DNA of 64,000 nt, from positions 14,837,960 to 14,901,959 of the forward strand of contig OY979717.1 of assembly GCA_963855995.1 (NCBI GenBank), given 5' to 3'. This document shows positions 1 to 64,000 of the stretch, one piece after another. A program made the translations under genes and the position numbers. The stretch comes from Muricea muricata. Lineage: Eukaryota; Cnidaria; Anthozoa; Malacalcyonacea; Plexauridae. The notes under the pieces are model-generated. The model did no database searches, had not been told where the DNA came from, and saw only the letters and a program-made list of their open reading frames with translations. Positions within the stretch are counted from its first letter, which is position 1. The number at the start of each line of letters is the position of its first letter.

Positions 1-601
1 CAACAACATCCGTCCCTTCAAATTGTCTATCACTTAATATCTCTTCACACTTCGTCTTATCTCAGTTTTCGTGGCTGGGCGCCCTGTTAACAAAATGGAA
101 ACAAGATTTCTCGCTTTTGCCAGTCATGGTTTTGCAGTCTTTTTCAGATTTTTCAGTGTCCTATATCGCGTACTTTTTGTCGTATCTGACTCGAAGGACC
201 ACTTGTATTGTAGATAAAACCTGTAACTATTACAAGTATATATTTTGTAATATTTTTATTCTACTTCAATTTACATCATAAGTAACAACCTAAAAGCCAC
301 TCTTGTCCCCTAATTCAACACTTGGGGGGGGGGGGGGTGTTAAGGCTATACTAATAAATTAATTGTATTTCATGTTATTTAACTCAACGTTGTAAAACAT
401 CATTTATGTTGGTTGGCATGGCCCATAGACTTTTGCGAAAGAACACATGCAGTAGTTGGGATTAAATGCACAAACAGATAAATCGGGTAACTCTGCCCGT
501 ACCTGTTTACCAGAACTGGGCTATCTTAGCTTTCTAATGTCAGATTGCCAAGAGCGGCAAGATGTGACTCTATTCTTGACACTGTTCACATTTCATCGGT
601 G
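1..601. other. AT-rich non-coding stretch
   Basis: No coding signal is visible. The only notable feature is a run of 14 G at 324-337. The short open frame at 456-662 runs into the foldback repeat that starts at 602 and has no coding character. Confidence 0.5.
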
Positions 602-1323
602 TTTCGTAGTCGTAAATTTCGTAGCCGTACTCGCTCTCGTAGCCAAATCTAAAGCTTCCTAATGATGAAGTAGCGCTACTTTGGAATAATGATGAGACAG
701 TAAAGACACGAAGATTAATGATGAGACAGGAAAGACACGAAGATAAGTACTGTCCACATCGAGAACAAGACAATTGTTGCTGCGACGATATATTCAAGAT
801 GGCGGATTGCTGAAGTTTCTGCACTTCTCTGACAGAAACTATGCGCGTTATCAAAAATTTCTGTCCAATTTCTATCATGCAGTATCAGCTGGTTAATGTA
901 AAAATACAATAGCAACACCCCCTTTCCCTGAAAGGCCCTGGGCGGAACAAGATTATGCTATTTCAAGCTGTATTTCGCAATTTAAGGGACATGGCAATAT
1001 AGTTTTTTTTAGCTTGTCGAAAAATGACTTCGTAATAACTATTGTATAATACCCGCTTTAAAATTTTTGATAACGCGCATAGTTTCTGTCAGAGAATTAA
1101 GTGCAGAAACTTCAGCAATCCGCCATCTTGAATATATCGTCGCAGCAACAATTGTCTTGTTCTCGATGTGGACAGTACTTATCTTCGTGTCTTTACTGTC
1201 TCATCATTAATCTTCGTGTCTTTACTGTCTCATCATTATTCCAAAGTAGCGCTACTTCATCATTAGGAAGCTTTAGATTTGGCTACGAGAGCGAGTACGG
1301 TTACGAAATTTACGACTACGAAA
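602..1323. repeat. Foldback element, about 260-bp inverted arms
   Basis: The left arm (602-862) reappears reverse-complemented at 1065-1323, with about 200 bp between. The outer ends are TTTCGTAGTCG and its complement. Both arms contain a small internal duplication of a GATGAGACAG/AAGACACGAAG unit. The near-identical 93-102 residue open frames on opposite strands here are a by-product of the inverted repeat. I see no target-site duplication. Part of the outer-arm sequence recurs in degenerate form near 1408-1445. This is probably a non-autonomous foldback or MITE-type element. Confidence 0.75.
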
Positions 1324-1719
1324 ATTCTCTCCTATATAAACCGGCATTCGCCTTCGCTTTGGATCATCTTTGTAAAAGCTGATTTTCAACGACAAAATCT
1401 TGTTGTCATAATACTCATTCTCGTTGCCGTAGTCAAATCTAAAGCTCCCCATTATTTCACAATGACTCTACCTGATTGGCATTCGTGTTGTGCATCCACT
1501 AAGATTGTGTACACTTCTGTGTTACTAGTCTAATGCCCCGCGTATCTCTGTTACGGACGAGTCATGAAAAGATTGCGTGTTTGGATCGGGTGTGGTTATA
1601 CTCACTGTAGCATCATGTCAACAGCTTTGTACATTCATGCATGACAACGTGGGATCATTCTAATATCGAAGAACTAGATATAAGTTCTGACATATCAGAT
1701 TATCGAACTGAACTGACTT

Positions 1720-1800
1720 GACTACATAGCTTTGTGGATAGAGCACTGGCCTGAGTTTCTCAGAGGTGGTAGGTCAGTATTCTGCCGCGGCAAAGCAAAA
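1720..1800 (+). repeat. Degenerate tRNA-derived SINE head
   Basis: The stretch TAGCTTTGTGGATAGAGC resembles an internal pol III A box with a tRNA D-arm. About 40 bp later GGTCAGTATTCTGCC sits where a B box (GGTTCGANNCC) belongs but is degenerate. It cannot fold as a good tRNA, so a SINE remnant is the better reading. Confidence 0.35.
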
Positions 1801-2248
1801 TTTTCGGTTTACCTGATGATGATAATTTCACCGAGTACAATCAGCTTTTTTGGAGTTCTTGTAATGTTATATCATCAATTAGTGCATCAGACTTGTTGAA
1901 GTGACAAACAATGAACCGTGCAACACATTGATCGTGCAGTCAAGTTACTTACAAGTTGTTAGTAGCTTTTTCTAAACCTGTTAGTGCGATTTCGGTATTG
2001 CAATCGTCACCGCAAATGCCTATACATTATCTCACCGTAAGTTGAAGATTTTTGGTTAGATCGATTTTATACACTTTGATTATATTTATTATTAATGGAC
2101 TCTTGAGTTACCCTTCCATCTTAGCCGTTCTCTTTGATGTAAGATGGGTATTAGATATACCTTAGAAAGAATAGAAAGCCTTTAACTGTACTAGGCCGAC
2201 TTGTGGAGCACTTGAATGTGAACTGGAGCGACAATTTTTCACGTATTT

Positions 2249-2393
2249 TCAGAGTACTTTTATACTATTATAGTTTATATCACTAATATCAGAGTACTTT
2301 TATACTGTTATAGTTTATATCAGAGTACTTTTATTCTATTGTAGTTTATATCAGAGTACTTTTATACTATTATGGTTTATATCAGAGTACTTG
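2249..2393. repeat. Tandem repeat, about 35-bp unit
   Basis: About four to five copies of a unit built on ATCAGAGTACTTTTATACT followed by ATTATAGTTTAT, with single-base differences between copies. The unit has no coding capacity. Confidence 0.8.
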
Positions 2394-4468
2394 ACTGGTA
2401 CTTAAGATCTCAGGTCCAAATCCCGTCGTAGCGAGACAAATGTTCTCAGTATAGCAACATGTCATTGTCAACATTAATGGTTTTAATATTTCGATTGTTC
2501 ACATGTAGTTACCAAAATGTTGTGATAAAAGTTGGAGCTGTTCGAAATGTTACCCATGTTATTCTTACCTTGTCACCCACGGTCTAAATACAATAAAAAA
2601 TGGCATTGGAGGAGTTGGAATGTTTTTCAGTTTTACTTTGGTATGTGGAAGAATATACTAGCTACTTTTTACATGTAATTGCAGACCCTCGGCGCGTCCA
2701 ACATGCTGCATCTATGTGGGACTTATGAGTATAGTGTGATGGGCTTGTAGATGAGAAAGGCCATATTGGGAGGGACGTAGATTGGTGTGAACGTTAGTAA
2801 TCGGATGGGCTTGTATACGGCGGAGGACGTATATTACACAATTTACCTCAGAATAACAGTTTAGGGGTGGACCATTACATTTTTGAGGGTACTTTTCTTG
2901 TGCAAGATAATTTTTTCCTTGGTTAAAGATCTGCTCGAATTTTATTTCGGTATTTGCCCCTCCTCCCCCCCCCCCCCCCCTCAAAAGTCAAATGGTTCAT
3001 CCCTGACGAGGTTTCAAATAGTAATAATGAGTATAATTGTAACAATGACATTCTGCGAGGATTTTGTTACGCTTAGGGATGTTCCATTGTCTTGAAAGTT
3101 GCTTTGTGTTTATTTCATTTTTCCACCTTTTCAGTTTCTTGGCGTGGTAATGGCGTTCAGATATAGACATCAGAAAGATCCGCGTGCGAATCCAAGTGCT
3201 TTCCTATAATGTTTTTCAGCGTTTTTGGTGGAAAATAGAAATTCAAATCATTTCAAAGAAGCCCGAATAGAGTTAAAATAGTTATATATATTACACGTTA
3301 TTTATTTTAAGATTTCCACCAAGAAATAGAATAAGTTTGCAAACGATGTTGATTTAAACTACGTTAGTGCAATACAATTTATGTCCAGTCGATTGTCTAT
3401 ATGGATTAAAATTTCAGAAAATAATAATACGCTGTTAAAATAATGTTATAAAAGTTAATGTACGAACATTATTTCAATCTGCACGAAAAAAGAATGAGCT
3501 ACATTTATTTTAAATTGTTATTGTTTACATTGTTAACTTGGAAAGACAAAACATTAAATCGTTTTATTTACAGATCACTTGGCTGTAATTCTTTTTTAAC
3601 CACTTCTTTCCTCGCCCTGTGTAGTTCAAAGCAAAAAACTCAACTCGCTGTTTGCACTCTCCTCTTTACAGCTTGCTTGAGGAATAGTTGGCACCCATGT
3701 ACCTCAGCATCTTCTACGCACCTCAACAATGTTGTTAAATTTGTTTTGTTATATATACCAAAACTGAATTTTCTTGTTTTCTCGTAAAGTTATCATCGCC
3801 AAGAAAGTTTATTATCATTTATTTACGTATTACACTCAGGTTCATATTCTCTATGCAAGCATACAAGGAACTTGTAACATGACTTGTTGGCTGGTCAACA
3901 ATAAAACCGGAAGTGAGGCGTGTGTTAGTTAATATACGTTTTGTTTAAAATCGGGGTTTTTTGGAGTAACAGAGTTTTTTTGTCCTGTCTATACTCCTTA
4001 TTGGTACATATAATAAAGCATTTGTTTACTCAACCCTCGGGAAATAGATATGTTTTGTGACCCCTCGATTATCGATGTTACCTTACTCTATCGGGGTCGT
4101 CTCGGAATCACAAAACATCAACCTCGTACCCAGGTTCTTTTACCTCGGTAAATAAGTGTTAAGTAGCTGAAAATTGCCAATGATACAACTTTTACTGTAA
4201 CTTGCAGAACAATTTTTGACATATGCGTGGGTTTCATTCACACGATAATAATTTCGCGCTTGGAGGTCAACTCCAAATGCGGCAACACAATTATCGGATG
4301 GAGCGAGATCGAGTTGAGTATTCATCATAACTAATGATCTTGTGTTTGGTAGCGTGTATTTACATTTTACCAAAAGTGCTTGCTTCCACAAGGCACAAAG
4401 CGGCAATGTGTGCAAAGTTGAACACCAAGCCTTGTCCAATGTAAATGTATTAAGCGAAACAATGATGT
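2394..4468. other. Gene-free stretch
   Basis: No exon with convincing splice signals was found. It contains a C-run at 2965-2980. The 109-codon open frame at 3458-3787 has no recognisable domain, no good splice sites and AT-driven composition; I do not call it a gene. Confidence 0.4.
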
Positions 4469-4471
4469 TTA

Positions 4472-4729
4472 GGGACCGATCGTTTATTACGTGACAGGGG
4501 GGCGGTGGTTTTGATAGGGGGTATGCTTTTCAACATTAGTAACTTTGGGGGGGGGGTAAAGTTTTATTATACATTGAAAATACAGGGGGGGGTTAAATTT
4601 TATTTAAAAAATGGGAAGAGGGGCAATGTTTTCATTTTAGGTTATTGTAAAGGGGTAAAAATTTTATTTTTCCATTTTTTTCGGAAATCACACCCCCCCC
4701 CCCCTGCGACGTAATTAACGATCGGTCCC
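4472..4729. mobile_element. PIF/Harbinger-type MITE
   Basis: The terminal inverted repeats begin GGGACCGATCGTT at 4472 and end AACGATCGGTCCC at 4729, each about 25 bp. They are flanked directly by TTA on both sides (4469-4471 and 4730-4732), which matches the 3-bp TWA duplication of PIF/Harbinger elements. The 258-bp interior has G-runs on the left and a C-run on the right, making it more palindromic. No transposase is encoded. Confidence 0.8.
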
Positions 4730-4769
4730 TTAATTCGACAAGAATGTTGTGTCAGTTGTTCTACGGGCT

Positions 4770-4935
4770 GCTTCCAGTTTCTCGTTCATTGACTCCACTT
4801 GGAACATTTATTTTACGCAGTCACAGGGAACATTGAACTTTCACAGGATGCATACATACTTGACAAGTTCAATGTTTCCTGTGACTGTGTAAAATAAATG
4901 TTCCAAGTGGAGTCAATGAACGAGAAACTGGAAGC
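4770..4935. repeat. Hairpin, about 70-bp arms
   Basis: The left arm (4770-4838) is the near-perfect reverse complement of 4866-4935, with a loop of roughly 27 bp. The arm read on + from 4897 is open and coiled-coil-like (QVESMNEKLEAC), similar in character to LINE ORF1 coiled coils. It may therefore be an inverted duplication of a coding fragment rather than a MITE. Confidence 0.7.
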
Positions 4936-5386
4936 TTGCGAGGTTGACATACTTGGTGAAAAGCACTTGTCTCCTCGCTTGTCTCAATTTTAGTCAGTTT
5001 AAAATTTCGCGTGTTTTTCAGTTAAAGTTGCTACACAAGTTGTTGACTTGTCGAGAAACATTTGACTTGTTGAAATTATCGCGATCAACTTTCACCATTT
5101 TCCTAGACAATCGGATTGCGCATTTATAGGGTAAGTGGTTACATGGAAAATTTTAATGATTTTAAAAAATCATGCAGCCACGGCTTTCGCTAAATTTTCC
5201 CCTGATTTTAACTCTGTTTTTGAGTGAGGCGTATGAGCATGCGCAATAGTCTTTGCCTTTGTCCTTCCTGATTGTCCCTTCCAATGATTGTCTCTGTCCC
5301 GAAGTCCGATAGCGCTTCACCTGGACACGATTTGGTCCCAGCGTACTACAAATTTTTCGCTACAATATACAAGTTTAAAAGCTGAA

Positions 5387-5411
5387 ATGGCAAGCTTAGC
5401 ATTAGAAGACG
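5387..5411 (+). other. Alternative first coding exon of the myosin light chain gene
   Basis: ATG at 5387 opens MASLALED and is followed at once by a strong donor (G|GTAAAG at 5411/5412). The exon ends in phase 1 with a G. Joined to the AG of exon 3 at 6136 it gives MASLALED-EYREAFQLFD in frame and yields a 148-residue protein. Joined instead to exon 2 (5947) it hits a stop, so it can only be used by skipping exon 2. That is the pattern expected of two promoters with mutually exclusive first exons, as is known for vertebrate fast-muscle essential light chains. Confidence 0.65.
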
Positions 5412-5867
5412 GTAAAGCATTTTCTCTTTAATCGATTATATATTTAAAATTAGCTGGAAATCGGGCACAGTGTGTTGTCTTCCCCTTATGTTGTAACTGG
5501 CTTTATGCCTTTATCAGTGAACATTCCAAGGAAGCCAAGCTGCTAATGTTCTTCATTAGTCTGTCAAAATTTCATGTAAGGAATTTCTAGTCTGTTAAAT
5601 CTCCATGCAAGCGATTTATCTTTTGGGCTGATGTCATATATTTGTGCTTGAGAATACTCGAATGATTTTTGTACCATTAAATAAGTAAACAATTAAGAAA
5701 TATTTATTCGATCTGCTCAAGTATTTTCAAGAGCCAAATTTGGTTTCATACCATGAAATCCGGTAAAGGTATCAAGTTACTGAAAATCTAAAATACCTCA
5801 GCAGTTGACAGTTGTGTTATCGTTTTACGAGCGTTATACGGACAAGCAATCACCAAACCCAGTCGAA

Positions 5868-8248
5868 ATGGTTTGTATTCCTGTCGCGTATTCTGTGTTA
5901 TTTTATGCACTTGTGACGCATTTTAATATTTCTCTCGCTTTTACAGAGTGTTTTCTCCGATCTTAAGATTGAGGGTAAATAAAATACACTGTTTTAAAGC
6001 CTGAGTCGCACACAGATTTTACGAATACGGAGCTTATTAAACGATCTAAGTGTCCATAAACATATTCTAAGCAGTGGTTTGTAGATAGCAATTAGCCAAT
6101 TTTATTGATTTTATTTGATTATTTGTTATCTCTAGAGTACAGAGAAGCGTTCCAGTTGTTTGACACAGTTGGAGATGGGAAAATTGAATGCACTGAGTCG
6201 GGAGATGTGATCAGATCACTAGATTTCAACCCTGCTAGTGAGGATATCAAGAAAGTCGTTACTGATGTCGACCCAAAAGGTGAGCTGTCAACAATGCTTT
6301 CAAAGGGCTGTATGCCTTTGTATTATTCATGTTTCATTTCTGGGATTAATGAATCGTTGAGGCATGACAGAACAAAATACAGCATGTGCTGGGCGTTGAC
6401 CACAGAGTACAAGTGCTCAATTGATCTATTAATATGGCTACGCGCTTTGTGCTCCATATGTTAATTTTCTCATCTTCAACCCCATAAATGATCAATATAT
6501 TTCAGCGTATTATTGTTTATTTGCACTTATACACAGCGCTTTGAGTGCTACTTACTTGAATACAGTAGTTAAAGTGTCATGTTATTTTTGCTGCAAGGTA
6601 TTATCGCTCAGTGAGACCTGAATGTCTGTTGTTTAGTGTCAACTGCATTGACATCTATAGAGCCCTGTGTTTAGATCAGAAGACCTGTTTCAACTGTGGT
6701 ACATTATAAACTAAGCCTTTTTGACCCAAATACATTGTTTTAGATAAAAAATTGTACTTCAAGCCAAGATATGCCTTATAGTAATATATTGAACATTGTA
6801 GCAAGAATGCAATGATTAATTATACTAAATTGACCATCAGATGTTTCACAATTTGATCTGGAATCTCTTAATTTCATTTACAGAATTTGTCCTTATGCAA
6901 ACTATGCAATTATATAAGTAAGCGAAGGGTAGATTTGCCCCCTGTATGGCCTTGTTAGTCAGAGTGACAATACTAATAAGAATAATAAAAATTAATTGCT
7001 AATAAATTAATTGCTAATAAATTAATTGGTTTACCATAGCTGAAGTAAAAAGGCACTGTAAATATTATTTTAGGAAAATTTTAATGGAATGTAAAGCATG
7101 CAGGAACAATTGAAAAACAAAGGTTTTACTTGTACCTAAATCTAGTGTATGCCAAACAACAAAAACAGTTCCATATAACATCTGCTGAATTAGTCAAATA
7201 TGGGGTCTGTATATTTACCCCCTGTGATGTCTATGTTTGTGAGAAACTGATATATGTGAGGTGATAGTTTGCCCTTCTTCATAAGAACTGGGCTTTGCCT
7301 AAACACAATTGCATTATCAATTTAAGATCTATGGAATTCAGCTAAAGTGTGGCTGAGAAATCCTTCACTTACTTTAATTATTTATGCAGAATAAAAATGT
7401 ATTTCAGGAATTAAAAGAATAACATTTGAAGAATTTCTTCCCATCCTGCATGCTGTGGCTCAGAAATGTCCAAAGAAACCAAAGCCAGAGGAATTTTTTG
7501 AAGGGTTGAAAGTATTTGACAAAGATGGTTATGGGGTTGTCTTGTCTGGTGAATTACGACATGTTCTAACGTCCCTAGGTAAAGTATATGGGGCATTGGG
7601 CTCGTAGTTATTTAGAAAGTGGGTTTGTTTTCTGGTCCCCTGCCCTTAACCAGATCTTTGTCATTCTTTTTTCAAGATTTGTTTTGGTGTTGTTTGCATG
7701 TTAAAAGCAGTTTTTATAACAATATTTTGGCTAGACTTTAATTCACTCACTGTAGACATCATTATAAGACTGGGCTTTTTAGTAACCAATACCATTTTTT
7801 TAAATTTGTTTGTGTTAATTTGTCAATCAACATTCCCTCTAAGCTGGTAGGTATCAACCAATAAAAGGACCTTTTTTGTACTAAAAATATTTGCATCTAT
7901 GCCCATTTTTAGGTGACAAACTTACTGATGACGAATGTGATGTCTTGTTCAAAGAAGTTGAAGATAAGAAGGGAAGGATTAATATTGAAGGTAAAATATT
8001 ATTTCTATTATGCATGTACTAGCTGAGGAGTATGGTGAACATATGATGTTACAGTACCACCCATTCATTCTGCTAGTATGTCTGTGCCAACTGTTACTGG
8101 CCTGTTGTATCTAGGCTGTCGAAACATGCATTCAAGGTTATTGTGTTGTACACTTTTACTCTATACCCAACTTTAGTAATTCTATTCCAAAGGTTCTATT
8201 ATTATTTTGTTTCCTGTAGAGTTTGTGAAGATGGTGTTATCTGGTTAG
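5868..8248 (+). CDS. Myosin essential (alkali) light chain, six coding exons
   Basis: This is the EF-hand light chain that wraps the first IQ motif of the myosin heavy-chain lever arm. Exons are 5868-5870 (the ATG alone), 5947-5974, 6136-6279, 7408-7578, 7913-7990 and 8220-8248. All introns are GT-AG, all phases agree, and the sum is 453 nt, giving 150 residues, the usual length of the family. It begins MSVFSDLKIEEYREAFQLFD. The first EF loop (residues 20-31, DTVGDGKIECTE) and third (96-107, DKDGYGVVLSGE) lack some calcium ligands, as is normal for essential light chains. The protein ends EFVKMVLSG, close to the classic family C-terminus. An ATTAAA at 8356 may be the poly(A) signal. A second possible first exon lies at 5387. 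Identity is very secure; muscle versus non-muscle type cannot be told. Confidence 0.93.
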
Positions 8249-8355
8249 ATTTTCGTCATCAACAATTGTCAACTTACGTAAAAAATTTTTACTACACTTC
8301 TGTTGAACAGATCCATATCATGTAAATGCGTGCAATATATTAGTAAATATTTTCC

Positions 8356-8361
8356 ATTAAA
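8356..8361 (+). terminator. Possible poly(A) signal of the myosin light chain gene
   Basis: ATTAAA lies 108 bp after the stop codon. It is the commonest variant of AATAAA. No canonical AATAAA is closer. Confidence 0.35.
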
Positions 8362-8816
8362 AAATTAGAGCTTTTTCAAAAGCATGTTTACCTTGTTGTG
8401 TCTATTAGCCCTTTTGGTTATTTAGGTCTGTCCTACATGTACCTTTGTGATATATGATGAACCTAATTTTGTTGTGGATTTGAGACAGTAAAAGACCGTA
8501 AGCAGCTGTTGCAGCAAAATATTTGTACAGTGGTACAGTGTGTCCCCAAAAAGACTACTCTTTGAAGTCAAGCGCCAGTGCCCAACGAATTTGAATTTTT
8601 TAATTTCCTACTCAGCACAAGAATACGTAACCCCCTAATATACAGAGATTTTTTATGCCCAAGTAGTATTGAATTTGTTCTGCCAAGATAGCACAGGCTG
8701 GGCTCCTTAGGGAATTAAAACATTCAAATTCGAACGTGCGACGCTAACACTTGACCTCGCAGGGCAGCCTACAAGGCAACAATTTGTACCAAAATAAAGC
8801 CAAACCAAAAGTAAAA

Positions 8817-9066
8817 TTGTCTCAAACATTTTACTACAGATTTACTGTTATAAAAACGCTTGCACAAGCTCAATATGACAGTCTAAAACATTTTATTACA
8901 GGTTTGCAGTGAAAACACATGTCCAAGCCGAATATGACAGTCTCAAACATTTTACTAAAAAGATTTACAGTAAAAATTCATACCCAAGCTGAATGAAACA
9001 TTGTCTTACTACAGATTTACAGAAAAACCTCGTACCCAAGCCGAATGACTCTCAAACATTTTACAG
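8817..9066. repeat. Tandem repeat, about 60-70 bp unit, four diverged copies
   Basis: Each copy contains TCAAACATTTTACTACAG, then GATTTACAGTAAAAA, then ACCCAAGCCGAAT. Copies start near 8819, 8881, 8939 and 8995 and end near 9066. They differ by substitutions and small indels. It lies between the myosin light chain 3' end and a dispersed repeat. Confidence 0.75.
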
Positions 9067-9227
9067 TGCTAACTACATTAGCGTGCTGATAGTTTAAAAA
9101 TCGATTACTTACCAATTTTCCACTTCTATAAAGCGCTGCGACGCCTGCGAGAAATAGAGGGTATCGCTTACACACAATTTCGTCAAATATTTTAAATGTA
9201 AACGCTATAATCGCTAGTTAATGCTCT

Positions 9228-9608
9228 CTTATATAACCCTTTCCAATGTATCTTTTCGGTCTATTTTGCAGATTTCTTCTTAGAAAAATTCGTCAAAATT
9301 GATAACTTCTTTATATCATACAGTCTGATACAGTAACCTATTTATTTCCTTGTTAACCACACTGGTAAAATTTTTGGTAAACGGAAAAAATAACGGCTCT
9401 CATCGAAAAGTCATCGAAAAAATTTTATGAAAAAACTGTGCTCATAGTCTTTTTTTACCAAAAAAAAATTTGGAAGAAAAATAACGCCATACCACTTATA
9501 TTAGGGTTATTGAAATATATCATATGAGATTGCATGCTAGCGTAATCAATTTAAATTAGCAGGTTTCAAAAGTTGTCAGCAATTCTGCTACCTTCGAAGG
9601 ATTAGCCT
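9228..9608 (+). repeat. Dispersed repeat family R1, copy 1
   Basis: About 380 bp, starting with the TATAACCCTTTCCAATGTATC block and ending near CCTTCGAAGGATTAGCC. It is found again in the same orientation at 63168-63540 and 63645-64000. It is non-coding and AT-rich, with no terminal inverted repeats that I can see. The three copies differ by scattered substitutions and small indels. Confidence 0.85.
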
Positions 9609-9716
9609 AGTGATGGTATAAAAGAGAGCATTAGAGCCATAACTGCTAAAACCCTGTATTTTCGAATGGTCATGGCTTTATAGGATACTCTAAAGGTCGA
9701 AATGTCGAGAGAGCAA

Positions 9717-9906
9717 TGGGACCGAGTTGCCCCTGTGTTTTGTGTATTTCTCACTCACTGGGACTGTATCTACTTCACCAAATTTAGCTAAAGCGCGAGC
9801 CCGAAGGGCGAGTAATGATTGTCGCGCTACGCGCTCCTCCCTCTTTAGCTAAATTTGGTGAAGTAGATACAACCCATTGAGTTCTATTATATCTGGAGAG
9901 AGCATC
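9717..9906. repeat. Hairpin repeat (family R2) with GC-rich loop
   Basis: GTATCTACTTCACCAAATTT and the adjoining AGCTAAA are followed by a GC-rich loop (GCGCGAGCCCGAAGGGCGAG) and then the exact complement up to GAAGTAGATAC. The preceding block, TGGGACCGAGTTGCCCCTGT, recurs inverted at about 13462-13497. The hairpin arm and loop recur in the same orientation at 60093-60167. The block at 9867-9906 recurs inverted at 12940-12970. Confidence 0.75.
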
Positions 9907-10150
9907 GCGCCGCCATCTTTGAAGCCATTTTAATGGCGGCGATTTGCAAAATTGGTTCCCGATTGGTTCCCGGCTACAGGTAGCTACCACTGACCCAAAA
10001 TGCGATGCTATACGTCCGACAAAGCTCTTCGCCCCCCTGGTTTTTAACAAAAAATTGTTTACGAGATAGCGAGAAAAAGGAAATAATCTCAAAATATTTT
10101 GATTTCTTTGAATGTATTTTTATACTACATTTGCTTAACGGTGAAAAAAG

Positions 10151-11241
10151 GTGTTTGCCTTACTTGTCGGAGCAAGAATCTACTATAAATACAGGGGAAT
10201 TCCTCTTTCAGGTATGTTTCACACAACATATACTTTGTATTTTGCGTACGATATTAATACAGACACGGCAACACGCTTCGATGTTTGTCTTGTTTGATAA
10301 TAAAGTGTTTTTAGATCACACAAACCGTTAGGTCTTATATACAAACGGTTAAAGGTTATTGACATAGTTTTTCTTCTTCTGAGCATTGTATTTTTATTGC
10401 TAGCTTCGCTTTGTTTTGCTGAAGAGTGAAGGCTGTTGCATTACTTGCATATGTTAGCCTAACTTTCCAGGACTCAGCAGCATCTTTATGCAACTCTTTC
10501 CGGCTAAGCTGCTTATGTAGAAAGTAGATACTACCAGAAGATTTAAAACAAAGTACACACTCGCTTTGTTTTAGGTTTGTACCTGCCAGTATATGTGCAA
10601 ATCCAATACCTGAGAAAAATGTCAGCTATAGAAAAGGGAAAATATCCAGGACATGCTAAAAGAGGTTTTGTTTTCCAAATGCATCAAGGTAACTCACACT
10701 TTACATTAACAATCAAAAGAAATTAAGAAGTGACAGGGTCCAGAAAACTGCATGTTTTGTACGAGCCATTGATGCCTTTTAAAGATACAATAGTTGACTG
10801 CATGTGCATAGAAAATTAGACATTTCAAGACCAAATACAAGGGCCCAGTATTGATTGGGGTCACTCTGTAAAAATAAAATTGTGCAATTATAATTGTAAA
10901 TATCATTGACTTATCAGTATTTAAGAATCCTTGATAGTTCCACCCTTATTGAATAAAGGCATTTGCTTTCTTTACTGATGTATGTGTATCCTTGTGTTGT
11001 AAAGGCAAAAATGTACTACAATATACTAATATACTTGTTACTGTTTTCTTATTTTGTAGGACCTATCCACTGTAAGAACCTCACCTCAACATGGCATAAA
11101 GCATACATATGTGAAACAACAGAGACAGAAATTTTATCATGTCATATCCATGATATGATGAATGTTTTAATAAAATGTCAAATTCTATATTGTACAGTAG
11201 TCACTTCTATTCTTAAAGTTACATTGTTAATGTTAAACTAG
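10151..11241 (+). CDS. Possible spliced gene, unknown membrane-associated protein
   Basis: Three phase-compatible pieces are open: 10151-10211 (ends CAG|GTATGT), 10575-10688 (after TTTTAG, ends AAG|GTAACT) and 11060-11241 (after TTTTGTAG, ends TAG). Both joins are phase 1. The first piece reads VFALLVGARIYYKYRGIPLS, a hydrophobic stretch followed by basic residues, like a membrane segment; the second continues GLYLPVYVQIQYLRKMS. An AATAAA at 11267 lies 26 bp after the stop. No start codon was found: the first piece must begin at an acceptor or an unseen exon upstream. I do not recognise the family. The last exon is weaker, because a good donor (CACT|GTAAGA) lies inside it. Confidence 0.3.
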
Positions 11242-11266
11242 TAATCTACATGTGAAAAGGCAAATT

Positions 11267-11272
11267 AATAAA
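11267..11272 (+). terminator. AATAAA poly(A) signal
   Basis: A canonical hexamer 26 bp downstream of the last stop of the possible gene at 10151-11241. It supports that terminal exon only modestly, in AT-rich DNA. Confidence 0.3.
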
Positions 11273-12760
11273 GTCCAAAATTAGTCTTGCATTAATGCTA
11301 TCTTCAATTTCTTCCATAAATGCTATCTTCAAGACACATTTTGCATGTATTTTTGACATTCCCCTAGAATACAAAAACAACAGGTAAGAGTCTGTACAAA
11401 CCAGGTGTCAAATTTACAGTGTTCACTAGAAACAAAAACATAACTTTGACAAAAAAGGATGTAAGATGATACACATTGGCATCACCCAGGGGATGGTGGT
11501 TGGACATAGGATTCATTGAAATCAGTAGAAAATTGCATTAGGAAAATGATGACTTTGACTCCCCTTCCTTAAAAAGGCATAGGACCCACAAATCAAGGTG
11601 AGATGTGTTTTTTGCAGACATATGTGTCAATTTGTGCCAGTGTAGAGAAGATACACACTTTTATGTCTAAATAAACTTCTATGTATTCTACTGTCTGATT
11701 GCATACAGGGTGGTTAATTTTACAAACTGTGTGTCAATGTACCTGAATAAAAGAGCCAATTTGGCAGAAATATGAGATTTTTAGAGGTTCCTGAAAAAGC
11801 AGGGTTGGCAAATGTTCTTATATTAGTTGTTCTTAAATGTTCTTTTATTATTTAGGAAAAAATTTTGTGGAGGCAAAAATGTTCTTATATTTTCTTATAT
11901 TATTCTCATTAATTATTTTACTTCAAGGTTGTAAACCTCCACTATTTGAGAATCATCTTTAAAATAAGATATACAAATAATAGTCGTGTAAATACTGCAA
12001 TAATAACTATTTTTATAACTTTGAAAGCCCATTGTACCTAATGGAGTAATGCAACCAGCTTGTAGGTTTTTGATTTTGGATGGCAAGGTTTTTGAAAATG
12101 TTCTTATATTACAAAAAATTTTCTTATATTAATATAAGAAATAAGAAAATTACATTTTTGAAAAAATGCTCTTATATCCAACCCTGTGAAAAGGTAAACT
12201 GGGAGCTGGGAATTGCATATTTTTGCTGGGAAAATAGGATTCCATACACTGGGACTTCCCACAAAACAATAGAAAACTTTGTGCACTTGGACAACGGGAT
12301 TAGTAGCCTTTCAGGACCCTGTTTTTGTAATTCAAAGATATAAAATATACCAGAAGGCAATTTCAACTTTCTACATCCAACTGATCCAAGTAATACATAG
12401 CATAAATCTGTACATTCAATGTAAGACTGTAGAGTATATTCAGGCGTCAAGCTTACAAATTTTATATAGAACAACATTGAACATGAAAATTGAAAAAATA
12501 AACTTAAAAGAAGGAAATACCTGTTATTATTAAAATACAAAACTCCAAATAGTTCAGGCTGGTGTTCCTCATCAAAAATCTTTCAATTGTCGACATTTTC
12601 AAGACTTTATTAATTTTCCGTTCCTTTCCAAGACCAAGTATATAATGAATAACTTGTACATCTTTGAATGAATCGTAAAAGTCCCAAAAAATTCATCAAA
12701 ATCATGCTCATTGACAAAAAGTCAAAAACAAAACTTACTGCGAAAAAGATCAACATCACA
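11273..12760. other. AT-rich stretch with one possible coding remnant
   Basis: Mostly non-coding, with many TTCTTATATT words at 11815-12175. On the minus strand, about 12540-12680 is open and protein-like (FKDVQVIHYILGLGKERKIN, later LKMSTIERFLMRNTSLN), ending at a donor (ACAG|GTATTT). The frame upstream of it (HDFDEFFGTF) is displaced by one base, so this could be a broken exon. I cannot name it. Confidence 0.25.
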
Positions 12761-12976
12761 TCCAGGGGGGTGTGAAAACAGCCGCGGGCTCAAAATTGAG
12801 CCTGGCTAGCGGTTACTACCTTTAGCCGTTGTCATAGATATGGCGTCAAATGGCGTGAGATGGCGTCAAATGGCGTGATGATTCGTCAGAAATCGGCCAT
12901 GTTTTTGGCTTCAACTGGTTGACTGAACAGAGATTGGCGTGCTCTCTCCAGATATAATAGAACTCAATGATACAAC

Positions 12977-13399
12977 CTCGTAGCCAGAGCCCGCGATCCT
13001 CTGTGGAGGAATCGCGAGGCTCTGGGAAAAAGCCCAAAAGAATGCACGGAATTCACAGCATTCCATTACTGTCGGATCTAGTACACTAGGTAAGCGCGCA
13101 CTATTTATCTGGTTAAAGATGGCGGCTGTGCAAAGAGTGGAAAACGATGACGTTGGAAATAATTACGACCCTAGTTCTTTTAAGAACTCTTGCCCGGGTA
13201 CTAGAACGTCAGATCACATTGAGAGCGATTCAGTGAAGGCATTTCACGACGCTCTAAATGATGGAGATTTTCATGAGGAGAGAACTGAGGGGGAATGGGT
13301 AAGACTAATATCATGCAGCCAATTAAAGGCCTGTTCTCACATGCATTTTCCCAGAGCCTCACGATTCCTCCACAGAGGATCGCGGGCTCTGGCTACGAG
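12977..13399. repeat. Inverted repeat element with 53-bp arms
   Basis: CTCGTAGCCAGAGCCCGCG starts the left arm (12977-13030) and its complement closes the right arm (13346-13399). The arms are nearly perfect over about 53 bp. The interior of about 315 bp carries a first-exon-like sequence (13119-13298). The element sits inside a copy of repeat family R2 (see 9717 and 13462). No target duplication is obvious. Confidence 0.7.
13119..13298 (+). CDS. Isolated first-exon-like sequence, unknown protein
   Basis: ATG in the context AAAGATGGCGGCT opens 60 codons without a stop and ends at a strong donor (TGG|GTAAGA) in phase 0. The peptide is acidic and hydrophilic (MAAVQRVENDDVGNN to HEERTEGEW), unlike random AT-rich translation. 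No matching second exon was found on + within several kb. It lies wholly between the arms of the inverted repeat at 12977-13399, so it may be a captured gene fragment. The product is unknown. Confidence 0.4.
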
Positions 13400-13461
13400 A
13401 CTGAAGTAGATACAGAGAAGTGTGACAACCCAAGAATGACTCGATATTGATAGTTATATGT

Positions 13462-14137
13462 ATGGGGATACACAAAACACAGGGGTAACTCGGTCCCAGT
13501 GCATGCGCTAAATTTAATGTTATTCACACAAATCTTCTTATATATCTCTTTACAACAAATAGATACGTAAAACGTCGAATATTGCATGTTATGAGAAATG
13601 CTGACGCCATTTCGCCCGTAAGAACTGCAAACTTAATGATTTACTAATTGCTGACGTCATTAGAAAATGCAATTTTTAAAAAACAATCCACAGTATCTCG
13701 TTATTTTGTACGATGACCTATCTTGAAATTTTGCATGCAGCTTTGCGCCACAAATATTGTTCTTTATAGAAAAAATAAAAAAATTCTGTAAAGCCAAAAA
13801 AAAATATTTAGAAAAGTAGCATTTTTGCATTTTGACAAAGATTGGGCTTACAGAATTTTTTTAAACTTTGCTTATCTTTAGCTTATTTTGTAAGAAAAAT
13901 AGTGTGCAAAAAATAATCGGGGGTCACCGTGCTCATTTTTCACTTATGCAGCAAAATACACCGTTTTTAAGCAAATTTCATACGCAAGTGTTGCCATAGC
14001 AACGGAGCATTGGTCATCAAAACTGCCATAGTTTGAAAGAAAATATGTTAAAATACATGAAAAATTCAATACGGACTTATTTAAATTTAACAGTGCAAAA
14101 ATTAAAAGTGTTTTGAAAACTGTATCGAGCCACCTTA
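13462..14137 (-). mobile_element. MITE family R3, copy 1 (left end rearranged)
   Basis: About 620 bp (13505-14137) match, reverse-complemented, the element at 39397-40102. Shared landmarks are GTGTTGCCATAGCAACGGAG, the CACGGTGACC block and the terminal TATCGAGCCACCTTAA. The right terminus is intact at 14137. The left terminus is missing or replaced by the R2 block at 13462-13497. No coding capacity was seen; the 74-codon frame at 13944-14168 is incidental. Confidence 0.75.
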
Positions 14138-14333
14138 AACAGCTACAGTGTCGAAAGTTAGGCTGCATCTAGCGTCGTGTTTTGAAATTGCTTTTTTTAA
14201 AACCTATTAAACAAATCATAGTTGATATCAGTCATATAACTATGTTAAAAACATTGTCATATAAGAAATTCTACTCAACAGAATGTAATTTCAAAGAAAC
14301 GATAAAAAATTGAGTATTCAAAAAATTTCTTAC

Positions 14334-14668
14334 CTTTCGCTTGTCTCTCGCGGACAAAGCTTTGTTGTCAGGATTCGTATATTTAGGACAGCAACAACAC
14401 CAATTTTATCAAAAATTAACCGTGGTTTTTTAGTCGAGAGAGTGGCGATATCATAGAAGTCCTCCTTAGCAAAATGTGCGGAACAAACGCTGGAGTTCGG
14501 AGTTGGTTCCCATTTTGCCCGTTTATTACGCACGAAGTGAACCCACTGTTTTCGCCTCCTTTTTGCTTCGGGCCTCTCATCCCCAGCAAATGGAATGAAA
14601 TGAAGAGAAATCCCCTCCGCAGGATTGGCAACATTAGAGCAACCTCCTACCACACATCTATTAGGCAT
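14334..14668 (-). CDS. THAP zinc-finger domain, first exon
   Basis: The ATG at 14668 begins MPNRCVVGGC; the THAP C2CH zinc site is formed by C5, C10 and the later C-x2-H in SSVCSAHF. Between lie the expected ISLHFIPF strand and the conserved tryptophan and basic region (KQWVHFVRNKRAKW). THAP domains bind DNA in a sequence-specific way and occur in host regulators and in P-element-type transposases. The exon ends at a good donor (GAAAG|GTAAG at 14334/14333), phase 2. Following exons would lie at lower coordinates and were not found. Host gene versus transposase cannot be decided from this exon. Confidence 0.75.
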
Positions 14669-14699
14669 GGTCCGAATTTAGAGTGTTTTATCTGTGCTA

Positions 14700-15345
14700 A
14701 CACCTTCTATATTATGTCTCACGCAATAGGATTTACTATATTCTGAGTTAGACCGGTTCCTATAGTGACGTCACACGCACGAATTTCGCCCCAGTCTTTT
14801 TTCGCGGTTTTTCGATTATTTACTACGCAAATTTCATTGTTTAGACGCTAATAACTTTTGAACAAACAGCCCGATTTCTATTCTGTTCTATATAACTTCT
14901 ATACTTATTTTTATCATAGAATTCAAAAATGCAAAGTTTCATTTTCTGACATGGGCACTTTAAGAAATTCTGGATAACTTTTAGCCGAATATATATTGAC
15001 GCAGATTTTGAGCTTAATCGAGCATATATGTGAATTCATTTCTTAATTTTACAATGAGTGCCTGTGGTCATGCATGTTCCGCTATTCACAATCAACAATA
15101 TTTCTGTTCTATACTTAACGAACTTTTACATTTCCTGAACTGATAAATGCGCCTTCGTCAGTTAATCGAGAAATATCTAGCATTAATTTATTTTTGAGTT
15201 TGTTTTCTTCGATGTACCGCGGGTTGTATATAGATTATTTACCTTGAATAAATAATTAGATCAAAGTTGTGGAAAAATGTCGACGAATCACGACTTAAAT
15301 TGTTTAAAGTCAAAAGATTCTGTTAGAAAACGTCTTCAAAAATAA
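14700..15345. other. Gene-free stretch
   Basis: AT-rich sequence with no recognisable repeat or exon. It would contain the THAP gene's promoter, but no clear TATA or other element stands out. Confidence 0.4.
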
Positions 15346-15346
15346 A

Positions 15347-15467
15347 TTAAGTTAGTTAAATACCTCGAAAGTCGGGATATATGTCATATACAGCCCTCGG
15401 ACGCTGCGCGTCCTCGGGGGCTGTATTTGACATACATCCCTCCTTCTCGGTATTTAACTCTAACTTA
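15347..15467. repeat. Hairpin with GC-rich loop (hairpin class H)
   Basis: GTTAGTTAAATACC to CAGCCC on the left pairs with GGGCTGTATTTGACATA to GTATTTAACTCTAAC on the right. The loop is TCGGACGCTGCGCGTCCTCG. The roughly 50-bp arms carry few mismatches. Confidence 0.75.
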
Positions 15468-15840
15468 TCTTCAACACCTGTTTGAGGATTTTCACAGGAA
15501 GACAAGTCCTTTTAAAAATTTTGAAATCAGGTTAATTCAACTTTTCAAAACACATTGCTACATCACCAGATCAGTGTACATGACTCACAAAATGTGCAAA
15601 ATCATCTCACAAGTCACAATAACGCGACAAGGGGGTATGGGCTTTTAACGACCAATTCATACTTGTATTAACATGCTTCTCGAATTCTTTAGGAATGCAA
15701 CTTGTCTTATACTCCTGGAAAAAGAAGAGATGTGTTATCAAAACTAACTTTGCCAAACGCCCATGTGGGCAGTGCAGTTAAAAACACGCAAACGTTGGGT
15801 CTTTTGCACTTTCACAAATAAAACATAAATAGTTCTAATT

Positions 15841-15941
15841 AACAATTAGATTACGAGCTCAAGATTTCTATGCGGTGATAGGGGCGAAGCCCGAGTCAAC
15901 TATCACCGCATAGAAATTGAGAGCGAGTAATCTAATTGTTT
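15841..15941. repeat. Hairpin with GC-rich loop (hairpin class H)
   Basis: AACAATTAGATTACGAGCTC begins a 45-bp arm matched by the complement that ends CGAGTAATCTAATTGTT. The centre is GGGGCGAAGCCCGAGTCAAC. Pairing is almost perfect, which implies a recent origin or constraint. Confidence 0.8.
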
Positions 15942-16046
15942 TAGTAGAATCCGAGATGAATAATTGATTCATAGGCCATTTTGTTAAGAATAATACTACA
16001 TATTGTGTTTGAATTGAAAAAAATACGCCAGGAAAATTGTTGTTTG

Positions 16047-16092
16047 GCTACTCGCTATCTATCGAGGAATAGATAGCGAGTAGAGTAGCCAA
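16047..16092. repeat. Short palindrome
   Basis: TGGCTACTCGCTATCTATCG pairs with its near-complement ending GAGTAGAGTAGCCA. The loop is a few bases. It is similar in build to the hairpins at 15347 and 15841, within 700 bp of them. Confidence 0.7.
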
Positions 16093-16113
16093 TCAAATTA
16101 CAGCATAGCATTA

Positions 16114-16347
16114 CTATGCTAGTATTATTCTACTAATAACCTTTAGTGGGTGAGTGAAAAAGATATGATCAAATGAAGAATTTGGCTCCAAAACTTGGGT
16201 CGTATTTTCCACCAGATCGTGTAGTAATTCACATTTGTTCGAGTTATTGGCCGAGGTTACAAGATTGTAGTTAACAGATCTGCAACACGTATGAGCGAAG
16301 CAGTACTCCGTGCGTGCGCTTTTTGATAAAACACTGCACACTTTCAT
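16114..16347 (-). CDS. PAN/apple-like extracellular domain exon
   Basis: The open frame of 77 residues on the minus strand includes YCFAHTCCRSVNYNLV and, after a short loop, NKCELLHDL, then PNSSFDHIFF. This C-x3-C plus S-x-NY plus CELL pattern matches the PAN/apple domains common in secreted and adhesive invertebrate proteins. The sequence before ATG (ACGCGACAG|TA) looks like a splice acceptor, so it may be an internal exon. The 3' boundary is uncertain; only a weak donor (AAG|GTTATT) is seen. No partner exon was identified. The family call is by pattern only. Confidence 0.4.
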   Translation of the reverse strand: MKVCSVLSKSARTEYCFAHTCCRSVNYNLVTSANNSNKCELLHDLVENTTQVLEPNSSFDHIFFTHPLKVISRIILA

Positions 16348-16689
16348 TACTGTCGCGTTAAGTCGAAACCTATATAGAGAAATTAAATATACTAGCCCGT
16401 ATATATGCTTATGCTCAAAAACTTTATCAATTTAGTTTAAAATCTTTTAAAAGTTTGAAACTTTCGTAACATTTAAAACGTAAAAGTTTATATAGTTTTG
16501 TTTAAATTTGATTTCATTTCGAAGTTTAAAATCTTTGTGGACCACTGTTTGCTCTCTGTGAGTTCCTATAGTTTCCAAAAGAAACAGCATTTTAAGGTGT
16601 AATCATGAATTTTTGTATCTTAATTGGTGTTATGTTCTCATAAAGAAATCGATCATGTTTCTGATGTTACTCTTTTGTATCGACACCGG

Positions 16690-16765
16690 GCAAGCTGAGA
16701 AGCATGCCTGACCGCGCGGCGGGGATCGAACCTACGACGCTTGAAATGCTAGGCCAACGTAACAT
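16690..16765 (-). repeat. tRNA-derived SINE piece
   Basis: On the minus strand GTAGGTTCGATCCCCGCCG is a clean pol III B box (GGTTCGATCCC). The A-box region upstream (CGTTGGCCTAGCATTTCAAG) is poor. It is similar to the plus-strand piece 120 bp away at 16878. Confidence 0.5.
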
Positions 16766-16877
16766 CACAAACATCGTCTTTACCTGAGTGCATAACACTA
16801 AGGTACATAAAACCATGATTATGCCTAACGCTACAATGATATGGAATGAACGAGAGTCAGTTCCGAAATATCACCGA

Positions 16878-16955
16878 CTTGATCCGATCTGACTGCGTAG
16901 CTGAGCTGGGAAACGTTTAACTAGCACTCTGACGATCGTAGGTTCGATTCCCTCT
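16878..16955 (+). repeat. tRNA-derived SINE head
   Basis: GCGTAGCTGAGCTGG resembles a D-arm/A box and GTAGGTTCGATTCCC is a clean B box, spaced about 40 bp apart. The acceptor ends do not pair as a functional tRNA gene, so a SINE head is likelier. It is arranged in inverted orientation to the piece at 16690-16765. Confidence 0.5.
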
Positions 16956-16999
16956 GTACCTGCATGTGGTCAGGAATGTTTTTCAGCTTGTCCGGATAT

Positions 17000-17975
17000 A
17001 AACGTAGGCACTCTACGTTACGTCCGTAAATATATACAATTTTTGGGAAACAATTCAGCAATCCCTACGATTTAGCATTAGAGATTTAACTTTTTCGCGC
17101 GTGCACGTACGTTTAAAAACGCCTGAGTATATAAGAACCTTTTAGCTATATTTTTACTGCTTTGTTTATTATCCAGCTTTTCTTTTGTCATATTTGAAGC
17201 GCCTATGACACGAAATTTTGTGCAACTATTTATTGATTGCACACTAAAGATCGCTCAAACTTGTAACTTCTTTGGTACATTTTTCCCAGCTCTCTTTCTT
17301 CTCGTGATATTCAACTTTACTGATTCACATGTAAATTACACAATTTCCCTTTTCCAAGCCCAAATTTTGACTAAATCCCACTGTCAAAATGCACAAATCT
17401 CCCAGTCGTATAGTGGTTGTCTTGTTCAAGTCTTAATTCACTCGCATTTTGTATTTTTTTTTGGCCAATGAATCCCAGTCTTAGTGCATGAAATCCCATC
17501 AGGACCCTCAATATTCTATGCCATGCATGACTACTACGTGCATGCAAACGTCATTCAACTCCATGACACTGCATGTCCACAGCCAACAGTATATCTTTTC
17601 AATCGTTGTAAAATCCCATAAAAGTTATATAATTGTAAATTGCCATGCGAAATCGATAAGAAGAAAATTTAACTTAAATAGTTTAATCTGAATCACGTGC
17701 TTTATAAGGAAGCTTTAATGCCTTAAAAAGTCGCCCTGGGTAATAATTAGAAATACAATAATTTTATCATACAATCTACGTACCCAATATTTATTCCTGT
17801 TATTGAGTAACTTAGTCTTGCCAGTGTTTCACAATCAGAATACATGTCGCCACTTCAATTAACATACTGTGCTAGCTGGAAGTATACATGTATAAGTAAT
17901 CAAGTAATTATGTATAAGTAAGTATGCATCTTTTCCTTTGAGTGTTACCACAGGAAGTAGGTGCTCACTGTTTTT
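17000..17975. other. Gene-free stretch
   Basis: AT-rich, with two overlapping short open frames at 17205-17691 that have no recognisable domain or splice context. Nothing else is seen. Confidence 0.4.
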
Positions 17976-17978
17976 CCA

Positions 17979-18345
17979 ACAGGTCCAGTAAAGATCATCT
18001 CTTATTGATCTATTGTCACTACAGACGAAAACCTAAACTAAACTAACTTTATTTCTACTGGAGTAGCTCTATCAGTTTTAATCTGTTCTTTCTAGAGGTC
18101 CAGTAAGGATTATCGGTTATTCATACATTGTTACTACAGAAAGAAAACTAAACTAACTTACTTCTAACCTAAAGGCGCAGTAGGGATCGTGTGTTATTGA
18201 TCCAGTGTTACTACAGGAGGAATCCTAAACCAATAACTAACTTTATTTCTACTGGATAGCTCTACCAGTTTTAAATTGTTTTTGCTAGAGATCCAGTAAG
18301 GATCATCTCTTATTGATCCACTCTGTTCTTCTTAGAGATCTAGCG
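17979..18345. repeat. Tandem repeat, about 115-bp unit
   Basis: Copies of a unit containing GGTCCAGTAAGGATCATCTC, TTATTGATC, a TACTACAG block and AACTTTATTTCTACTGGA start at about 17979, 18099, 18178 (shortened) and 18290. It ends about 60 bp before the target-site duplication of the large composite element. Confidence 0.75.
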
Positions 18346-18453
18346 ATAAATCTCATCCGGTGGTGAAAACACAGCGAAAATCAAATCATCAAACATCACA
18401 ACCACAGATCATAACCAAAGAGTAGAGACTACAAACAGGGGAAGGTTTAGTCG

Positions 18454-18616
18454 AAAAAGCGTAAGGTGCTTGCGTGATGATTCGTCATGGGCGCCATGTT
18501 CCTAGCCAGTGTCCCAAACAGAAGCATTTCCCCCCTGAAATTTCAAAGATGGGCTACTTCTGTTTAGAGCAACATGGCGCCCATGACGAATCACACGCAA
18601 GCACCTTACGCTTTTT
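18454..18616. repeat. Palindrome inside the left terminal repeat
   Basis: The arm AAAAAGCGTAAGGTGCTTGC and on to GGCGCCATGTT pairs with AACATGGCGCCCATGACG to GCTTTTT. The loop is about 70 bp. The right terminal repeat has no such palindrome; it goes straight from the terminal block to the TAATAATTCATG block. The left half of the palindrome is present in the element fragment at 54615, so it belongs to the family and was probably deleted on the right. Confidence 0.8.
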
Positions 18617-18834
18617 GGTAATAATTCATGTTCTACATACACGAATATACGACAAACACCCTGCATATCAATAGATGTACACCATCATTAACTGTTATCT
18701 ACTGGTACCCTGTGTGACCCATCAGTACTATGCAATACTATTAATCATTATTAATAAACAACAGTAAGCTACACAGCCTACACTGTGCCAGTTATTTAAT
18801 GTCATCCACTGGCATTCCCCGTCATTAATTGTCA

Positions 18835-19475
18835 TCTACTGTCATTCACTCTCATCTACCGTCATTTATTGTCATCTAGTGTCATTTACTGTCATTCACT
18901 GTCATCTACCGTCATTCACTGTTATCTACCGTCATTCACTGTCATCTACCGTCATTTACTGTCATCTGCTGTCATTCACTGTCGTCTACTGTCATTAACT
19001 GTAATCTACTGTCATGTACCGTCATTTACTGTCATCTACCGCCATTTACTGTCATCTACCGTCATTCACTGTCATCTACCGTCATTTACTGTCATCTACT
19101 GTCATTCACTGTCGTCTACTGTCATTAACTGTAATCTTCTGTCATTCACTGTCATGTACCGTGATTTACGGTCATCTACCGTAATTTACCGTCATCTACC
19201 GTCATTCACTGTAATCTACCATCATTTACTGTCATTTATTGTCATTCACTGTCATCTACCGTCATTCACTGTCATATACCGTCATTCACTGTCATCTACC
19301 GTCATTCACTGTCATCTACCGTCATTTACTGTCATCTACCGTCATTCACTGTCATCTACCATCATTTACTGTCATCTATCGTCATTCACTGTCATCTATC
19401 GTCATTCATTGTCATCTATCGTGATTCACTGTCATTCACTGTCATCCATCGTGATTCACTGCCATTCACTGAATT
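18835..19475 (+). repeat. Minisatellite array, 10/20-bp unit, left arm
   Basis: About 64 copies of a 10-mer of the form GTCATYYACY, alternating as GTCATTCACT and GTCATCTACC to give a 20-bp higher-order unit. The 204-residue open frame here is an artefact of a stop-free repeat. The same array, inverted, forms 24756-25519 and 29847-30090. Its subterminal position in the element suggests, by inference, repeated transposase-binding sites as seen in hAT elements. Confidence 0.9.
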
Positions 19476-19754
19476 CCATATGAAAATAAAAAAATGAGCA
19501 TCATCTCATGTGAAAATGTCATATTTTTGGCCGACTATTTTTTTTAGTACGGCTTTCCCATGGCCCTAGAAATTATAGCAAGTAGTCTTTCAGAATAACC
19601 ATATTTTAGAAACAGTTTATCATAGAAAGCAAAGTTGTTTGGCGAATGAAATTCAAGTTCAAAAAAAAAGTTTTAAATTTAATTTAAAAAACTCGTGGAG
19701 AAATACAAGCAAACTTTTGTTTTTCTCGACTAGCTATAAGAGAATTTCCGGGGG

Positions 19755-20605
19755 GTCGCGTTTAAAAGACATCCAAATAGATCCTAAAATTACATTAGGC
19801 GATACAGAAGTTAATAGAGTAAGTGAAAAAAAACCTTGGGGATTGTGGTTGATGATCAGCGTCTTTGGAGAAATCATGTGGACACTACAATTGCCAAGGT
19901 TTCAAAAGGAATCGGTATGATAAGAAGAATGAAATCTTACGAACCAAAATATACTTTAATGCATGTCTACATTGCCCTAATAATGCCCTATTTTGATTAT
20001 TGTAGCCTTGTGTGGGATACATGCAGCCATTATTTGATTGAAAATTTGCAAAAATTACAGAACAGGGCTGCAAGGGTCATTTCAGGCAAAACGTATGAGA
20101 TTAGATCATGTGAAATTTTATCAGATCTTGGTTGGCAACCACTGGAAAAACGAATGAAATTTAAAAAGGCAGCGTTTATGTATAATATAAAACACAATAA
20201 TTTAAGCAAGCCTATGAAAGATATGGTTGAAATAAGTAATAATGAATTTCATAATTTGCGCAGTAACACTGTTGACTTTCATACCCCTAAGCCTAAAACT
20301 AGCTTTATGAAAAAAAGTATCAGGGGCTTTACTATGGAACAACTTACCAACGGCAGCAAAGCAACAGGGGATAACGATCAGTAAATTTAAAAATATTCTT
20401 GGTAGCCAGTACAGTTTTTAATCCTGTTACAACTTTTGTTATAATTATTTAGTGTGTACTTAGTGTTTAAAGTAAGTGTGTGTAATTGTAATATAGGTTT
20501 TTAATATACTATTTGAACGGCCTCCTGAAAATCAGTTTTTTATGCTCAAGAGTTACCGTTTTTAAAAAAGTTTAAATAATAATAATAAATAATTATAATA
20601 ACAAA
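19755..20605 (+). mobile_element. 3' fragment of a CR1/L2-like LINE
   Basis: The frame 19836-20384 encodes the region after the RT catalytic core: ALIMPYFDYCSLVWD, then LQKLQNRAARVISG, both hallmarks of CR1/Jockey-type ORF2 C-termini. The frame shifts near 19830 in an A-run. The 3' end is an AT-rich tail of AATAAT repeats at about 20575-20600. The insertion point is shown by the inverted paralogue at 24455-24490, where the flanking sequences are contiguous. It is truncated at its 5' end, as is usual for LINEs. Confidence 0.8.
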
Positions 20606-22165
20606 CTTTTTGAAATAGATTTCGAGACAAACGTAAGCGATAAAAGTTTTATTGAAGAACGTTTTGAAGCCATAATGGCCTCATTATCAAGTTCAAATAA
20701 CAAACATAGATAATTTTTACAGTTAAAACATAGGCGGCCCAATTCAGTGTGTAGTTTCATATAGAGGTCCTGATCTCTATATGAAACTACACACTGAATT
20801 GGGCCGCCTATGGTTAAAATTGTTTAAATGACGTTTACAAATGACGTTCACAAATGACATTAAATCAATTGCCTAAGTTAATAAGTTTGAATTTGTGCGC
20901 TAAGACGCGCCAAAATACAATATATATGAGTATAAACAGACAAACAGATAAAACTAAGACAAAGACAGACAATCTAAACTAAAATACATAAAATATTTAA
21001 GCTAAGTAAATAACTTAGCACGTATCGAATCTGATTGTTTGTTCATTGATGGTCGTGTCTTCTATAAAGAGCATTTCAAACAACAGACACTCGAACTTGC
21101 TTCGACATTTTTTTTAGTACTTTGAAGCAACCATCGACTCTCGCTGTATTTTCTCCATGCTCTATTATGTGTTGACCAATCATGGACCTCTTGTGCTCTT
21201 CAATGCGTTGCTTTAAGTGTCGGCATGTATAGCCGACATAATCTGCGTCACACAGATCACATTGAATTTTGTACCCAACGCACTGTCGATTCACAAGAGG
21301 TGCGTTCGTTTCTTCGATGTAGAATTCTTTGGCGATCTTTTTGCTCGAGAAGACTGGTTGAATTCTTGTACCAACGAGATTGCATAGGCTATTAAGCTGT
21401 CTCCTCAACACGTCAGCTGATTTCTGACTCTTGAATGGAACTCGCAATCGCAACACACTCTCTTTTTCTTCCTGATTTACGGGGGCACTTTCTGTTGTGG
21501 TTTGATGTTTCTTGTTGATAAATCTCGAAAATATACTATCTAAGAGACCAGGAGGATATCGAAGACGAAGAAACACTTCTCTCAGTCGCTCACATTCCTC
21601 CGTGAAATACGTCCACGTAGATGATAGCCGGAATGCGCGACTCAACCTGGTGACAACAAGGGCTTTCTTGTAGTTCATATCAACATTACTGTCGAAATAA
21701 AGCAACAATCCAGTGTTCGTGGGCTTGATGTAGACCTTCGTTTCGAGTCGATCATCGTTTTTGATTAATTCTGCGCCAAGGAGTGGTAGTTTGCCTTCGA
21801 CTTAGATTTCCATTGTGAACTGTTGGGAAGGATAGCAGTTGTTGAGGGTTGACAGGAATTTATTTGGATCCATGATTCCATGATGGTGAATTTGTTGATT
21901 GATAAGGGTTTCAATCTTTCATCCAGCCATTTTGCCAACAAGAAATTGTAAGTTCCTGTCGCGGATAGTACTGGTTGTATTGATAGTTGAGGTTTATGGG
22001 TCTTCCCCTTGTCTTCGGTCTCTCGAGTGAAACTGGTTTGAATTTTTCTTGGTCCTTAACACACGCTTCACTTAGTAGTTTCGTGTATTCCGACTGGTCC
22101 ATAACAACAACACCAGTCTCTTTGTGTTGCAACGAGAAGAAGTAAACGAAATTTACCACGAAATT
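20600..22165 (-). pseudogene. Penelope-like element, left copy (degenerate)
   Basis: On the minus strand the frame 21708-21076 holds the end of the RT and a GIY-YIG endonuclease: CDLCDADYVGYT, then LKQRIEEHKRS and IIEHGENTARV. RT plus C-terminal GIY-YIG is diagnostic of Penelope-like retroelements. Upstream (22159-21911) is the region with VVVMDQSEYTKLL. Compared with the right copy it has lost an in-frame block equivalent to 22731-22860 and a larger block spanning much of the RT core, so it cannot encode an active enzyme. Its 3' flank (20600-20720) matches that of the right copy. Confidence 0.8.
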
Positions 22166-22204
22166 CAGCGGAATTATTCAACACTAAGATACGTATGTTC
22201 TCTA

Positions 22205-24470
22205 CAGTCGATTAGAAATCTCAACAAGGATTTGTACATCGTGTTATGAAAGTTCACACCAAGAAGATTGCGACGATGTTATCACGAGAAACGGATGTTG
22301 ATGTACATAGTAAGAACATTTCCTCGTATCGATTGTCCTTCTTCGAAAAATTAGTCTTGTGTAGGGGATTGAAATTCGCTGTTCCTACTCGTGTTTGCCC
22401 AAAAGAAGTCCAAGCATCTTTCGAAAGTTTATACCATAAACTTGAACCTAGTCTTCCAGAAGACAAAAAGGAACTGACAGCAACAACTCTCCGTTCAATC
22501 GCACTGAATTACATTGTATCCAAGCACACAACACCACCAAAATCCCAGTTAAGAGTTCTGAATCAACTAAAGAAACGGAATGACATTGTCATCACGAAGC
22601 CAGACAAAGGGACTGGTGTTGTTGTTATGGATAAGTCGGAATACACGAAATGACTAAGTGAAGCATCTGTTAAGGACCAAGAAAAATTCAAACCAGTTTC
22701 ACTCGAGAGACCGAAGACAAGGGGAAGACCAGTCAAGAACTACCATCCACTGTTGCCGAAAGAGAAACAGCTTCAAACCAGCGTACGGAAAATTCTGCCA
22801 GAGAGAGAAGCGGACAGCGTGTGCCCCAAAGGATCCCGCTTGCTCACCTCTATGGGCTACCTAAGACCCATAAACCTCAACTATCAATGCGACCAGTACT
22901 ATCTGCGACAGGAACTTACAATTTCTTGTTGGCAAAATGGCTGGATGAAAGATTGAAACCCCTATCAATCAACAAATTTACCATCATGGAATCATGGATC
23001 CATTAAAGTTCGTTGAAAAAGTTCGTAGCAAGAAAGTCGATGCAGATGAAATCTTAGTGTCTCTTTACGAACGTTCCCGTTGATGAAACCATCAAGATTT
23101 CAGTCGAGAAAGCCTTCAAAAATAACTGACTTAACAAGACCTACAAGTTAAACCTAAAGAGATCTGATCTAGAGGCACTGTTGAACTTGGCGGTGAAACA
23201 TCAGTTGTTCCAGTTCGATGGCAACTTATATGAGCAAGTGGATGGAGTCGCTATGGGTTCTCCACTTGATCCATTGCTAGCAAATACGTTCGTGTGTTCG
23301 CTTGAGAAACGACTGGTTAAGCAGAAAAAGATGCCTTCTTTCTACCGACGATTCGTGGATGATTCTACCACAAAGCAATCTAGCGTAAAGTCAGCAAATG
23401 AATTCCTGTCAACCCTCAACAACTGCTATCCTTCCCTACAGTTCACAATGGAAATTGAAGTCGAAGGCAAACTGCCATTCCTTGGCGCAGAATTAATCAA
23501 AAACGATGATCGACACGAAACGAAGGTCTACATCAAGCTCACGAACACTGGATTGTTGCTTCATTTCGACAGTAATGTTGATATGAACTACAAGAAAGCC
23601 CTTGTTGTCACCACGTTGAATCGCGCATATCGGTTATCATCTACGTGGAAGTATTTCACCGAGGAATGTGAGCGGCTGAGAGAAGTGATTTATCAACAAG
23701 AAACATCAAACCACAACAGAAAGTGCCCCTGTAAATCAGGAAGAAAAAGAAGGTGTGTTGCGATTGCGAGTTCCATTCAAGAGCCAGAAATCAGCTGACG
23801 TGTTAAGGAGACAACTTAATGGCCTATGCAATCTCGTTGGTACAAAAATTCAACCAGTCTTCTCGAGTTCCGTACAAATTCAATGTGATCTGTGTGACGC
23901 AGATTATGTCGGCTATACTTGCCAACACTTAAAGCAACGCATTGAAGAGCACAAGAGGTCCATGATTTGTCAACACATAATAGAGCATGGAGAAAATACC
24001 GCGAGAGTCGATGGTTGCTCAAAGTACTGAAAAAATGTTGAAGTAAGTTCGATGTTGTTTGAAATGCTCTTTATATAAGACATTCGACCATCAATGAACA
24101 AACAATCGGACTCGATACGTGTTAAGTTATTTACTTAGCTTAAATATTTTATGTATTTTAGTTTAGATTGTCTGTCTTTGTCATAGTTTTATCTGTTTGT
24201 CTGTTTATACTCATATACATTGTATTTTGGCGCGTCTTAGCGCACAAATTCAGACTTATTAAACTAAATTGACTTGCGCAATTGATTAAATGTCATTTGT
24301 GAACGTCATTTGTAAACGTCATTTAAACAATTCTAACTGTAAAAATTATCTATGTTTGTTATTTGAACTTAATAATGAGGCCATGATGACTTCGAAACGT
24401 TGTTCTTCAATAAAACTTTTATCGCTTACGTTTGTCTCGAAATCTATTTCAAAAAGTTTGTTGATAAAGA
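22205..24470 (+). pseudogene. Penelope-like element, right copy (degenerate)
   Basis: N-terminal region at 22246-22653 (TKPDKGTGVVVMDKSEYTK, then a stop), a thumb/linker region with frameshifts at 22658-23006, RT at 23181-23700 with GVAMGSPL and the catalytic FVDD where YxDD is usual, and GIY-YIG at 23860-24020 (CDLCDADYVGYT). There are several stops and frameshifts, and the endonuclease is shortened just before its start relative to the left copy. Penelope-like elements insert by target-primed reverse transcription and are often found in inverted or tandem partial copies, which fits the head-to-head pair here. Confidence 0.8.
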
Positions 24471-24755
24471 TTCCCTTATAGATAGTCGAGAAAAACAAAA
24501 GTTTGCTTGTGTTTCTCCACGGGTTTTTTAAATTAAATTTAAAACTTTTTTTCTGAACTTGAATTTCATTCGCCAAATAACTTTGCTTTCTATGATAAAC
24601 TATTTCCAAAATATGGTTATTCTGAAAGACCACTTGCTATAATTTCTAGGGCCATGGGAAAGCCGTACTAATAAAATAATCGGCCGAAAATATGAAATTT
24701 TCACATGAGATGATGCACATTTTTTTTTGTTTTTATACGGAATTCAGTGAATTCG

Positions 24756-25519
24756 AATGGCAGTGAATCACGATAGATGACAGTGAATGACAGTAGATGA
24801 CAGTAAATGACGATAGATGACAGTGAATAACGATAGATGACAGTAATTGACGGTAGATGACAGTGAATGACAGTAGATGACAGTGAATGACAATAGATGA
24901 CAGTAAATGACGATAGATCACAGTGAATGACGGTAGATAACAGTGAATGACAGTAGATGACAGTGAACAACGGTAGATGACAGTGAATGATGATAGATGA
25001 CAATGAATGACGGTAGATGACAGTACATGACAGTAGATGATAATGAATGACAGTAGATGACAGTGAGTGATGGTAGATGACAGTAAATGACGGTAAATAA
25101 CGATAGATGACAGTGAATGACGGTAGATGACAATGAATGACAGTGAATGACAGTAGATGACAGTGAATAATGATAGATGACAGTAAATGACGGTAGATGA
25201 CAGTGAATGACGGTAGATGACAGTGAATGACAGTAGATGACAGTGACTGACGGTAGATGACAGTGAATGACAGTAGATGACAGTGACTGACGGTAGATGA
25301 CAATGAATGACGATAAATGACGGTAGATGACAAAAAATGACAGCGAATGACTATAGATGACAGTGAGCGACAGTAGACGACAGTGAATGACAGTAGATGA
25401 CAGTAGATGACAGTGAATGACGGTAGATGACAGTGAATGACAGTAGATGACAGTGAATGGCGATAGATGACAGGGAACGACGATAGATGACAGTGAATGA
25501 CGATAGATGACAGTGAATG
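24756..25519 (-). repeat. Minisatellite array, right arm, part 1
   Basis: About 76 copies of the same 10-mer read on the minus strand (GATGACAGTG/AATGACGGTA form on +). It is interrupted at 25519 by the Gypsy insertion and resumes at 29847. Open frames of 207-283 residues here are repeat artefacts. Confidence 0.9.
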
Positions 25520-25663
25520 TGTAGCATTTGGGGTGCAACACTTTTGGGACACCTGTGTTAGGGAGTGTAGATCCCAGGACTTTATGAAGGATAGTGGAAT
25601 TCGTTGTGTTTTAATAAAGGTGTAAAAGAATACTTTTACGGGCTGTTAGTAATATACTGGGCA
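25520..25663 (+). repeat. 5' LTR of the Gypsy element
   Basis: Starts TGTAGCATTTGG and ends ACTGGGCA, giving the TG...CA ends of an LTR. It contains AATAAA in its second half. At 144 bp it is unusually short for Ty3/Gypsy. It is identical to the 3' LTR except for one extra C near position 34. Confidence 0.92.
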
Positions 25664-25666
25664 AAT

Positions 25667-25684
25667 TGGTGACCCCGACGAGGC
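25667..25684 (+). other. Primer-binding site
   Basis: TGGTGACCCCGACGAGGC lies 3 bp after the LTR. The leading TGG is complementary to the CCA end of a tRNA. The tRNA identity was not determined. Confidence 0.7.
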
Positions 25685-25729
25685 GACACACGAACTTACG
25701 TACTTTCGTGCAATCCAGTCAGCCAAAAC

Positions 25730-26524
25730 ATGTCTGATAACGAAGCTGAGGCCCCTGACACTGCAGCAACACAAGCAAACGCTACCGGTCACAGCGTCAC
25801 CGACATCGCTGCTGTAGCTCTGAAACTTCCTCCGTTCTGGTCCGCCGATCCTCAGGTATGGTTTGCTCAAGTAGAATCGCAGTTTTTCACTCGCAAAATT
25901 ACCAATCAAGACACAAAATTTCACCACATTGTCGCTTCCCTTCCACCGGAAGTCGCTGTTGTTATACGTGATCTTATCATCAACAAACCGCCTGATCATG
26001 CTTATGACGCGCTGAAAACCACACTAATACGCCGCACAGCGGCCAGTCGTACGAAGCGGTTGCAGCAGTTATTGTCTGCTGAAGAATTAGGCGACCGTAA
26101 GCCTTCTCAACTTCTACGTCGATTCGAGCAGCTTCTTGATGGCACCAGTAGTGACCATCCATTGATACGAGAGGTGTTTCTACAACGGTTACCTGGAAAT
26201 GTACGACAACTCCTTACAGCCACCACGACTGAGGAGACGCCCCTCGACGAGTTGGCTCAGAAAGCTAATAGGCTCATGGACGTTCCATCCCACAACATCG
26301 GCACCATTCAGCCTGACACCCATACCCTCGCGACACTCCATGCCGAGCTCCACGACCTCAAACAAACGATGGCAGCTTTTACAAAACGTCAAGACCAACC
26401 TTCCGCAAAGAAACCACAAGAAGAAACCGACAACTCCTCATCTAATCTATGCTGGTATCACCGCCGCTTTGGGTATAAGGCACGCAAATGTACATGCTCG
26501 GGAAACGAGCAGGTCGGCAAGTAG
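25730..26524 (+). CDS. Gag protein of the Gypsy element
   Basis: Intact frame of 264 residues. It begins [10 protein letters not shown] and carries a capsid-like helical region ([20 protein letters not shown] near residues 30-50) typical of this group's gag. The C-terminus holds a nucleocapsid-like cysteine/histidine motif ([14 protein letters not shown], about residues 240-253), a variant knuckle rather than the standard CCHC. Gag forms the particle that packages the element RNA. The frame ends at 26522-26524, after a -1 slippery site that leads into pol. Confidence 0.9.
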
Positions 26525-28512
26525 CGACGGCGACCATGCTGACCAATGTTAGGAGCCGTCTCTTTTTTGTAACAGACAAGTTTTCCCGGAAACAATTTTT
26601 AGTTGACACCGGAGCGGAAGTAAGTGTTATCCCCCCTTACATGACTGGCCCGCCTTTACAACCAATTAGCATTGCCTTAGAAGCGGCAAACCACAGCAAA
26701 ATCAAAACTTATGGTAAACGTTCACTAACTCTGAACCTTGGCATATGCCGTAAGTTGTCCTGGGATTTTGTTGTAGCTGATGTAAAATTCCCTATCATCG
26801 GCGCTGATTTTTTACGTTATTATGGCCTATTGGTTGATGTGCGGCATAATACCTTATTGGACGCCACTACATTCCTGAGTGTTCATGGCACAGTTTCCAA
26901 AGTGTGTTCTGTTAGTCCTATTCTGGTCGAGCCACCTAAATCTGAGTACCTTGACATCCTCAACGAGTTTCCAACTATCCCCCAACCCGTCACGCAAGAA
27001 AGAAGTGTCAAACGCAACATTACCCATCATATTGTGACTAAGGGCCCACCAGTGTATTCGAAGCCTCGCCGTCTGGCCCCTGAGAAGCACAAAATTGCTA
27101 AATCAGAGTTTGATAATCTCTTGGCACTCGGAATCATTGCCCCTTCCCTGAGCTGTTGGGCCTCCCCTTTGCATATGGTCCCCAAAAAGGCTCCAGGCAC
27201 ATGGAGGCCATGTGGGGACTACCGAGCTCTAAATAATAATACGGTTCCTGATCGCTACCCTATTCCCCATATCCAAGATTTTACATCTAACTTACATGGG
27301 GCGACAATTTTCTCGAAGATCGATTTGGTCCGGGCTTATCATCAAATCCCAGTGGACCCAAAAGATATTCACAAGACTGCAATTACCACGCCATTTGGCC
27401 TTTTTGAGTTCAAGCGAATGCCATTCGGCCTTCGCAATGCTGCCCAAACGTTTCAAAGATTTATGGATCAAGTTGTGCGAGGACTTGATTTTGTATACGT
27501 TTACATTGATGATTTATTAGTGGCTAGCTCCTCCCCTGAAGAGCACGAACAGCACCTTCGCCAGCTTTTTGCGCGCCTTGCAGAGTATGGTTTGGTTATT
27601 AACCCTGACAAGTGCGAATTTGGCAAATCGGAACTCACTTTCCTGGGCCATCACATTAGCAAGGATGGCATACTTCCCTTGCAAGAGAAAGTGCAAGTAA
27701 TCCTCGATTTCTCCCTCCCCTCGTCCACCAAAAAGCTCAGAGAGTTTTTGGGACTTGTCAATTTTTACCACCGATTTATCGACAACTGCGCCACACTCCA
27801 GGCACCACTCATCGCCTTGCTGACTCGGGCAGATCAACTAAAATCAAGGCCACAGTGGACAGAGGAGCTGGAGACAGATTTCAACAAGCTTAAACAAGCT
27901 TTAGTAGCGGTTTCGCAGCTTATCCATTGGCACCCATACGCTGAAACCAGCTTAGTTGTGGACGCCTCGGATGTCGCAGTGGGGGCAGTACTCCAGCAAA
28001 AGATCGGTGGTGCATGGCAACCCTACGGGTACTTTTCCAAGAAACTCAAACCAGCAGAAACCCGGTATAGTACTTTTGGGCGTGAGGAATTGGCAATATA
28101 CTTGACCATCAAGCATTTTCGCCATTTACTAGAAGGTCGCCCATTTTACGTGCTGACCGATCACAAACCCTTGACTTTTGTCTTTAACCACAATTCGGAC
28201 AAATATACGCCAAGAGAGACCCGACAATTGGCATACATCGCAGAGTTTACGACCGATATTCGCCATATCCACGGCAAGGATAACACAGCCGCTGATGCCC
28301 TTTCACGACTTCAGGTCAACGCCGCTAGCTCATCAACGTCTTCCCTGGATTATGACAAACTGGCAAATGCTCAAGCAGAAGATCCTGAAATCCAAGAGAT
28401 TCTTCAAGCTAAGAACTCTATACATTTCACGAAGGTCAACTTGCCAATGACGGACAAACCGGTGTTGTGCGATGTATCTACGGGAAACCCCAGACCGTGG
28501 GTGCCCAAATAA
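26488..28512 (+). CDS. Pol: protease, reverse transcriptase, RNase H
   Basis: Open in the -1 frame relative to gag, so the initial ATG at 26488 is unlikely to be the true start. Protease active site DTGA at about residues 40-43. RT with [14 protein letters not shown], the [11 protein letters not shown] block and catalytic YIDD at about 339-342. RNase H with [20 protein letters not shown] and a C-terminal ADALSRL. Domain order and motifs are those of Ty3/Gypsy. The frame is closed by TAA at 28510-28512, directly upstream of the integrase and in the same frame, so this stop truncates what should be one polyprotein. Confidence 0.93.
26500..26535 (+). promoter_or_regulatory. Programmed -1 frameshift signal between gag and pol
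   Basis: The heptamer GGGAAAC (26500-26506) lies in the gag frame as G GGA AAC, the exact X XXY YYZ arrangement for a -1 slip. Pol is open in the -1 frame across this point, and gag terminates 16 bases later. After a 5-base spacer, GGTCG (26512-26516) can pair with CGACC (26531-26535), a possible stimulatory stem. The heptamer type is an established -1 slippery sequence; use here is inferred. Confidence 0.8.
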
Positions 28513-29667
28513 TTTAGAAGAGCAGCCTTTCTCTCCTTGCACGAATTGTCCCATCCAGGGATAAACGCCACCCGGAAGCTCGTCGTATCCCGTTTTATTT
28601 GGCCCAAGATTAACGTTGATGTTCGACAATGGACAAAAGAATGTTTGGCATGCCAACAGGCAAAGATACATAGGCATACAGCTACCCCTCTCGGACGATT
28701 CGAACTGCCGAACAGTCGGTTTAGTAACGTCCACATAGACCTCGTCGGCCCACTTCCTCCATCCAACGGTTTCACATACCTGCTCACGTGCATCGATCGT
28801 TTCACACGGTGGTCAGAAGCAATTCCTATTAGCGACATCTCAGCCTCAACCGTTGCCAAAGCCTTCTTGTCGGGTTGGATGGCCCGATTTGGCGTACCAT
28901 CTACAATTACCACCGATCGCGGAGCACAGTTTACGTCACAGCTGTGGCAGGAACTTACTCGCTTGCTCGGGACAAAGCACATCCGCACGACAGCTTATCA
29001 TCCCATCGCCAATGGGATAATCGAGCGTTTTCATCGTCAATTGAAAACCTCTCTCAAGGCTAAATTAACATCCAACACGTGGGCAGACTCGTTGCCTTTG
29101 GTACTCCTGGGCTTACGCAGTGCGTACAAAGACGACCTTCAAGCGTGCACGGCCGAACTTGTCTATGGTACCACGTTATGCCTCCCGGGACAATTCTTTG
29201 ACGCCTCCGCCCGTAGCTCAGTTAATCCTACATCCGACTTGGTCTGTAAGCTCAAACAGACAATGCAAAAGCTCCAAGCTACGCCTACGAAACTGCACAC
29301 CCGAACCACATACGTGAGCAAGAAATTAGACACGTGCACTCATGTTTTCGTCCGACAAGATCATGTGCAAAAACCGTTAGACATGCCATATAAAGGTCCA
29401 TATCGAGTTATACGCAGAGCGCGCAAGTATTTTATACTGGACCTGGATGGGCGACGAGATAGTGTCTCCTTAGATCGGGTAAAACCAGCATTCATTGATC
29501 ATTCATGCGACGATCGAGACGACTCAAGGGCAGGGGATGCCGACCCTCAGTTGGTGGATCCGGAGACACCAGGACTTGTGACTGCGCAAGCCGGAGAATT
29601 TCCCCTCTTGCCTCACACAACAAGATCAGGCAGAACTGTACATACACCAAAACGTTATGCAACATAA
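28513..29667 (+). pseudogene. Integrase part of pol, cut off by one in-frame stop
   Basis: Continues in the pol frame immediately after the TAA at 28510-28512. It has the zinc-binding H-H-C-C module (HELSHPG to CLACQQ), then the catalytic D,D,E residues in [21 protein letters not shown] and [12 protein letters not shown]-terminal domain runs to [12 protein letters not shown]. Nothing else is broken, so this copy seems to have been intact until recently, or the stop is a sequencing error. Integrase would join the cDNA to the host chromosome. Confidence 0.9.
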
Positions 29668-29681
29668 GGTTGCAAGACACT

Positions 29682-29696
29682 AGAGGGGGGGGGGGG
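29682..29696 (+). other. Polypurine tract
   Basis: AGAG followed by a run of G (12 in all), ending 3 bp before the 3' LTR. This is the expected plus-strand primer site. Confidence 0.8.
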
Positions 29697-29699
29697 TAT

Positions 29700-29842
29700 T
29701 GTAGCATTTGGGGTGCAACACTTTTGGGACACTGTGTTAGGGAGTGTAGATCCCAGGACTTTATGAAGGATAGTGGAATTCGTTGTGTTTTAATAAAGGT
29801 GTAAAAGAATACTTTTACGGGCTGTTAGTAATATACTGGGCA
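29700..29842 (+). repeat. 3' LTR of the Gypsy element
   Basis: 143 bp, identical to the 5' LTR apart from one missing C. It is followed by the resumed minisatellite. Confidence 0.92.
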
Positions 29843-29846
29843 AAAA

Positions 29847-30090
29847 TGACGATAGATGACAGTGAATGACGGTAGATGACAGTAAATGACGGTACATGAC
29901 AGTGAATGACGGTATATGACATTAGATGACACTAGATCACAGTGAATGACAGTTGATGACAGTAAATGACGGTAGATGACAGTGAATGACGATAGATGAC
30001 AGTCAATGACGGTAGATGACAGTAAGTGACTGTAGATGACAGTAAATAACGGTAGATGACAGTAGAGGACAGTGAATGACGGGGAATGCC
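29847..30090 (-). repeat. Minisatellite array, right arm, part 2
   Basis: About 24 copies of the same 10-mer in the same orientation as 24756-25519, from which it is separated only by the Gypsy insertion. It passes directly into the right terminal repeat of the composite element. Confidence 0.88.
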
Positions 30091-30333
30091 AGTGGATAAT
30101 TAACATTAAATAACTGGCACAGTGAAGGCTGTGTAGCTTACTGTAGTTTATTAATAGTATTGCATAGTACTGATGGGTTACACAGGGTACCAGTAGATAA
30201 CAGTTAATGACGGTGTACATCTATTGATATGCAGGGTGTTTGTCGTATATTCGCATGCGTAGAACATGGAATTATTGCCCGCGTTTTTGACTGAACCTGT
30301 CCTCTCTTTGTAGTCTCTGCTCTTTGTCATAAC

Positions 30334-33300
30334 CATCGTCATAACCATAATTGCTAGCTCGGAGTCTGTCGACTTGCGCCGCGCACGCATTCGGTATTTC
30401 GGTGTTCCGGCCGAAGTACGGCAATTTCCGTATTTCAATTTTTTTCTTCTCCGCACGGAACATGTTTGAAAATCCACCAGGTTTTATCTATCAATTCTAT
30501 CATAATTCGAAGGTAGTATGCTTTATTTTCTATCAATATTTGTTGTAGAGTGTCTAGATTGCTGATACAGATGAGAATGAGAACGATCGAGCGTGAAATT
30601 GGTGTAATATTAAGTAACAAAATTTTTAAATTTCTCAGTATTTTGCATATGTTTGGTTGTGAAAGAATTCTAGATTTAGTTATAATGAAGAGTAATTGTG
30701 AGTAATTAATGAGTAATGCCTTATTTGAAGAACAATATGCAATGTAAAGATTATAAAATTGACGTGATCTTGTAGAGACAATGTTTTATCTTTTAGAAAA
30801 ATCTTTTTCGAGCTAAATTTTTACAATTCCCCCCCCCCCCCCCCCCCCCGTTCTGGTGAATATAATTGCCAATGGGCGAGGGAGTAAAACACCAAAGTAG
30901 GCAATATTGAAGGTTTATGTGTTGAATAATAAACCGACAGTAAATTCTATGTACGAAGGAGTTGCATAGACAAATTTTGGGTCTAGGGTGTGGCTTAGTG
31001 GGTTTGTGGGTGCACAGAGTGTGATCCTGTTAGCTTCAGTAAGCTTAATGCATGCAAGGGGAGTGAAGATTGATTTATTCCAGTTTTAGACAACTTTTGT
31101 TAGGAATTTAAGGCAGCACTACTTGTAAATACAGTGGTTCAAAATATCTATGAATGTTAATATTGTGCCCTTCATGGACATGAAAGCTTCCAGAAGAAAA
31201 AACCTGGCATAGCTTTTTTTGACATATCTAAGATAATAAAGTCTTACAGTCTTACATCTGTTAGAAACAGGATACCACCAGGTGCAGATTCAAGACAATA
31301 TAATGCTGGATAGTGCTTAATTTGCTTGTTCCATTCACTATCCAAATTATCCTAAATGTTTCCAGGTGGAAGCTAAAGAATGTTCAAGTTGTTTCCAGAT
31401 GATTTGTTGATGATGAAATTATGCAAATGATCATCACTGAATCAAACGTGAAAGGTATTTTCTTCTTTTTCTTATATATTGTCAATGATGTTGAAATATC
31501 CTTAATCACATCCCTCTCTAATATTTTTTTAAAAACATTTCTTAAGATATTTGCAAGTTCAAAGAATGTTCAAATTAAGATTTTGCCAACCCAAGAGACA
31601 TGACAACCAAGGACACTGTCAATGGAAAGTATAAAAAGGTCCTTATTTTTCTTTCCTCTCATTGAAAACAAAGTGCTTTGAAAATTACAAAAGATTAGTA
31701 GCTGTGCATATTTCTCACTGTTCAGAGTATAAGATAAGTCAATGACAACCACTTTAAGTTAAACTGTTGTTTACTTTTTTATTTATCTGTCCAGAAATTA
31801 CATCATGTAAACTTTTTCAAATTTTTAAAACCACACAGTTTTCTATGTTTCTCTCTTATTTAATCTCAAGTCAGAGAGCAAGAAATTGCAGAGAAAACAA
31901 AACACCATATATCAAAAAGCAGTTCAGTCAACCAAATAAATGAATTAGTAAATTGATGCAACATGTAATATTTTTTAGCATATAAATTTTTCAGAAAATA
32001 GTAATCCAAATGCCAAAAATAAATAGAAAACCAATTAGTATTATTTAAACTATTAGTCAACTATTTTAAAACTGGAAATTCTGCCCACTTCTGATATGTT
32101 TTGCATTCTTTTGTCAAGTTTTGTACTTTCACTAATCACACAAAGTATGTAATTTTCAAAGCGTTTTGATTTTAAAACAAGGCAAAAAATGATAAACTGT
32201 ATTACTTTGTCATTATTTGTCTTTATGATATGTGCATTGAGAAGATTGAGGTGATTTTATAGAAAATGAAAACATTCTATTATAAGTTCCAATCAGTTTT
32301 TTGCACCATTTATTGTTTGGTAAAGTTTTAATTGTCACATCTAAAACACAAAATAACAACATTGTCAACATACTGTATGTTGCTAAGAAAATATAATATG
32401 GGTTCCTTGTTTACCATCTCAGTCTTCTCATGTTTAAATCAACATTTGTTTGAAAGTTTGAAACGTTTATCTGGAAGTCACCAGGAATATTACACATGGG
32501 TCCTTAAAAACAATTTGATTCAAATTCCCCAATGGTCATAAAGGCAATTCAAAAAAAGTTTAAAGAAACTTTGTACTTACCAAATCCAGCATTTCATAAT
32601 TTTTTACTGTCTGTAAAAATGTTTGGTTTTGAAACTGACCTTGTGATTTTCAGAAATAACTTCTAAAGCTTTTGATTAGCAATTACATTATATTTTTTAT
32701 TGCAGAGTGGAACTTGTTTGAATAAATATGAACTGAAGCAGCGAACTTAATACCTAATTTTGTGACAGATAAAATAAATATATTGACATTATGAGTGAGA
32801 ATGGATGCTGCAACCAGGCACAAAATATTTTAGTGACAGAAGAAAAGCAAGGGAATATTAAAAAAAGTTTAAAGTTAACTGTTTCGTAAAAGAGTTGAAT
32901 AAATTTTATTTTGTGCAGTAATTCTTGTACGACATTGTTTTAAACCAAGAAAAAAAAATAAGAAAGACAAGCTATGGAAAGGAAGCTTTCTTCAGTAAGT
33001 TATGCAAGTTGATCCACAGACAACATGACTGCGAGTGAGTCAGATAAAGGCATCTGGATAATTTTGTTTCTTTTCGTGACAAGTTTCTTTCACATTGCAA
33101 ATTATTTAACCAAATCATGATGCTTGTTTTATATTTTGTACTAAATTCAACCCATTTTCAGATTGGAATAATGATGAATTATTTTTAACTTTGGTTTGAT
33201 TGCATTTTATTTTATGAAACAGTTTATGTTTGACATTTTGTTGGCTGGTTGTGACAAATGAAATTATTTTCATGGTTTTCAATGTTATTGCTTTCCCTTC

Positions 33301-33903
33301 AGTTCAAATTTAATCTTACATAGTTTCACTTTGTCTATAATTATAGTAATAATAATGTACGAAAACAGGTTTACATGGCTTTTGAACATGGTCTTTCCAA
33401 CAAGTAAGTAAAGATAAACTTATACTTCAAAGCAATTTGTTTTTAACCTGACAATGATACCTTCCCAAATTTGCAAAAATTCAATCATGTCATCTTTTGA
33501 TTTAAATTCAATTCAGAATATTCAAAAATATTTGATTGTTAATTTCAAATTAATATTCGATGTTTTTTATTATTTTTCTTTTGATGTTTCTGTTTGGCTT
33601 TTTTGAGGTTGATACTGAGAGCACATGTAGTTAGTTAACAGGACAATCTGACGTTTCGTTTTGGAACATGAAATTGAAAATCGTGCAAAAAATTAAATAG
33701 TTCAAACTTTCCTGCTCTTGAATAACTTTAGATAGTTGAAATGTTCAAAATAAAAAAATGGTAGAGTGAAGAAATACATGAGAATCGTTGAGCTTAAAAC
33801 TTTGAACAACCTACAAAAAATGTTTTGAACCTTCTTTGCAAGAATGCAAAACAAACAAAAAATAAAATTTAAGAAAACGTGCGTTTCTAAAAGCATAAAT
33901 GTA
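30334..33903. other. Gene-free AT-rich stretch
   Basis: A 21-base C-run lies at 30829-30849. The minus-strand frame that starts MFRAEKKKIEIRKLPYFG at 30463 runs into the end of the composite element and so may be a disrupted exon, but this is weak. The rest looks intronic or intergenic, with no repeat structure that I could recognise. Confidence 0.35.
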
Positions 33904-35458
33904 CAGTGCGACTCACGATATTACTTGTATGAGATATTCATGCCGTACGTATTCAAAATGAGCATTGCTATTTATTAAAACTCACGAACATCAAAACAAA
34001 GTTGTGAGAAGATCTTTACGTTGTTGATATTTGATGTTAGTCACATGACTGAAAAAATATGGCGCTGTTCCATATTTGAGGCGGACCACGCTATTAGTTT
34101 TAAAAATGTGATAACACGACAGGACGTCGTTTTTAACTTAATTGGAAGTGTAAACGACATTCTGTAACCAAAAACAACATAGGTAACAACAAGAGAATGT
34201 TTTAGCTAGAAAATAAACGAACTTGGTGTCATAGTTGAAGGATTTTTCAAAGATTACGTGGAACGGTGGAAAAGAGGGATTCTGGACTTCTAAAATTGAA
34301 GAAATGTTCGTAAATTATCATGATCAACGTCTATCAACATTTTGAGAAAGTTTGCTTTGCCATATATCTTCAAAACTAGCAATGATGGATTCCTGGTAAG
34401 CAATAATAATTCTAAAAGTACCTCCACTGGTGTCGTGGAATAAACGTTTGGCACTGGATTGAGGCAAAAAAAATGCTTGAGAGCACAACAGAAGTTTGTC
34501 CTATTGACGGGCAGATGAAATCAGCATGATAAAGCTTGGAAAATGTATGCATGAGTTAGATTATTTATATTCAATGATGGTATGTGACCAGCGAGGCTAA
34601 GGAGTCAGCAAAAAAGTGGTAAAGTAAACGAGTTCTGCTGGTAACAGTGGAAATAGGGATCAGAGGTCTCTTTTGCACATTTAGGCACATATGAAGACAT
34701 GTTGGTTGCTAATAATAAGGATCTAAATGATCGTTCTACCACTTCTTTGGCCGGTACCTAAAACCTTTCATCAAAAGTTCCTTTTCCAGCATTAGGAAAT
34801 TATCATGTTGATCTCAACTTGTCTGTCTTGTCTGTCTCGACTTGTTGTGGTCTCAAGCATTTTTTTGCCTCAATCCAGTGCCAAACGTTTATTCCACGAC
34901 ACTAGTGGAGGTACTTTTAGAATTATTATTGCTTACCAGGAATCCATCATTGCTAGTTTTGAAGATATGTAGCAAAGCAAACTTTCTCAAAATGTTGATA
35001 GACGTTGATCATGATAATTTACGAACAGTTCTCCTTCAAACGCCTAATACCTCCCATTCTTATCCATTTTAGAAGTCCAGAATCCCTCTTTTCCACCATT
35101 CCACGTAATCTTTGAAAAATCCTTCAACTATGACACCAAGTTCGTTTATTTTCTAGCTAAAACATTCTCTTGTTGTTACCTATGCTGTTTTTGGTTAAAG
35201 AATGTCGTTTCCACCTCAAATTAAGTTAAAAACGACGTCCTGTCGTGTTATCATATTTTTAAGACTAATAGCGTGGTCCGCCTCAAATATGGAACAACGC
35301 CATATTTTTTCAGTCATGTGACTAACATCAAATATCAACATGGTAAAGATCTTCTCCCAACTTTGTTTTGATGTTCGTAAGTTTTAATGAATAGCAATGC
35401 TCATTTTGAATACGTACGGCATAAATATCTCATACAAGTAATATCGTGAGTCGCAGTG
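33904..35458. mobile_element. Long-TIR Tc1/mariner-type element, non-autonomous
   Basis: Inverted arms of about 590-610 bp (33904-34490 and 34848-35458) begin CAGTGCGACTCACGATATTA and CACTGCGACTCACGATATTA. Both ends are flanked by TA (33902-33903 and 35459-35460), the Tc1/mariner target duplication. The arms differ by scattered substitutions and small indels. The centre (34490-34848) carries no transposase. Total length is 1,555 bp. Confidence 0.8.
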
Positions 35459-35460
35459 TA

Positions 35461-36274
35461 TAATTGGTAATTTCATTACATTTTTAAATTTATGACAAAT
35501 GTTTAAAGAAAAGCAAGATAAATGGTAATAAGAATTGAAAGGGAAAAGCATATCAGCACGATTCATTTCATAATTCGTTACAAGGTTGTCAGGTTAAAAA
35601 CATAAGGTGAGGCATATATGGCTGCGAAAGATGGGTGCAATTTTTTGTGAATGACTTTGAACTTCAAGGATATTGCATAATATTCCAAACTAAATCAATA
35701 ATTTGCGTCGAACGTTTTGTCATCAAAATACTTTTTGGGGGGAATAGTTGTTGATTTTTTAAAGTTTCGTCAAGACAATCACGATGAGTACGATTTGGTA
35801 ACTGCTAATTTCAAGTAATTTATTAGTAACGTTTTCTGACAACTTATTCCTTAGTAACTTTGCAACCATCTTGATATGAAAATGGAAACCATTAATGGAA
35901 AAAGTATGCGAAACATTTTTCAAAACCTTTCAAGAATGCATGTTGAGCCATATATTTTCTCGGTGATTGAGGTATAAGTATTTATCTTGAAAAGATCAAG
36001 TTCTTTTTAACATTTGACTCTGTTCACTTGTGTTTATTCACTTGTGTTTATTCACGGTGCAGTGTCAATTGCTTTCTTCCTGCCATGTTCTGTTTTTTTC
36101 TATTGTTTTTAAGTAAGTGCAAGTGTCTTGTAGTTAATCTCTTTTTATTGTCATTCAAATTGCAATCTTTACAAATTCTTTTCAATAAATTGTTCATAAA
36201 ATATACATGTGGCCCTTTTTAATTAAAAATTCAATTCCCATGGGAATAGAGAAATTGAATAAAAAAAATCCCTT
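35461..36274. other. Gene-free stretch
   Basis: AT-rich with no exon or repeat recognised, apart from a short TTATTCACTTGTG direct repeat near 36028-36055. Confidence 0.4.
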
Positions 36275-36389
36275 TACCCCGGCCAGCTCCCCAAGTGCTA
36301 CTTCCACCTAAGTAGAAGTACTTGTATTGTATTACAAGTACTTCTACTTATTTACACTGGAAGTAGCACTCGAAGAGCTGGCCGGGGTA
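36275..36389. repeat. Perfectly built hairpin, about 55-bp arms
   Basis: TACCCCGGCCAGCTC on the left pairs with GAGCTGGCCGGGGTA on the right. The inner arms continue with AGTGCTACTTCCA and AAGTAGAAGTACTTG. The loop is only TATTGTATTA or so. It is GC-rich relative to its surroundings. Confidence 0.8.
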
Positions 36390-38330
36390 GCGGGGCGGAG
36401 ACAAGACCAACTTTGCAAATGCTAGTGCAAATTGCTTAGTTGATCTTCTCTAGAGAGCAGCCGCGCATACCTAACAAATTAAAACAACAAACGTTAGTAA
36501 CTTAAATACTTAGCATGTAAATTTGATTCCCAAGGCCAAAATGACAGGTGCCCCCCACTGATCCTACCAACTTCCTATCTGCCTCAGTTCTAAGCTGTCT
36601 TCCTCAGTGCTAAACTCCTGCATTCCATTCGTTACCCTCACTTTCCTCGCTATCGCACAGTCACTCACAGCTGATAAACCCGCATGCACCACCACCAACC
36701 CGACTGCCACCCAAATTCCGAAAATTAGAGGAATTAAAATTTCGGTAAAGTATGCGCAGTAAATTAAATTTTTTTCGGATATTTTAGGCCAAAGGTTAAA
36801 AGAAACGGTCGAAAATAAAAATTTATTCGATGTTGAGAATTAAATTACACCTTTAGCTGTTTTGTCAGACAAGACGGTAGATTTTGAGTTTTAAGCATAC
36901 TTTCAAAAGTTTTAGTTCCTTTAATAAACCTAACCCCATGCAACTTACACACGGCGCACACCCTCACAGTCCATACATTTAGCTAATAAATTACGTTATA
37001 AACAAAAAATCAAAATAAAAAGGTAAATTACGTTATCTCTAACTACTTAAACCCACTTAGACTGAGTATTTGATTATTTTTCAAGCCCTAAACCTTAGCT
37101 GAAAGGGCATGGGCTTTTCGTTGTGTTGACTGGTCCGAAATCTAAGGCTGGGTCAAATAAGTATGAAAATATATTTAGCCCAGCAGACGAAATTATAAAA
37201 TGTGAAACTGAATTGAATTTCAGTTATTGCCAAACTTTAAAATGAAAGTTTGAGACTTGGCTGTCTTTATCTTTAGTTATCTATACGAGGTATACATGCA
37301 TACACTTCATACATATTTCAAACAGATTGGAATGTTAATTGACCGCAAATCTCATACTCATTTAACCGAAACGCCTTCATTTGCATGGTACGTCGCAGCT
37401 GCTCTCAAACCACTTCTGTAATTTTCTTTAGTGCACACAAACAATTGCTTAATTGTTGCATTGTTTATGCTTGCCAAAACAAAACCTATAACACCAAGAT
37501 ACTTATAATAATAATCAAAGAGGATTCTCATTATGATGTCAAGTCTCACCATCTCACAATGAAACAAAGCATATATATACTCCCATGGGAATTTAAAATA
37601 CGCAAAAAAATTTGCTTTTTTTAATGCTCGTGCAATTGGAAACGACGAAATATTTATCCTCTCATGAATTACAACAAAAGATACTAAAGTCTTATTTGCT
37701 TTAGTTGCTTTAAATGTGCTAGTGCTTGTAACCTACTTGAAGTGACTTTTACTGATTTTTGTCAAGCTGTCTATTCACAAACGAAACTCATCACAAATTG
37801 TTAATTGATTAAGAATACGATCGTGAATGAATAATATTTGTGGTCTTTGAAAACTGGAGTGAAGAACTGAATTTTTTTTCCATTCAAATGATTTTCTTTC
37901 GGGTTTATCTTTTAAGAAATTCCCTTTGATCTCTGGATAATAAGCATCTTGTGTCTTACTAACTTACATTTGTAAAATTTGCGCTACTTCTATGGATCAT
38001 TGTTCTTTTTCGGGTGCAGGGTTTATTTATTCTGCCCTTTCCTTCTTGCCTTTATTTCACATCACGTCACTTTCTGAAGAAGAAGTATTTCAGATAATAA
38101 TTCACAATTAGAGTTAAAGTAAACTAATATGGGTAAGAAGACAGAGGCAATTAAAGGTGAAATAATTGAAAAGTTTGAAAATACCAGCTTGCAATTGTTC
38201 GACTCATCATGAAGTTATCCTAATTACGACTTTTTGCCGTTTTGTATTTTTAAATAATCAAACCTTTGCGTTTCATACACTGCTGCATATTTTAGATATC
38301 AGTTTTTCGTATTCAAAACCTGTACGTTAA
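36390..38330. other. Gene-free stretch
   Basis: No convincing exon. Short open frames near 37358-37624 overlap on both strands and carry no domain. A TATATATACTCCCATGGGAATTTAAA block near 37568 resembles CCCATGGGAAT at 36238-36246, but is too short to interpret. Confidence 0.35.
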
Positions 38331-38336
38331 TATCGA

Positions 38337-38560
38337 ACAAATAGATTTCATTTTGGCGTGCGTCAGTTAACAATTAGATTTCATTTTTGCGTCCGTCCGT
38401 GCTGTAATAGATCACAGATGACGTCATAGCGTGTGAAGAACAAAAAAGTACGAACGAGACGCAGTCGAGTGCGTGACTTTTTGTTCTTCACACGCTATGG
38501 TGTCATCTGTGATCTATTACAGTACAGAAGCACAAAAAATGAAATCCATTTGTTTTATAT
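38337..38560. repeat. Hairpin element, copy 1 (class H)
   Basis: CTGTAATAGATCACAGATGA, TGACGTCAT and GCGTGTGAAGAACAAAAA pair with the complement on the right. The loop contains CGAACGAGACGCAGTCGAGTGCG-like sequence. Outer arms carry AAATAGATTTCATTTT and its complement, the left one partly duplicated. Confidence 0.75.
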
Positions 38561-38719
38561 TATAATAAAGTTGGCAAAAATCATGCGAAGACCCGCGAAA
38601 TAAATTAGCTAAATTAGATCACGCCATCAGTCGACGTCATCCGTGTGTGTGTACTTTAATAACACACAGCTCGCAACGAATGAAAATGCAGAATAAACAC
38701 GTACTATTATATAATACTG

Positions 38720-38875
38720 TATAGATCACAGATGACGTCATGGCGTGCGAAGAACAAAACGAGAAGACGAGACGAAGTCGAATGTCGACTTTTTGTTCTT
38801 CACACGCAATGACGTCTTTTGTAATCTATTACGGTACAGAAGCACAAAAAATGAAATCTATTTGTTTTAGACAAC
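38720..38875. repeat. Hairpin element, copy 2 (class H)
   Basis: Close relative of 38337-38560, about 300 bp downstream: ATAGATCACAGATGACGTCA left, GACGTCTTTTGTAATCTATT right, loop with GAGACGAAGTCGAATGTCGAC. The 62-codon frame at 38740-38928 reads across it and is not a gene. Confidence 0.7.
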
Positions 38876-39396
38876 AAAAAAGCTTAAATAAACTGGGCAA
38901 AAACCGCGAAGAAAGTTTGCTCAAGTGAATCACGCTATGCGATGACGTCATCTGTGTGTGTTCTGTAATAACACACAGCGCTCTTATTATTGTATAAAGC
39001 TATGTAACGTAAAAGTTATATTTATAATAAACAACCATGTCTGATAGACCTCCTCAGTTTACATGTAAATAAACCATTTCAGATGACGTGTGATTGTTGA
39101 ATGACCAATAAAAGTTAGCCGTTTCAGATCACATGATCTTAGGCGGGTCAATTTACATGTGGAGTGAGTTCTATTATTATGGTACATGGACCGAAAACTT
39201 CCAGCATGTGAGAAATTTCGGGATATTATACAGACAATGTTATACCGTAGATTTTGGCTAATCGGACCGTGAATAAATGCTAAGCCTGAAACTATCTACC
39301 GAATAGAAATCCATTTTTCGTTTTTAATCATATTTTGTTTTCCATAACAAAACTTGATCTAGCCAATATGAAAAAAACTTTAATTTCATCACTTAG

Positions 39397-40102
39397 GGTG
39401 GCTTGATACAGTTTTCAAGAAATTAAGCTATAGTTTACTCAACCCTTTTAATTTTCGAGCTGTTAAATTTAAATAAGTCCGTATTGAATTGTTCATGTAT
39501 TTTAACATATTTTCTTTCAAATTATGGCAGTTTTGATGGCCAATGCTCCGTTGCTATGGCAAGGCTTGCGAATGAAAGTTACTCAGAAACGATGTATTTT
39601 GCTGCGCAAGTCTGAAAGAAGCACGGTGACCCCCAATTTTTTCTTCGCATCATGTTACAAACACCATTGACTAACATTGTGCAAAATTTAAAAAAGTTCT
39701 ATAACGCCATTTTTTTTTTATAAACTACGAAAATACTGTTTTCTTGAAGAACATTTTTTCCACATTATAAAAATTTTTCATTTTTTGTATAATGCAAGAC
39801 TTTTGTGGTACAATACTGCATACAAAATTTGAAGAAAGGTCACCGTGCAAAATAAGGAGATATAACACATTTAGTTTAAAAAATTGAATTTTTTAATGAC
39901 GTCAGCAATTAGTTAATCCGCATTCGGTTTGCATTTTTTACTCGCGAAGTGGCGTCAGCATCTCACATGACATGCAATATTCGATGTTTTTCGTATCTAT
40001 ATGCTCTAGACGTGATATATAAGAAGATTCAGTGTGTGAATAACATTAAATTTGGCGTATGCCGTCTTTATTTGTGAGCATTACTATATCGAGCCACCTT
40101 AA
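39397..40102 (+). mobile_element. MITE family R3, copy 2 (complete)
   Basis: About 705 bp with short inverted ends (GGGTGGCTTGATACAG left, TATCGAGCCACC right) next to TTA on both sides, compatible with a 3-bp PIF/Harbinger-like duplication. The reverse-complement relative lies at 13505-14137. No coding capacity. Confidence 0.7.
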
Positions 40103-40104
40103 AA

Positions 40105-40268
40105 TTAGCAGAACTGCAATATTTGGTGGCAAAATGTTGTAAATATAGCAGAAAATATAGCCTTTTGAAATTTGCTAATTTTGTATGTATTTGTATTACG
40201 CATAAAAAACCTACCACATGTGAGGCGAAAGTGGTGGGCTTTCCCGTGCGTAATACAAATTTGTATAA
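40105..40268 (+). repeat. Hairpin-bearing repeat R4, copy 1
   Basis: Begins AAAATTAGCAGAACTGCAAT, then TGTTGTAAATATAGCAG, then a hairpin whose arms are TTTTGTATGTATTTGTATTACGC and its complement. The related copy is at 44700-44872. Confidence 0.65.
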
Positions 40269-40749
40269 TAATCAGTGTTTATCCTGGACTTTTATTGGTC
40301 GAGAACTGTGATCTATTAGAGGATAGACGCACGCTGACGCCAATTCAGCAACAAGCCAAGCCCAGCAATCTTAGAACTATCGACAGCCAATGGCGTGCTT
40401 TGTTTTGTATAGGTCATGATCACGTGAAATGGCGTGCTAAAGTCTTTTCGTCGCACTACAAAGCTTATTTTGGCAAATAAGAACATCAGTGACCCACTCG
40501 CCTAGGCGGCTCGTCGGCCAATTTTTTGTTCTTACCACATTATGACGTCATGCCGTGTATCTATTTGTTAAATATACAAAATCCATAAACTTCGTAGGGC
40601 TATATTTTCCGTTTCCGCAAATTTATAGTGATTGATATATGGAAAAGGAACAATTTGATACAACTTTACAATTTTATTCTCGACTTGCCACCATCTTTTT
40701 ATTGTAGTTAAAAACTAGTTAAAAAAGTATATTTTGGTTGCTAACTTAC

Positions 40750-40875
40750 GTTGGGATATGTTGCGTCACAGTTCTCTCTGATAGTGCCATTGTTGTTAGA
40801 TCTGTTACGGTTGGCCTGATCTTTTTCTATGTTGCATCTTCTTTTACTGATTTCGTCGTCACACTGCATAACATC
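40750..40875 (-). CDS. Internal coding exon, unknown hydrophilic protein
   Basis: On the minus strand, after a TTTCAAG acceptor, 42 codons are open and run to a strong donor (CCCAAC|GTAAGT). The exon is phase 0 at both ends. It reads DVMQCDDEISKRRCNIEKD and onward to NGTIRENCDATYPN: polar, with four cysteines-to-asparagine-rich spacing and possible N-glycosylation sites (NGT). The composition is quite unlike translated AT-rich intergenic DNA. Neighbouring exons were not established; the next minus-strand sequence upstream contains a SINE and the repeat at 41790. I do not recognise the family. Confidence 0.4.
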
Positions 40876-41394
40876 CTTGAAATATAAGAGTCATTTCGAT
40901 TAGATAATAGATTGTGTGTTCTCCCCTTGTGGGGTGGAAACACTTAAGTTCTAGCAAAGTTCAGATTTGGCTTCTATCTTCTGCCTTTTCCAAGGCTTAC
41001 AAGAAACCGGACTGGTTAATCGTGAGAATGACCAATACCCCCTTTATCTTTCGACAAACTTATTACTCACATTACCCCTCGTAGAGAAGTACCCCTTTCG
41101 TCAACCCAATTAATTCTTTATCCTGTTTTCCCCCTTTTTACTCCCACTACCCATCCTATACGTGCAAGTTGCTCATTTATCATATTTACAGCAGAATTAT
41201 TCATTCAGTATCACAATTACATTTATTTGATCACTAAAAGTTTTAATCCCGCCTCGTCGTTACCTAGCCCTAGTATCGATAATTAACCAAGCGGGTAACG
41301 TTGATTACTTATATTTTACCTGATTTTACAATTCCGAAATCCTTTCCGAAATCAACATCTCCGAAACGCAGTACCCGGATTCTCGGCAGATTGT

Positions 41395-41475
41395 TGACCA
41401 ACTCCAGGACTGCAACGAGTCTGAAGTGGGGTTTGAGCCTGCGATCTCGGAGGTGACACGCGCTTGCTTTGACGA
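41395..41475 (-). repeat. tRNA-derived SINE head
   Basis: On the minus strand CAAGTAGCGCAATCGTC resembles the A box region and GATCGCAGGCTCAAACCCC the B box region. Its minus-strand translation (VAQSSKQARVTSEIAGSN) is the typical read-through of such heads. Confidence 0.5.
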
Positions 41476-41789
41476 TTGCGCTACTTGGTCATCACTGTGC
41501 AAGATCAAACAATCCTACACAAGAAATTTAAATTTTTTGCGTTGCATTGCGTTTCGCTGTAAAGCCTGGTTTCCATTTGGTCGTAAATGTCGTAGCAAAG
41601 TTATTCTCGGCGATGTCATATAGTCTAGATCTACCTTTTCTTTTGTAATGGCTGTATTTAAATTAGTCATAATAAATGTAGATCTGCGTTTTTATTCATC
41701 ACATCGGTCACTTTGATATTTTCACGACTAAATGGAAACTAGGCTTACCTCGATTTACCTCAGTGTATTAGCTCCACAAAGTCTCAAGC

Positions 41790-42025
41790 GTGATGAACGT
41801 GACTTTGCTGCTGAATACTAGATTGCACGTGGTTTTGCTGCTGGATACCAGATTGTCCGTGGCTTTGCTGCTGAATACCATATCGGACTTGGTTTTGTTA
41901 ATTGCTGAACACCATGAGAATGTCCATGATTTTGCTGACGAACAGCAGAATGTCCGTGGTTTTGTGACTGAATACCAGTATGTTCGTAGTTTTGCTGCTG
42001 AATATCAGATTGTTCAGCACAATGA
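41790..42025. repeat. Tandem repeat, about 33-bp unit
   Basis: Units built on TTTTGCTGCTGAATACCAGA followed by TTGTCCGTGG, about seven diverged copies. On the minus strand one frame reads Q/N/H-rich (IQQQNYEHTGIQSQNHGHS). It may be a coding minisatellite belonging to the minus-strand gene or transposase nearby, but stops interrupt the run. Confidence 0.65.
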
Positions 42026-42344
42026 CGCATTTCGTCGGGGATATCTTTTGTCACATTCTTTTTTCAGCACTGCAAATTCGCGTTCTGTTAAAGCTACTTG
42101 GTACAAAATGGAGTTGCCTTAGGGATCTGGAATAAGTTCATCAATGTCCAAATTATAAGTTTGCATATTTTCCCTGTGTGTCGTACAAAGTACAAGCAGT
42201 CACAATATGGTGTGTAATTGATTGTGCAAGAATAGGTATTCCATTGATCACGTTTTCCACTTTCTCTTGAAACAGTCGACTTGCTTTTAATAACCACGTC
42301 ATAACGATTTCCATTCTCAACCAGCTTTTCGATCTTTATATAGT

Positions 42345-43835
42345 TTATTGCTGAACGTCTTTGCTTGGTCGTTTTCTCAACCTTTCAGGTCTTTTATCCT
42401 TGTTGCAGTCGTCTTCTTCAACAGATGACTCTGATTCGGTGTCATCTTGTACACTAACGTGGCGTTTTTTCGGGCGTCCCCTCTTCCGCTTTTTTGATTG
42501 GGATTTCGGTTCAAAACTGCCCTTTGAGTCTATCTCACACTCCTCGAATGCCTTTGCTATCCTATCTTTTTCATGGTATTTTCCCGAATCCAAGATGTCC
42601 AGTTCCTCAACTAATCGAACAGCCTTTCTCTTTTGTTTTGATATCTCTCGAGCAGTTCGGTTGGAATTGGAAGGTCCAGTATTACAGGTTTTGCACCTGC
42701 TCTGTTTTGTTTACATTGTTTTCCAGCAATATACTGTCCGCAGTATCTTCCTAAGCAGCTCTTACTAAAGAGATGTTGCAACTTCCTCTGCGAGCATAGT
42801 TGGCATTAACTGCTTCTGCAAGGTTGGAAGGTGGTGACATTAAATCACACTTAAATTCTTTCGCCCAGTGTAGTGAGTCTATGGTTGTCCCACCAGTGCA
42901 GCTGCAGTCCACTTTGCCCATGAATAAAGTTCTCCAAAATGTTTAAGGTTTCAAAATATGCTAGGGACGAAGCAGAATCCATCATTTGTTTTGCCAATTT
43001 CTTATATCCACGTTTCTCATTATCATTTGCAAATGTTACTCGTATGTCTATTAACACTCTGTAGGTAGTGAAGTTCGCATCTGACACTGCATGTTCTTTA
43101 AAACTTCATCAGAAAAATTATTCTTGATTGAGTTCCATATTCCACCAGCTTCATCAAGCATGAATCCATAAGGGTTTAAAGATGTTTCCGGATCGTCACT
43201 GACTTCCTTAATCACCTCGTTCAACTCCTTCCAGAATGTTGCCACATGCTCCTCGCCTTCACCTTCTGCTTCCATTACAGCTAGTTTAACCATCTTTTTT
43301 AGTGTTGGGTGGTAAACCCTTGCGGTGAGAGTGGTAAACCCAGTGCAGCGGTTTACTTTACCATCAAAATGACAATACTCTTTACTCATAAGCTTGTCAC
43401 CATTCCTGTCCATTGATATGCATATCTTCGCTTTGAAAGAACTTGTTTTGAAAACATACGATGAATTTCCATCAAGTCGACGGTCGTTAATCTTGTGGAT
43501 AAGATGGCGATCCCTGTTATCTGTTTTTTTGTGTTTAAGGACTTTACCGCTTCAAACGAATGTCCATGTGGATTTCCTTCACGGACTGCTTTCTTTTTAC
43601 GATTACGATTATTTTTGTCATCCACAACATTTTCACAGACAGCGCTGATTTCATCCCAGGTTTATCATCAGAAATGGCCTGCACGACGCAATTCACAGAA
43701 ACCTGACTGGGCTTCAGTTTAGGGCTCTTCATGAACATATCTGTTATAACTTTTTTGGTGGAAGGCTAGGGTTTTGGTGATGACTGTCACGAGTGATCTT
43801 CGTAATAGAAAACTGTAATAAGCCGTAGTGTACCA
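42345..43835 (-). pseudogene. MULE-like transposase, broken by frameshifts
   Basis: On the minus strand the frames 43738-43544, 43625-43386, 43413-43051, 43087-42851 and 42593-42345 overlap as successive pieces of one protein. Core motifs: CHFDGKVNRCTGFTTLTARV, then MEAEGEGEEHVATFWKELNE, then FMLDEAGGIWNSIK, the layout of the DDE domain in MULE-type transposases (acidic residue after the second strand, E/D in the GEGE-x-FW block, D-x-A/G-G). The tail holds KRKRGRPKKRH, an AT-hook-like basic motif, then an acidic stretch. At least three frameshifts (near 43085, 43650 and 43755). MULE assignment is from motif layout and is moderately sure. Confidence 0.65.
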
Positions 43836-44107
43836 TCAAATTCCCATATTTTTCACGTCTAACGAACTAAGTTGTCTCGGCTATCGCCTCGTTGAATGGA
43901 ACGTTCAATCTTTTACCTCATGAAAATATTCTTACCATTGGACAAATAAAAGCATTCATTACTTGTACACTATATTCCCTGTACGAATGAGCTATACGAA
44001 TGAGCTACAGAAATGAATAAGGATAATAGATTTAAATTTTACGTAGCAGGACCAAATTGTATTTATCAGGCTAGCTTTGCTGCTGCAGGATATTGCTCAA
44101 ATCTCAC

Positions 44108-44209
44108 CTTATACAGTACGTTTTTGAATCTAAAACATCAGACTCATGATCATTCCCATCATCGCTATCACTTGAAATTAGGATGACTGCACTTGCATCT
44201 TCGATTTCC
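44108..44209 (-). CDS. Acidic exon with a SUMO-interaction-like motif
   Basis: On the minus strand, after TTGGGCAG, a 102-nt exon is open and ends at ATAAG|GTGAG. It reads EIEDASAVILISSDSDDGND: a hydrophobic VILI core followed by acidic and serine residues, the classic SUMO-interacting arrangement. It starts with the third base of a codon and ends in phase 2. It may be an upstream exon of the transposase at 42345-43835, whose next piece has a possible acceptor near 43820. The phase match there is not in the transposase frame, so linkage is unproven. Confidence 0.45.
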
Positions 44210-44699
44210 CTGCCCAAAATAGTAAACAATAAATTGTATAAATTCAGGTACTTCCTAAAGCATGCCGAGCTCCGAAAAAAGCTAGCAGAGCTCTCAAAAA
44301 ACTCGTATTGATAAAATCTGAGTTCTGGCAGAAAACAAGTGGATCGTTCTAACCAAAAGGAAATAATTATAAACGAAAGCAAAACGAACTCAGTTGTTAG
44401 ATTCGGTTATACATGACAGTAAAACCTATATACATAATATAAAGAGCCAAACTGATTAACACGCGGGGGCATTTTTCTTGTGTATGGTGCTATTTTAGTC
44501 ACAACTTTAAATTATGTGATATGAAATAGCTCTCAGTTGCATGTGCATGGGTTAATTAATCTGGGCAGTGGTCACATGGAATTAGTTGCAAAATAGCTAA
44601 TGACCATTTTGAAAATGTTAGAAGTGCGACCAGAATGGACCATGGCATTATGGTCAAAATTTTGAAAAAAGTTTAAAGGGAAAATTTATTACCACAGCA

Positions 44700-44872
44700 T
44701 TGAAGAGCATCCTAAAATTAGTAAAATTGCGAAACGTTGTAAAATGTGGAAAATGTAAGCCTGTGGAAATTGCAAATTTTGTATATTTTTGTATTACGCA
44801 CGGAAAATTGATACCAACATCGAAAAAATGGTATTAATTTTCAATGCTTAATACAAAAGTATACAAAAAAAA
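44700..44872 (+). repeat. Hairpin-bearing repeat R4, copy 2
   Basis: Shares AAAATTAGTAAAATTGCGAA, GTTGTAAAAT and the TTTTGTATATTTTTGTATTA hairpin arm with 40105-40268. The loop is different (TTGATACCAACATCGAAAAA). Confidence 0.65.
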
Positions 44873-45284
44873 TATGTAACAATACCGAGCATTGACAACA
44901 CTGAGCAATCTTACATTCAGGTGCTGGTTGCCTTTTTTATTTGATATTCTAACTGGTCGAAGGACCTGTTCATTCTTAGCTAGATGCTCTGGCTAGATGC
45001 AAAAGACGGTAACTTTTTTGAAATCATATCGTCAGGTTGCGTCTTTTCAACATGATTGAATTCTATTAGGTAGCGGTGGTTATGATGCTTTTGTGTTCAT
45101 CAATATCACGTGAATGCCACGCTCACGATGATATAAAGTTTTTGATGGATAAAAATATAGTGTAAATTTTAAAAAATATTTTTGGCTTGAACAATATTGC
45201 ATGTAGTCGAATTTAATTCTGCTTATCTGGATCGAACAACAAAGTCTTTTTAAAATAGCACAAAACTCTTTTGAACTTGCCATT

Positions 45285-45432
45285 TCAGTGCTTTATCCCT
45301 ATTTCAGCGTCTTATCCCCATATGCATTTCAACATTTTATCCCCATTTCAACATTTTATCCCCATTTCAGCATTTTATCCCCATTTCAGCGTTTTATCCC
45401 CATTTCAGCGTTTTATCCCCCTTTCAGTTTCC
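45285..45432. repeat. 18-bp tandem repeat
   Basis: Eight copies of TTTATCCCCATTTCAGCG and close variants. Open frames of 67-82 residues here (repeating FYPHFS) are artefacts of an 18-bp period without stops. Confidence 0.9.
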
Positions 45433-47073
45433 GTTTCCGCCATGCAGCTTCAGCGTTTTACCCCAACCGGTATAGACTTTCTACATCCTGACATCCTGCT
45501 TCTGACGTCATTGATATAGATGCGATTAGGAAACAAGATGGTGGATGGCTTGTGTCTTTTGTCCTTTAATATAGCGTTCTCATTTGACTTGACGGCCACT
45601 ATGTTTGTGTACTCTTTTAGGTATTTTTAATTTCAATCAAAGATCATTTGAAAATACACTTTAAAGAGTATTTCTAATGTTTGGTCTTGTCTTTGAACGG
45701 CAGAAAACTAAAGCTAATCCTCACACGCGTCCGAAACGAGATTTAGTAAACTTTTTAACATTTATGCATCTTATTATATTCGTCTGTAAACAACACAAAG
45801 ACAAGCAACGTTTCATGATACTAGCTGGCACTTATATTTGAATTATTTCATCGGTAAAAATGGATATTCTAAATACTATATGTTACTTAAGATTCTCACA
45901 TTGCAATAGGTTTTTTTGCTTTCATTAGTCTGATATTTTTTAGTTTTCTAGAACAGCAATGGATCATTACTGCAAGTATTTTCAATTTCTTTAATTAGAA
46001 TCTAGAGGTCCCTTATTGAGGGCTAAGCCCATTTTCATTTTATCTTGTGCCTTCCTGGCAAGTTTCTGCATGTTATCTGCATTGTTCACTTCCTCTCGAA
46101 TAACTTATCTACCTCAAGCTGAACTCTAGAGATATTTGTCACGTCCCTACTCTAACAAGCCTTAATTTACGACGATATTTATTAAGCCCTCATTCCATTA
46201 AAGTATTTAATAATAAGCTCCACTTTAAAACAATAGAAAATGGGAAGAGGACAGCCCCTAGTTTGGGAGAGAGCATTGGCGTTAGACGTACCTTTTTGGA
46301 GATCTAGGTTGATTTAGCGAGCTGAGCTAAGTTTTGATACTTTCAAAATATTTTTAATCAGAAAGACAAAAAGATGTGTTTCGGTAATAATTGATTGCCA
46401 TTCCAACGTTATAGCATCCAGTTAGATCATTACAGCTAGATAATGGGTGTAATTTTTAATGTACTACATTACGTTTCTAACAAAGTACGACTTTTTGTTA
46501 GTGCTTACTTTTAATTTCACTTCGTTACGTTTGAAAACATATTGCATATACAAACGCCTTCTAAATCAGTTTCGAAGGTTGTTCCTTCAAGGACGAAAAT
46601 ATGATTTACTTTGTTTCCAAAACTCATTGGATAGTAGATCATGATATCCAAGTTTCAACCAGTTTCATAAAAGAAAACAAAACCAGGTAATGATTTCTGT
46701 GTTAGTGGGTAGTTCCAGGCCTTCAACTTAACATCAGATCAGCTTGTTCGTACACCTATTCGAGCTTTCGTCGTACCAATAAACTCTACGGCATGACCCA
46801 AGCTATGAAGTAGATGTTAAATTCTTTGCACTTTACAACGGTCTATTTTACGTAACGTTTACGTACGTTTGCTAGGAATGCATCTGCGGATGACTTTTTA
46901 AATGGAGCGAGGCTCATTTCTATCTAAAAGAATTTGTTCTTGAGCATACTGTTTTCTGCATTTCGCAATTTATTCTTGACTTTATTTTCAAGTCTCTTGA
47001 ATTCAAACCATTCCCTTGGTTGCCAGGTGTTACGGGCAATTTCACTTTCATCAGCGACCTTAGGTTTCGCTCT
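45433..47073. other. Gene-poor stretch
   Basis: One possible small first exon, ATG at 45538 (MVDGLCLLSFNIAFS) with a donor near 45619, is too weak to call. Nothing else recognised. Confidence 0.3.
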
Positions 47074-47081
47074 AAACTTGA

Positions 47082-47388
47082 CAGGGACGTAGCCAGAACT
47101 TTCAAGGGGGGGGGGGAGCCCTGCAGATACTAATAATTATGATAGGTTTGACGCACCTATCGCGTTAAATACTAGGGAGGTTTAGCAAAGAGACGTGACG
47201 TCAATGCGACGTAAAATACCGTAATTGCCCATATCCAGATTTGCTCACGGCATTTCCACATCGTTTTTACCTCGCTTTGGCGTTGTCAAAGGCGTTGTGT
47301 CGTCTTTGCTAAACCTCTCTGCTAACGAAAAGGGGGGGGGGAAGTCGCGGCTCCCTCGCCCCCCCCCCCACCCCTGGCTACGTCCCTG
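47082..47388. mobile_element. hAT-type MITE
   Basis: Ends CAGGGACGTAGCCAG and CTGGCTACGTCCCTG, flanked by AAACTTGA (47074-47081) and TAACTTGA (47389-47396), an 8-bp duplication with one mismatch. A second inverted pair (GAGGTTTAGCAAAG at about 47177 and CTTTGCTAAACCTC at about 47306) lies inside, so another MITE is nested. G- and C-runs border the nested unit. Confidence 0.85.
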
Positions 47389-47459
47389 TAACTTGATGTT
47401 TTTAATTGGCGCATTTTTATCCAAAATACTAAGAAACATACTAAGCCATGTTAAACAAC

Positions 47460-48320
47460 AAAACAACAAACTATTGAATTTTTGTCTCCATGCAATGAGC
47501 TTTAGCTCGTGAACAAGACACGACATGAGACGGGGTAATCTGTTTATGTATTTTAATAGCTAAACTAGCGCAGCTGCAGCAAAGAAATAAGTCGGTCTCC
47601 TGTCACGAGCAGAACATTATTTTTTAAGTTGACAGTTAATACTATTGCGTCTTAAAAACTGTAAACGTCTTAGCAACTTAATTCTAAAGGCTTTTGTCAA
47701 AAAATAGAAAATCCATGTTCCAACCTAGTCCCTTCTAATTCAACTTGCCGCATCCAAATACCCCCGAATATGGTGTCTCGTTATGCCCCCAGCTTGACTT
47801 AACCTTGTGCTTGTCGCACCTATGCCCGCTATAAACAGGAGTTGCTTCGCTTACGTCCTTCGTCGATTGTCTGCGTTGCCCTGACACCAAAAGAAACCTA
47901 GACATTGGTAGCGCACTTCGTCATGAAGCTAGCCCAGGCTGCCCAGCTAACCAATGTGCATGCTTTTACCTACCACAGGAGGATTTTTGAAAGAACCCCT
48001 CTTCTGCTTGTATTTTACGCAGCATCTCTCTTCTTACAGGTACCACTTGTACCCTCTAAACTATGGGTACCATATGCAGTGTGACCATATATGTAAATTT
48101 TTTACCAAAGCTGCTTAGATTTGGAGGGACCACCCCCTCCTGTTCTAAATGCTGCAAATCTTTAAAGCAGGGGGATGTCCAAATCCATCCAACTGGATCT
48201 GGTAAAAAATATACCAGATCTGGTCACACTGACCATATGCATCCTCCTAACCCCAAGGAAAACGTTGCCAGATCCTGGCCAGATTTTATGAAATGCCTTC
48301 CATCTTGGCACTGTTTGGCT
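47460..48320 (+). repeat. Segmental duplicate, copy A
   Basis: Matches 57740-58520 in direct orientation, 10 kb away. Shared landmarks: ATGAGAC with TTTATAGTTTAATAG-like text, AAGTCGGTCTCCTGTCA, ATGGTGTCTCGTTATGCCCC, GAAACCTAGACATTGGTAGC, TTCGTCATGAAGCTAGCCCA and TACCACTTGTACCCTCTAAA. Copy A contains the hAT MITE at 48077-48231, which copy B lacks. Confidence 0.8.
48077..48231. mobile_element. hAT-type MITE with proven empty site
   Basis: 155 bp with ends CAGTGTGACC and GGTCACACTG and about 30-bp inverted repeats. It is flanked by a perfect 8-bp duplication ACCATATG (48069-48076, 48232-48239). The paralogous unoccupied site is ACCATTTG at 58456-58463 in copy B of the segmental duplicate. Confidence 0.9.
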
Positions 48321-48568
48321 GGCATGACATGTTCGGGCTTGACCAGCGCGACTAAAATTGGATTGGCTTGTTTGATCAAATGATTGAATGCTTTATTTCA
48401 GGACGTTAGCCTCGTCAACAGTATGTTGATTTTCACGAGGGACGTCCAGTTTACAAATTACAAAATTCACATGATATACAAGCAGACAAACAGACAAAAC
48501 AAAAACAAAAGAATATTTACAACTATTTAAAGGTTTGATCTCTAACAGTGTGACCCAATACTTTAAAG

Positions 48569-51492
48569 CTAAATTTCGGCATTATTCTGATTACATTCTT
48601 TCATGAAGTTTTTGAAAGAATGTAATGATTGCGTTAGCTTAGCATCGGACAGGAGGCTATTCCACAATTTTGCTCCGCTGTACTTAAAACGTTTTTGTAA
48701 GAACTCTCTTTTAGGCTGAGCCAGGGTGAGATCCGTATAACTATTCCGAAGGATGTAATTCGTTTGAATAAGATTCCTTCTTAATATTGAATCTTTCAGA
48801 TTTGGCCCAGTACAACCAGTCAAGACTTTGAACATAAATGTAGCTTTACTGGTGCAACGTCTTGACTCTAGATTGTCCCAAGTAAGGGATCGAAGAACAT
48901 CAGCAGACCTTATTTCGTAGCTAGCGCTGGCAATAATTCTCGCTGCACGGTTTTGAAGTTTGTCTTTTAATTGTTTATTACAAACGTCCCATAATGGACT
49001 GCAATAGTCAAAATACGGCTGTATCAAGGCTCTATAGATCATTTGGCGGGTATTTATGGGAACATATTTCTTAATTTGTTTCACAACTCCTATGCCTGCC
49101 CCTACTTTATTACAAATCATCTCAACATGCTCATCCCAATTGAGATTTTCATCAAGTTTGACGGCGAGGCATTTGAAAGAAAGAACACGAATTATGGGTT
49201 GATTATTCATCAATACTGGAGTATTACAATTCAGAGAATCTCTACTGTGTTTTGATCCAATAAACATTAATTTAGTGTTGGTTGGATGGTGTTGCAATTT
49301 GTTACGATCAAGCCATTCGGAGAGCTTTTTTAAATCATTACTTAAACTTTCGGTGAATTCCTCGATATCATTAGCAGATGATAAGATTTGAGTATCGTCA
49401 GCGTATAAGTATGATGATGTTTTGTCTAAGCATTCAGGTAAATCATTAATATATAGGAGAAACAAAAGAGGACCTAAGATTGAACCTTGCGGAACTCCGC
49501 ACATGATTTTCTTAGCAGATTACGTTTTACCGTTAACAACACATACTTGTTCTCTATTATTTAGGTAGGATTTAAACCATTCAAGTTGGTCATTTTCATC
49601 CCAAATTGGGTATTCATCTTTTGAGGTAAAAATATAATGATTAATAGAATCAAAAGCTTTACGCATATCGAGGAAAACAACACCATTTAAACGACCGTTA
49701 TCCATGTTCTCGTACAGTGTGTCACACATCTGGATAAGTGAAGTAGGGGTTGAATACTTAGGACGAAATCCAGATTGGAATTTGGATAATAGCGAATTAT
49801 TATTGAGAAATTTATAAATCTGGCTAAAAATCAACCTTTCAAGTATTTTGCTAATGATCGGTAGTATCGAAATTGGTCGGTAGTTTTCACATTTTTGCCT
49901 ATCTTCAGATTTAAAGACAGGCATTACCCACGCCTTTTTCCATTCTTCAACATAAATTCCAGTTTTGATTGATAGGTTATAGATCCATGTTATTGCTGGA
50001 CCTACAACTTCCGCAGAAATTTTTAGAACTTTAGCTGGAATGTTATCAATACCAGTCGCCTTAGATGTTTTTAGATTTTGCAATTGCCAAATAACTTCAT
50101 CAAGACTAACTTCATGGAATTTAAAGTTTACATTCGTGAATGATTCGACGGGGCAATTTTCCCAGTCCCTGGAGGAAGTATTGGGAGAAGCATGAGAGAC
50201 ATGTTCTGTTGCCAAGTTCATTCCAATATTAACGAAGAAATCATTAAGCGCCTCGGCTTTGGTTATGTCGTCTGAAATAACAGTACCATCGCATTTAAGT
50301 TGGGAGATATTGTTTGATTTTTCATTTTTACCTAACAAATTATTAATTAGTTGCCAACTATGTTTCAAATCTTTGGAATTTGCACAGTCCTCAATTTGAT
50401 TGCAGAAAAATTCTCTTTTTGTTTTAGCTAACTCAGAATTGATTTTGTTACGTAATTTCTTGAAGTTGTCCCAGTAAATTTGGGAATTGTGCTTAGTGGC
50501 CTGTCATTAAAAATCTCTTGACCTCATTAATTTCTTAATATTCGACGTAACCCAAGGAATGGTATTTCCGCGAAGTCTCACCATTTTAAGTGGAGCGTGC
50601 CAGTCAAGGACGTGAAGGAAAAGTGTTTTTCCATACACGCCAACAATCACTTGGATCATTATATAATCCTACATTTTCCCAAGGCATCTGGGTAGGTCAT
50701 TTAGGAAGTTAATCGCGTTGAGTCGCTTGAAATTACGGACTTGTCTAATACTTTGCTCAGATTTGGGGAGCACAATATTTTCTAATGGTAAAAATCAAAC
50801 TATGGTCCGATATTCCTAGATGGATGACGCCAGATTTAAAAATAATTTCTTCGTTATTAGTCAGAATTAAGTCTATTAAGGTTGCTGATGTTCTCGTTAC
50901 CCTTGTCGGTTTATTAATAAGTTGTTTGTACTGGCAAAGTGAGGACAAGAAATTGAGTTTGCGTGTGTGGGCTTCTGGGGGATGTTTCAGCATATCGCAA
51001 TTTAAATCACCAATTAGTATTACTTCAAGATGTTCTACATCACATTTTCTTAGAAAAGTCTCAAAATCGTTAAATAGACAATCGTCCAATTTCGGAAGTC
51101 TATGCCATGTGCTTACTAGAAGTGATTTGTTATGAGGTTTTACAATTTCGATGGAAAGCATTTCTAATGAGTTAGTTACTAACAAGTCGTTTCGTTCGGA
51201 AAATGATAATGATTCATGAACATATAAAAGCACTCCCCCACAGTGTGTACTTAGTGATAGCCTGGTATACTAATTTCATTGTCTGAACTGTATTATCAAT
51301 TTTAGTTTCATTAATTGCCAAAATATCAAGACGATTGCTTTCCAACATTATACGAAGCTGGTCAATGTTTTTCAAGAGGCTATTGATATTTATACATGCT
51401 ATTTTTAAGCCTCTTGAAGAATTTAATTCAGGAAATGGGTTATCAGACAAACTAATTTTACCTGTTATAAGGTCACACTGATTTTTATTCAA
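48569..51492 (-). pseudogene. LINE ORF2: endonuclease and reverse transcriptase
   Basis: The endonuclease N-terminus reads INSLLKNIDQLRIML then LAINETKID, and ends with GISDHSLIF. The RT has YRPISILPIISKILERLIFS, QSGFRPKYST, FLDMRKAFDSINH, CGVPQGSILGPLLFLLYIND and catalytic YADD. After it come YFDYCSPLWD and LQNRAARIIASASYEIR. Lesions: a frameshift near 51225, a frameshift or stops near 50490, and a single in-frame TAA at 49522-49520 just before CGVPQGS. The RT would otherwise be read through. The enzyme would nick target DNA and copy the LINE RNA in place. Confidence 0.88.
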
Positions 51493-51699
51493 TACCTCCT
51501 CTGTCTCTGTGTGAGTTGTAGTAGACTCAATATGTCTTCGAGCAGATAATTTGGAAATGTTGGGCGAACTTGAAAATCCTCACTCCTCTTTCTTCGTTGC
51601 TATTTTGATGAAGACAAGCTGTTCCCCATCAAAAACTTGATGAAATTAGTGGCCAAAAACGCTGAGCCTTTTGAGTTTAGGTAAAGTTGACTGCCATTC

Positions 51700-52605
51700 A
51701 GTCAAGTGTTATCAATATTATTGTTATTGATAAAGACAAAGCCGTCCTTGGAGCACATTTTTTCTAATTCTTCATTAACCATTGCAATCCGTTCTTTTAA
51801 ATCCAGGTCATCTCTTATAGTTATACCAGATAGTCCTATTCTTGCATTTGGGAACTTCTGTTTTATGGACTGAGCCAAGTTCTCAATATTTTTAGCACAC
51901 TGTTGTGGTGGTGCACCGGAAGGTCGTTAGTACCAGCATGTACGATAATGTGAGAAGGAATTGCATCCAATTGAATTGATTCTACTTCCGATTTTATCTC
52001 ATCTGTCGTTTTACCAGGATAAGGGCGTTTAATAGTTTTCTTACGAGAAATATTTCTTGGTTCTATCTGTCAAATAATCGAGTCTCCAACAATTATAATC
52101 GGGCTGTCTTTATAGTGCTTTTTGTCGAGGTATCATGAGTTGATTGGTTGTTCAATGATAAGTTGGATTGAGAGGAGATTGCTCCACAATCAGGTTGAGT
52201 ATCTTCAGAAATCGAAATGCAACTCTTAGGTTTGTTATCCATTTTGCAATCTTCTGTGTCGTCCTCGGAACTTAAGACTCCAAACTGATTCTTTTCCTTA
52301 AGCATATTAGTTTGCTGAGGATCAGTTGTGGAAGGCGTTCAATATTTTCGTCTTGTCATCTTTTTGAAACCATGTATTTCTTCCCCTAAATTTTTGTTTT
52401 CAGTTTCAAGGGCTTCAATCCTATTTTTGTAAATTTCCAGTTCCTCTTTACTGTCCCGTTGAATTAATTTCAATGCAGTTAGTAAACTAGTTTTTTCGTC
52501 TTGAAGGTCTAATAACTTAGACCTACATTCTGATACGGTTTGACAAAGATCTTTATTTTCTTTTATTAGTTTTTCATTCATGTTGCTAAGCTCGAGCTTT
52601 TCCAT
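51700..52605 (-). pseudogene. LINE ORF1: coiled coil and esterase-like domain
   Basis: The N-terminal part (52605-52339) is a heptad-rich coiled coil (MEKLELSNMNEKLIKENKD). The middle (52305-52093) is polar, rich in S, N, D. The C-terminal part, broken by frameshifts near 51910, contains HIIVHAGTNDLPV and further on GLSGITIRDDLDLKER and LNSKGSAFLATNF: the blocks of an SGNH-type hydrolase, with GTND as the asparagine block. Stops at 52338 and 52092 separate the pieces. ORF1 proteins of this type bind the LINE RNA; the esterase role is unclear. Confidence 0.7.
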
Positions 52606-52660
52606 TTTCAGATCACTTATGGTGTCCTCGTGTGCCAGTATTAAGGTAGCTTTAAGCTTT

Positions 52661-53600
52661 GCGTGTTTATTAATTTTTGTGACGGCGTACTTAAGATGAA
52701 CGGCGTACTCGGAGAACTTGTATATCTTGTCAAATAGACTGGACTTTGATATGCTATTTTATGTCTGGACTTTGATATGCTTTTTTTTTACCTTTTCACA
52801 AATAGCAGCTTTGTGCATCTGCATGACTTCTATCTCGCTTGCAACTTGTTTCTTAGAATGCAAGTTCGACGTTAAAACAATCCGTATAGTTCTTGGACGT
52901 AAGCTCATCAACAAATTCTGACAAGGGCCTTGACTACAAAACGTGTGTTAATTTTTGTCGCTTCGGCATAGTAGTTAACCTGCACCGAAGCACGAGAACG
53001 AACGAATATTCAAGTATGCAAATCGTTTAATTGAAATCAGGAAAGCTGATTGGTTTGCATATGTAAACAAGTACGAATCGACCAAAGTGAACGAACGAGA
53101 GAACGAATGCAATAATCCAGTAAGGAATCCAAGCATTCAATATTCAATAACGAGTTGATTTAAAAAAATATGGGATAGCATGGGCTAACTTCTATGAGAT
53201 TCACAGTACTGCATGTAATAAGTTAATATTATGTGCATTCTGCCGCCTTTGGTCATTTTAATTAATGTGCTGAACAAGTATTGAGCAGGGGAAATAGCCA
53301 TTAAAATGTTGTTTTCGCCAACGCTCCTATTGTTAACTCTCTTGAGGAAGGAGAACAGACAGTATACGCTTGCTGAAACAAAACACAAAATGGTGGATTG
53401 TCCAGACTGTATAGAATTCGTATTCAGTGCTTGGCTTTAGAACTTTGCACTCTTCACTTTTTCAATAGCAGTTACTTAAATTGGCGTTATACAAGCAAGT
53501 CACGTGTATATCGTAACTTGAACGTTAACAATGTTTGCAAGACAAGTAAAGCGCAGAGTATATGGAGAACGGTCTCATCTGGGACATTATTACGAACGAT
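52661..53600. other. Intergenic stretch, likely promoter side of the next gene
   Basis: No repeat recognised beyond short GAACGAACGA words near 53090. A short open frame, MFARQVKRRVYGERSHLG from 53532, ends just before the ATG at 53611 and may be an upstream ORF of that gene. Confidence 0.35.
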
Positions 53601-53610
53601 ATCGCGTGGC

Positions 53611-54964
53611 ATGAGTGATTTCGGGACAATTCCTGCCAATGTCCAAGAGCTCCATGCTAATGTTGGAAGCCGACGTGCACGAGGCGAAGGCTTTGCGATT
53701 TTATTGCAAGAGAACAAAGAAAGTAAGTATATAGGAAATGCATTGTTGTCTCCCTAGCTTGTGATTTTACAGGCTAGTTTATCGTAGTAATTTATACCCG
53801 GGAGTACAAAGCTAATCACAAAGAACTATAACACTACAATACCTCAACTACAGAGAACGAATATGATTAAAATGTCCTAAGCCAGTAGAAACCGTTCAAT
53901 CGTACGAATGTGACCGGTAAAGTCCTTCAGTTAATGAGGCTATTCGTTGGTTAGTAATGAGGCATTCAAGTTTTAACAAAACCTTATTCATTTGACCAGG
54001 GTTTTGTAGGGCTACCTTACACCTTGATATTCTAGCAAACTACTTCATTCACCAAAGAATTTTACAGATTTGCCCATTTGTCTTCATTTCTTCATCGGTA
54101 AGGACGGACAACATCGATTTACTGATGGTGAATTGGGTCACCAGCGGTACCGACGGAAAGGGTTTTGGAGGGCAACCTTTGGTACCAAAGCTAACTGCCT
54201 AATTCACCAAACGGTTTTACCAATTTAACAATGGTGTGTTCATTTCTCTATGGGTACGGACGAACACCGATGGTAGAAATAATTTCACCAAAGTAACCGT
54301 TGGTATGCTCGCTATAGTACTGGACGGCTCTCTCGCCTTTGATGAATCATCTTTTCCCGTTTGTACTCCAAATGACGATAGGCTGGATCACACAAGCAAT
54401 GTTTCAAAAGACAATTTCTTAAAGAGAACAACATTGCTGTTTTTTCCATTCCAATTCATAATTTGTTCGACGGGCCGCAGATTAGCAAATAAATAAGACG
54501 TGTTTATTTTAGCTTGCCTATTTTCAAACAAGCTTCAACATGATAGTTCATTAATTAAAATAGTTTATTTTTAACATTGCTGTTTTTCCATCGTAATTGC
54601 TGCCTCCCCTCAGGCAAAGAGTAGAGACTACAAAGAGGGGCCACTTCATTCAAAAAAGCGTAAGGTGCTGTCGTCATGATACGTCATGGGCGCCATGTTC
54701 CTAGCCTGTGCCCTAAACAGAAGCATTTCCCCCAGTATTAATAGCCATTTTTAATATTTTAATATTTTTTTATTTAATATACATCAAGGCAATAAAATTT
54801 TTAGTGTTCAGTCTAGAGGAAAGCAATGTGCTTCCATGAGTTTGTCGGCACTTTCTTTTGGTTTTTTGTTTTGCTTTTCAGACCCACAACTCCTGCTATC
54901 TCGGCTATTAGTAAAACACGGAGCACGACTTTACGGAGCAGTAGAAAAACCTAAACCCTTATGA
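53611..54964 (+). CDS. Two-exon gene for a 64-residue protein, unknown function
   Basis: Exon 1 is 53611-53722 (MSDFGTIPANVQELHANVG to LLQENKE), ending at a strong donor (AAAGAAA|GTAAGTAT) in phase 1. Exon 2 is 54882-54964, after a long pyrimidine tract and TTTTCAG; it continues in the matching phase as NPQLLLSRLLVKHGARLYGA and stops at TGA. Total 195 nt, 64 residues. Two independent strong splice sites, matching phase and protein-like composition (helical, basic) make it convincing. The intron holds a fragment of the composite element's end at 54615-54733. No signal peptide or membrane segment. I do not recognise the family. Confidence 0.6.
54615..54733 (+). mobile_element. Terminal fragment of the composite element family
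   Basis: About 120 bp starting CAAAGAGTAGAGACTAC and running to CAGAAGCATTTCCCCC match 18416-18536 with few differences, including the left arm of the palindrome (GTCATGGGCGCCATGTTCCT). The match stops at the palindrome loop. It shows that the 18.4-30.3 kb element has relatives in this genome. Located in the intron of the 53611-54964 gene. Confidence 0.85.
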
Positions 54965-56385
54965 TAACTATACATTGTTTTTAATCATTATTATTACAAA
55001 TTTTATTACAATTAGTAAAGACTTTTCGCGTATTCGTTTTAAATAGCATGCAGTTTTTTTTATAAAAGTGGATAAAGTTGCTATAAACTAAATTTAGAGT
55101 CTTAGGACAACAATTGACAATTGTTGTGTTCGATATTTAATAGTTTCAGGCACATTTTGCGTTTCTATGGGATAAACTGAATATGAGGTGACGTAGGAAA
55201 ACTGTCGGGAATTTCTTAATGCTGCCAATCGTAGGTACGAAAACTATAAAAACTTGAAACTAGAGTACGCGTGAAGTATTGAATATCACCTTCATGCCGG
55301 TATCACGGTAAAATCGCTGTCAGTCTGTTGTGTCAATCTGAGTTCGAGATATTGAGGAAATCTCGGAGTCTGATATTTTTTAGTTTCTACAAAATAATAA
55401 TCATGTTCCGCCTCTTGCACGAAAAAAATGAAGCCTGAAACTCAGGTTAAGCCATGCCTGTTTAATATTCTGTTTGTCTCGATTTGCTGAAGTGGTGCAT
55501 GAGCGCGGAGTTGTCAGTTCTTCTGTGAAGACTTTGTATCCTTGAGAATCCTTGAGTATTTAAAAACTTAAGTTTTAAAATCAACCCTTTAGCTATGTGT
55601 AAACATAATATTGAGTCTGAAATATAAGTAGAGCCTGAGGGCATTTCATGCAAGTGTAATAACGTCCACGCGACGATGCAATAAAGTTCAATCAACTTTT
55701 GTATAGTCTGATTTGAGCTTTCGAGAGTTGTATTCAAAGCAGTCCATCCTTATAGTGGCTCGATAGCCAGAATTTATTACAAATTTTATCACTCCACCAT
55801 AAAATATTGTATATCGAATGCTTGAGATTCGTTTTTAAAGTCATTGCACAGCACTCTAGCACTGGTCTCTATCTTTCAAAGAGTTATATCGAAGTTTGCC
55901 TAAACATATGGAAATCATAGTTTCCGTTTGAACACAATTCTAACAAACAGTGAGAGAATAGAACTTTCCCAGTTATAGAGACTACAGAGCTGTATGACCT
56001 AAATAAGCTTTTTGTGTACGTGCACCATGAGAGTTTCTATGGCGAAAGTAAAGAAATACGAGTGTTTTCGTTAGAGTAACCTTTCCCCCGATAGATGTGG
56101 TAGGACTTGATCCTTTATGGCAAAATATATTTCAGCGTTCCAGGAATTGAACCTAGAGACGAATGTAGCACTGTTGATTCTTAACATAGTTGGAGCAGCG
56201 TAGTAAGTGGTGTGTTTTCTCCGGGTACTCCAGGTTCGAATGCGAAGACTCGTTTGTAGTCGGTTTGTAGTTCTAGAGCAAAACACTTGGCAATTTGTGA
56301 AACAGTACTAGATTTGTCCCGACCACGGCCGCTGTTTTTTATTTTCAGAATGAAAGCCAAATGAAAATCACCGAAGAAAAAACCA
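54965..56385. other. Gene-poor stretch
   Basis: A 91-codon frame on the minus strand at 55462-55737 (with IQKLIELYCIVAWTLLHLHE) lacks clear splice signals and is left uncalled. A pol III B-box-like GGTTCGAATGC at about 56231 and GGTTCAATTCC on the minus strand at about 56144 suggest SINE debris. Confidence 0.3.
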
Positions 56386-56389
56386 GATC

Positions 56390-56895
56390 CTTGCAATAAA
56401 GAAATGTTCCTAGCACGGCAAAGATCTGGAAAAAAAACTCCGGTGATTTTGTACAACCGAATTTCCGCAACCCGGAGGAATGACCCTGCGTCATTTAGCC
56501 GAAACCGAAATATAAAAACAACAAGAACAACGACAAAACCAAACGTTTATTTCCTAACTAAATACAACACAAAAATATAGATAGTACCATAACCTAAATG
56601 AAACAAGAATGGCAAAAAAAGTTAGCAAGAAAGAAAATGTCCAAAAATTTATCAGCCGACATATTTTGTTCGTTCAGCAGCGCAAAAAAAGATCTTCTAC
56701 TAACAACTTGTTAGGATCAGGAATGAATCTGGAAAAAAAACTCCAGCTATTTTTGCACACCGAATTTCCGCACCCCAGGGGAATAACCCTGCGCAATATA
56801 GCCGAAAGCGAAACCGAAATATAAAAACAACAAAAACCACAACAAGAAAACAATCCAAAGTTTATTTCATAACTAAATACAACATAATATATATA
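56390..56895. repeat. Direct tandem duplication, about 315-bp period
   Basis: The block with CTGGAAAAAAAACTCC, ACCGAATTTCCGCA, GCCGAAACCGAAATATAAAA and CAACTAAATACAACA-like text at 56425-56580 recurs at 56735-56885 with moderate divergence. Short open frames across it are incidental. Confidence 0.75.
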
Positions 56896-57342
56896 ATACA
56901 CAGAAACCCACATCAAGCAAGAAAAAAGTTACAAAGTAAAACGATAGAAAATAATTTCTCAGACGCCATATTTTTTCCGCGATTTCTCAGTCGCCATATT
57001 TTTACACACACGTTGATGTTAGTATCATGTTTCCGAAAATAATTTAGAAAATGGATACAACTTCTGAACATATCCACAATGCAGAAGACGTAAAGACACT
57101 TGGATATATTTTTGATGTGTGCATTTACGCGTTTTACATATTCTACGCGCTTCCTTTTCGCTCCTAGCCCTAGGCCCTAATTTGCTCTCCCCTAACGCTA
57201 CCCTAACGCGGCTGATCTGGGCGCAGCGCAGTACTGGGCGCAGTCGAAAAGCCTATTAGCACACATCTGTTTGGGTACACAAAAGTAGCCAAACTTGGTG
57301 TTGCGTTTAAATTTAAAAGTCTGATTTACACTGACAAAGTCA

Positions 57343-57680
57343 CTATAACACAGTAAAAATTTTGCATAAATAAATTCTAAGTTTTGAAGAATTAAGAAAG
57401 TCTTCAAGAGGAAAAAAGTCTGTTATTATCCCCAAACCAATTTCCTCGAAGATTCCATTCAAAACATAAAATTTATCCACGCAAAATTCCTTCATGCTGT
57501 GATCACACAAACGTTTATAGTGCCAACCAGACTTGTTTATGTTAACGTTTAAATACTTCACTTGTGACCGAGCTAATGTATGATCAGTTAGAAACGTCCG
57601 GAACGAAACATGGAAACATTCTACGTTTCTATGACAACCATACGTGAGCTTTGTCGATGAAGTGCTTTCGTGGCAGCCAT
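57343..57680 (-). CDS. Possible two-exon gene, unknown 88-residue protein
   Basis: On the minus strand, exon 1 57680-57644 (MAATKALHRQSS, donor CTCAC|GTATGG) and exon 2 57572-57343 (acceptor ACATTAG, then RSQVKYLNVNINKSGWHYK, later KEFCVDKFYVLNGIFEEIG) join in phase 1 to give 88 residues ending in TAG. Exon 2 has the look of real coding sequence: mixed charged and hydrophobic residues, 76 codons open. The donor is weak and the intron only 71 bp, so the 5' part is doubtful. No domain recognised. Confidence 0.35.
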
Positions 57681-57739
57681 GTTGGAAAAGTCAACATACA
57701 ACTAAACTTTTTACCATTAAATTTTTGTCAGTTAAAGAT

Positions 57740-58520
57740 GAACTTGTTCACAAAGCAAGACAAGAAAACATTCCATGAGACAGACTAACTGTTTATAGTT
57801 TAATAGAAAAATTCTGATGCAGCAAAGAATTAAGTCGGTCCCCTGTCAGGAGACAGAACATTTCTTACGTTAACAGTTAATGGCTCGCGTCTTGATAACT
57901 GTTAACGTCTTAACAAATTGAACCAGAAGGCTTCTAAGTCAATTTGCCGAATTAAAATGGCTTATTTTATCGACATTTTTTCTTTTTATCTTTTTTATTT
58001 TTTAATTCGATATATTGTTTCGATATATTGTTTCGACATTTTAAGCCATTTTATTTAATTAGTAAATGTGGTGTGTCGCGCGACTGAACTATCTACAATA
58101 CTCTAACTACACATGCACTGTTCGCCGTGGGCCCTAGCCGCTGCGCATTATAATACCCCTGAACATGGCGTCTCGTCATGCCCCTAACTTAACCTAACCT
58201 AATGCGTGTCGCACCTATGACCCACCATAAACAGGGGTTGACTCACTTACATCTTTCGTTGACTGTCTGCGTTGTCCCACACCAAGAGAAACCTAGACAT
58301 TGGTAGCGGACTTCGTCATGAAGCTAGCCCAGCTAACCAATGTGCATGCTTTTACCTGCTGCAGAAGATTCATTGAAAGGGCCCCCTCTTCTTCTTGTAT
58401 TTTACACAGCATCTCTCTTCTTACAGGTACCACTTGTACCCTCTAAACTATGGGTACCATTTGTACCCTCCTAACCCCAAGGACAACATTGCCAGTTCTT
58501 ATGAAGTGCTTTCCATCTCA
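57740..58520 (+). repeat. Segmental duplicate, copy B
   Basis: Direct relative of 47460-48320 (see there). It contains the unoccupied MITE site at 58456-58463. Both copies are non-coding as far as I can read, although the ATGGCGTCTCGTCATGCCCC block looks gene-like. Confidence 0.8.
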
Positions 58521-59440
58521 GGTAAATTATTTTTGGCACGGTTTTCATGCAATGAACTTATCAAATGCATCGAGATGAATCTAGGTTACAAGTCTGGCAA
58601 AGCTTTACTTGCACACATCCTAGGTCTCAGCATCCTGTCTAAACTAGGGCCGAAGCGCGTCGCTCCTAACGCTAAAGCCTGTTTTCCTTCAGACAAATCT
58701 GTTCGTGCAAAGCGAAAACGAGAAGCGATTTGTCGTCAATAACCATGCGTCGCCAAATTTCTGTTTTCGCTTTACAGAAATAGGGTTCGTCTAATGCAGA
58801 ACCGACTTTACGCACTTTAGCAAATCTATTCAGAGAGAGGATAGGAAAACATTGGCACAATACGCCAACCCGAAATGCTAACGTACAGCACACAACATAA
58901 ACTCATAAACTCACTCAGTACTGCAGGTCTGTCGTCGCCGTTATCGTAGGTATCCATTGGACGCCACCAGTTATTTTGGATCTTAATTTTGCCAAATCAT
59001 TCAGCTCAAAAAAAGGTTCATTCAAAACATATCTGCGTTAAAAATCTCAAAATCTGCATCAAAATGCCGCCGAGTAAAACGCTAGGCAAAAACCAGGCAA
59101 ACGAAAAACAGACCACAAATCAAAGTTTGGTCTCATTCCAAATATTCCAGGCTTGCTGAAGAATAATTCCAATCTCATACCGCGGACAACAAGCACAAAC
59201 GTAGGTTGGCCAGACCTAAACCTGCGCTGGCTGTTTAACGAGAATCAATCGAAAGGACTCGTCAGCAAGTCCGGAAATCTCGATTCGAAATAATACCAGC
59301 CCTCGACGAATGACCAACCGGTCATCCGCGAAAGTTTTATCTAGCGTTTTAACTTTGCAAAAATGGTGTAAATTTCAAAATTTTATTGCAAACATATTTT
59401 GAGAAAAAATTTAAAGAATAAAATTTAAAAGAAAATTCCA
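58521..59440. other. Gene-poor stretch
   Basis: The open frame 58395-58742 extends from the duplicate into this region (SGKALLAHILGLSILSKLG) without splice support. An imperfect inverted pair, AAAGCGAAAACGAGAAGCGA and CAAATTTCTGTTTTCGCTTT (58710-58777), may be a small MITE. Confidence 0.3.
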
Positions 59441-59523
59441 TGCTTTGTTCGAAAATTTTAGCCAAAACTTTTATCTTTAATTGGGGCGACCGTCGGGATT
59501 TCTCTTTCGTACTGGCTGGCAAC

Positions 59524-59620
59524 TGGATGGAAGGATGGATGACTGGCTGGTTGGTTGGTCGGCTGGCTGGTTGGTTAGTAGGTTGGCTGGCTGGACTTGG
59601 CTACTGGCTCTCTAGGCTTG
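59524..59620. repeat. TGGC/TGGT tetranucleotide repeat
   Basis: About 24 units mixing TGGC, TGGT and GGTT. It is followed to 59790 and again from 60212 by looser GAAGCTTGA/ATGGCTGAA repeats. The W/G/L-rich 65-codon frame here is an artefact. Confidence 0.8.
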
Positions 59621-59798
59621 GTCCTTGGCTCAATTAGTTGCCTTGCCTTGGTTGGCTTGACTTCACGTTGACATTTGTTAGCTTGCGTTTTCTTGATGCG
59701 TTTGCTTTATATGGACTGACTTAGCTTGACATGGCTGAAAGTTTGATCAGGGGCAAAGCTTGACTATGACTGAAGCTTGATATGGCTGAAGCTTGAGA

Positions 59799-60211
59799 AA
59801 GGCACTAGATAGGATCGAGTAAAACCACGGCGAGCCCGCAATAGGTTAATATTTCATACATTTGACAGCGGTGCTTACAAGCACGGTTACATAAACAGTA
59901 TAAATCTAGTTTTTAACAGTAAACTTTCGATTGGCCGCATTAGCACAGTGGTCTAGGTCCCGCGCTTCTGACCTGTTTGTTCCGGGTTCGAGCCTAGTTA
60001 CGCGCTTATGTTTTATACTTTTTTTTCTTAATTTTTTAAATACTTTTTTTTTCTTATATTCTTATATTTTCTTCTTATTAAAACTATTCTCACTCACTAT
60101 TCTCACTCACTGGGACTGTATCTACTTCACCAAATTTAGCTAAAGCGCGAGCCCGAAGGGCGAGTAAGGACTCGGCCCGCCGTGGTTTTACTCGATCCTA
60201 TCTAGTGCCTT
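59799..60211 (+). mobile_element. TIR element enclosing a tRNA-like SINE head
   Basis: Inverted ends of 39 bp start AAGGCACTAGATAGGATCGA (59799) and end in its complement (60211), nearly perfect. Inside, 59936-60000 has an A box (TTAGCACAGTGG) and B box (GGTTCGAGCC) with a tRNA-like layout, then T-rich DNA, then a copy of the R2 block (60093-60167). It interrupts GAAGCTTGA repeats. No clear target duplication because the flanks are repetitive. Confidence 0.7.
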
Positions 60212-60271
60212 CCGAAGCTTGACTAGTGACTATAGCCGAAACTTGATGATGGCCGAAGCTTGACCATAGCT

Positions 60272-61012
60272 TCAGATATAGCTTGCGAGATGGCGTGGCT
60301 TGGTCTGCTGAAGAACTGGAAAATTCCCAGGAAGAGTAATAATAGTTCTCGCCCGTTCACATGGCTTTTTGCGTACTTTATCACGTTTGTCTTCAGCTGT
60401 TCGTCTTCGAAAGGAGCTTATCGTATCGCCTCTTTCTTTCTCGCAAAGTCTAAAAAAAATACACATAATATCAAAACATAGAACTAATTGCATTGAATTT
60501 GGCCTAATAAAGTTATAACCCACGGTTTAAAGCTTGAAAAGCTTCATTTAAACATCAAACAAGAACATCAGTCAAACCGCCCAACGCCTACCTCGTGGTC
60601 GCAACTTTGCCAAGCACGAGGCGACTCTCTGCACAAATTTTCTTCAAATTTCTCAGCTAAAACAAAAGATAAAGTAAATGTAAGTCAATGACTTCAAAGC
60701 AAATACGCTAGTAAAGTAAAATTTAGTTGAAAAATCAAGGAACAGTTCGAACAGAGCGATTTCAAGTCCTCGAAAATTCCGTTCTCAAATTTCAATCACA
60801 CTCGGTCTACATATCAAAATCATTCAACATTTATTATTAATCAAACAGCTAGCGACAGACAAAGTTACTCATAGTTACCTAGTTCACTTCCTCTCAAGGC
60901 ACACTTGGACGTTGTCTAGGCGTTTTAAAAAAGCTTCTTTCTTCTTAAGTTTACGGAACAAATGCGGTTCAATTTTCGAGTCCTCGTGGTCAAGTTTGCT
61001 GCAAATTTGCAT
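60272..61012 (-). CDS. Possible three-exon gene, unknown basic protein
   Basis: On the minus strand: exon 1 61012-60905 (MQICSKLDHEDSKIE to FLKRLDNVQ, donor CAA|GTGTGC, weak), exon 2 60656-60592 (acceptor TTTTAG, LRNLKKICAESRLVLGKVAT, donor GAG|GTAGGC), exon 3 60449-60272 (acceptor TTTTTTAG, LCEKERGDTISSFRRRTAED, ending LASYI). The exon 2 to 3 join is phase 2 and keeps both frames open, which is good support; the exon 1 donor is less sure. About 116 residues, very basic and helical. No domain recognised. Confidence 0.4.
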
Positions 61013-61222
61013 TCTCTTCTACTCCTATTCCTACTCCGCCGTTCGTGATTGGTTGCGACTAAATGCATTGATTGGTATGAGTACACAGGGGAATAACGTT
61101 TAGGCCTGTCGAATCAATCCAATCAATAGTTAATGAATGCATCTCATTATTACCTATTGTTTGAATTGCATTCCATATCGCAGTTATTAGTCCAAGGCAA
61201 CTCAAATTGTACTGTACATGTA

Positions 61223-61415
61223 CAGGGTGTCCCACAAAAAGCGGCGCTATTGAATTCAACTATTGTTAGAATTTGAATGGCCTAACAGTATAATTGCTCC
61301 AGAGTGCCCCAGAAAAATGACGCTGTTGAAATCACTTATTGTTAGAACTTTGAATGCCTTAGTGATTTCAACAATAAGTGATTTCAACACCGTTCATTTT
61401 TCAGAGGGTACCCTG
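61223..61415. mobile_element. Tc1/mariner-type MITE
   Basis: Ends CAGGGTGTCCCA and GGGTACCCTG, flanked by TA on both sides (61221-61222, 61416-61417). The arms share GTTGAAATCACTTATTGTT-type sequence, and the left half holds two diverged direct copies. 193 bp. Confidence 0.65.
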
Positions 61416-61451
61416 TAGTAATGATACTCCCAGGTATGGCAAGCCAATTCT

Positions 61452-61570
61452 AGCAATATTCAATATTTAACGTCAATTCAATGGAAAATTTAACATCATT
61501 TCATCAAAATTCAATTTCAATGAAAATTCAACTTCAATTCAATGAAAATTCAACTCAATTCAGTGAATAT
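61452..61570. repeat. AATTCAA-type tandem repeat
   Basis: Irregular copies of AAAATTCAACTTCAATTCAATG. No coding meaning. Confidence 0.8.
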
Positions 61571-61785
61571 CCTCCAGTTAGTAATATAATATTTAGCTCA
61601 GTGGTGGCAACATCCGACCATACTTCCAGGGGAAATTGCAAATGGCAACCGATGAAACCCATTAAATACAGCTTGATGAGTTTTCCAATAAAAATGATTT
61701 ACCTGCCTTTCTGTTTTGTCCGTCAGGCAACGGTTACAAGTCATATATAAGCTAAAAACGCAAACTTTGAGACCATCTTTGATCT

Positions 61786-62390
61786 GTGAGCGTAAGTGCG
61801 AGACTGTTGGAACTGAAGCTCCAGGCAGACTACCATTTTATACTTCTGCTGAAAACTTGGAAGATCTTCGTGGAATTGGTTTTTGATGGAAAAACATTGC
61901 CCAGTTTTTGGGATTTCGCGATGGACTGTCTCTCGCCAAGTCCAGTCTTATGGCTTGCAAAACATGCAGCTCTTCAGTGTTTTCAGATGCAGAAATAGAT
62001 GAAATAGTTGTAGAATATTTAAGTCGTCATGGTTTGACAACAGGAAGAACGTGCTTAGCAGGCTACTTGAGGTCACGCAAATTACGAGTACAAAGAAGAG
62101 GGTTCGCAAAAGTTTCATTAGGGTGGAATCCCAAAATACTGCTTTGCGATGGGGAATTGTGATTGCTCGAAGACAGTATTCTGTACCCTGGCCAAATTCC
62201 TTATGGCATTTGGATGGCCACCACTCTCTTATGCGTTGGGGTCTTGCTGCGGTGCATTGACAACCGGTTTCTCACGGCGAATCATGTTCTTGAAATGCAG
62301 CAACAACCTTTTACAAACTGTTTTGGAACAATCCATGAATGCTGTTGAGAAATATGGAGAAAGATGGCCCACGGCCAGAAACCTATAGTA
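61786..62390 (+). pseudogene. Integrase-core-like gene, degraded
   Basis: Overlapping frames read a helix-turn-helix-like segment (FGISRWTVSRQVQSYGL, about 61905-61955), then FSDAEIDEIVVEYL and CLAGYLRSRKLRVQRR (61980-62098), then IARRQYSVPWPNSLWHLDGH (about 62160-62220). The NSLWHLDGHH block followed by MRWG matches the first catalytic aspartate region of rve-type integrase cores found in large families of invertebrate and fish proteins. Frameshifts near 61900, 61960 and 62100 and stops after 62260 break it. Transposon-derived or a dead family member; exact family unsure. Confidence 0.5.
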
Positions 62391-62399
62391 TGTTCAAGT

Positions 62400-63165
62400 T
62401 GTGATCTCACCCATTTTTGTTATTTGTGATATTGTAAAAGACTTAACTGGTTTATTTAAAAGTAAATTTGTACTTGTACATAGATTTAAAATGTAAATAC
62501 ACTCAAATGCAACTTCAAGATCTTCCTCGACAAAGTATGATTAAATATTATTGGATGAAATCCAACCTAAAGCTCGCGAATGAGTTCGAATAACTTTGAT
62601 TTAATCTAGCCTATATATTTATAATAATTCTTACCCCAGACAAAAACCTATGAGGTTTGGAAGGGCAGGAACTGGCCCAATGCTCCTTGACTCGAGACAT
62701 TTTGCATTCGCCACTAGACTGTATGTTTGCTATCACGCACTTGCAACTTAGTTTAAATTGCCTAAGCGGGGTTTTCTCTAGCCTATAATTAATTCTTAAA
62801 CATGGCCAAAAGTAAAAAAATTCAGAGCCAGGGAATTATCGTTCAGCTACGTTGTTTACTTTCACCACGTTGTCTTGACCACCAGACGACGTTGGCTATA
62901 ACGCTCGTCCAATGTGGTTCAAATTATTTACCGTTTTTAACTGAATTAGCGACAAAAGATGGTTAAACAATTTAAATTAGGCCAAAAATCGTTTTGGCTT
63001 TGGTCACTTTTAAGAATTAAGTATTGGCTCGAACGCTGACACAACTTAAACCACCATGCCTCAGCGTCATTACCAACATAGTCCAGTGGCCAAATAAAAA
63101 TGTCTCAACAAACGTGGCTGGGATCAATTCCTGCCCTTGCCTTGAATACTTTTCGTCTAGTGTAA
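62400..63165. other. Gene-free stretch
   Basis: AT-rich, no exon or repeat recognised. Confidence 0.4.
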
Positions 63166-63167
63166 GA

Positions 63168-63540
63168 ATTATAACCCTTTCCGAAGTATCTTTTGGGTCT
63201 ATTTTGCAGATTTTTGTTAGAAAAATCCGTCAAAAATTGACAACTTCTTTATAACATACATTCTGATACAGAAACCTTTCCATTTTCTTGTTAACCGTAC
63301 ACTGACAAAAGGTTGGGTAAACGGAGAAAATAACAGTTCTCAAAAGTCATCGAAAAAGACTTAAAGAAAAACCGTGCTCAAAATGCTATAATTTGAAAAA
63401 AATGGAGAAAAAAATAACGCCAAGCGACGTATATTAGGGATATTAAGACATATCATATGAGATTGCATGCCAGCGTAATCAATTTAAATTAGCAGGTTTA
63501 AAAAGGTGTCAGGAATTCTGCTACCTTGGTAGGATTAGCC
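63168..63540 (+). repeat. Dispersed repeat family R1, copy 2
   Basis: Same order of blocks as 9228-9608: ATAACCCTTTCCGAAGTATC, GTCTATTTTGCAGATTT, CTTGTTAACC, CGTGCTCA, CATATGAGATTGCATGC, TTAAATTAGCAGG and AGGATTAGCC. Confidence 0.85.
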
Positions 63541-63644
63541 ACATTATGTTAGGGATAGTTATGTTAGTAGAGGCGCCAATTCGATGTCGAATGTCGTTTC
63601 TATTCCTGCCCTTGTCTTAAATAGTTTTCGTCAAATGTGAGAAT

Positions 63645-64000
63645 TATAGCCCTTTCCAAAGTATCTTTTGGTCTATTTTGCAAATTTAAAAAAAAATCGT
63701 CAATAATTGACAACTTCTTTATAAGATACGGTCTGATACAGATTCATACATTTTCTTGTTAACCACACTGGCAAAATTTTTGGTAAACGGAGAAAATAAA
63801 AAATCGTCTAAAAATTTTTTAACAAAAAACCGTGCACAAAATGCTATAGTTTTTCTTAACGGTGGGAACCATCGTTGTTTTTTACGAAAAAAAATAATTG
63901 AAAAAAAATTACACTATTACTTAAATATATTAGGGATATTGAGAAGTATCATAAGAGATTGCATGCTTGCGTAATCAATTTAAATTAGCAGGTTTCAAAA
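63645..64000 (+). repeat. Dispersed repeat family R1, copy 3 (cut by window end)
   Basis: Third copy, directly following copy 2 at about 105 bp distance. The short intervening block (TTCCTGCCCTTGCCTTGAATACTTTTCG-like) is itself present before both copies (63130 and 63605), so copies 2 and 3 form a tandem pair with a period of about 475 bp. Confidence 0.85.

Follow-up and report, generated by a model that had tools for sequence, protein, structure and literature searches.

FB of Drosophila is a foldback-type element with tandem repeats in its arms. Elements of the same type, again with tandem repeats in the arms, are described in the available text of the reports on Tetris from D. virilis (PMC4079207) and Tm1 from root-knot nematodes (PMC3169594), and copying between inverted arms is proposed in that on Galileo (PMC3573991) for its long terminal inverted repeats. 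The DNA analyzed here, a stretch of 64,000 nucleotides of Muricea muricata (hereafter the window), contains a real mirror-image structure at 18416–30326, which is a nest of mobile elements, each of an already known kind, and not one hAT-like composite. As stated in the first-pass annotation, the region approaches a large palindrome, contains an element of foldback type whose arms hold subterminal minisatellites, and carries inverted 10/20-bp minisatellites followed by a pair of Penelope-like copies meeting head to head. The mirrored unit proper (18617–30279) corresponds to F, a new minisatellite-armed foldback family of known kind; outside it, the tips (18416–18616 and 30280–30326) belong to a MITE, named X. 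The best explanation, to which we assign a probability of about 0.8, is a stepwise nest in which X was followed by F, the core of F was filled, the arms were homogenized, and later insertions entered single arms.

Table 1. Features of the nest and of the second X copy, in window coordinates
Feature	Position	Strand	Basis
Target duplication of X, left copy TCATAAC, 7 bp	18409..18415	+	Flank reading, X copies elsewhere
MITE X (palindromic CAAAGAG MITE), left and larger part	18416..18616	+	Intact 250-bp copy at paralogous L004
F target duplication, left copy CGCTTTTT, within X	18609..18616	+	Best empty-site fit with 8 right-flank bases dropped
F left terminal inverted repeat (GGTAATAATTCC...)	18617..18790	+	Arm alignment, F-end matches
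F left minisatellite, 10/20-bp	18794..19470	+	
Segment S, left arm; related to middle of high-copy ~650-bp element M	19479..19745	-	
LINE-like 3' fragment inserted in left arm	19746..20599, boundaries approximate	+	Translation reading; mirrored right-arm site lacks it
Penelope-like element, left copy; 5'-truncated, internal deletions	20600..22125	-	
Hairpin MITE, 84 bp, inserted in left Penelope copy	20729..20812	+	Direct reading; right arm is unfilled site
Penelope-like element, right copy, 5'-truncated; weak RT and GIY-YIG signals	22126..24469	+	
Palindrome loop in right Penelope copy, no mirror partner	22126..22603		
8-bp tandem duplication ATCATGGA x2 in right Penelope copy	22983..22998	+	
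Segment S, right arm	24470..24745	+	
F right minisatellite, inner piece	24757..25519	-	
LTR/Gypsy element inserted in right minisatellite	25520..29844	+	LTRs 25520-25665 and 29700-29844
F right minisatellite, outer piece	29845..30097	-	
F right terminal inverted repeat	30098..30279	-	
F target duplication, right copy CGCGTTTT, one mismatch	30280..30287	+	
MITE X right remainder, ends in CTCTTTG	30280..30326	+	
Target duplication of X, right copy TCATAAC	30327..30333	+	
MITE X, second copy in window, one-ended; outside nest	54615..54733	+	

CAAAGAG was found at 18416 and, reversed, at 30326, as annotated; however, these ends and the TCATAAC flank are those of the 250-bp MITE X and do not bound the mirrored unit. 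A paralogous locus 3.8 Mb away (L004) carries an intact, unfilled X in the corresponding position, again flanked by TCATAAC, and matches 17875–18616 (87%), 30280–31113 (88%) and 31109–31369 (87%) around its X. A genome query with 18416–18840 returned at least 104 matches (40 of 605 candidates scored), many of them the two strands of one palindromic X copy, indicating that X is a separate family; among the matches listed, outside the full match of the locus to itself, five covered the F part only. The CAAAGAG ends thus occur as independent short insertions, including the unfilled copy at the paralogous site. The flank annotated as TCATAAC(C) proved to be a direct repeat, of exactly 7 bp and not 8, and among 17 X copies selected from the stronger matches, 12 showed an exact 7-bp direct duplication, one an 8-bp duplication and four none, which does not agree with the 8-bp duplications expected of hAT-like ends. 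A single 11.9-kb hAT-like composite bounded by CAAAGAG would account for the matching tips and the direct 7-bp flank, but it is contradicted by the paralogous X without insert and disfavored by the predominance of 7-bp duplications and by the tips themselves, which differ at 6 of 46 positions and have diverged further than the remaining mirror (p=0.025); we regard this reading as highly improbable. A P- or hAT-like foldback uniting CAAAGAG tips, minisatellites and Penelope was dropped in view of the separate X matches and the empty site at L004. Within the window, the 20-base tip pattern occurred three times against 0.05 expected (up to 3 mismatches), far beyond chance; a partner end for the X copy at 54615 was looked for and none was found.

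F is a foldback-type DNA transposon, apparently non-autonomous, with ends of its own and 10/20-bp minisatellite arms. Its inner terminal sequence, annotated as about 90% identical between arms, does match, at 96% (147/153 aligned bases), and one minisatellite repeat unit lies within the terminal domain. Scored against the paralogous empty site, the F target duplication is of 8 bp with one mismatch, the fit being best when exactly 8 right-flank bases were removed (score 965, versus 960 for the next); this figure comes from one copy, the only one found with both complete F ends, and has no second-copy confirmation. A search with the F end gave 14 matches (14/14 candidates scored), two of them the ends at this locus. 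F end plus minisatellite was present at four other loci, of which three have a common canonical inverted inner arm, so that long inverted arms, subterminal tandem repeats and ends common to several copies, the hallmarks of a foldback element, were all observed. At C2:6.95 Mb the F copy lies directly against AAAAAGCG within an X-like tip, by eye the same target reversed, and the alignment of this copy extends through the right tip of the present locus at 78%. Among ten ORF pieces taken from three loci of F, two had BEL/Pao domains and one a LINE domain, and no transposase was seen. Each of the four loci combining end and minisatellite was read over 20 kb, and seven weak ones over about 3 kb; none contained a Penelope pair between F ends.

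The right Penelope-like copy gave weak reverse transcriptase signals (NCBIfam group II RT 1.1e-6 and Pfam RVT_1 0.015, both below curated cut-offs; PDB 0.0088) and weak GIY-YIG signals (0.021 and 0.045, below cut-off); the reading frames are broken and the two domains do not now share one frame. We take these copies to be Penelope on the strength of their motifs. Head-to-head pairs within ±1.5 kb were found at 7 of 13 other places, as grouped by the analyst, and three of six pairs read carry target duplications of their own, of 10, 7 and 8 bp. Head-to-head pairing is therefore a habit of Penelope itself and a common form of insertion of this family here; the inverted, 5'-truncated copies with duplications of their own accord with endonuclease-bearing Penelope-like elements. 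All 17 other Penelope loci searched (17/17, E 1e-3) lacked an F end, the minisatellite, S and X. The head-to-head habit would also suit a single Penelope event, with reverse transcription of two read-through transcripts (Penelope-S-minisatellite-F end) starting at both target nicks and the products being joined head to head: according to the available text (PMC11167929), a Penelope protein from Anolis cuts both strands and extends them, and read-through would reproduce the Penelope-S junction as an exact mirror image. However, both arms end at GGTAATAATTCC, a boundary shared with other F loci that lack a Penelope pair, and S, minisatellite and F end are missing from all 17 loci, so that we consider such an event quite unlikely.

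Segment S was absent from the other F copies examined between their ends, and S adjoining the minisatellite was seen at the present locus only, which offers no intermediate for the filling of the core. Associations of F with Penelope (C1:67.36 Mb) and of M with Penelope (C8:9.73 Mb, L047, where two Penelope 3' pieces enclose an M element) also occur elsewhere in the genome. At C1:67.36 Mb, which is among the four loci with F end plus minisatellite, a single Penelope copy lies 10.8 kb from the only F end; with no S and no second F end in 20 kb, this locus was rejected as a relict of the same composite. As expected for a eukaryote, no matches were found for the X tip pattern in viral and prokaryote collections, for the Penelope protein or the S pattern in viral contigs, or for S against phages.

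Differences between the arms amounted to 6/153 in the F end, 16/266 in S and 60/1323 in Penelope, a divergence of 4–6% that is homogeneous over the three blocks (p=0.52; 0.82 for seven blocks). Differences between the Penelope arms fell 13/16/20 by codon position (49 in total), with no sign of selection (p=0.47). The duplication ATCATGGA recurs in the left Penelope copy near 21884 and is absent from five other Penelope copies. Equal divergence and this shared duplication argue that the arms were built or homogenized together, most likely by inter-arm copying. The annotated alternatives, a mobilized composite or template switching, thus survive in part: the idea of copying or template switching is retained in modified form, on the same two observations, and the CAAAGAG-bounded composite is not. 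Simple entry of Penelope into an older F would predict older F arms, yet these differ by 3.9% and Penelope by 4.5%. Long-read libraries are known to produce spurious long palindromes; a palindromic chimera in the assembly is nevertheless scarcely credible, since the arms have diverged by about 4–6%, the changes are neutral, and insertions and deletions are not the same in the two. Another possible origin is that F moved as a finished palindrome, assembled elsewhere around S and the Penelope pair and brought into X as a unit by an F transposase; this would likewise account for F ends, S and Penelope having diverged equally, for the duplication common to both Penelope arms and for that of 8 bp at the outer boundary of F. 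But in-place copying between arms yields the same equal divergence, and no other examined F copy holds S or the Penelope pair between its ends; this origin is unlikely, although it deserves some weight. The later Gypsy, LINE-like and MITE inserts would lie outside the unit so moved.

According to the favored stepwise nest, X would have inserted first, the locus being later duplicated and the paralog keeping X alone; F would then have entered X at CGCTTTTT with an 8-bp duplication, and its core would have gained S, a segment resembling M, together with a head-to-head dimer of Penelope. Copying between inverted arms may then have made F end, S and Penelope alike, which is presumably why S and the Penelope-S junction are so closely mirrored; the order within core filling and homogenization, like the copying itself, we infer. 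Finally, the Gypsy element, LINE-like fragment and hairpin MITE, each present in a single arm, would have arrived. Of the annotated LINE and Gypsy insertions, the Gypsy element was confirmed, with LTRs differing by one 1-bp indel and AATG flanks at 25516–25519 and 29845–29848, while the other resembles a LINE 3' end in a translation read by eye and had no Pfam family match. The hairpin MITE is flanked by GTTAAAA at 20722–20728 and 20813–20819. No tRNA was found, and no Rfam family at curated scores; a permissive Rfam search of 18400–30400 gave 12 below-curated matches, most of which were to microRNA models and fell on the two hairpins; no hammerhead ribozyme was among them.

The locus offers a worked case in which nested insertions and arm-to-arm copying imitate a single giant transposon, the layers being separated by a paralogous empty site. 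In addition, the Penelope head-to-head dimers collected here, of which three have clear target duplications of their own, fit a two-ended insertion mechanism. More speculatively, a foldback transposon might absorb a retroelement landing in its core into the inverted arms and afterwards mobilize the palindrome as a whole, the present copy being one such unit; this is doubtful, but if true, class I cargo would be carried between class II ends.

Compared with known systems, F is a further, minisatellite-armed family of a type of element previously reported from flies, nematodes and plants. By architecture it resembles Tetris, Tm1 and FB in its long inverted arms of terminal domain, short tandem repeats and inner domain, and in variable repeat number. 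As far as the available texts on Tetris and Tm1 go, target duplications are similar (8–10 bp in both, 8 bp in F), the Tetris repeat unit is partly traceable to the terminal domain, in line with the unit found there in F, and repeat length differs (about 220 bp in Tetris, about 14 bp in Tm1, 10/20 bp in F). Galileo, of the P superfamily, is described in the accessible part of its report (PMC3573991) as having arms lengthened by tandem repeats and by inner sequence recruited as inverted copies, with recombination between arms proposed, as for F; its 7-bp duplications fit X, whereas F differs in its 8-bp duplication and in that no transposase was seen, and Galileo recruits its own sequence while the mirrored inner sequence of F is foreign (S, Penelope). 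The Penelope copies, which give a weak GIY-YIG match, resemble endonuclease Penelope-like elements of Adineta vaga (PMC3846280) and Anolis (PAc, PMC11167929), which in the text available likewise show head-to-head inverted copies, 5' truncation and duplications of 8–10 bp (7–10 bp here); left copies stopping about 25–30 bases short of the right ones at several loci recall the 31-bp 'tail' of those elements. The copies at the present locus differ from them in that no direct pLTR was identified, in being both defective, and in lying embedded in F.

Self-comparison of the window (C2:14837960-14901959 of a 453-Mb genome in 74 contigs) upheld the main features of the mirrored unit described in the first-pass annotation, namely inverted arms, minisatellites and a Penelope pair. 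Each arm contains an end block, a minisatellite of 10/20-bp repeats, a segment of about 270 bp (S) and one of two Penelope-like copies, which meet head to head.

Features of the locus and of related sites (window positions unless a contig or stretch is named)
Feature	Position	Arm identity or remark
MITE X, two parts	18416-18616; 30280-30326	
Outermost tips		only 40/46
Foldback element F	18617-30279	
F end		147/153 aligned bases
S	19479-19745; 24470-24745	250/266 aligned bases
Penelope-like copies	20600-22125 (-); 22126-24469 (+)	five blocks: 124/129, 436/454, 448/473, 135/140, 120/127
LINE-like fragment, left arm		one-sided, later; named by reading, no Pfam match
Hairpin MITE, left arm		one-sided, later
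LTR/Gypsy element, right minisatellite		one-sided, later
Paralogous site L004	C2:11011055-11014265	X copy at C2:11012555-11012804
BEL/Pao in an F core, direct repeat	9121-9387 and 15239-15505 of joined L016/L015 stretch (C2:8347400-8367399)	267 bp, 100% identity
Other repeat: LINE-type reverse transcriptase and endonuclease pieces	48569-51579 (-)	
Other repeat: inverted pair	33902-34490; 34843-35460	91% over 619 columns, spacing 352 bp
Other repeat: inverted pair	602-860; 1061-1323	98%, with 29-bp tandem repeats

A genome search with 18416-18840, in which 40 of 605 candidates were scored, gave at least 104 matches, and the query split in two; many of these matches pair up as opposite strands of a single palindromic copy. 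Bases 1-201 matched short palindromic copies, those of X, a 250-bp MITE with CAAAGAG ends, and bases 201-425 matched another, small set. Seventeen X copies were picked among the better matches; exact direct flanks of 7 bp were present in 12, of 8 bp in one, and absent in four. The 12 include L004, a paralog of the window site, and L028, whose flank itself belongs to an X tip; starts of the copies at L006, L017 and L026 are unrefined ones from local alignment. L004 lies on the same contig at a distance of 3.8 Mb. Its surroundings are 87-88% identical to those in the window on either side, apart from some 400 additional bases on the right, and its X is complete (250 bp, no insert) and flanked by TCATAAC, as is the window unit. 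An empty, whole X in matching surroundings indicates that the locus was duplicated with X inside and that the window copy then gained 18617-30279; precise loss of the insert at L004, instead of this gain, is less likely. Since the query splits and X is whole and empty at L004, 18416-30326 is not the single hAT-like composite previously proposed. Elsewhere in the window, a one-ended X copy (54615-54733) resembles the left tip at 87% over 119 bp and breaks off close to the hairpin loop; the window yielded no partner end for it.

The insert, foldback element F, starts with GGTAATAATTCC and ends with GGAATTATTGCC. Joined window flanks fitted L004 best with exactly 8 right-flank bases dropped (score 965; next 960), which indicates that the F duplication is CGCTTTTT versus CGCGTTTT. 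All 14 genomic candidates for the F end were scored and gave 14 matches, two of them from the window. Five others were strong: C1:67.36 Mb and C1:76.99 Mb (a single end each), C2:6.95 Mb (two ends, one shortened) and C2:8.37 Mb (lacking the left end), so that both ends are complete at none of the four loci. The seven weaker matches each cover about 55-95 bases of the F end, with no minisatellite within 1.5 kb. Inner arm and core are common to C2:6.95, C2:8.37 and C1:76.99 Mb at 87-97%, indicating that F is a family whose canonical form spans about 4 kb and runs from the end through minisatellite and inner arm to the loop, then back again. The core contains a LINE at C1:76.99 Mb and, at C2:8.37 Mb, a BEL/Pao element that is probably a recent insertion. 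A hairpin-bearing repeat at window 15836-16134 shares 79% identity with part of the F copy at C2:8.36 Mb. No transposase was found among ten ORF pieces searched from F loci. Eight minisatellite arrays compared use the same words in different proportions, the shortest lacking one of the four. One unit sits inside the F end; of 2000 shuffles, 0 or 1 attained its alignment score of 29 to 34. This points to growth of the array from that end.

The two inner copies are taken to be Penelope elements from weak RT and GIY-YIG signals and motifs of the family. Their RT region had 19 matches (17 of 17 candidates scored), which we grouped into 14 places, window included. Head-to-head pairs (within ±1.5 kb) occur at 7 of the 13 other places, with differing truncation points and 3' ends facing outward; the left partner at C3:31.87 Mb is just 80 bases long. 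Single copies or fragments occupy the remaining six. Among six pairs read, own duplications were clear at three (AACAAAAAAC, TATTAAC and ACTTTTTA) and unclear at three. F end, minisatellite, S and X were found at none of the 17 non-window Penelope loci at E 1e-3 (at C1:67.37 Mb an F end lies 10.8 kb away, beyond the stretch compared), indicating that head-to-head pairs can form without a foldback element. Two published studies agree: in Adineta vaga inverted copies mostly stand head to head and show duplications of 8-10 bp and a 31-bp tail (PMC3846280), and a purified Penelope protein of Anolis cuts both strands and extends them (PMC11167929).

Sequence relatedness links S to the central part of M, a high-copy element of about 650 bp. 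With 40 of 82 candidates scored, S had at least 40 matches, counting the two in the window. M copies are about 91-100% alike, and the element looks recently active. Copies at L045-L062 have terminal inverted repeats of about 100 bp, 77-80% alike. One M copy (L047, C8:9732055-9735286) lies between two Penelope 3' pieces of opposite orientation. In the window S is mirrored beside the minisatellite, contrary to the 18 other S loci examined, L047 among them, none of which had a minisatellite match of at least 100 bases.

Divergence between the arms is the same for F end, S and Penelope; both window Penelope copies have an 8-bp tandem duplication, which five other copies spanning that place lack; and the 49 Penelope arm differences are even over codon positions (13/16/20). 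These three observations indicate that the arms come from one template and then drifted. A finished palindrome moved by transposition, a less likely alternative, gives the same pattern. A single two-ended insertion would be enough for the Penelope pair taken alone, and copying between inverted arms would be the simplest addition for S and the F ends. The proposed order of layers is MITE X, F, S with the Penelope pair, and three later hits. For Galileo, PMC3573991 proposes recombination and conversion between arms, and describes arms that take up inner sequence and enlarge tandem repeats. Titles and abstract openings in a partial literature gave no description of F. Compared with Tetris (PMC4079207) and Tm1 (PMC3169594), F would be a previously undescribed family within an already known kind of element.
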